34,001 nt of DNA. Origin: Bacteroidota bacterium. Lineage in GTDB: Bacteria > Bacteroidota > Bacteroidia > Flavobacteriales_C > GCA-002722245. The stretch is from positions 1-34,001 of the forward strand of contig JAPLEZ010000074.1 of assembly GCA_026390935.1 (NCBI GenBank), read 5' to 3'. Position 1 is the stretch's first letter, and every line of letters starts with the position of its first letter. A program made the position numbers and the translations under genes. Positions 1 to 34,001 of this stretch are shown in pieces. Below the pieces are notes generated by a model. It was not told the origin of the DNA, searched no databases, and saw only the letters and a program-made list of their open reading frames with translations.

Positions 1-1
1 C

Positions 2-3000
2 ATAACAGGTTGGGAAAGTTCTACTGATAATTTTTCAACTAGTACCACCATTGCAAATGTTACGGCGTCACAATCGTATTTGAATTTAACAGCTACAACA
101 AAATACAGAGCAATAATAAAATCAGGTACGTGCTCTTCTGTTACTTCAGCAGCAGAAACAATTACTGTTGATCCAGTATCAGTTGGAGGAACAGTAAGTG
201 CCGATGCAACGGTGTGTTCGGGATCCAATTCAGGAACTTTAACTTTGTCGGGTTATACTGGAAGTATAACAGGTTGGGAAAAGTCGACCAATAATTTTTC
301 TAGTAAAACAGCCATTGCAAATGTTACGGCGTCACAATCCTATTTGAATGTAACAGCTACAACAAAATACAGAGCAATCATAAAATCAGGAACATGTTCA
401 TCAGTTACTTCAGCAGAAGCAACAATTACTGTAGATCCTGTATCAGTGGGTGGAACAGTAAGTGCTAACACAACGGTATGTTCGGGATCCAATTCAGGAA
501 CCTTGACTTTGTCGGGTTATACTGGAAGCATAACAGGTTGGGAAAGTTCTACTGATAATTTTTCAACTAGTACCACCATTGCAAATGTTACGGCGTCACA
601 ATCGTATTTGAATTTAACAGCTACAACAAAATACAGAGCGATAATAAAATCAGGAACGTGCTCTTCTGTTACTTCAGCAGCAGCAACGATTACTGTTGAT
701 CCAGTATCAGTAGGAGGAACAGTAAGTTCTGATGCAACGGTGTGTTCGGGATCCAATTCAGGAACCTTGACTTTGTCGGGTTATACAGGAACTATCACAG
801 GTTGGGAAAAGTCTACCAATAATTTTTCTAGTAAAACAGCCATTGCAAATGTTACAGCGTCACAATCCTATTTGAATGTAACAGCTACAACAAAGTACAG
901 AGCAATCATAAAATCAGGAACGTGCTCTTCTGTTACTTCAGCAGAAGCAACGATTGCTGTTGATCCTGTTTCAATAGGTGGAACAGTAAGTGCTAATACA
1001 ACAGTATGTTCGGGATCCAATTCAGGAACCTTGACTTTGTCGGGTTATACAGGAGCTATCACAGGTTGGGAAAAGTCTACCAATAATTTTTCTAGTAAAA
1101 CAGCCATTGCAAATGTTACGGCTTCACAACCGTATTTGAATTTAACAGCCACCACAAAATACAGAGCCATCATAAAATCAGGAACGTGCTCTTCTGTTAC
1201 TTCAGCAGAAGCAACGATTACTGTTGATCCAGTATCAGTAGGAGGAACAGTAAGTTCTGATGCAACAGTATGTTCGGGATCCAACTCAGGTACTTTAATC
1301 TTGTCGGGTTATACCGGAACTATTACAGGTTGGGAAAGTTCAACAGATGATTTTGTGAATAACATCACATCAATTGCCGATGTTACGGCATCACATTCGT
1401 ACTTGAATTTAACCGCTACCACAAAATACAGAGCCATCATAAAATCAGGAACATGCTCGTCTGTTAATTCTGCAGCAGCAACAATTACTGTTGATCCTGT
1501 TTCTGTAGGAGGAATTGTAAGCACAGATAGTACAGTGTGTTCAGGTGCAAACTCAGGAACCTTAAGCTTGTCGGGTTATACTGGAAGCATTACAGGTTGG
1601 GAAAGTTCAATTGATGATTTCTCAACTAATATAAACATTGCAAATGTTACAGCTTCGCAATCGTATTTGAACTTAACTGTTACAACAAAATACAGAGCGA
1701 TAATAAAATCAGGAACGTGCCCTTCTATTAATTCAGTAGCAGCAACGATTACTGTTGATTCTTTATCAATAGGAGGTGTCGTTAGTTCTGATACCACAGT
1801 GTGTTCAGGATCCAATGTTGGAGTGTTGCAACTGACTTCTTATCGCGGAACAGTAATTGGTTGGGAAATGTCGACTGATAATTTTACAAACAGCGAGAAA
1901 ATTTCTGAGCTAAGTGATAGCTTACTTTTTAAAAATGTTGTTGAAAGCAAGAGATACAGAGCTATTGTGCAATCAGGAGTTTGTGCCCCAAAGACTTCTA
2001 CATCAGTTTTGATTAAGGTGGATTCTGTGACGGTTCCCGGCGTGGTGAGCGCCGATGATACTGTTTGCTCGGGAGCTAACTCAGGTAAATTAGTGCTTAG
2101 CGGATTTACTGGGAAAATCAGAAATTGGCAGAGTTCAATTAACGACTTTAGTACTTCTACCAGCATCGCGAATAAAACGAACACACTCGACTTCTCTAAT
2201 ATTACAGTAAAAACAAGTTTTAGGGCAGTTGTAAAATCGGGAATGTGTCCATCTAAAACGTCAATTGGAGCAACAATTACTGTTGATCCAACATCAGTAG
2301 GAGGAGTGGTAAGTGTTGATGCAACAGTGTGTTCGGGATCTAATGCGGGAATGTTGCAGTTAAGTGGAAGTGTTGGAACAGTGCTTGGATGGCAAAGTTC
2401 TACCAACGATTTTGTAGCAGTCAACAATATTTCCAATACAACATTGATTAATTCTTTTTCAGGATTAACAGCAACAACTAAATACAGAGCAATAGTAAAA
2501 TCGGGAACTTGTGCGGAAGATACTTCTTCCTTTGCTACGATTACAGTTGATTCTATCACTGTTGGTGGTATTGTAAGTGCCGATACAACAGTTTGTTCAG
2601 GATCAAATGCAGGTTCAATCACGTTGGGTGGCTTCACTGGAACAATCACAGGTTGGGAAAGTTCAACAGATGATTTTGCGAATGACATCACGCCAATTTC
2701 AAATGTAACAGCTATTCAATCGTATTTGAATTTAACAAGCACAACAAAATACAGAGCGCTAATTAAATCAGGAGTGTGTTCTTCTGCACAATCAACAGCG
2801 GTAACAATTACTGTTGATTCAGTATCAGTAGGTGGAACGGTGAGTGCTGATGCAACGGTGTGTTCGGGATCCAACTCCGGAGTGTTGACCTTGGCGGGTT
2901 ATACAGGAACTATCACAAGATGGGAAAAATCAAACGATGGATTTACATTGAATATTGATACCTTGTTAAACGGTTTTGCTAGTGAGAGTTTTAATGGCTT

Positions 3001-3350
3001 AACAGCAAGTACTCAATACAGGGCAATAGTGAAATCTGGCGTATGTCCTTCTGTGAATTCATCATCAGCAAAAATTACAGTTGATCCATTATCGGTTGGT
3101 GGAATATTGTCGTCAGATGAAATGGTTTGTAAAGGAGTAAATTCCGATACCTTGAGTTTGTCGGGATATACAGGAACAATTAGCAGATGGGAAAGTTCAA
3201 CGGATGATTTTGTGACTGACATTCAACCGATATCCAACACAACATATTTATTGGCTTACCAAAATGTTTCAGTACCTACTAAATACAGAGCCGTTGTTCA
3301 ATCGGGAGTATGTTCTTCGGTAAATTCATCGGAGGTTTTATTAAGTATTG
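2..3350 (+). repeat. Tandem 264-bp (88-codon) repeat array
   Basis: Equivalent Ile/Val codons of the TGW strand fall at 2, 266, 530, 794, 1058 and 1322, exactly 264 bp apart. The next unit is 267 bp (to 1589) and later units diverge. The units up to about 1320 are nearly identical at DNA level; those beyond about 1850 share mainly protein-level similarity. This implies recent amplification of the left part of the array by recombination or slippage. The array continues left of the window. Confidence 0.95.
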
Positions 3351-4312
3351 ATCCAATTGCGGTAAGCATCAACGACCAAAGTATTTGTGAAGGCAGTGTT
3401 GCTCAATTCAAAGTGGGACCAGCTTACAAAAAATACCAATGGAGTGGAATGAGCGCTGGCAATGATTCAATTCTTACAGCAACAAAAGCTGGGATGTATT
3501 ACATTGATGTGTTCAGTGATTTAGGTTGTGTTGCAAGCGACAGCGCAATACTGAGTATTAATTCTTTTCCTAAATCTGAATTGGGCGCAGATACTTCGAT
3601 GTGTGATGGGCAAAATGTTGTGTTGAATCCTCAAACCGCGAATAATTTAAAGTACGAGTGGTTGCCCGGATTGGAAAAAACAAAAACCATTTCAGTTAGT
3701 AAAACTGGCAAATATTCGGTTAAGGTGAGCGATGCGATAGGTTGTTCAAGAAGTGATTCAGTTTTTGTTCAAGTGCACAATTTGCCGCAAGCAACTTTAG
3801 GCAACGATACCACCATGTGCGAAAACGGTTATGATCGCTTGACTTTGCAATTGCACTATAATGGCACAAAGCAATTGTTGTGGAGCACAGGGGCTGCGAA
3901 TGTGGATTCAGTAATCGTTGGAGGAATTGGTTCTTATTGGGTAGAGGTTAGCGATTCCAATAAATGTTCAATTAGAGAATCTATTGAAGTAAGTCAGTTT
4001 TGTAACGATGTTTTTTTGGAATGGCCAAATGTAATAACGCCCAACGGAGACGGTATTAATGAACAGTTTCAACCAAAAAATATTAATGATGATAATTTTC
4101 AGCAAATAAAAGCCAATGTCAATTCAATAGAATTGGTAATGTATGATCGATGGGGAATTGAAGTGTTTCATGCATCAGGAGTGATCCCATTTTGGGACGC
4201 TACATTTAATGGGGTTATCGTTGCATCTGGAACATATTACTGGGTAGTTAATTACAGCACAACAGCAGGCAAAAGTCATGAACATTCGGGCTATTTAACA
4301 GTTCTGTATTAA
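2..4312 (+). CDS. Giant repeat adhesin-like protein, T9SS type B sorting domain (5' end outside window)
   Basis: The frame is open from base 2, so the true start lies left of the window; the apparent start near base 80 is only an in-frame TTG inside a repeat. Visible are one partial and twelve full copies of an unnamed 88-89 residue Ig/fibronectin-like repeat. Key elements of each are TVCSG-N-G, a GYTG..TGW(E/Q)-S strand, NLTATTKYRA(I/V)(I/V)KSGTC and a TITVDP linker, with a conserved cysteine pair per unit. After about base 3360 come three PKD/Ig-like domains, each starting near a D..(M/I)C motif. The last ~90 residues are a CHU_C/gliding-motility-associated domain (NVITPNGDGINE, MYDRWG, SGTYYWVVNY), the type B signal for T9SS export and surface attachment. 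By family knowledge such proteins are cell-surface or secreted adhesins. The ligand cannot be told. The same 88-residue repeat recurs in the gene at 28713-32465. Confidence 0.9.
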   Translation: MTGWESSTDNFSTSTTIANVTASQSYLNLTATTKYRAIIKSGTCSSVTSAAETITVDPVSVGGTVSADATVCSGSNSGTLTLSGYTGSITGWEKSTNNFSSKTAIANVTASQSYLNVTATTKYRAIIKSGTCSSVTSAEATITVDPVSVGGTVSANTTVCSGSNSGTLTLSGYTGSITGWESSTDNFSTSTTIANVTASQSYLNLTATTKYRAIIKSGTCSSVTSAAATITVDPVSVGGTVSSDATVCSGSNSGTLTLSGYTGTITGWEKSTNNFSSKTAIANVTASQSYLNVTATTKYRAIIKSGTCSSVTSAEATIAVDPVSIGGTVSANTTVCSGSNSGTLTLSGYTGAITGWEKSTNNFSSKTAIANVTASQPYLNLTATTKYRAIIKSGTCSSVTSAEATITVDPVSVGGTVSSDATVCSGSNSGTLILSGYTGTITGWESSTDDFVNNITSIADVTASHSYLNLTATTKYRAIIKSGTCSSVNSAAATITVDPVSVGGIVSTDSTVCSGANSGTLSLSGYTGSITGWESSIDDFSTNINIANVTASQSYLNLTVTTKYRAIIKSGTCPSINSVAATITVDSLSIGGVVSSDTTVCSGSNVGVLQLTSYRGTVIGWEMSTDNFTNSEKISELSDSLLFKNVVESKRYRAIVQSGVCAPKTSTSVLIKVDSVTVPGVVSADDTVCSGANSGKLVLSGFTGKIRNWQSSINDFSTSTSIANKTNTLDFSNITVKTSFRAVVKSGMCPSKTSIGATITVDPTSVGGVVSVDATVCSGSNAGMLQLSGSVGTVLGWQSSTNDFVAVNNISNTTLINSFSGLTATTKYRAIVKSGTCAEDTSSFATITVDSITVGGIVSADTTVCSGSNAGSITLGGFTGTITGWESSTDDFANDITPISNVTAIQSYLNLTSTTKYRALIKSGVCSSAQSTAVTITVDSVSVGGTVSADATVCSGSNSGVLTLAGYTGTITRWEKSNDGFTLNIDTLLNGFASESFNGLTASTQYRAIVKSGVCPSVNSSSAKITVDPLSVGGILSSDEMVCKGVNSDTLSLSGYTGTISRWESSTDDFVTDIQPISNTTYLLAYQNVSVPTKYRAVVQSGVCSSVNSSEVLLSIDPIAVSINDQSICEGSVAQFKVGPAYKKYQWSGMSAGNDSILTATKAGMYYIDVFSDLGCVASDSAILSINSFPKSELGADTSMCDGQNVVLNPQTANNLKYEWLPGLEKTKTISVSKTGKYSVKVSDAIGCSRSDSVFVQVHNLPQATLGNDTTMCENGYDRLTLQLHYNGTKQLLWSTGAANVDSVIVGGIGSYWVEVSDSNKCSIRESIEVSQFCNDVFLEWPNVITPNGDGINEQFQPKNINDDNFQQIKANVNSIELVMYDRWGIEVFHASGVIPFWDATFNGVIVASGTYYWVVNYSTTAGKSHEHSGYLTVLY

Positions 4313-4436
4313 TGGTGCATTAAAAATTTATTTTATAAATCAGTGACAAATCACAACTTAGCGCATTAATTTTTTAGCAATATAATAACTATCAATATTC
4401 CTACCTGAAACCTAAATAACCAATAAACAATAAATT

Positions 4437-5198
4437 ATGAAAAAAGTGATTTTAGTACTGTTGATTTCTGTCAACCAAATTGCCCATGCCCAAGGAAAAA
4501 TTAAAGTGGGTTTGCGTATAATGCCTAGTGTTAACGCGGCTACTGTGAACGACAAAGATGGAACGCCAAGCGCCGTTAATTTTGCAGCCGACGGAAGCAC
4601 AACGAAAGAAAGTAATTTGTCGGGACTTGGACTCGGATTATTTTTAGATTATGCATTGAGCGAAAAAATAGCATTTTCAACGGGCTTAGGAATTAGTCCA
4701 AAGAATTTTGAAATACGCAACACAGATGGTAATTATAGTGGTGTGTCCCGATACCATTCCAACTATTTGCAAATTCCTTTTCTCTTAAAATTTAGTGGAA
4801 TTAAATTATCCGATAAATTAAATATGTACATCAATGTAGGACCAACATTTAATGTGTTGGCCAATGAGTCGTTGGATGGAAGTGATTACGCGCATTACTG
4901 GAACATGTCGCATAATTTAACTTACAATGATCCTACACGCGGAAAAAACTCCAACGGCAAATCAATGAATCTTTTTAATTCCTTGGATCTTACAGTGTAT
5001 GCAAGTACCGGAATCACTTTAAATTTAATGGAGAACGTTGATTTTTTTGGAGGAATATTTTTTGATTACGGATTGATGAACGTAGTAAATTCTGAGTTGC
5101 GTTTTGCAGAACCCAATCAAACAAAAGTAAGTACCGATATCGCCTGGAAAAGTTTTTTAATAGGATTAGAGTTGGGCGTTACTTATCAAATGAAGTAG
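4437..5198 (+). CDS. Outer-membrane beta-barrel protein (PorT/OMP_b-brl-like)
   Basis: A 253-residue protein with a Sec signal peptide (about residues 1-18, ending AHAQ). The rest alternates polar and hydrophobic residues in strands, e.g. GLGLGLFLDYALSEKIAFST, YLQIPFLLKF and MYINVGPTFNV, and the final strand runs to the end (FLIGLELGVTYQMK). Length, glycine-rich strands and the IPFLLK motif fit the small 8-stranded barrel families common in Bacteroidota (PorT or outer membrane protein beta-barrel domain). It lies 124 bp downstream of the giant type B gene on the same strand and may be co-transcribed. In several Bacteroidota such barrels sit beside large T9SS cargo genes (PorP/SprF-like partners), but this one lacks a recognisable PorP signature, so a partner role is inference. 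No Shine-Dalgarno sequence precedes the ATG, only an A/T-rich leader. Confidence 0.75.
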   Translation: MKKVILVLLISVNQIAHAQGKIKVGLRIMPSVNAATVNDKDGTPSAVNFAADGSTTKESNLSGLGLGLFLDYALSEKIAFSTGLGISPKNFEIRNTDGNYSGVSRYHSNYLQIPFLLKFSGIKLSDKLNMYINVGPTFNVLANESLDGSDYAHYWNMSHNLTYNDPTRGKNSNGKSMNLFNSLDLTVYASTGITLNLMENVDFFGGIFFDYGLMNVVNSELRFAEPNQTKVSTDIAWKSFLIGLELGVTYQMK

Positions 5199-5215
5199 CA
5201 AATAAAAAAAGAAAT

Positions 5216-5263
5216 AACGCAAGTTCCACGGCATTGAAGATTGGGTAATGTGGAGCTTGCGTT
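5216..5263. terminator. Stem-loop downstream of the barrel gene
   Basis: 14-bp arms at 5216-5229 and 5250-5263 (AACGCAAGTTCCAC / GTGGAGCTTGCGTT) pair with a single mismatch around a 20-nt loop. The stem is 17 bp after the barrel gene stop. The A-rich flank on the left reads as a T-rich tail on the minus strand, while the plus strand has only AAAAGGG, so it could act in either direction. The stem base AACGCAAG also occurs in the hairpin at 27571. Confidence 0.55.
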
Positions 5264-5408
5264 AAAAGGGAAGAGCGATTATATTACGCTGTATTTGTAT
5301 AACAGATATTAAATAATTCGCCTCATCTAAGGTAGATCATTTCGTTTTCCGACTCTTGTGTTATTAATTCAAATGTTCGGAAATTTCGTTCAGAGGATTT
5401 ACTAGCTC

Positions 5409-5470
5409 TGCAACACAATCTGACTGGAAATGGTTTCTTTTTTCGGACTTATAATTTTCATAGTATATTC
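5409..5470 (-). pseudogene. Remnant of a T9SS type A sorting-domain 3' end
   Basis: On the minus strand these bases encode MKIISPKKETISSQIVLQS followed by a stop. The genuine end of the PATR gene encodes RIVSPKKETISSQIVVQH (stop at 5844). The DNA from 5409 to 5449 matches 5851-5891 with very few differences. No gene body precedes it: upstream on that strand lie palindromic repeats. It is best read as the debris of a deleted or truncated paralogue. Confidence 0.65.
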
Positions 5471-5472
5471 CC

Positions 5473-5547
5473 GTAGCGCCAGATGGCATCTGGCTAACCA
5501 GTGATCGGTATAGCGTTAGACGGATGCGATCCGTCTCTACCACAACC
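5473..5547. repeat. Inverted pair of short palindromic repeats (GTTAG-hairpin-CTAC family)
   Basis: Two perfect hairpins lie head to head: GCCAGATG-G-CATCTGGC at 5478-5494 and AGACGGAT-GCG-ATCCGTCT at 5518-5536. Read outward, each has the frame GTTAG, hairpin, CTAC; the right copy continues CTACCACAACC followed by an A-run. The same arrangement recurs at 9487-9565 with different stem sequences. This looks like a REP/MITE-type interspersed family. Confidence 0.7.
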
Positions 5548-5589
5548 AAAAAAAACTATGATTATCCGTTATTTTACCACCAATACAAT

Positions 5590-5788
5590 TTTAACCACGG
5601 AGAGCGCTGAGAACACAGAGTCCTTATGAACGCAGAGCAATCAACTTAACGTTGGAGATCACGGAGAGTGGCACCCGAAATAAGTTGTGTTTTTTTACGT
5701 CCTGCCCTCTGTGAACTCATTAAAGCAAAGCGTCTTTGTGTTCAAGCTCTGTGGAAATCTCCGTGTCTCTGCGCCCTCAGTGGTTAAA
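5590..5788. repeat. MITE-like palindromic element with TTTAACCAC termini
   Basis: The perfect terminal inverted repeats TTTAACCAC (5590-5598) and GTGGTTAAA (5780-5788) bound a 199-bp element. Inside each end are imperfectly inverted CACGGAGAG..ACACAGAG and CTCTGTG..CTCCGTGTCTCTG blocks, so the whole unit can fold into a long interrupted hairpin. It has no coding capacity. The CACAGAG/CTCTGTG style is seen in interspersed palindromic repeats of several bacterial groups. Confidence 0.6.
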
Positions 5789-5843
5789 GAAATTAATTGA
5801 GATTCGGATATTATTGGGGATAAGCATTAAAGCCCTTATCAAA

Positions 5844-8800
5844 TTAATGCTGCACCACAATCTGACTGGAAATGGTTTCTTTTTTCGGACTCACAATTCT
5901 TACAAAGTAAGTTCCGCTGGCGTAATTTTGTGTGGGTAACACAAATTGGTTTTCTCCTTGTAAAGTAGCAATCATCGCTGCAAACACTTCATTTCCTTGC
6001 GCATCGTTGATGAAAATAAAATGTGATCCTGATTCAGCGGATTGAAAATTCACCGTCATGGAAGCGCTGGTAGGATTTGGAAATAGTGCATTCATTTTAA
6101 ATTCACTGCTGCTTTCGTTGTTGTCGATGGCAACGATGTTGAAAGTTTCGTTTTGTCCGTCGTAATCGTATTGTTTTAAACGATAGTAGCTAGTTCCGCT
6201 AGGTTGCTCATAATCCACAAAAGTATAGCTCAAAATATCGTTGCTGTTTCCGGCAGCTTGTACTTTGCCAATGTTTTCAAAATTCACAGCGTCAGACGAT
6301 CTTTGAATTTCAAAATAATCACTGTTGATTTCACTAGCGGTAATCCAAAAGAGTTCATTAAAGTTTTTCCCTTTTTCGTCAGTGAATGAAACCAGTTTTA
6401 CTGGAAGGGTAGAGGTAGGCACAATCTCTCCTGATGCCAATTGACAAGCGGTACGAGGTGTTCCACTGGTTGGCTCAGTAAAAAATATCTGATTTAATTT
6501 AGTAGTTAGTTCAGCGCTGGAGCCTGTATAAATTTGTCCGGAAGTACCCGTAGTGCAATTCCAGTTGCCTTGCCAGCCGGTAACACGCAATAAAGTGGCG
6601 GCAGTCCATGTGGTTCCCTCGCTAGCGGCAAAATGCAAAGCGTGACTTCCTGTGCCGAGCACAATTCTGCTGTTGGCAGAGAGGGTGAGCGTTCCAACAG
6701 TTTCGGCATATCCAACGCCTGAACCGGTGGAAAGATAACCGCCATTCATTACCACGTTGCTGGAGTTTGAAATACGTGCAGCAGCACCCAATTGTAAAGT
6801 TCCAGCTGTGATGGTAGTTGTTCCGGTGTAGGTGTTTGCGCCCGATAAAGTTAGGGTTCCAGCTCCTGCTTTAGTTAAAGCCAAGGTTCCTGATGTATTT
6901 TGAGCTATTCCCGAAAAGGTGGTGCTTGTACCATCTCCTCCACAGGTTAATGTTGGTGTACCAGCTCCAGTTACCGCATCCACTGTTCCGGTGCCGGCAA
7001 GCGAACCAATGGTTTCGCTATAGCTTACCACATCTAATATTCCAGGAGACGTTACAGTTACCGCACTAGCATCAGGGATAACTCCTGCTGCGCCCAATTT
7101 TAGTGTTCCAGCTGAGATAGTGGTGGCGCCTGCATAGGTATTTGCACCAGAAAGGGTTAGCGCTCCTATGCCTGTTTTTGTTAGCGCAAGCGATCCGCTG
7201 GTATTTTGTATTATTCCCGAAAATGTTGTAGTTCTTCCATTTCCACCATTAGTTAAGGTGTAAGTACCTGCTCCATTTTTATTATCAATGGTTCCGGCAC
7301 CAGTTATTGATCCAACAGTTTCATTAAATCCATTCATATCTAATATGCCGCTCGCTGCTACCCCAGTTGCACTGGCATCGGGAATAACTCCTGCTGCCCC
7401 TAGTTTAATTGTTCCGGCAGTCACAATAGTTGACCCGATGTAAGTGTTTGCACCCGAAAGAGTAAGAATCCCTGTCCCTTTTTTTTCTACTACAGAATTA
7501 GCATTGGCATGGCCAGCTTGTATAACTTGCGAGTATGTAACATCATCGGAACGGTTAAAAATTATACTTTGCGAATTGTCAGCTGAACCTAGGTCAATTA
7601 ATGACGTGCCGGAAATAGAGCCAGTAGCACCTCCATTTCCAATTTGCAAAGTACCGTTTGTAATTTGAGTTTGCCCGGTATAGGTATTGTCTCCAGTTAA
7701 AGTAGTTGTTCCTGCGAATCCTTTTGCGACAAAGCCTGTTCCGCTTACAACGCCCGAATAAGTGTATGCATCGCTTCTGTAAAAAGCTAATGTTGCATTA
7801 TTTACAATACTTGCACCTGCAATAGCACCAGTGGTTGTACTATTGCCTATTGTTAATACGCCTCCACTAATCGTTGTTGTGCCTGTATAGGTATTGCTGC
7901 CTATTAAATACCAGGTGCCCGCATCTTGTTTCGTTAATGTGCCAGCTACAGTACCTATAATGCTGGTCATGGTGCCACCCTGTGCACCACCAAGTGTGAG
8001 CGCATTACCCGATCCTGTGATGGTACCTGCATTGCTAATGGCTATGGTTCCTGTTCCTCCAACAATACTGCTTGCAGCGCCTAAAGTAACTAAACCAGCA
8101 AAGGTAGCAGCTGTTGCGCTGCTGTTGATTACAGCGCCACCGCTGGAAATACCGGTTCCGCTAATGGTTAGGGCTTCGGCAGTGGAGTAAGTTATTCCAT
8201 TTAAATCTAAAGCATTGGCATTTCCTGAAGTCATGGTTGTGCCAGCAGCAACTGTTCCTAAAGCTGTTGAGCTGCCTACTCGTAAAGTGCCATAATCAAT
8301 GGTTGTTAGCCCTGTGTAAGTATTTGCTCCAGAGATTAACCACGTTCCAGTACCATCTTTTATTACTGCTGTTGCGCCTCCTGCACCATCCCCAATGATA
8401 GGAGCAAACGTACCTAAATAGGAAGTTGAACCCCAAAACGATAATGATCTTGTGCTTGCACCCGTGTAGGAAATTTCTGCGGTATTTGTAAAGGATAAAT
8501 CGCCTGTTCCTGAATGTCGGATTATAGCTCCCGACGCCACTGTTCCTAAAGTAAACAACCTGTCGGTATTGTCTCCTGAACCATAATATCCAAATCGGCC
8601 ACCATCAAAAACCAAGTTGGCTGCACTATTACTTGAGGCGCCAATACTGCTGTTTGATCCGCCATTGCTTAATTTATAAACTTTTAGTTCACCTCCAACT
8701 CCACTCGATGTAGTCACGCCGGTGTAACTGCTTGTGGTTCCGCTTAGCGTTAAATCTCCTGCGCCAGTTTTTGTTAAGCCTCCTGTGCCACTAATTACTC

Positions 8801-9275
8801 CCGATAAGGTGCTGGTGCCGGTGCAAGAGTGTGTAATTAAATATCCTCCGTTATCAATATTTCCCGAAATTGTAAGGGTACCTCCTGAAGCTACAGCAAT
8901 GGTTGGTGCTGCAGTGCTAAAGGTGATGTTCAAGCTGATGGTCATTGTTAAGCTGGTGTTGTTGGCGGCGATGGCCGATGCGCCTCCACTTAAAATTATA
9001 TCATTACCAGCTACAGTATAAGCACTGGCTCCAACCCCAAAAGTGATGGAAGCAAAACTAGTTCCTGCTGCAATGTCGTTAGAAGTGGAAATATTAGAAG
9101 CGCCGGCAGGAAATACCAAATCGGATCCGGCAGGTGGAACACCATTTAAATCCCAGTTGGCTGCGGTATTCCAGGCATTACTCGAGCTGCCGTCCCAGGT
9201 GTAGGTGGCGGCAAAGGAATTTAAAGTGCAGAACAATAAAATATAAAATATATAACTCGGTATTCTTTTAGTCAT
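5844..9275 (-). CDS. Autotransporter-associated beta-strand (PATR) repeat protein, T9SS type A sorting domain
   Basis: 1143 residues with a signal peptide (about 1-22, ending NSFA). An opening module, TYTWDGSSSNAWNTAANW, is typical of secreted beta-helix proteins. Residues ~40-900 hold about ten or more PATR-type repeats of the pattern G-x-G-x-LTLSGANTYTGTTTI-xxGTL-x-LG, each adding a rung to a right-handed beta-helix. A linker with an ITASEINSDYFEIQRS module (about 955-1040) leads to a type A sorting domain starting near residue 1065 (ALFPNPTSAS) and ending GTYFVRIVSPKKE. By family knowledge it is exported by the T9SS and anchored or released at the surface. The helix could serve in adhesion or as a carbohydrate-binding scaffold; no catalytic residues are recognisable. 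It is a single transcription unit flanked by repeat-rich non-coding DNA. An AC microsatellite lies ~175 bp upstream of the ATG. Confidence 0.9.
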   Translation of the reverse strand: MTKRIPSYIFYILLFCTLNSFAATYTWDGSSSNAWNTAANWDLNGVPPAGSDLVFPAGASNISTSNDIAAGTSFASITFGVGASAYTVAGNDIILSGGASAIAANNTSLTMTISLNITFSTAAPTIAVASGGTLTISGNIDNGGYLITHSCTGTSTLSGVISGTGGLTKTGAGDLTLSGTTSSYTGVTTSSGVGGELKVYKLSNGGSNSSIGASSNSAANLVFDGGRFGYYGSGDNTDRLFTLGTVASGAIIRHSGTGDLSFTNTAEISYTGASTRSLSFWGSTSYLGTFAPIIGDGAGGATAVIKDGTGTWLISGANTYTGLTTIDYGTLRVGSSTALGTVAAGTTMTSGNANALDLNGITYSTAEALTISGTGISSGGAVINSSATAATFAGLVTLGAASSIVGGTGTIAISNAGTITGSGNALTLGGAQGGTMTSIIGTVAGTLTKQDAGTWYLIGSNTYTGTTTISGGVLTIGNSTTTGAIAGASIVNNATLAFYRSDAYTYSGVVSGTGFVAKGFAGTTTLTGDNTYTGQTQITNGTLQIGNGGATGSISGTSLIDLGSADNSQSIIFNRSDDVTYSQVIQAGHANANSVVEKKGTGILTLSGANTYIGSTIVTAGTIKLGAAGVIPDASATGVAASGILDMNGFNETVGSITGAGTIDNKNGAGTYTLTNGGNGRTTTFSGIIQNTSGSLALTKTGIGALTLSGANTYAGATTISAGTLKLGAAGVIPDASAVTVTSPGILDVVSYSETIGSLAGTGTVDAVTGAGTPTLTCGGDGTSTTFSGIAQNTSGTLALTKAGAGTLTLSGANTYTGTTTITAGTLQLGAAARISNSSNVVMNGGYLSTGSGVGYAETVGTLTLSANSRIVLGTGSHALHFAASEGTTWTAATLLRVTGWQGNWNCTTGTSGQIYTGSSAELTTKLNQIFFTEPTSGTPRTACQLASGEIVPTSTLPVKLVSFTDEKGKNFNELFWITASEINSDYFEIQRSSDAVNFENIGKVQAAGNSNDILSYTFVDYEQPSGTSYYRLKQYDYDGQNETFNIVAIDNNESSSEFKMNALFPNPTSASMTVNFQSAESGSHFIFINDAQGNEVFAAMIATLQGENQFVLPTQNYASGTYFVRIVSPKKETISSQIVVQH

Positions 9276-9446
9276 GTTTTTTGTAAACGTACTCTGTTTA
9301 TACTTGACACGGTAAATAATGTTTCCGTTTATGCAATTTCGAAGTTAACTATTTATATCATATTGTAAAGAGTGGAAATTGTGTGAATAATCAGTCAAAA
9401 TCGAAGAAGTATAAAATTGATATTAATATTATTTTGTTAGATCATG

Positions 9447-9485
<39 letters not shown>

Positions 9486-9486
9486 C

Positions 9487-9565
9487 GTAGAGACACATGA
9501 TTGTGTCTTTAAAAAGAAATTTTTCCGTTGTTGTTAGCCGCAATCATGCGGCTCTACCACAACCT
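9487..9565. repeat. Inverted pair of short palindromic repeats, second copy
   Basis: Two perfect hairpins are present: AGACACA-TGAT-TGTGTCT at 9491-9508 and AGCCGCA-ATCA-TGCGGCT at 9536-9553. The left one is preceded by GTAG. The right one is preceded by GTT and followed by CTACCACAACC and an A-run, as at 5518-5547. The two are inverted copies sharing the core CAATCATG. The stems differ between copies but pairing is kept. Confidence 0.7.
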
Positions 9566-9579
9566 AAAAACATTTTTCG

Positions 9580-9650
9580 AAATTAATGCTGCACCACAAT
9601 CTGACTGGAAATGGTTTCCTTTTTCAAGCTTGCAATTGCTACAATAAATT
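9580..9650 (-). pseudogene. Second remnant of a type A sorting-domain 3' end
   Basis: On the minus strand this encodes FIVAIASLKKETISSQIVVQH and a stop. Bases 9580-9618 are identical (39 bp) to 5841-5879, the 3' end of the PATR gene. Upstream similarity fades within about 20 codons, and the stop of the next gene (9672) lies only about 20-90 bp away. It is a gene tail without a gene. Confidence 0.7.
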
Positions 9651-9671
9651 CGCACGCGTCAGCACTTTTTC

Positions 9672-12600
9672 TTATTTATTTACTATCACCTTATGTACAC
9701 TATTGCCAACTTTTAGGAAATATACACCAGCATCAATATTGGATAGATCAATCACCGTAATTTCTGCATCCAACGAATTCGTTAAAACAATTTCACCAAC
9801 GGAATTGAATAAATTGAAAGTTTGAATAGTAACTACATTTTTCAAAAGTACATTTAAGGTATTGTTCGCAGGATTTGGATATACTGCAATTAAATTTGAT
9901 GATTCATTATTTTCAATTCCTGTTATTGAACTTTCAGTAAACACTAAGGAATTAATGTTGAAGTTACCGTTGGCATCATCGAAATAGATTCGCATTAATT
10001 GTAATCCTGTTGAAAGCGTGAGGGTAGTGTTTACGGTAGTCCACGATTGAACTCCTCCAGTATTAGAAACAGCAATAGAACCGGAAGTGTTTTCGCCGTT
10101 AATATTCACGTGAAATTGTCCGGCACTGATTGCAGCAACTCTGATCGCAAGGTCATAGGTGCCTGCCTTTGTTACATTTACCAAGTATTCTTGCCATTCA
10201 TTGGTGCTGTTCCATCCAAGATTATAACCGCCACCTGCATCAGAACAAGTTTCGATATCAACACCTTCAGAGGTTCTGTATTGTCCTCCATTGTTGGATG
10301 GATCGTTGTCGTTGTATGCATTGCCTTGTCCACCTATATTGAAATCTTCGGCCTGTATGGTTCCTGGAATGGTAAGAGGAGCATTTGGTTTTGTGCCCAC
10401 AAATTTAATATAGTCGATTTTAACTGTGCCACTTGATGCAATGGTTGGGTCTAAACGAATCTGCTTTATCATTCCAGTCCAGTTAGGGTTGGCCGAAAGA
10501 TCGATGATGTAAGTGCGCTGTTTGCTGTCGTTGGACACAACAGGAATGGACACTCTTTTTGTGCCATCATATCCAGTTGCAGTTGTTGTAACCCAAAATA
10601 GTTCAGCCGTTGAAGCTGAAGTTTGGTTTTGCATACTTAACACTACATATTTGTAATCAGTAGCAGAAATGTTGAGGTTATCGGGTGAGTGCATGTAAGG
10701 GTCGTTACCCGTGATGTTTGCAGTGAAAATACTATTGGAAACTGTATTACTCATTGCCTGAATGGTGTTCCATCCTTCGATAGAATTAGTGAAATGCCAG
10801 TAGTTAGGTGACGAAGCGGTAGAAGGATTATTGATATCCCATCCCTTGAATTTATAAACTTCTTCCTTTAATATTTTAAGATATAAATCTCCAAAGCCAC
10901 CTTCCATAGGCTCCATGTCATTGCTGTATTCAGGATTTCGCTGTTCACCTTGACTACTTTCGCAGCCAGTCCATTCATTAAAAGACATGACTTGTACAAC
11001 ATCAACATCATATTTTTTTGCATAAGCAAACGATTCGCGAAGTGTTTCGCCATTTCTTCTTCCTTTGGCTCCTCCCCAAGTATCAATACAGTTTTTTAAA
11101 CCTGCATCAACTTGATTATAGCTTTCTGGTCCCCACCATCCGCAGGTGCGCAATGCTGCATGCGCAGCCATCCATTCCGGACGGCCATCGTATGCATAAG
11201 TTGGAGGGTGCACGTTTTCGCTCCACGACCAAAGGCCATTATTTGAGCGCATAGTGGCTTTGTCGTACATGTTGTTTTGAACCAGCGTCGCGAACATGTT
11301 CCTGATGGTGATGTTTGCGTCAAATTGTGAGTGGTTCCAGCTGTTGTAGTTCCAGTTGCCGTTTTGGTACGCAATAACAAGGGGTTTGCCTCTGTGCTTG
11401 TAATAAACCGCTCCTCTAGTGGCATGATCAATATAATTTGTTTTAACAACCTGTACTTCTGAATTCATTGTGCCATCAACGTTGGCTGCTTCGTTAAATG
11501 GACACCCGATCATAATACATACTTGAACGTATGGCAAACCATTGTTTTTTCGCCATACCTGGCGATCTACAAAAACTTCTGTAAAAGCTTCTAACCATTG
11601 ATTCTGTGTGCCGCAGTTATTTGACCAATCCATCGAAACATAATCTATCCCTGCATCTGTGAGCCAGTCAGTATGTTTGTCAATCACGGCAAGATCATTT
11701 GATTTATAGTATCCCAGCTGCGGCTTTGCCCAAGAACATACTGCGTTGGTTGCCACAGCGGCATCACTCCAAACTGCATTGGGGTGCCAAGGAGAGTAGG
11801 CGATGCCGACCTGTTTGTCTTTACCGTTTTGGTCATGTAATACATGGGCAAGGTCTATACCTAAATTGATAGAGCCTGGTGGCACGAAATGATTGTCGTT
11901 TACTCCAATGGGAAATCGAACTTTATCGGTGCTAGGATCAAAAATTCCTACGTATTGCAAGTCGTCGGCAACTTTTTGTTGGGCGTTTCTAACCAAAGGC
12001 CCCTGTGTGGCATCGCCCCAGTTAGGGATGGTTTGTGAAATAGCAAATTGCATGTTTGGAGATTTGAACTCACTTCGCAAATCGGAAATTAAATTTTTCA
12101 AATGTCCTTCGTATTCGGCTCCTTTGCCTTCCATCATGTCGGATTCGCCCTGTATCCAGCCCATGCCTGCAATTTCATACGTGCCTCCAATAGATGCTAA
12201 TGCAGTATTTACGCTATTTACGATAGTAGTATAACCCTGCCCCAAAGTGCCGCCGCGGGACGGCGGACGAAAATAACTATGAAGCGCTTGTCCGGGACGG
12301 TTACATTTTATAATTGCAATTTTATCATTTGGATAAAGTTGCGATAAGGTATATCCCATACTCAATTCTGGTCCGGCGAAGCCCGACCAATCGTATCCCC
12401 AACCTGGAGCCAGAGCTTGCCATGTTCGCACATTTGCGCGAGGTGCTGGTTTTGAAGGATTAATGTCCTCATAGGTTTCACCAATCCAACATTTGATGCT
12501 GGTATGTGTTTTATTCATTTCAACTGGCCATTGATTGATTGGTACATTACCGTTGCAATTAGATTGGCCACTAAGAATAAAAACTTTGTAATGATTTTGA

Positions 12601-12674
12601 GTCTTTGCGTTAGTTGAAGATAGAGCCAACGCAAGTAAAATGAATAAGTGTTTTGATTTAAAAATTTTACGCAT
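9672..12674 (-). CDS. Secreted bifunctional enzyme: SASA-type carbohydrate esterase + GH99-like domain + CBM6, T9SS type A
   Basis: 1000 residues with a signal peptide (about 1-25). Residues 30-280 form a SASA/CE6-like SGNH esterase: FILSGQSN (Ser38), GWIQGESD (172-179) and a late DNH motif (His262), predicted to remove acetyl groups from polysaccharide or sialate. Residues ~288-610 resemble GH99/WbsX-like and DUF5010 barrels: GYYKSND..VIDKHTDWLTDAGIDYVSMD, then SFNEWTG (Glu567) and a late MEP motif. Residues ~625-757 are an unassigned beta-sandwich module (YMHSPDNL, IKQIRLDP). Residues ~762-890 are CBM6 (AEDFNIGGQGNAY, GGGYNLGW, EWQEYLVNV). Then comes a type A sorting domain (VYPNPANNTL, GVYFLKVG). 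The two C-terminal modules recur in the GH43 protein at 21056-23380. A 17-bp GC-rich palindrome lies within the esterase part. Substrate and GH99-like activity are inference. Confidence 0.85.
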   Translation of the reverse strand: MRKIFKSKHLFILLALALSSTNAKTQNHYKVFILSGQSNCNGNVPINQWPVEMNKTHTSIKCWIGETYEDINPSKPAPRANVRTWQALAPGWGYDWSGFAGPELSMGYTLSQLYPNDKIAIIKCNRPGQALHSYFRPPSRGGTLGQGYTTIVNSVNTALASIGGTYEIAGMGWIQGESDMMEGKGAEYEGHLKNLISDLRSEFKSPNMQFAISQTIPNWGDATQGPLVRNAQQKVADDLQYVGIFDPSTDKVRFPIGVNDNHFVPPGSINLGIDLAHVLHDQNGKDKQVGIAYSPWHPNAVWSDAAVATNAVCSWAKPQLGYYKSNDLAVIDKHTDWLTDAGIDYVSMDWSNNCGTQNQWLEAFTEVFVDRQVWRKNNGLPYVQVCIMIGCPFNEAANVDGTMNSEVQVVKTNYIDHATRGAVYYKHRGKPLVIAYQNGNWNYNSWNHSQFDANITIRNMFATLVQNNMYDKATMRSNNGLWSWSENVHPPTYAYDGRPEWMAAHAALRTCGWWGPESYNQVDAGLKNCIDTWGGAKGRRNGETLRESFAYAKKYDVDVVQVMSFNEWTGCESSQGEQRNPEYSNDMEPMEGGFGDLYLKILKEEVYKFKGWDINNPSTASSPNYWHFTNSIEGWNTIQAMSNTVSNSIFTANITGNDPYMHSPDNLNISATDYKYVVLSMQNQTSASTAELFWVTTTATGYDGTKRVSIPVVSNDSKQRTYIIDLSANPNWTGMIKQIRLDPTIASSGTVKIDYIKFVGTKPNAPLTIPGTIQAEDFNIGGQGNAYNDNDPSNNGGQYRTSEGVDIETCSDAGGGYNLGWNSTNEWQEYLVNVTKAGTYDLAIRVAAISAGQFHVNINGENTSGSIAVSNTGGVQSWTTVNTTLTLSTGLQLMRIYFDDANGNFNINSLVFTESSITGIENNESSNLIAVYPNPANNTLNVLLKNVVTIQTFNLFNSVGEIVLTNSLDAEITVIDLSNIDAGVYFLKVGNSVHKVIVNK
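12250..12266. repeat. GC-rich 17-bp palindrome inside the esterase domain
   Basis: CCGCCG-CGGGA-CGGCGG is a perfect 6-bp stem with a 5-nt loop and is almost wholly G+C within an A+T-rich gene. On the coding strand it encodes RPPSRGG between SYF and TLGQGY of the esterase domain, in frame. It looks like a short palindromic insertion tolerated by the protein. Confidence 0.5.
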
Positions 12675-12962
12675 ATCAAACTAATTATTGATAATTACAT
12701 TATTTAAATTATTTCCTGTTTTCAGCAGATAAGCTGCTGCAGCAATAATTAAAAGTATCTTAAAAACTATTTTGCTTGCTTAACATTTAAGTCATCTTGC
12801 AGGAGCTTTAATTCAATATTCGAGATTAATCTTTCAGTGTCAGGATTTTTCAATCAGGCTTAAATTCTCCATTTAGGCTTGAGCACTCCACTGTCATTGA
12901 TTAATTGCATCAATTGTGCATGCTTTCTCGCAATAGTGAATAAACTGCGCAATTCAGTTCAC

Positions 12963-15900
12963 TTACAATTGTAATTTGCTGTGTTTTTGAATGTATTCTT
13001 TTGGAGAGACGCCGTAATATTTAGAAAACACTTTTGTAAAGTAAGAGGAGTCACTAAATCCAACGAAATACGAAATTTGTGTGATGTTTAAATTGTCTTC
13101 TAACAAGAGCTGGCTACTTTTCTTCAATCGAATTATTTTAATGAAATCGTTGATGGTCATTCCACTCGCATTTTTAATTTTCACATATAAACTGCTTTTG
13201 CTCATTTTCATTTCTGTAGCCATTAAATCGCCATTGAGATGTGTATTGTCGATATTTTTTTCAACAAATTTACTGAGGTGATTGATGAAATCTTGATTGG
13301 ATTGATCAGGGTGATCATCTTTAGATTTTGAGGAGGATGAATTTGAAAATCTGTTTTTTACATTTTCAACCGTACGCAATAAATTATTTATGGTGTTGAG
13401 CAGCGCTTGCTTGTTAAATGGTTTGTGAATATAGGCATCGGCTCCAGCTTCTAAACCTTTTTGTTGTGCCATTTCAGAAGTTTGAGCGGTCATCAAAATG
13501 AATGGAATATAACCGGTATTTTTATCGGATTTTATTCGCTGACAAAATGAAATTCCATTTTCGCCGGGCATATTAATATCGCTCAAAATAATATCTGGAT
13601 GTTCTTTAGTGATGAATTCATAGGCTTCGTTTGCATTGCCGCTTAAGCGAACGCTGAAATAATCCGACAGCAAATCATTTAGCATATTTCTCACTTGCGG
13701 ATCGTCCTCAATAATTAGTATTTGTTTGTTAAAGAATTCCTCTTGAACTTCAACTGCAATTTCTTTTTTAATGTTTTCTTTTTTTACATCCTCCATCAGA
13801 TTTTCGGACATTACATATTCAACATTGCCTGGAATATGAAGATTAAAAGTGCTGCCAAATCCTAGTTTACTTTCTATTTCCAAATTGCCGCCGTTAATGG
13901 CAATAAATTCTTTTGCAATCATAAATCCTAAACCGGTTCCTGTTTCCTTTTCGGTTCCTACGCTGCTAAAGAAACTTTGTTTTTTCAGCAGTTTAACAAT
14001 GGTTTCGGGTTCCATTCCAACACCATTATCGGTGATGCTTAAGGTGATGTATTCGTTGTTTTTTAAAACGGATTCAATGCGTATTTCTCCAAATTGATTA
14101 GTGAATTTTATGGCATTGCTCAATATGTTTCTAATTGCTGCGCTAATCATTTCTCTGTCGCAATTAATGAAGTGGGTTGTGTTAATGGCTAATTTAATTT
14201 CAATGTTTTTGAGCGAAGCTTGAAGCTGAACCACTTGGGTGATGTCGTTGATTATTTCATTGAGATTTATTTTTTCTTTATTGATTTTGATATTGGAGGT
14301 TTGCGTGCGGGTCCAATCCAATAAATTTAAAACCAAATTTTTCAGTCGGGTAGAGGAAAGCTCTAAATTGCGTGTTAAAGAACGGTGTCGATCATTTGTT
14401 GAATCTTTAAATTCCTCGTTTATCAATTCACTTAGTAAGGACATGGAGGTGATTGGATTTTTTAAATCGTGTGCAACAATTTCGTAAAATTTATCCTTCA
14501 TTAATTGTTGTTCTTCAATGACCTTGGTTCTGTTTTTTACTTCTTGTTGAAGGAAAATATTTTGCTTTTTTATTTGAATGGTTTTTAAGTAGAAGTACCC
14601 AATTGATCCAACTAGAATGGTTACTGCTAGTAGCGTTTTGAACCACCAAGTCATGTACCAAGGAGGAAGGATAATTAAAGTCAGTACTTTTGGGTTTTTA
14701 CTCCACAGGCCATCGCTATTGGCTGCTTTTACCAAAAATTGGTATGTGCCTGGCGATAAATTGGTGTAAGTTGCAATTCGCCTGTCAGCAGAAACTTCTC
14801 TCCAGTTTTCATCAAAACCTTGTAATTTATACGCGTATTTATTTTTTTGCGGAGCGAGGTATTCTAGAGCGGAAAATTCAAAGCTGACAATGTTTTCTGA
14901 ATAGAATAGTTCAATGGTGTCGCAAAGGTTAATTGCTTTATTTAAAATTTCTCGTTCGTTTAATAAGCTTTTTGGATTGATAGGGTTGTTAAAAATAGAT
15001 AGGTTGGTAATTACCACCTGAGGTACTTTGGTGTTAAAAGTGATACTATCGGGATGAAAGAAGTTGAAACCATCAATTCCGCCAAAGTAGAGGTATCCGT
15101 TTTTTGTTTTTGCTTTACTGTTGTAATTGAATTCATTGCTTACCAATCCATCTTCAGAAGTATAGTTGACAAATGTTTTCTTTTTAGGATCAAAACTAGA
15201 AATCCCTTTATCTGTGCTGAGCCACAATAATCCGTTTGCATCTTCTAAAATGCAGTACACGTTGGTGGTGTTGAGTCCCTGGTTTTTTGAGTAGTTTTGA
15301 AATTTTTGAGTTTTGCGATCAAGCATTTCACACAATCCACCGTAAACAGTAGCGAACCATATTTTTCCATGACTATCTTCAAAAACATCTCTTATTTCAT
15401 CGGAGGGCAGTGAATGATGGAAACTACTTGCTTTTGTGAAATGTGTGTACGTTTTGTTTTTTGGATCAAAGCAAACTGCGCCGTTGGTTTCCGTAGAAAG
15501 CCATATTTGGTTTTTACTGTCTTCGCACAGCGCAAATACATTTGATGCAGCGAGTTTTTTGTGCAAAGTTTCGTCAATAGAATTGTGTGAAATATTTCCG
15601 TTGGTATGATTCATTGCATCAAATCCATTACACAAAAATCCTATATACAAATTTGTGCCATCGGCGGAATTTAAAAGCGCCCAAACTTTGTCGCCAGCAA
15701 TATTTTTTTCGGGAAAACGATTGTCGGGCAAAAACTGTTGAGTGCTGTTGTTTTCCATATCCCACTTGCAAATTCCCTTGCCGTATGAGCCCAACCATAG
15801 TTTTTTATTTTTGTCGATAGAAATGGATTTTACAACATCAAAACAAATTTTTGAATTTGCTGTAGAAAAAAAACTAATTTCATTTTTGTTGAAGTCGAAA

Positions 15901-17060
15901 TAATTTAAACCACCTCCATCTGTTCCCAACCACACATTGTTTTTTTCATCCTCGGCAATGCATAAAACCGATTTGTTGTTTAGCTTTTTCCCAGGTTCTC
16001 CTTTGATGGTGAAGCCATTAAATTTTAGTTTTGATTTGTTCCACATACTTACTCCTGCAGCATAGGTGCCCACCCATATTGTGTTATCATTGAATTGCTC
16101 TATGGCATAAACTGCGTTACTGGCTAATGATGTTGGATCATCTTCGTTGTGTTGGATGTAAGAGATGTTACCGTTTTTGTAGGTGGCGATCCCTTCGCCA
16201 TCACTACCAATCCAAACTGTCCCATCTGCAGTTTCTTTAATGCATATGATATTGTTCGACTTGATTTTATTGTTTTCTGCACTTAGTTTTTCGTAAGTCC
16301 AATTGACGGTATTGATAATTAAAATACCGTCGCTTCCGTTGCTGATCCATAATTTTCCTTCTCTTGTAAATTTTACAATTCCACCTTTATTGAATGTTTC
16401 GGATTTTGCTTTTGGATAAGGAATTTCTTTGTATTGAAAGGATTTTTGGTTTGGATTAAATATACACAGTTCATTGCCAATTCCATATAGCCATAGGTTT
16501 CCATTAGGATCTTCGGTCATGCTGCAAATAAAAGGTTTGTCTCTGTTTTTAAAGGGATAGAAGTGAGTGAACTTTCCTGTTTTAATATCGAATAAGTCGA
16601 GTCCTATTCTTGTTCCAATCCATATACGTCCAGCTTTGTCCTGAAAAACATTTAGCACGTAATCGTGATTTAGGCTGTTGGCACTGTTTTTTTTGTTGGA
16701 ATAGCGTTTGAAATCATCGCGACTTTTATTGTAAACACAAAATCCATTGTATTGAAAGGCTATGATTAATTGGCCTTCTTTGGTTTCATAAATTTGGCGA
16801 ATTTGATTCCCGGCAATTGAAGTGCTGTCATTGGGTTGATTGATGTAACTGTGGAAATTATATCCATCAAATCGCGATAAGCCATTGAAGGTACCAAACC
16901 ACATGAAGCCTTGCTGATCTTTTTGAATGGATGTAACATGACTATTGATGAGACCATCTTTATCGGAAATATGTTCGAAGGAGAATTTTTGTGCAGGCAG
17001 CAATTCAAAAATGAATAAGCATATAAGCCAACTGATTTTTTGCAAATTAAAACACATCAT
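12963..17060 (-). CDS. Hybrid two-component system sensor kinase / AraC-type regulator (HTCS)
   Basis: 1365 residues. A signal peptide or anchor (1-23) is followed by Reg_prop beta-propeller repeats (to about residue 690), with many W(F/I/L)GT and G(L/I)..FD motifs. Next are a Y_Y_Y domain (about 720-795; YKLQGFDENW, TYTNLSPGTYQF), one membrane helix (about 806-826), HisKA with EIVAHDLKNP (His864), HATPase_c with NAIKFT, DNGVGM and GTGLGF, a receiver domain (IIEDDPQ; phospho-acceptor Asp1161 in SDINMP; Lys in HKPF near 1212) and a C-terminal AraC helix-turn-helix (about 1285-1360; SKSSLYVKIK, FSDSSYFTKVF). All catalytic residues are present. By family knowledge HTCS proteins sense oligosaccharides in the periplasm and switch on polysaccharide-use genes. 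The neighbours (CE, GH99-like, GH43) are likely targets, which is inference. Confidence 0.95.
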   Translation of the reverse strand: MMCFNLQKISWLICLFIFELLPAQKFSFEHISDKDGLINSHVTSIQKDQQGFMWFGTFNGLSRFDGYNFHSYINQPNDSTSIAGNQIRQIYETKEGQLIIAFQYNGFCVYNKSRDDFKRYSNKKNSANSLNHDYVLNVFQDKAGRIWIGTRIGLDLFDIKTGKFTHFYPFKNRDKPFICSMTEDPNGNLWLYGIGNELCIFNPNQKSFQYKEIPYPKAKSETFNKGGIVKFTREGKLWISNGSDGILIINTVNWTYEKLSAENNKIKSNNIICIKETADGTVWIGSDGEGIATYKNGNISYIQHNEDDPTSLASNAVYAIEQFNDNTIWVGTYAAGVSMWNKSKLKFNGFTIKGEPGKKLNNKSVLCIAEDEKNNVWLGTDGGGLNYFDFNKNEISFFSTANSKICFDVVKSISIDKNKKLWLGSYGKGICKWDMENNSTQQFLPDNRFPEKNIAGDKVWALLNSADGTNLYIGFLCNGFDAMNHTNGNISHNSIDETLHKKLAASNVFALCEDSKNQIWLSTETNGAVCFDPKNKTYTHFTKASSFHHSLPSDEIRDVFEDSHGKIWFATVYGGLCEMLDRKTQKFQNYSKNQGLNTTNVYCILEDANGLLWLSTDKGISSFDPKKKTFVNYTSEDGLVSNEFNYNSKAKTKNGYLYFGGIDGFNFFHPDSITFNTKVPQVVITNLSIFNNPINPKSLLNEREILNKAINLCDTIELFYSENIVSFEFSALEYLAPQKNKYAYKLQGFDENWREVSADRRIATYTNLSPGTYQFLVKAANSDGLWSKNPKVLTLIILPPWYMTWWFKTLLAVTILVGSIGYFYLKTIQIKKQNIFLQQEVKNRTKVIEEQQLMKDKFYEIVAHDLKNPITSMSLLSELINEEFKDSTNDRHRSLTRNLELSSTRLKNLVLNLLDWTRTQTSNIKINKEKINLNEIINDITQVVQLQASLKNIEIKLAINTTHFINCDREMISAAIRNILSNAIKFTNQFGEIRIESVLKNNEYITLSITDNGVGMEPETIVKLLKKQSFFSSVGTEKETGTGLGFMIAKEFIAINGGNLEIESKLGFGSTFNLHIPGNVEYVMSENLMEDVKKENIKKEIAVEVQEEFFNKQILIIEDDPQVRNMLNDLLSDYFSVRLSGNANEAYEFITKEHPDIILSDINMPGENGISFCQRIKSDKNTGYIPFILMTAQTSEMAQQKGLEAGADAYIHKPFNKQALLNTINNLLRTVENVKNRFSNSSSSKSKDDHPDQSNQDFINHLSKFVEKNIDNTHLNGDLMATEMKMSKSSLYVKIKNASGMTINDFIKIIRLKKSSQLLLEDNLNITQISYFVGFSDSSYFTKVFSKYYGVSPKEYIQKHSKLQL

Positions 17061-17159
17061 ATTCTTCCAATAATATTTCTAAAATTTACTGTGACACTAT
17101 TTCAATCGTATGCTAAATGATTAACCGCAATACTACCAGTAATGCAGAAAAATTATCAT

Positions 17160-17270
17160 CACGTCCGTCATTGCGATAATTTTTGTACTCAAAAATTGAA
17201 GCAATCCCTTGTGTTTTAGGGATTGCTTCGTCGCCGCTAAAAAGCTGCTCCTCGCAATGACGTGCTGGAT
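17160..17270. repeat. Nested palindromic interspersed repeat
   Basis: The outer arms CGTCATTGCGA (17166-17176) and TCGCAATGACG (17252-17262) are perfectly inverted. Inside, AAGCAATCCCT (17199-17209) and AGGGATTGCTT (17218-17228) form a second perfect hairpin. The sequence style (TCATTGCGA..AAGCAATCCC) is a widespread bacterial interspersed palindrome that produces spurious 'RHCEE..DEAI' reading frames. It sits between the stop of the beta-helix-like gene and the start of the HTCS gene, where it could also stop transcription. Confidence 0.75.
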
Positions 17271-17330
17271 GTGAAGCACATCTATCGTTCGTTTCGGTTC
17301 TGGTACAATTGCGGATAATCATTATGCTAA

Positions 17331-18641
17331 TTATTGTCTTTTATTTATAGTGATTGAACTTTGATTGTTCAATGTTAAAAAGTAGATACCCTCCGGCAGA
17401 TCACTAACATCAAAGCTATGCCAGCCATTGGATAGCACACTGAAATTGTACGTTTTAATGGTTTGCCCCAAATTGTTGTATAGTACTCCCAGCGTTAACT
17501 CATTGTTTTCTTTTTCAAGTAGGAAGGAGTTGTTCAATACTTGTATGTGCTTGTTAAGGGCGCAATTGTTTGCTTGAATAATTTTGGAATAAGAGTAGGC
17601 ACCATTATAGTCTACTTGTTTTAATCGGAAATAGGAAAAATAATTTGCGCTGTTTTTCAAAAGTTCTGCAGCGTATTCTATCGTAGCAGAACTGTTTCCT
17701 GCACCTTCAGTTTTGTTCAAGACAACAAAAATCTGCCCGTCGCGTGATGCTTCAACTTCAAAATACGAATTATTGATTTCGCTGGCTGTTGACCACTCTG
17801 CATTCATTTGTGTGTAATCGCAAGTTACCTTGAAATACAAAAGTTCAATGGGCAAAATTGCGTCGCAGCCTGTGCACGATTGCGTGAGTGTTGCTGTTCC
17901 CCAGCTGCCAGTTCCGCTTTCGCTGCTTGCACCTGTTTTTTGACAAACATTAGTGCCGGCATTTGCTGAAAACGGATGACTGTTTCCCGACGTTGCCGAG
18001 GAAGTATATGAAATGCAGGAAGAACCTGTTGGTGTGGAAACCCAATTGTCCAATGATGACCAGCTGATACTTGTTACAGCTATCCTCGCATCGTTACCCT
18101 GACAAATTCCACCACTATTTTGCCAATCGCCTAATGTCCCAGTGGCTGTTACGCCTCCGTAGTTGGTGAAAGTACAACCGTTACCAGTGAAGTTTCCTGT
18201 AATGGCTATTTTGGCACCTAAGGCATTCATAAATGCAGTGGCATTGTTAAGTGCTAACCCTGCTGTGAAATTAAGCTGTCCGAAGTTATATACCGAGCAA
18301 TTGCTGGGAATAGTTGTTATGGCTGTGTTTAACACCGCTCCGGTTTTAATGTATATAATGCCTGAATTTAATGTTGCAGAAAGGGTTGTAGTGCCTGAAC
18401 ATAAAATTAATGTACCGCCATTTAAATTGATTCCACTAAGGGTTCCGCCATTATAATAGTAGGTGTTTCCGCTGTTTAAACTCGCGTTATTGGCAGCTAA
18501 GGTTCCTGAACAGGCCGGCTCAGCGGGCATTGCTGTACATGCCGCATGCATGTTATTGAAAATAAAAACAAAAATTAATACTAGTATAAGTACCAAGATG
18601 TGTTTTGTTTTTAATTCATTATGGAACTGTGTTGTATGCAT
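17331..18641 (-). CDS. Secreted beta-helix-like protein with T9SS type A-like C-terminus
   Basis: 436 residues. A strong hydrophobic signal peptide (about 13-33) is followed by short Thr/Asn/Gly-rich rungs (NGGTLSGINLNGGTLILCSG, NSGIIYIKTGAVLNT), which suggest a small right-handed beta-helix of the pectate-lyase-like fold. After a Cys-containing linker (CTGCDAILPIELLYF) comes the STASEINNSYFEVEASRDG..FRLKQVDYNG module that commonly precedes type A sorting domains. The C-terminus (LPEGIYFLTLNNQ...) has the ending expected of type A but lacks the usual FPNP opening (here VLNNSFLLEKENN), so the signal is degenerate. No catalytic motif was seen. It may bind polysaccharide. It is divergently oriented to the CE2-like esterase gene. 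Confidence 0.75.
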   Translation of the reverse strand: MHTTQFHNELKTKHILVLILVLIFVFIFNNMHAACTAMPAEPACSGTLAANNASLNSGNTYYYNGGTLSGINLNGGTLILCSGTTTLSATLNSGIIYIKTGAVLNTAITTIPSNCSVYNFGQLNFTAGLALNNATAFMNALGAKIAITGNFTGNGCTFTNYGGVTATGTLGDWQNSGGICQGNDARIAVTSISWSSLDNWVSTPTGSSCISYTSSATSGNSHPFSANAGTNVCQKTGASSESGTGSWGTATLTQSCTGCDAILPIELLYFKVTCDYTQMNAEWSTASEINNSYFEVEASRDGQIFVVLNKTEGAGNSSATIEYAAELLKNSANYFSYFRLKQVDYNGAYSYSKIIQANNCALNKHIQVLNNSFLLEKENNELTLGVLYNNLGQTIKTYNFSVLSNGWHSFDVSDLPEGIYFLTLNNQSSITINKRQ

Positions 18642-18835
18642 ACCTAAATTTACATCGATTTAAATGCCCGATTGTGTATTTTTCATTCAGTAATTTGTAA
18701 TAATCATTCAACGGGAAATTTTTCATTGAGCTCATAATCTGCGTTGCATAGCAATTTTCTTACACTTATTGCGCCGTACTTATTTTGCTTTTTTTTATTC
18801 TTTCAATGAGAATACTGAATGATTAATCAATATAT

Positions 18836-20029
18836 ATGAATGAATATTCGATGCTAAAAACACGCTTAAATATTAAATTACCATCCATTAAAATGGTAGA
18901 TATGAAAGCTCGATTTGATTGTTTTAAAGTGTTGTTTTTATTAATATTTCTTTCGTGGAAGTCAAATCTAATGGCGATAACCGCCATTGCTCCCAATCAC
19001 CAGAGTTTACAATATCAAGGCAGAATAGAAGTTAAGAATGCAAATGAACGCAATTTCATTTGGTCGGGTACTTCTGTGAAAATGAGATTTAACGGTACAA
19101 AATTATGGGTTCGTTTTACTGACCATGCTTTGGGCGCTGATGACGCAACTAATTACTACAATGTATTGGTGAATGAAGAATTGGTAGAAGTATTGAAATT
19201 AAATAAAAAGGATAGTATTTATGAGTTGAAAGGAATTCCTGCAGGGAAAGATTGTTTGGTTGAAATATTTAAAAGAACAGAAGCTGCAGTGGGTGGAAGC
19301 ACTTTTAAAGGTTTTGTTTTGGATGGCAGAATTTTGCCAATGAAAAATACCGCATTCAGAAAAATTGAAGTGATTGGCGATTCTTGGTCGTGCGGATATG
19401 GTAATGTTGTTAAATATGCTGATCCTTCTATTCATCCTGGTTTTCATTCAGCTAATGAAGATAATTATTCCGCGTTTGGTAGTATTGTTTCGCGCAGATT
19501 TGGCGCTCAATATATGTGCACGGCTTATTCGGGAAGAGGGGTGTCTAGAAACTTCGATGGAAGCACAACAGGTACGATGCCGAAGATTTATAAAACATTA
19601 ATTCCGGATGATACAAACACCAAATGGGATACAAAATTGTACACTGCCGATTTGCTGATTTGTTTTTTGGGCACCAACGATTTTGCAAAAGAACGTGAAG
19701 GGATTTCTCTTGATTCTGCGACTTTTGTGGCTTCGTATATTGAATTGATTAAAGCGCTAAAAAATGATCAGCCTAAAGCAAAAATTTTAATTGTGTATGG
19801 AGGTTCAGTGACCGACGATTATCCAAAGGGAAAGAGATGGTTGAGCAGATGGAGAAACTATACTACCGCAGTTGTGAAATATTTTGGTGAGGATAGTTCT
19901 TTAATGAAATTTGAACTCGCTCCGCAAAAGGCGCCTTACGGCGAAGATTTTCACCCCTCTGAACAAACTCAAAGAGATATAGCCATGCAAATTTGTGCTG
20001 TAATTCAAAAGTATTTAGGATGGCAGTAG
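18836..20029 (+). CDS. SGNH/GDSL carbohydrate esterase, CE2-like
   Basis: 397 residues from the first ATG. The real start may be the Met at 18902 (residue 23), which gives a clean signal peptide (KARFDCFKVLFLLIFLSW). Residues ~55-165 form a beta-sandwich (FIWSGTSVKMRFNGTKLWVRF), as in the jelly-roll N-domain of CE2 enzymes. Residues ~177-395 are the SGNH hydrolase: VIGDSWSCGYG (Ser183, block I), GRG (Gly234, block II), FLGTND (Asn281, block III) and DFHPS (Asp371/His373, block V). The full catalytic set is present. CE2 enzymes remove acetyl groups from xylan, glucomannan or xylooligosaccharides, which fits the neighbouring GH43 and SASA enzymes. There is no T9SS sorting domain, so it is probably periplasmic. 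Its stop lies 7 bp from the stop of the convergent regulator gene. Confidence 0.85.
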   Translation: MNEYSMLKTRLNIKLPSIKMVDMKARFDCFKVLFLLIFLSWKSNLMAITAIAPNHQSLQYQGRIEVKNANERNFIWSGTSVKMRFNGTKLWVRFTDHALGADDATNYYNVLVNEELVEVLKLNKKDSIYELKGIPAGKDCLVEIFKRTEAAVGGSTFKGFVLDGRILPMKNTAFRKIEVIGDSWSCGYGNVVKYADPSIHPGFHSANEDNYSAFGSIVSRRFGAQYMCTAYSGRGVSRNFDGSTTGTMPKIYKTLIPDDTNTKWDTKLYTADLLICFLGTNDFAKEREGISLDSATFVASYIELIKALKNDQPKAKILIVYGGSVTDDYPKGKRWLSRWRNYTTAVVKYFGEDSSLMKFELAPQKAPYGEDFHPSEQTQRDIAMQICAVIQKYLGWQ

Positions 20030-20036
20030 TTGCCAA

Positions 20037-20816
20037 CTAATAGTGGGCGTTTACGTTTTTATTTCTGCTTAAATTGGAAGGCGAATCATTGTACACTTCC
20101 TTAAAACGCGCACTAAAATATCCTGGATCCACATAACCCACTTCATAGGATATTTCTGATACATTCTTCGTTGTTGACATTAAAAGTTGATGCGCCTTTT
20201 TCAGTCGGTAATCCTGTATTAATTCATTCGCTGATTTTCCTGTAAGTCGAATCAGTTTTCTATACAAAGTTGATTTACTGATTTTGAGTTCTTCGGCAAT
20301 GATATTCACATTTAAATTTGGGTTTTTGTAGTGTGAAGAAATATAATCCATTACTCTATTGAGAAGTGCTGATTTTATTGTTTTAGTGGGTAACGTCGCA
20401 GTTTTTTTTACAGTATTAATGTTTTCCTTTAGTATGTTATGTGTTGCGAGGATGTTTTTAATTTTAAGTAACAAGATGGAGGTGCTAAAAGGTTTGGTGA
20501 TGTAATCAATGGCCCCATTTTGATAACCATGCAATTGCTCTGTTTCAGTTATTTTTGCGGTAAGAATGATTACAGGAATGTGAGAAGTTGTTGTGTTGTT
20601 TCGAAGTAAATTACACAATTCTATGCCGCTTACTTCTGGCATTAAAATATCTGTAATGATCAAATCGGGAATCTCATCAATGGCAATCTTAAAAGCTTCT
20701 TTCCCATTGGCAGCATGTAAAATATTGAAGGTTGGAGTTAAACACAATAGTAATGCTTCTCTAATTTCCACTTGATCCTCAACAATCAAAATGGTTGTTT
20801 TGTTTAGATTGAACAT
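20037..20816 (-). CDS. Response regulator with AraC-family output domain
   Basis: 259 residues, cytoplasmic, no signal peptide. A receiver domain (residues 7-125) has the acidic pair ED (13-14), phospho-acceptor Asp56 (IITDILMP), Thr in ILTAK and Lys108 (YITKPF). It is followed by an AraC helix-turn-helix (about 160-250: SKSTLYRKLIRLTGKS, VSEISYEVGYVDPGYFSARF). It looks like the detached C-terminal part of an HTCS. No histidine kinase gene adjoins it, so its partner is elsewhere or it is phosphorylated by another kinase. Being between the CE2-like and GH43 genes, it may control them, which is inference. Confidence 0.9.
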   Translation of the reverse strand: MFNLNKTTILIVEDQVEIREALLLCLTPTFNILHAANGKEAFKIAIDEIPDLIITDILMPEVSGIELCNLLRNNTTTSHIPVIILTAKITETEQLHGYQNGAIDYITKPFSTSILLLKIKNILATHNILKENINTVKKTATLPTKTIKSALLNRVMDYISSHYKNPNLNVNIIAEELKISKSTLYRKLIRLTGKSANELIQDYRLKKAHQLLMSTTKNVSEISYEVGYVDPGYFSARFKEVYNDSPSNLSRNKNVNAHY

Positions 20817-20962
20817 ACGATATAATTTTAAAATGTTATGGTGTAGGTAATGACTACATAAAAGTATAGTAGGAAAGAAATTAACCTTGTGAATTTTGTG
20901 TCATTCATTGCGATTATTCTGTCACCTGCAAAGAATGGAAATGGAAGGGAACGGAAAGCAGA

Positions 20963-20994
20963 CGCCCAAAATCTAAAGGATTAGATTTTGGGCG
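20963..20994. terminator. Perfect 14-bp stem-loop downstream of the GH43 gene
   Basis: CGCCCAAAATCTAA (20963-20976), AGGA loop, TTAGATTTTGGGCG (20981-20994). It lies 62 bp past the GH43 stop on the minus strand and upstream of the regulator gene. Neither side has a long T-run, so it may end transcription or protect a 3' end rather than be a canonical intrinsic terminator. Confidence 0.55.
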
Positions 20995-21055
20995 ATAGCT
21001 TTTGATCAATGAATGTGATTTTAGTTTTGGTGTTCCTTTGGTAGTAATTGTTTTT

Positions 21056-23380
21056 TTATTTCGCAATTAATAGTTTTGAAACACTATCTCCAGTGCTCAC
21101 CAAATATAAACCCTCCGACCAGTTTTCGGTATTGATAGTTGTTTTAAAATCGTTTTTACCACTAAATATTTCAGAATAAACTACATTGCCAAGCATATCG
21201 AAAACAAGTAATTGATTGTTTTCACTTACCGTGCTGAACGACAATTGCACTTGATTTTGAGCCGGATTGGGCATTATGCTTAAGGTTGTGGTTTTTTCTA
21301 ATTGCTGAATTCCTGTTGTTGGATTCGCAGTAAACGTGATTTTATTTATATTGAATTCATTGGTTTCGTTGTACACTCGCAATATGTGTTTGCCGCTGTT
21401 TAGCCATGCAATCATTGTTTGATTGGTATAAGTTTGCCAGCCACCAGTATTAGGCACTACATAAGAAGTTCCAATTTTCTCTCCATCTATTTCCAAGCGC
21501 AATCCTTTGCCGGTAGATGCTGACGCTACTCTGACTGTGATGTTATAGTCGTTTGAACTTTTTACATCCACCAAATATTCCATCCACTCGTCAACGGCAG
21601 TCCATCCAATATTGTAACCACCTCCAACATCTGAAGTGCTTTCAATATCAACGCTTTCACTTGTTCTGTATTTTTCTCCGTAGTTGTATGGGTCAACATC
21701 ATAGTAAGCATTTCCTTGTCCGCCTTTGTTGAAGTTTTCTGATTCAAGAACACCTGGAATTGCAATAGCGGCAGCGTAGGTACCAACAAATTTTATGAAA
21801 TCAATATTTACTGTTCCCGAAGTTGCAGTAGTTGTTGGATCCAGTCGAATTTGTTTAATGATGCCTTTCCAGTTGGCGTTAGCGCTGAGGTCAATGATGT
21901 GATACATTTGTTTTGTAGCATTTGCAGTAATTGGAAAAGTAACGTGTTTAGATCCATTCCATGCGCCGTCGATGGAGGTGGTCCAAAAAAGTTCGCCTGT
22001 TGTAGCGGTAGTCATGTTGCGCATTCGAACTACAACATATTTGTATTCGCTGCCCGATATCCCAAGCTGATCGGGGGAATGCATATAAGGATCATTCCCG
22101 CTGATAGTTGTTTTTATCATGTTGCTGCTTACGCTTCCAGCCATTTGACTGTTTAAAGTCCATCCTTCCAAATCGCTAGTGAAGTTCCAGTAGTTGGTAA
22201 CAGCTTTTTGTACTGTGCCAGTTTCATTTAAACCTACAATTGGTTTTGCAGTAAAGTCGGGAATCATTTTTCCGTTGAATGTCCGCCAACCAATTTCTTG
22301 TAACATGATTCTTCTTTCCCATTCATACGCAGTATTGCCATTATTAAATCCGTCATTGTGTTTACTATGGTAATACATATATAATTTTGAGTTGTCGGGT
22401 GATGGCGCCAGTGCAGCAACACCAGGTCCTTTTATTCCTTTAGCGTGCAAACTGGTGGCACTTTGGTCGGCGTTGTTGGATGCGAACAAACGTTCTTCAC
22501 CATTGTAATCTACTTTTTTCCAATAATCTGGACTTGACACCTGCGTTGCTGAGGTGCCTGTAAAGTAGATCATTCCTACGGCATACATATTCGTATTTGC
22601 ACCGTTAATAGATAAAAGCATGAACATTTCATCATCTCTTCCAGATATTCCAAACATAGAAGGAGTGTAAACCGCTGGCGCTTCCACAACTACTCCTGAT
22701 GATCCAAACTGCGGTCTTTGTCCGTAACCGAAGGAATAGGTAGCCACCATATTGCCACCAGAAGCTACAGGTTGAGCCAACGAAAAAGTAGTTCCGTCGT
22801 AATTCACTTTTGATATAAACACACTTTCAAATCCCCAGTCGTACGTGGTGGTGTTTTCATTTCCTGCCCATGCGACAAATAGTTCTCCTTTGTAAAAAAA
22901 TGGGTAGAAGTCTAAGCGGTATTGCATTTGTTTGTATAAATCGCCAACTTTATTTGTCCACGTACCTGTGTAAGGATCTCCATCACATTCCCATAAACCC
23001 TGACCAAATAAATACCATTTATTTACTGTTTTTCCATACAATGTGCTTATGTAAATTGGCGGACTCAATGGTGCGCCATTCGGCAATGCTTTCGGAGTAC
23101 CTAGTTCTGATAATATTTTTGTTTTGTATATGTAATTGTCAACGCCAGGCACTTTTCCCTGTGACCATTTTACATAGTAGTAATATCCGTCTTTAAAGGA
23201 TGCTTTAGCATCATAGCCCGATTCAAAAATCGGATTGGTGTAGGATACGTTGGTGGTTGTTTGTGCGCTTAAGTTGATAGTCATTGTCAACAGTAGCAGT
23301 GCAGTAATAAAAGTTTTTGGCTGCTTTTTATTCGTTACAAGAAATGATGAAAATAGGTGTAAAATTGTTTTCATAATCAA
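21056..23380 (-). CDS. GH43-like glycosidase with CBM6, T9SS type A sorting domain
   Basis: 774 residues with a signal peptide (hydrophobic core ~22-38, ending LSAQ). Residues ~45-385 fit a GH43 five-bladed propeller: NPIFESGYDAKASFKDGYYY (candidate base Asp57), RLDFYPFFYKGELFVAWAG (candidate pKa-tuning Asp157), VVEAPAVY (candidate acid Glu233) and GPGVAALAPSPDNSKLYMYY. GH43 enzymes are usually arabinofuranosidases or xylosidases. Residues ~390-530 are the same unassigned beta-sandwich as in the SASA enzyme (YMHSPDQLGISG, IKQIRLDPT). Residues ~535-675 are CBM6 (LESENFNKGGQGNAYYDVDP, GGGYNIGW, EWMEYLVDV). The end is a type A sorting domain (IMPNPAQNQVQ, EGLYLVSTG). The shared modules suggest both enzymes bind the same polymer. 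It stands alone on the minus strand between a regulator gene and a giant type B gene. Confidence 0.85.
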   Translation of the reverse strand: MIMKTILHLFSSFLVTNKKQPKTFITALLLLTMTINLSAQTTTNVSYTNPIFESGYDAKASFKDGYYYYVKWSQGKVPGVDNYIYKTKILSELGTPKALPNGAPLSPPIYISTLYGKTVNKWYLFGQGLWECDGDPYTGTWTNKVGDLYKQMQYRLDFYPFFYKGELFVAWAGNENTTTYDWGFESVFISKVNYDGTTFSLAQPVASGGNMVATYSFGYGQRPQFGSSGVVVEAPAVYTPSMFGISGRDDEMFMLLSINGANTNMYAVGMIYFTGTSATQVSSPDYWKKVDYNGEERLFASNNADQSATSLHAKGIKGPGVAALAPSPDNSKLYMYYHSKHNDGFNNGNTAYEWERRIMLQEIGWRTFNGKMIPDFTAKPIVGLNETGTVQKAVTNYWNFTSDLEGWTLNSQMAGSVSSNMIKTTISGNDPYMHSPDQLGISGSEYKYVVVRMRNMTTATTGELFWTTSIDGAWNGSKHVTFPITANATKQMYHIIDLSANANWKGIIKQIRLDPTTTATSGTVNIDFIKFVGTYAAAIAIPGVLESENFNKGGQGNAYYDVDPYNYGEKYRTSESVDIESTSDVGGGYNIGWTAVDEWMEYLVDVKSSNDYNITVRVASASTGKGLRLEIDGEKIGTSYVVPNTGGWQTYTNQTMIAWLNSGKHILRVYNETNEFNINKITFTANPTTGIQQLEKTTTLSIMPNPAQNQVQLSFSTVSENNQLLVFDMLGNVVYSEIFSGKNDFKTTINTENWSEGLYLVSTGDSVSKLLIAK

Positions 23381-23482
23381 ACGAATTAAGTAAGTAGTAG
23401 ATTCTTACTGTAAGATATTGTAAAGCACTAAATAAGTCTTTTGTTTTTCATTCAAGAGCTATTAATTTTCGTGCAAAGAGTG

Positions 23483-26400
23483 TTATTTGATTAAGCTCAC
23501 ATGACCATACATCACATCTCTTTTGGCACCGTGCATGGATTTGAATTTGTAATCAATTTTCCAAACGTACACATCAATTTGCGCCAAATTACCTCTGTAA
23601 ATACCATCCCATCCATCGTTGATGTCGTTGGTTTCAAAAAGTAGTTCTCCCCATCTGTCAAAAATTTTCAAATCATATTCTAAAAGATCATCCGAGCTTT
23701 GCGCAAAGAACGCGTCATTTTTTCCGTCGTTGTTAGGTGTAAATGCATTTGGTACATATAGCACAGGCGTGCATAATTCATCTACATAAATTGAATCGTA
23801 AGTAATGCAACCGTAAGAAGAAATAAGTTGAACATTGTACACTCCTTCTTTTTCAGCGTAGTAAATAGGAGATGTTGAGCCGTCGAACCACAAATATTTA
23901 TTGGCATCAGTGGTCGCGTCCAATTCAACCACATTCACTTCACGGAAGCAATGTAAAATTCCTTCTTGTTCAATTTCTTTAGGATGAGGAACTTCAACTA
24001 CATTGGTGCTTGTGTTTGCTGTACATGCAATTCCGGTTGAAACACTCACGGAATATTTTCCTTTTGAATTTACCTGTATTGTTTTTGCTGTGTCGTTGGT
24101 TGACCAAAAAACAATAGGAGCGCTAGTGATAACGGTCATGTCAACCGATTCTCCTTCACATAAAATATATTCGTCTTTCAAGGATACTTTCGGAACGTAG
24201 TCAACAAGTACATCAATTTCCGATTTTTTTTCACAACCATTTTTCACCACCGTTACTTCATAAAGTCCGGAAGAATTAATTTTAATTTTTTGAGAAGTTT
24301 CTGTAGTACTCCAACTGTAAGCATCCATATCTGCTCCAGCATTTAAAAGAACCGGTAATTCTGTTTCACAAATCACCACATCAGGACCTAAATTGATATT
24401 CGGCAGGTCTTTTACTTCCAACCAAACAGAATCTATTTTCACACAGTTTTTATTAGAGGTTACTCTTAAAATGTACCATCCTTTTTTTGAAACAGAAATA
24501 CTGTTGCTGGTTTCTCCGGTGCTCCAAGCATAAGAGTATTGAGGAAGCATTGGTACGGAAAACACTACTGGTTCCTGACCTTCGCACATCGACATGTCTG
24601 GTCCGATATTAATTTCTGGAAGAGCGTTCACCACCAATTCAACAGTGTCGGAAGAGCTGCATCCTGCAGAGTCACTTACTACTAACGTATAAACTCCTGC
24701 ATCATGAGTAATAATGCTTTTTGTTTTTTCGCCATTGCTCCATGCATATGTGGCGAAGCTTGAGCCAGCATCAAAAGTAACTGAAGCTCCATCTGCACAA
24801 ATTGCTTTATCGGCACCTAAATCAAAAACAGGAAGTGGGTTCACAATTAAATTCACAGTATCGGAGGATGAACAAGAATTAACATCAGTGGCTGTTAGAA
24901 TATATTTTCCTGCTGTTGCTGTAGAAATAGTTTTTGTTTTTTCTCCTGAATTCCAAAGGTAAGAGCTAAAGTTTTTTCCGGCATCAAAAGTAATTTTAGC
25001 GGCATCAGCGCAAATGGCTTTGTCGGCACCTAAATCAAAAACAGGCAAGGGATTTACAATTAAATTAACGTTGTCGGAAGAGGAACAAGAATTGGCATCG
25101 GTCACTGTTAAGGTGTATTTTCCGGCCGTTGCTGTAGAAATAGTTTTTGTTTTTTCTCCTGAACTCCAAAGGTAAGAGTTAAAGGTTTTACCGGCATCAA
25201 AAGTGATTTTTGGAGCGTCTGCACAAATTGCTTTGTCAGCACCTAGATCAAAAACGGGAAGTGGATTCACATTTAAATTCACTGTGTCAGAAGTTGAACA
25301 AGAATTGACATCAGTGACTGTTAAGGAATATTTTCCAGTTGTTGCTGTAGAAATAGTTTTTGTTTTTTCTCCTGTGCTCCAAAGGTAAGAGCTAAAGTTT
25401 TTTCCGGCATCAAAAGTAATTTTCGCAGCATCGGCACAAATGGTTTTATCGGCACCTAAATTAAAAACTGGTTGTGGGTAAACGGTAACTTTCATAGTAT
25501 CTGCACAACCGCTAAGATCCGTGCTATCTGGCAACAGCACAAAATAGTAATCGCCCGCAATTCCTAGTTGATTGGCTTTTCCGGTTTTGCCATTTATTAC
25601 AATGTTTTTTGGGCCACTTGCCGTGATCCATTTTTGTGTGTTTACTGCATCAGTAAGATCGATAGAATCTACACTTGCGCATTGAGCGATGTCAGCGCCG
25701 GCATCGGCAGTTGGATTTGAAAGCACCGGTATAGAATTATTTCCGGTTACCAATAAGCCTTCAACAGCTGCGTGTACTGTAGATGCAACTCCATTAAGCA
25801 TTAATATTTCAATGGTATTTTCACCTGCTTTCCATTCTCCAGCAAATTTTAATTTTGCTTGATTTCCCGCTATAAATGTTACATTGCTGCTTGGCAAATA
25901 AGGAGCCGGAATTAATTTTCCGTTGACATACAACGCTATAATTTGATTGTCGCCATAGGCATCTAAATTTATTTCAATTTGTTTTTCAGTGTAGTGCGCT
26001 GTTGAATTGCAATTGCATGGCAATTCAAAAGTGTTTCTATAAAATCTGTAAACATATTTTTCTTGTTCGCTCGCGCATAGTTTATTTGTTCCAGTGATCC
26101 AATGCGCTTTGTCAAAAGGAGCTGGTAGGTTTTCTGGATGCACCCACACAGAAGGTGCACAATTGTTTTGAATTTTTGCGGCTGAATATTTTATATAGGA
26201 AGCATTTGGAGAAGGCAAATCTGCAATGTTTTTCAAAGTTTCTCCTTTATAAATAATGTCACTCACTTTCCATCTTTGATCAAATCCAGCAGCAGTTTTA
26301 TATCCTGTTGAAAACGAAGTGTCGGCTGGAAAAGATTTGATTTTTGCTTGCTCCGGAGAACAAAAACAGTTGGCCGGATTTAGCGCAACAGTGGTATCAA

Positions 26401-27469
26401 TGGTACAACCAAAAATGGAGAAAAATCTTAAAGTATAGTTGGTAGAAACTGTGGGATTAGGCAAATTTGAAATGGTGTAGCTTGCGCCCACGGGAATGCC
26501 TGTAGCGTAAGTTTTATTTCCATTATATGAGCTGCCGGCAGAGTAGTCAAATCTCCATTGGTCGGCATCTGAAATACTTGTTGGGGAAATTAATATTGAT
26601 CCGTTGTTATTCGCTACTAAACCAGTGCAAGTAGCGCTTGCGGTGGAAGCACTAACAGTATTAGTAATAGTGTTTGGAGCAACAGTTATGGTTTTACTTT
26701 GCGTGCATATTTCTCCAATGCGCATGTATACTGTGTAATTTCCCGGATTTAGATTATTAAAAAACGAATCGTTTTGATAAGTAATATTATCTAAACTATA
26801 CTCCAGTTTAACTGTTGCCGGAGCAGAAGAATGCACATCAATTGTTCCACCGCAGTATGAAGAGGTGGTAAGCGACATTGAAACATTTACACTTTGAATG
26901 TCAATAGCATCTAAAAAATTTCCAACCGCTTTATTTCCACCTGCAGAAGAAACAGAAACAAATTGCAAGCGTGTGATAGTTTGTCCGGCAGGCACTAAAT
27001 AATTTCCGGTATAAAAAACCCAAGCATTTTTTCCAGTGGAATATTGGCCTTGTGTAATGTAGGGTCCTCCTGGTGGTCCGATTTGAAGTTCCATTACATC
27101 AACTCCCGCACGACCTCTGTGCGCAAATCCGTATTTTAATGTAGTGCCGGGTATAGTGGAAGCATCTTGATACAGGGCAGATACCATATTGGCATTTAAT
27201 TCGGCAAATTGATTTCCGGAGTAAGCGGGTACTCCTTGATAACCTGATCTCCAATATTCCATTTTGTTATCGGAAGCAGTGGTTTGCCAGCCTTTAGTTA
27301 ATCCTTCATCAAATGTTTTCCAGGTGGTTGAACCGAACATTGTGTTAATGTCGGGTGTTTCAAAATCGGGATTGTTTAATTTAAAATCGCATGCGGTATC
27401 TTGCGACCAAGAGGAGTTAATGCCAACAATTAGCAACAGTACTAACAGATATGTTTTTTTGTTTAACAT
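23483..27469 (-). CDS. Giant PKD-like repeat protein, T9SS type B sorting domain
   Basis: 1328 residues with a signal peptide (about 1-22, ending SWSQ). Residues 24-200 form an N-terminal beta-sandwich (NNPDFETPDI, GFAHRGRAGVD, IGPPGGPY, NFLDAIDIQSV) shared with the gene at 28713-32465. A middle module at ~480-590 (INLDAYGDNQIIALYVNG, AAVEGLLVTG) is also shared. Residues ~665-960 hold four near-identical 71-residue PKD-like repeats (VFDLGADKAICADA, YLWSSGEKTKTI, AGKYTLTVTD), then further diverged copies. A C-terminal CHU_C/type B domain follows (VPNAFTPNNDGKND, IFDRWG, VYVWKIDYKF). By family it is a T9SS-exported surface or secreted protein, probably adhesive. It shares a conserved 41-bp element upstream with its paralogue. 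Confidence 0.9.
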   Translation of the reverse strand: MLNKKTYLLVLLLIVGINSSWSQDTACDFKLNNPDFETPDINTMFGSTTWKTFDEGLTKGWQTTASDNKMEYWRSGYQGVPAYSGNQFAELNANMVSALYQDASTIPGTTLKYGFAHRGRAGVDVMELQIGPPGGPYITQGQYSTGKNAWVFYTGNYLVPAGQTITRLQFVSVSSAGGNKAVGNFLDAIDIQSVNVSMSLTTSSYCGGTIDVHSSAPATVKLEYSLDNITYQNDSFFNNLNPGNYTVYMRIGEICTQSKTITVAPNTITNTVSASTASATCTGLVANNNGSILISPTSISDADQWRFDYSAGSSYNGNKTYATGIPVGASYTISNLPNPTVSTNYTLRFFSIFGCTIDTTVALNPANCFCSPEQAKIKSFPADTSFSTGYKTAAGFDQRWKVSDIIYKGETLKNIADLPSPNASYIKYSAAKIQNNCAPSVWVHPENLPAPFDKAHWITGTNKLCASEQEKYVYRFYRNTFELPCNCNSTAHYTEKQIEINLDAYGDNQIIALYVNGKLIPAPYLPSSNVTFIAGNQAKLKFAGEWKAGENTIEILMLNGVASTVHAAVEGLLVTGNNSIPVLSNPTADAGADIAQCASVDSIDLTDAVNTQKWITASGPKNIVINGKTGKANQLGIAGDYYFVLLPDSTDLSGCADTMKVTVYPQPVFNLGADKTICADAAKITFDAGKNFSSYLWSTGEKTKTISTATTGKYSLTVTDVNSCSTSDTVNLNVNPLPVFDLGADKAICADAPKITFDAGKTFNSYLWSSGEKTKTISTATAGKYTLTVTDANSCSSSDNVNLIVNPLPVFDLGADKAICADAAKITFDAGKNFSSYLWNSGEKTKTISTATAGKYILTATDVNSCSSSDTVNLIVNPLPVFDLGADKAICADGASVTFDAGSSFATYAWSNGEKTKSIITHDAGVYTLVVSDSAGCSSSDTVELVVNALPEINIGPDMSMCEGQEPVVFSVPMLPQYSYAWSTGETSNSISVSKKGWYILRVTSNKNCVKIDSVWLEVKDLPNINLGPDVVICETELPVLLNAGADMDAYSWSTTETSQKIKINSSGLYEVTVVKNGCEKKSEIDVLVDYVPKVSLKDEYILCEGESVDMTVITSAPIVFWSTNDTAKTIQVNSKGKYSVSVSTGIACTANTSTNVVEVPHPKEIEQEGILHCFREVNVVELDATTDANKYLWFDGSTSPIYYAEKEGVYNVQLISSYGCITYDSIYVDELCTPVLYVPNAFTPNNDGKNDAFFAQSSDDLLEYDLKIFDRWGELLFETNDINDGWDGIYRGNLAQIDVYVWKIDYKFKSMHGAKRDVMYGHVSLIK
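24600..25455 (-). repeat. Four-copy 213-bp tandem repeat (PKD-like domains)
   Basis: The conserved CGGCACCTA block (encoding LGAD) recurs at 24811, 25024, 25237 and 25450, exactly 213 bp (71 codons) apart, with very similar sequence between. This is a recent tandem duplication inside the giant type B gene. Confidence 0.9.
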
Positions 27470-27529
27470 TAAGTCTTACAATGATGATCCCGTTTGTATA
27501 CATTTTACGTGAAATAAATTTTTAAGTTT

Positions 27530-27570
27530 CCTTCTGAAGTCTTTATTATTGTTGATTTTCGTTCAAAAAA
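27530..27570 (-). promoter_or_regulatory. Conserved 41-bp element upstream of giant type B gene (copy 1)
   Basis: 36 of 41 bases match 32529-32569, and both copies lie about 60 bp before the ATG (60 and 63 bp). On the minus strand it begins TTTTTTGAACGAAAATCA and ends TTCAGAAGG. The left edge is a TTTG that could be a -33 box, but no standard TAnnTTTG follows, so the exact role (promoter or regulator site) is uncertain. Confidence 0.55.
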
Positions 27571-27617
27571 AACGCAAGCTCTAAAATCGTTAGGTTATGA
27601 TTTTAAGAACTTGCGTT
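27563..27617 (-). terminator. Intrinsic terminator-like hairpin
   Basis: On the minus strand the arm ending CTTGCGTT is followed by a run of eight T (plus strand A-run 27563-27570). The arms are 27571-27588 (AACGCAAGCTCTAAAATC) and 27599-27617, with a 10-nt loop and minor mismatches. It lies 217 bp after the stop of the broken type B gene and directly abuts the conserved element upstream of the next gene. Confidence 0.7.
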
Positions 27618-27641
27618 TACAGCAAAAGAGATGTTCATAGG

Positions 27642-27728
27642 TTAAGTAAGGTTTGGATTTTCAGTTCCATCATCTCTTGAATTTAAATTACGAAGAGTTT
27701 TAGCTTTTGTATGTAAGTTTTCATTCAT
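27642..27728 (-). CDS. Possible 28-residue small ORF
   Basis: An ATG-started frame (begins MNENLHTKAK, ends NPNLT) sits between the broken type B gene and the terminator-like hairpin at 27563-27617. It is hydrophilic, with no membrane segment and no recognisable family. Its place just before a terminator is the only support; it may be chance. Confidence 0.2.
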   Translation of the reverse strand: MNENLHTKAKTLRNLNSRDDGTENPNLT

Positions 27729-27833
27729 AGAGTTTGAATTTTAATTCATTCTCAATTTGCAATGATAAGATAAAGATGAAAACCGTTAATGTTTACCTGC
27801 AGATAGCCCTACAGAAACAAAGAAATTTGTTTA

Positions 27834-28597
27834 TTAATTTTTTCCCATCACCGTTAAGTATCCGGTTTGTTGGTGATTTTCGTGTTTAATTTGATCGCGA
27901 TAATTTACTATCCAATAGTAAGTTCCGTCTGGTGATGAGCTGCTGCCTTTGTCACCATCCCATTGCGGTAAGGTGTTTTCAGAAGCAAATAGAAGAACAC
28001 CCCAACGGTTGAAGATTTCAAAGGATATGAATTCAATATGGTCAACAACGCCTTTATAATTGTCGTCGGTGATTTTTATAAAGTTGTCAAAGCAAGGCAT
28101 AAACACATCGTTGATTCCATCGTTGTTCGGTGTGATCACATCAGGGAAACATATTTCGTTTGGTACGCAGTACTCTTCAAAAACAACTTCGTCTTGCGCT
28201 TTACATCCGTATTTAGTGCTTACGTTAAGTGTTAATATACCTGCGTGTTTTACAGTGATAGCAGTGTCGGTAGCGCCTGTTGACCATAAAATAGAAGCGA
28301 ATGTATCAGGCAATGTTGTTGACCATTGATGTCCTGTGCTGAAGCAAATGGTTGAATCGGGACCTAAGTTTAACAAGTAAATTGGATCGATGCTTAAGCT
28401 TGCAGAAGCAGAATATTCAGCCGGACAAACACCTGATTTTACCAAAGCACGGTACGTGGTGCTTTCGCTTAAGTTGGTATAATTTTGAGTGCTTAAATTA
28501 TTGGCAATGGTGTTTTTGATGTTGTTGCTTGAACTTTCCCAGTTTAAAATTGTTCCAAGAGAATTACTTAAGGTTAATGTTCCGTTGTTGGCTTCCT
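27834..28597 (-). pseudogene. Detached C-terminal part of the giant type B gene (repeat, Ig-like domain, sorting domain)
   Basis: In the frame of the 3' fragment, sequence homologous to the 88-residue repeat begins at ANNGTLTLSN (about 28592) and runs through NWESSSNN, NLSESTTYRA and VKSGVCPAEY. It then enters an Ig-like domain (LGPDSTICF) and a complete CHU_C/type B sorting domain (FPDVITPNNDGINDVF, IFNRWG, DGTYYWIVNY). Upstream this frame hits a stop at 28653-28655 inside unrelated sequence. The fragment keeps the same frame as the gene at 28713-32465. Together they would make one protein of about 1540 residues lacking about 42 codons. The TTG at 28445 is not a plausible start. If real, the gene is broken and this part is not translated as such. 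Confidence 0.85.
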
Positions 28598-28720
28598 TCC
28601 ACCTAAAGCAAGATTTTCTGCAACCGTAAGTTCCGGAATAACAGATTTGCCTTCAGATACATGTGATATTCCGTGGCGAACTAAATTTTCTGGTTTCTTT
28701 CCAAGAATATTTTCACCGGC
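28592..28720 (-). other. Embedded fragment of an ABC-transporter ATPase (LivF-like)
   Basis: Read in the minus frame starting at 28720, 43 codons give a sequence typical of the region between Walker A and the signature motif of branched-chain amino-acid ABC ATPases. It includes NLVRHGISHVSEGKSVIP and LTVAENLALGG, equivalent to the family's IVPEGR..F..(M/L)TVEENL.(M/L)G. No Walker A, signature or Walker B lies nearby, so it is only a slice of a gene. The flanks are repeat units of a giant type B gene in a different frame. It causes the stop codons that split that gene. Confidence 0.7.
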
Positions 28721-31700
28721 TGCTTAAATTGTTAAAGTTTTGTTGAGCAGAAGTATTGTTAATGATGTCAGATGTATTAAAATTATTGGTGGAACTCATC
28801 CACTGAACAATAGATCCATTGTATCCCGATAAAAATAGTGAACCTGCATTATTGCTAGAACAAACGGTAGTATCAGAATTCACTTTACCACCCACCGATA
28901 GAGGATCAACTGCAATGCTTGCAATAGGTGATGTAGTAGCAGGACAAGCACCCGATCTAATAATAGCACGATACTTTGTTGAAGCGCTCAAGTTAGAAAA
29001 ATTGATTGTTGGAGTAGTTGTAGCATTAGGTATTGCATTTTTAAAATCATCGGTAGAAGATTCCCAACCTTGAATCGTTCCGGTGTATCCAGTTAAAGTA
29101 ATGCTGCCTGAATTACCATCAATACAAACAGTAGTGTCGGCAGTGGGGTTCCCACCTTTTGATAGTGGATTAACCGCAACAGCAGCATCAAGAGATTTTG
29201 CAGGAGCACATGTACCCGATTGTACATTTACTCTAAATTTTGTGCTTTCTGCAATATTGTGAAAGGTATATGAATAAGCGTTGGCTGTGCCTGGAATAGC
29301 ATGAAAATCATTGGAATTTTTTTTTGCCTTTTCCCAGCCTTTAATAGCGCCTACATATCCCGATAAAACAATGGTGCCCGAATTACTGCCTTCGCAAACG
29401 GCATTGGCTCCATTCAAAGTGCCCGCATTGCTGAGAGGTGATATTGCTATTGTTTCTAAAGGAGTATAGGCTGCTGGACAAACCCCTGATTTCACAATTG
29501 CGCGGTATTTAGTGTTTTTAGAAATGTTGCTATAAGCTTGAGTATTGGTAGTGTTGGAGATTTTTGTAGTATCATTAACGAAGTCGTCAGTTGATTTTTC
29601 CCAACCTACGATGGTACCAGTTTGTCCCGATAATTTAATGCTTCCTGAATTTGCTCCGATACATACAGTAGCGCCTCCGCTCAATGATCCTGCTACTGAT
29701 GGAGCATCAACAGTGATGGTTGCTGCAGCTGATTTGACTGAAGGACAAACACCTGATTTTACTGTAGCTAAATAACTTGTAGTGCTTGTTAAATTTGAGT
29801 ACAACTGTGTGGCACTTGTATTGGAAATGTTTGTCGTGTTGTTGTTTACAGATTTTTCCCAGCTCATGATGGTACCTGTGTGTCCCGCCAGTTTTAAGCT
29901 GCCATCATTTGATCCCGAACACACTGTTGTATCTGAAGTTACCGTTCCTCCCACAGATTTTGAATCCACTGAAATTGTTGCAACCGACGATTGCGTTTCA
30001 ATGCAATTGTTGGCTTTCACAATAGCGCGATATTTAGTGTTTTGAGTTAAATTACTATAAGTGTATGAAGCGCTATTGCTAATAATATCGGCGTCGTTAA
30101 TGAAATTATTTGTGGAACTTTCCCATCGGAGGATATTACCTAAATAGTTGCTTAAATGTAAAGTACCTGAATTAACTCCTGTACATACGGTAGAGTCAGT
30201 GCTTACAATAGAAGCAGGGACATCAAATATGTTGGCTGTAAGCGTGTCTTGGCATCCTGAAAAATCGGTGCTATCGGCCATTAAAATATATTTGTAATTA
30301 CCCGCAAGCGTAAGTCCTTTTGAAAGGCCAGTGCTATCATCAATAGTAACCGATTTTGGTGAACTCAACAGTGTCCATATTTGCATTCCTGTTGCATTTT
30401 TTAAATCAATGGAATCCATTAAAATACATTGTGTAACATCTGCTCCTGCATCGGGTTTTGTTTTGTATTTATTTGGGATGGCTTGATTTCCTGTTACCAA
30501 TAGGCCTTCTACAGCAGCTTTTACTGTGCCAGCTGTACCATTGACCATTAATATTTCAATGCTGTTGGAACCTGCGTGCCATTTTCCGTTAAATGTTAGT
30601 TTAGCTTGCTTACCAGCTATGAAGGTTGTTGTGCTGCTTGGTAAATAAGGTGCCGAAATTTCCTCGCCATTCACATAAAGGGCAATAATTTGATTGTCGC
30701 CATAAGCATCCAAATTAATTTGAATTTGGTTGCTTCCATAGTTGGCCAGTTGATTGCAATTACATGGCAATTCAAAGGTGTTGCGATAGTAACGGTAAAT
30801 GTATTTCTCTTGCTCAGAAAAGCACAAGGCTGGAGTTCCAGTGATCCAGTGCGCCTGATCAAATGGAGCGGGCAATAACTGAGGGTCAACCCAAGCGCCG
30901 GCACATTTGTTTTGAATTTTTGCTGGAGAATACTTTACCGACGCTGCGTTTGGTGAAGGAAGATCACTTGGCGCTTGAACTACAGCACCTTTGTACAAAG
31001 GGTCGCTCACCGTCCATCGCAAATCAAAGCCAGCATTGGATTTATATCCTGTAGAAAACGCTGAATCTGCAGGAAAAACGGTGGTTGAGCTTTGTGCCTG
31101 TGAACAAAAACATGAACTATTTTTTAAGGCAATAGTTGTGTCGTAAAAACAACCTTCTACTGAATAGAATCGCACAGTGTAATTTTGACTTACAGCAGGG
31201 TTGTTTAATTTTCCCGTGGTGGTATCGTTGCCAATTGAAGTGGCGTTTGCATAAGTTTGTGATCCAGTATAGCTGTTGCCTGCACTGTAATCGTAACGAA
31301 AAGCATGAGTGTCGGGAAATGTTAAAGGTGATAAATAGAGTGCAGCGTCGTTATTCGTTTTGTCGCCAAGACAAGTGGAAAGCACAGGGCTCACGAATGC
31401 ACGAGGAGAAATTGTTTTTATTTCAATGATGTTTGATGTGTCGACAGGACATGTCCCCGATTTTACAATTACTCTATATTTGGTACTTGAATTTAAATTG
31501 GAATAGGGCTGGGTTGCAGTAGTATTTGCAATTGGCGTTGCGCTTGCAAAATTGTTGGTTGAACTTTCCCATCCGATAATGCTTCCAGTATAGCCTGCAA
31601 GAGTTAAATTGTCGGATCCTACTCCATAACAAATAGGATTTCCGCCAGTGAGTGTTCCTGGGTTGGTAGGTGGAATTAAAGTGATAGTTTGTTGTTGTGT

Positions 31701-32465
31701 GCAAATACCTCCTAAACGCACGTACACTGTGTAAGTTCCGGGTGCTAATCCGCTGAAAGAAGAATCGTTTTTGTAAGTGACATTATCCAAACTAAACTCA
31801 CGTGTTACTGTTGCCGGTGCTGAGGTGTGCACATTAATTGTTCCATTACATGTAGGTGAAGCACTCGCCGACATTGAGATATTTACACTTTGTATGTCGA
31901 TGGCATCTAAAAAATTCCCAACTGATTTACTTCCTCCTGCAGCAGAAACTGAAAGGAATTGTAAACGAGTAGTGGTTTGTCCAGCAGGCACCAAGTAATT
32001 TCCTGTATAAAATACCCATGCATTTTTGCCAGTGCCATATTTGCCTTGTGAAACGTAAGGGCCACCTGGAGGGCCAATTAATAATTCCATGGAATCAACT
32101 CCGTTTCTACCTCTGTGTGCAAAACCATATTTTAAAGTAGTGCCTGGAATGGTTGAGGCATCTTGAAATAAGGCAGCTACTAAATTGGCATTTAACTCGG
32201 CAAATTGATTTCCGGAGTAGGCGGGTACTCCTTGATAACCCGATTTCCAGTACTCAACTTTATTATCGGCTGCAGTGGTTTTCCATCCACCAGATTGTGT
32301 GGCATTAAATACTTTATATGTATTACTTCCAAAGGTGGCGGTAATGTCGGGTAATTCAAAATCGGGATTGTTTAATTTAAAATCGCAAGCAGTATCTTGC
32401 GCCCAAGAGATTTGCATGCTAACAAATAGCGACAGAACTATTATGTATGTGTTTTTGTTTAGCAT
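28713..32465 (-). CDS. N-terminal part of a giant repeat protein (interrupted; lacks its sorting domain)
   Basis: 1250 residues to a premature TGA. A signal peptide (1-22, ending SWAQ) and the same N-terminal beta-sandwich (24-200) and middle module (about 480-620) as the gene at 23483-27469 are followed by six or more 88-residue repeats (TVCSGSNDGSLKLAG, NLTSTTSYLATVKSGVC). These are the same family as in the plus-strand gene at the left edge. One extra 88-residue repeat (about 265-350) sits between the N-terminal and middle modules and is absent from the paralogue. The frame ends NNFNTSD..NNLSSR-stop where a repeat should continue with TKYRA. The continuation, including the type B domain, is found at 27834-28597 in the same frame. 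As written, the product could not use the T9SS. Confidence 0.85.
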   Translation of the reverse strand: MLNKNTYIIVLSLFVSMQISWAQDTACDFKLNNPDFELPDITATFGSNTYKVFNATQSGGWKTTAADNKVEYWKSGYQGVPAYSGNQFAELNANLVAALFQDASTIPGTTLKYGFAHRGRNGVDSMELLIGPPGGPYVSQGKYGTGKNAWVFYTGNYLVPAGQTTTRLQFLSVSAAGGSKSVGNFLDAIDIQSVNISMSASASPTCNGTINVHTSAPATVTREFSLDNVTYKNDSSFSGLAPGTYTVYVRLGGICTQQQTITLIPPTNPGTLTGGNPICYGVGSDNLTLAGYTGSIIGWESSTNNFASATPIANTTATQPYSNLNSSTKYRVIVKSGTCPVDTSNIIEIKTISPRAFVSPVLSTCLGDKTNNDAALYLSPLTFPDTHAFRYDYSAGNSYTGSQTYANATSIGNDTTTGKLNNPAVSQNYTVRFYSVEGCFYDTTIALKNSSCFCSQAQSSTTVFPADSAFSTGYKSNAGFDLRWTVSDPLYKGAVVQAPSDLPSPNAASVKYSPAKIQNKCAGAWVDPQLLPAPFDQAHWITGTPALCFSEQEKYIYRYYRNTFELPCNCNQLANYGSNQIQINLDAYGDNQIIALYVNGEEISAPYLPSSTTTFIAGKQAKLTFNGKWHAGSNSIEILMVNGTAGTVKAAVEGLLVTGNQAIPNKYKTKPDAGADVTQCILMDSIDLKNATGMQIWTLLSSPKSVTIDDSTGLSKGLTLAGNYKYILMADSTDFSGCQDTLTANIFDVPASIVSTDSTVCTGVNSGTLHLSNYLGNILRWESSTNNFINDADIISNSASYTYSNLTQNTKYRAIVKANNCIETQSSVATISVDSKSVGGTVTSDTTVCSGSNDGSLKLAGHTGTIMSWEKSVNNNTTNISNTSATQLYSNLTSTTSYLATVKSGVCPSVKSAAATITVDAPSVAGSLSGGATVCIGANSGSIKLSGQTGTIVGWEKSTDDFVNDTTKISNTTNTQAYSNISKNTKYRAIVKSGVCPAAYTPLETIAISPLSNAGTLNGANAVCEGSNSGTIVLSGYVGAIKGWEKAKKNSNDFHAIPGTANAYSYTFHNIAESTKFRVNVQSGTCAPAKSLDAAVAVNPLSKGGNPTADTTVCIDGNSGSITLTGYTGTIQGWESSTDDFKNAIPNATTTPTINFSNLSASTKYRAIIRSGACPATTSPIASIAVDPLSVGGKVNSDTTVCSSNNAGSLFLSGYNGSIVQWMSSTNNFNTSDIINNTSAQQNFNNLSSR

Positions 32466-32528
32466 TTCTTTTATTAAAGTGTTCGTCCCGATTTATACTA
32501 TATGTACGTGCAATCAATTATAGAGTTC

Positions 32529-32569
32529 CCTTCTGAAATTTTTATTACTTGTGATTTTCGTTCAAAAAA
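32529..32569 (-). promoter_or_regulatory. Conserved 41-bp element upstream of giant type B gene (copy 2)
   Basis: Partner of 27530-27570: 36 of 41 bases are identical with no gaps, 63 bp before the ATG. The downstream leaders also share patches (GTATA..ACGTG), so the promoter region appears duplicated with the gene. Confidence 0.55.
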
Positions 32570-32743
32570 TTTTGAATTTAAATCATTGCAGACCTAACAA
32601 TTTTTGCATTTAGTTTTTGTATTCTTTTGGATTTGTACTATTCGCGTGCTTTATCTTTTGTAGCAAATTACGAATGGTTGAAAGGGAGATGCGTGAATTT
32701 TCGGTCACATTATTTTGATTTTAATTCAAACTATGCAATTTAC

Positions 32744-33631
32744 TTATTGCACGATAAGCTTGTGATAGGATGTGTTTCCCTTGCTATAGAGGTGTATCAG
32801 GTAGCTGCCGGTCTCAAGATCTTGAGTGGAAAAATTTAGAGTGTTCTCTCCTGAAACTACTGTTTCGGTAAAAAGAGTTTTTATCAATTTGCCATTGATA
32901 TCCATAATGTTGGCAGATATTTTTTCGTTGCTGAAACCATTGAATTTTATTTTGAAATATGACGTGCTTGGATTTGGAAATATCTCAATAGAAGTATTTT
33001 CTTTTTCAATAGAACTCAACGCAGATGCTACTTCAGGAGTGAGTTGTAAGGAGGTGCTGTAGGTGTGGTCGCCAACATCGTTTACTCCGTTTTTATTGGC
33101 AGCAATGCCAGTTGCATACATGTTCACAGTGCCTGAATTTGGAGCAATCCATTCGAAAAAAAATGTTTTTGAATCGGTGGACGCTCCCCCATTATAAATG
33201 TGTGCAACATTTACTCTTCCCTGATTTTTATTTGCCGTAATTTGAGTGGCTGCTGCATCCATCATTTTTAATTGACCGATGCTGTTATTGATTAATGGAT
33301 TGGTGTTTCCCGTATTATCAAGTGCTTCAAAATTAAATCCAAAAAGGGATCTTCCAATTTCTGTTACTTTAACCGACATGTGATATGTTTTGCCTGGCAC
33401 ATACTGATTGTTGGTCATTAAGGGGTGCGATTCAATTACTATTGATCCCGGACCTGCATTGTTTTGTAAGCCTGTTGCGCCAGCGCCAGCACCGTGGCAT
33501 TTTACGCAGGTAAATTCACCCGGACTGCCTGTGTATCCCAATATTCCCTCAGGCCATAAAGTCCCCGAAGTGAACACCACTACAGATGGAACTAGTAGTA
33601 GGAGAACAATTATCGCTTTTTTGTTTTTCAT
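32744..33631 (-). CDS. Secreted Reeler/choice-of-anchor-like protein with CxxCH motif, T9SS type A
   Basis: 295 residues with a signal peptide (about 1-22). Just after the signal is GYTGSPGEFTCVKCHG (Cys42, Cys45, His46), a c-type haem attachment motif. Residues ~60-200 form a beta-sandwich (VPGKTYHMSVKV, FGFNFEALD, KTFFFEWIAPNSGTVNMYA), the pattern of the Reeler / choice-of-anchor V family. A type A sorting domain follows (EIFPNPSTSYFKI, LETGSYLIHLYS). By family knowledge this architecture is frequent in Bacteroidota and is thought to be surface-exposed. Whether haem is attached is not shown here. It stands alone 278 bp upstream of the broken giant gene, with type B cargo on both sides. Confidence 0.85.
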   Translation of the reverse strand: MKNKKAIIVLLLLVPSVVVFTSGTLWPEGILGYTGSPGEFTCVKCHGAGAGATGLQNNAGPGSIVIESHPLMTNNQYVPGKTYHMSVKVTEIGRSLFGFNFEALDNTGNTNPLINNSIGQLKMMDAAATQITANKNQGRVNVAHIYNGGASTDSKTFFFEWIAPNSGTVNMYATGIAANKNGVNDVGDHTYSTSLQLTPEVASALSSIEKENTSIEIFPNPSTSYFKIKFNGFSNEKISANIMDINGKLIKTLFTETVVSGENTLNFSTQDLETGSYLIHLYSKGNTSYHKLIVQ

Positions 33632-33715
33632 TTTTTTTAGCGCGGGTAAATAACAAATAGAATATACGGCAATTTATCATTGGATGCAAAAGCACTGGTA
33701 ATTCTATTTACGCAT

Positions 33716-34000
33716 TTACCTAATCACCGTCACAGTTCCTCTATGATATTCATTGAAGTCTTTGTCGCAAATATTTTTCACTCTAATGGCTACGATGTAC
33801 ACATCTTGTTGAACAAAGCGTCCGTTTCGGGTTCCGTCCCAACCGCCATTGATGTCGTTCCAGGTGTATATTTTTTCACCCCATCTGTCGAAAATCATTC
33901 CTTCAAACACTTCCACTCCAGAACCAGCAGCGGTGAATATTTCATTGACACCATCACCATTAGGAGTGAAGGCATTCGGGATGAATAAACTTGGACGGAA
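33716..34000 (-). CDS. C-terminal end of a T9SS type B protein (continues beyond window)
   Basis: The minus frame is open from the right edge: LFIPNAFTPNGDGVNEIF, VFEGMIFDRWGEKIYTW, GGWDGTRNGRFVQQDVYIVA and HRGTVTVIR-stop. This is a nearly complete CHU_C/gliding-motility-associated domain, so the gene encodes another T9SS type B cargo whose body lies outside the window. The apparent ATG at 33916 is internal to the domain. Confidence 0.9.
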   Translation of the reverse strand, partial: FRPSLFIPNAFTPNGDGVNEIFTAAGSGVEVFEGMIFDRWGEKIYTWNDINGGWDGTRNGRFVQQDVYIVAIRVKNICDKDFNEYHRGTVTVIR

Positions 34001-34001
34001 A

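Follow-up and report, generated by a model that had tools for sequence, protein, structure and literature searches.

One gene in the stretch of DNA analysed here (the window; 34,001 nucleotides of contig JAPLEZ010000074.1, Bacteroidota bacterium assembly GCA_026390935.1) encodes, in a single unbroken open reading frame (ORF), a protein with a signal-like N terminus, a SASA/CE6-type SGNH esterase, a GH99/GH71-superfamily barrel, a beta-sandwich, a CBM6, and a type IX secretion system (T9SS) sorting domain, in this order. On balance, this is probably a secreted carbohydrate enzyme with two catalytic domains, in which the esterase deacetylates, the barrel cleaves an alpha-type linkage, and the sandwich and CBM6 hold both on one polysaccharide. 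As judged from the sequence, both active sites depart from their textbook versions. The protein is a useful lead for understanding the deacetylation and cleavage of acetylated polysaccharides, and it draws attention to a large GH99/GH71-like family in which the defining dyad of its relatives is absent.

In the proposed mechanism, the protein would be exported by the T9SS as a two-catalytic-domain carbohydrate enzyme. The SASA/CE6-type domain would strip O-acetyl groups using Ser38 and His262, the latter backed either by the CE20-like DxH residue Asp260 or by no acid. The barrel would cut an alpha-type linkage. One of its catalytic carboxylates would be Glu567, and the other most likely Glu582 (or Asp586 or Asp349) rather than the Glu found at the +3 position in GH99/GH71. 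The sandwich and CBM6 would tether the two active sites to one polysaccharide, so that acetyl groups obstructing the barrel would be removed on site. Judged from the neighboring genes, the target would most likely be an acetylated, alpha-substituted hemicellulose. In this account, the order of the domains, their folds, the state of the motifs, and the neighboring genes are directly supported, whereas the catalytic activity of either domain, the identity of the acids, the substrate, and the coupling are inferred.

Domain order, neighboring genes, and candidate substrate

Table 1. Positions in the window of the fusion gene, its domains, and the neighboring genes.
Feature	Position	Strand	Evidence
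Whole gene, 1000 aa	9672..12674	(-)	ORF list and translation; Pfam/NCBIfam
Signal-peptide-like N terminus, residues ~1-24	12603..12674	(-)	Read by eye from the translation
SASA/CE6-type SGNH esterase, residues ~24-285	11820..12605	(-)	Pfam; alignments A4/A7/A11; model; fold match to 2apj
GH99/GH71-superfamily (beta/alpha)8-like barrel, residues 283-615	10830..11828	(-)	Pfam; GH99 profile match; model; fold search; family alignment A3
Beta-sandwich accessory module, residues ~616-768	10371..10829	(-)	Common to other proteins of the same genome; no Pfam family
CBM6, residues ~769-915	9930..10370	(-)	Pfam; PDB phmmer E 4e-32
Type A T9SS C-terminal sorting domain, residues 931-1000	9675..9884	(-)	PF18962 and TIGR04183
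Hybrid two-component sensor/regulator (HTCS), directly upstream, same direction	12963..17060	(-)	Pfam
CE2-type esterase (CE2_N and GDSL)	18836..20029	(+)	Pfam
GH43-like N-terminal domain with the same beta-sandwich, CBM6, and T9SS tail	21056..23380	(-)	Pfam for CBM6 and tail

The initial annotation had described an SGNH esterase with a GQSN serine and a histidine fused to a GH99-like barrel, an unassigned beta-sandwich, and a CBM6 in one T9SS protein, and this layout held throughout (Table 1). Pfam matches were found for SASA (residues 30-278, E 6e-21), Glyco_hydro_99 (PF16317; residues 310-448, E 2.5e-10, 40.5 bits against a cut-off of 33, spanning just profile positions 52-173 of 341), CBM_6 (PF03422; residues 798-913, E 9e-20), and Por_Secre_tail (PF18962; residues 931-997, E 4e-10), the last in agreement with NCBIfam TIGR04183. 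The N terminus, as read from the translation, has a Lys-rich start followed by a hydrophobic stretch. Also as the annotation had supposed, no characterised enzyme with this layout, nor any GH99-esterase fusion, was found in the open-access literature searched. The G+C content is level across the SASA-barrel junction (0.42 vs. 0.44; 0.36 vs. 0.41 at third positions), and thus there is no sign of a chimeric join; it falls to 0.29 in the sorting domain and nowhere else along the gene. Promoter-like matches are at chance level (13 vs. 11.1 in shuffles).

The beta-sandwich has no Pfam match. Its weak CBM11-like Foldseek matches fall in a region that was modelled with low confidence, and a search of its profile against PDB gave only weak matches (best E 0.014) that we take as chance. 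This module is found together with CBM6 at five other places in the same genome and alone at two more. For the CBM6, the best solved matches include that of the 2y8k/5g56 protein, and 2y8k is presumably an arabinoxylan-acting protein.

The adjoining HTCS (Reg_prop x7, Y_Y_Y, HisKA, HATPase, Response_reg, and AraC HTH domains) is likely the regulator of the fusion gene. The GH43-like domain has a weak PDB match to the GH43-type 3akf (E 7e-4), and the sandwich behind it is 52% identical to that of the fusion protein. Among 5 of the 14 long ORFs (at least 190 aa) of the window that were scanned with Pfam, including the fusion gene, none encodes SusC or SusD. Taken by themselves, the HTCS, CE2, and GH43-like neighbors suggest an acetylated hemicellulose as the substrate. 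Alternatively, the barrel may be an active alpha-glycanase on acetylated glycans of the alpha-mannan or fungal/lichen type rather than on plant hemicellulose, with the esterase removing backbone O-acetyls. Alpha-mannans are substrates of GH99 members, and alpha-1,3-glucan is a substrate of GH71 members, according to PMC11025385, PMC12394665, and PMC13421300, and the sole barrel match in the plasmid collection is from a lichen-associated Frondihabitans, where it lies among GH78, GH43, and trehalase genes. However, the Frondihabitans row is not adjacent to the window row in the family tree, and the CE2, GH43-like, and 2y8k-like CBM6 components suit hemicellulose better. We consider this alternative unlikely, and hemicellulose remains the favored target.

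Active sites of the esterase and the barrel

The two catalytic domains were modelled separately because a mixed alignment (A5) had placed all 14 esterase rows onto the barrel and sandwich; the relative placement of the two domains lies outside both models. The esterase model (pLDDT 87.7) is a contiguous 265-residue domain, with fold matches to CE6-type 2apj (Z 26.8), 1zmb (25.8), CE20 (23.6), and NanS (22.5). Block I GQSN corresponds to residues 36-39 with Ser38, QGE to residues 175-177, and the Block V His to His262. All 21 invariant columns of the esterase alignment A4 are kept, with GQSN, QGE, and the His among the features retained. The difference is in Block V, where Asn259 replaces the usual DxxH Asp three residues ahead of His262. 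This Asp is present in 9 of the 10 cellular esterase matches and 13 of the 14 aligned viral ones. Instead, Asp260-Asn261-His262 form a DxH, positioned as in CE20 esterases.

According to PMC12313940, Block V of CE20 esterases has a DxH motif; changing its Asp to Asn lowers efficiency approximately 2.5-fold, and this Asp acts via a water molecule that is positioned by an ancillary domain inserted in the esterase. NanS, with a 9-O-acetylesterase function, is presented without a Block V Asp in PMC9487903. Esterase activity is thus plausible with Asp260 at the CE20 DxH position. No ancillary domain of the CE20 type is inserted in the contiguous esterase domain here, and because the CE20 Asp relies on that domain, Asp260 may work differently. 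The inserted domain is missing from eukaryotic CE20 sialate esterases. Since Block V is DxH rather than DxxH, this site cannot be assumed to work in the CE6 style. The view that the esterase simply has no catalytic acid became less likely, given that one row outside A4 (L133) likewise carries an Asn in place of the DxxH Asp, next to an Asp, and that CE20 uses DxH.

For the barrel, the expectation that residues 288-610 would resemble glycosidase barrels and keep the NEW motif proved correct. In the fold search, the first 28 rows are GH99 (Z 21.5-22.1, rmsd 3.2-3.7, 265-275 residues aligned), followed by 5ngw (Z 20.6), GH71 (Z 16.2-16.6), and a next row at 14.1. The GH99 structural match covers model positions 7-334 (residues 286-613), in agreement with the annotated limits of 288-610, Foldseek against GH99 gave E 1.8e-9, and residues 290-569 match the BtGH99 sequence in PDB (E 6e-5). 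Model confidence is moderate (mean pLDDT 70.5), averages 51 at model positions 291-300 where the insertion is sited, and is below 50 at 338-370, behind the barrel. DUF5010, another candidate, was rejected because Pfam gives no match to it up to an E-value of 1. For WbsX (PF14307), the protein has no match up to this E-value, and weak matches occur in 3 of 50 family rows (best E 0.0065).

The folds, layout, and names of the initial annotation therefore stood, and what it had not foreseen was the DxH in Block V and the missing second Glu of GH99/GH71. The NEW motif is Asn566-Glu567-Trp568, and in the model Glu567 comes straight after the last barrel strand (559-565). In profile alignments, it is matched to the first Glu of NEWHE in GH99 and to the Asp of NDFGE in the GH71-like rows. 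Its location after the strand and its alignment to the GH99 catalytic Glu bear only indirectly on the condition, set by the initial annotation, that this Glu lie in a pocket. The +3 position is Gly570, and an acid at this position is absent here and from all 50 family rows (four of them read separately). Despite a GH99-type fold, GH99 membership was set aside because the E-x-x-E dyad is absent. A conserved E-x-S-x-D-x-E-P begins 15 residues downstream (Glu582..Asp586-x-Glu588-Pro589), and Asp349 lies in barrel strand 2. Across the 50 rows of A3, 13 columns are invariant, including Asp344, Asp349, Asn566, Glu567, Asp586, and Glu588.

Given the absence of the +3 Glu from all 50 family rows, the barrel site cannot be assumed to work in the GH99/GH71 style. 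It may nevertheless do so although it lacks their dyads, and the E-x-S-x-D-x-E-P motif may, on sequence grounds, substitute for the second Glu. With a barrel model of just moderate confidence, the second acid cannot be placed; locating it would reveal the way in which the active site of a GH99 barrel has been rebuilt. In local-mode profile alignments of C-terminal fragments, the EP motifs pair over a 21-column gap for both GH99 and GH71-like rows at low confidence, and this pairing is gone in global mode. It thus no more than hints at an insertion.

These departures could also mean that one domain alone is catalytic, either because the change of the DxxH Asp to Asn has degraded the esterase or because the barrel, having lost the GH99 dyad, has become a binding domain. 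The uncommon Asn259 and the missing +3 Glu would fit this explanation, as would the long branch of the window barrel in the family tree (2.14 vs. a median of 0.32), which relaxed constraint would produce. However, the +3 Glu is missing in all 50 rows taken from a widespread family, hence not by decay here; Asp260 offers a CE20-type acid; and the invariant columns of both domains are retained, which would not be expected of a degenerate barrel. A decayed barrel was accordingly judged less likely, and loss of catalysis in one domain is similarly unlikely to the fungal/lichen substrate, if not slightly more so.

With both domains taken as catalytic, a more specific and rather improbable version is a new GH family with a split GH99 pair (the first Glu after the last strand, the second on an inserted ExSxDxEP loop) and a fused esterase unmasking the 2-hydroxyl nucleophile. 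The GH99-type mechanism uses the 2-hydroxyl of the substrate as nucleophile via a 1,2-anhydro sugar. If this mechanism is kept, 2-O-acetylation would chemically block the barrel, and the esterase would free the nucleophile of the second reaction. The protein would then be a mechanistically coupled deacetylase-glycosidase.

Distribution of the barrel family and the fusion

The barrel belongs with a widespread GH99/GH71-like family without known function, with at least 519 confirmed stretches. The 80 loci listed include members of Bacteroidota, Bacillota, Planctomycetota, Lentisphaerota, Kiritimatiellota, and Armatimonadota, and the family motif is GWNEWxAGR...E[YH]SRDIEPM.GG. The family has no solved structure in PDB and no NCBIfam model. 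Among the matches listed, no relative exceeds approximately 32% identity to the window barrel. Two other barrels of the family were found in the same genome by profile search; a direct single-sequence search is insensitive and missed both. In viral contigs, none of the 52 and 18 pattern matches from two scans was confirmed as a barrel relative.

Among the genomes and loci examined, no other esterase-barrel fusion was found. The 10 esterase matches in other genomes are in frames of 298-383 aa, with one of 649. An initial scan of genome contigs with one protein as query yielded 3 matches, none of them confirmed; the outcome was the same (0 of 3) for the viral scan with the esterase sequence alone, and the viral scan with A4 gave 19 esterase loci. 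Of these, 14 were aligned; among the five left out (L138, L143, L145, L151, and L152), four show D-x-x-H by pattern, and visual inspection of L152 found none at the expected position. Because no SASA-barrel fusion was found elsewhere, there is no evidence of selection for coupling. Both domains may therefore be active yet uncoupled on separate substrates, with a possibly recent and neutral fusion that merely ensures co-secretion, and a section of PMC7110780 reports no benefit of fusion on beechwood for the F. johnsoniae CE6-CE1 enzyme; this is very unlikely given that the same source reports synergy between the two domains of a fused esterase, and that here the two domains share a single CBM6 and a single sandwich, the final helix of the esterase being separated from the opening strand of the barrel by only some four residues (284-287). 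Under the favored coupled reading, the fused esterase hints at what the barrel substrate carries, and the fusion is a concrete test case for esterase-glycosidase coupling.

Comparison with known systems

The window esterase shares its fold, GQSN, QGE, and His with SASA/CE6 (2apj and 1zmb) and NanS (3pt5). It differs from SASA/CE6 by Asn259 in place of the DxxH Asp and in being alone fused to a barrel, and resembles NanS, in which the Block V Asp is missing too. With CE20 (7kmm, 9ega, and 9h4u), it shares the SGNH fold (Z 22-24), GQSN, and the Block V DxH, whereas the ancillary domain is present in CE20 only.

The barrel shares its fold (Z ~22) and a NEW motif with the first catalytic Glu with GH99, a family of retaining endo-alpha-1,2-mannosidases/mannanases (BtGH99 4acy, BxGH99 4ad1, and human MANEA 6zdf), at just 15-20% identity in structural alignments. 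The GH99 dyad is EW[H/G]E, according to part of PMC11025385, with the second Glu at the +3 position that lacks it here; at the strand 2 position, both GH99 rows compared have Ser, in contrast to Asp349. GH71 and the bacterial GH71-like NDFGE proteins also share the barrel fold, and the GH71-like rows have a strand 2 Asp (DW), as here. However, in place of the GH71 D-x-x-E dyad, the window barrel has Glu-Trp for Asp-Tyr/Phe and no +3 Glu. A beta-sandwich follows the barrel as in GH71 (reported in part of PMC12394665), but that of GH71 is its own, whereas the one here, in a poorly modelled region, is a shared module that also occurs without such a barrel.

Compared with the family without known function, the window barrel has the same invariant Asp/Asn/Glu set, ExSxDxEP, and lack of a +3 Glu, but it is only 22-30% identical and stands apart in the tree on a long branch. 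The Arg of NEWxAGR is missing from it, and a SASA domain precedes it. A related little-known group with a DYGE motif, GH99_GH71_like_3 (cd11575), is discussed in a portion of PMC13421300. Finally, the CE6-CE1 enzymes of Bacteroides ovatus and Flavobacterium johnsoniae, as described in a part of PMC7110780, likewise join a CE6 to a second catalytic domain in Bacteroidetes; the partner there is a feruloyl esterase, whereas here it is a glycosidase barrel.

Domain organization and fold of the fusion gene

The initial annotation had described a fused esterase-barrel gene, and this observation is right: the gene is one open reading frame with its Pfam domains in order (see table). NCBIfam matches on the protein are limited to the sorting domain. 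The Glyco_hydro_99 match is real, although only one third of the model is covered; BtGH99 also matches residues 290–569 by plain sequence search (E 6e-5). G+C content is even across the esterase-barrel junction. The sorting-domain stretch has a G+C content of 0.29 (0.20 at third positions), whereas the remainder of the gene is far above it (0.41–0.44).

The annotated folds were confirmed by structure prediction, with models matching CE6-type esterases and GH99 barrels. For the barrel-plus-sandwich model (50 alignment rows, mean pLDDT 70.5, pTM 0.67), GH99 fills the top 28 rows of the fold search (Z 21.5–22.1), followed by 5ngw (20.6), GH71 (16.2–16.6), and other barrels (at most 14.1); Foldseek agrees with a GH99-type fold. 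The esterase model, built with 15 alignment rows (pLDDT 87.7), has its best matches in At4g34215 (2apj, Z 26.8) and 1zmb (25.8), and then in CE20 and NanS (22–24). In sequence searches, the top match of the esterase domain by itself is CE20 9ega (E 0.002), followed by 2apj (0.009), and the profile of the esterase alignment finds 2apj and 1zmb (1e-18), NanS (3e-10), and CE20 (1e-7).

Locations of the features described
Feature	Location	Strand	Remarks
Fusion gene	12674–9672	−	single uninterrupted ORF, 1000 aa
SASA	residues 30–278		Pfam, above curated cut-off
Glyco_hydro_99	residues 310–448		Pfam, above curated cut-off
CBM_6	residues 798–913		Pfam, above curated cut-off
T9SS sorting domain	residues 931–997		Pfam, above curated cut-off
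Sorting-domain stretch	residues 916–1000; window 9675–9929	−	low G+C
HTCS regulator	upstream of fusion gene	same direction
CE2 esterase	in window, beyond HTCS regulator
Response regulator with AraC-like end	in window, beyond HTCS regulator		read from sequence
GH43-like first domain, sandwich, CBM6, sorting tail as in fusion gene	window 21056–23380	−
Beta-sandwich	window 10371–10829 and 21761–22228; also loci L037, L038		about 150 residues, no Pfam family
Repeat proteins	window 80–4312	+	repeat unit example ...SVGGTVSADATVCSGSNSG...
	window 23483–27469	−
	window 28713–32465	−
Split GH43-sandwich-CBM6-barrel gene	L037 15848–18733 and 18424–19203		split at about 18664–18670 of contig G000:C53
Frondihabitans barrel gene	L043 5746–7395		plasmid NZ_CP014515.1
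DUF5722 protein	L068 3560–5665		directly upstream of barrel gene

Distribution of relatives

Direct searches (E 1e-5) found close barrel relatives neither in the rest of the phylum sample (394 genomes) nor in the nine other genomes of the same family. A plasmid search found one more distant protein, in Frondihabitans sp. PAMC 28766, with about 30% identity across 62% of the barrel. Its GKPL and NE motifs are separated by a large insert of more than 100 residues; its gene is surrounded by GH78, GH43, and trehalase genes, and the plasmid is typed as mobilizable. An alignment with this barrel and two further relatives was used to scan genome contigs, giving at least 589 pattern matches. At least 519 relatives were confirmed, and the 80 best of them were retained. 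The family alignment (n = 50) comprises 48 of these, picked for diversity, plus the window and Frondihabitans rows. It has 13 invariant columns, including Asp344, Asp349, Asn566, Glu567, Asp586, and Glu588, and its profile matches GH99 in the PDB (E 3e-10; best non-GH99 match, 0.019). At E ≤ 0.01, 35 of the 50 rows match the GH99 family of Pfam, three WbsX, and one GH71. Across the full phylum sample (395 genomes), profile matches at E 1e-5 occur in 18 genomes but are strong in three only: the window's genome (three genes), G103, and G371.

A 67-row tree with family, GH99, and GH71-like proteins places the 50 family rows, less those of the window and Frondihabitans, in one group (98/90). The window and Frondihabitans rows branch separately between this group and the GH99 and GH71-like rows; their placement is unsure because both are on long branches. 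The tree program also warned that the GH99/GH71-like join may be a long-branch effect.

Of 197 other genomes, 9 carry esterase relatives, whose frames measure 298–383 aa and, in one case, 649 aa. Among ORFs of at least 120 aa in the loci up to L123, which cover all 80 kept family loci (best 80 of at least 519, flanks up to 6 kb), the esterase profile (E 0.01) recovered only the fusion gene, from three loci that overlap, and it had no match in seven further loci. The fusion is thus a singleton so far among the genomes and loci examined.

Gene neighborhood and probable substrate

The N-terminal domain of the protein at 21056–23380 matches no Pfam family and is weakly like GH43 (3akf, E 7e-4). 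The beta-sandwich recurs in several proteins of the same genome, contiguous with CBM6 at five further sites, and may be an undescribed carbohydrate-binding module. The same genome has two more family barrels, one inside a 999-aa T9SS protein and the other after GH43 and CBM6, split by a frame change. In the latter, the barrel match resumes in another frame just before NEW, and the contig ends soon after; the split is either a sequencing error or a true frameshift. The window also holds three very long, secreted-looking repeat proteins, alike in style on both strands.

Ten neighboring proteins were scanned, from 6 of the 80 kept loci (best 80 of at least 519). Two are SusD, and there is one each of SusC-like, DUF5722, glucuronyl esterase, DUF7133/cytochrome c, and RNA methyltransferase proteins; the other three match nothing. 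The adjacency of DUF5722 and barrel in L068, plus an ORF in L040 upstream of the barrel that is similar by eye, suggests that the two may act together. The neighbors mostly fit polysaccharide breakdown, most likely of an acetylated hemicellulose, but they do not fix the substrate.

Putative catalytic residues of the esterase and barrel

The proposed coupling of deacetylation to glycosidic cleavage on one substrate needs two qualifications, one for each domain. For the esterase, ten cellular matches from nine other genomes (nine in the main alignment; the tenth, L133, aligned later) and 14 of 19 viral-contig loci were aligned. GQSN, QGE, and the last His are present in the window and every aligned row. 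The third residue before this His, the Asp of DxxH in nine of ten cellular and 13 of 14 viral rows, is Asn259 in the window. L133 (648 aa), which looks CE20-like by eye, has Asn at the third and Asp at the second position before the His, the same arrangement as Asn259, Asp260, and His262 in the window. CE20 esterases, as described in PMC12313940, likewise have the Block V Asp at a DxH position, where it acts via a bound water; the residue is Asn in some natural cases, and changing Asp to Asn lowered efficiency about 2.5-fold. NanS is described in a review as lacking the Block V Asp (PMC9487903). The esterase site in the window is thus unusual, though not necessarily dead.

For the barrel, strand 559–565 of the model leads straight into Asn566-Glu567, and Asp349 is at the end of strand 345–350. 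In profile-profile alignments, the family NEW pairs with NEW of GH99 (E 6.7e-15, with only two rows on the GH99 side) and with NDF of GH71-like proteins (6e-11). The GH99 motif is given as EW[H/G]E (PMC11025385) and that of GH71 as D-x-x-E, where altering either acid lowered activity 200- to 15,000-fold (PMC12394665). In contrast to their Glu, the third residue after Glu567 is Gly in the window, and an acid is found there in none of the 50 family rows (four read directly). The first position of ExSxDxEP is Glu in 48 of the 50 rows and Asp in one, and L109 has no visible motif (again with four rows read directly); Glu567 and Glu582 are 15 residues apart in the window. Because GH99 and GH71-like rows carry E-G-T-x-x-E-P directly after the motif, the simplest reading would be an insertion between the two carboxylates of the family barrel, in a poorly modelled loop. 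A large protein on contig G006:C24 (L030/L170) has a barrel with the family motif D-x-T-N plus a Glu at +3 (NEWSE), and is a possible bridge between the family and the E-x-x-E families. The domain layout combines known kinds in a new way; more interesting than this layout is a family of barrels without the GH99/GH71 dyad.
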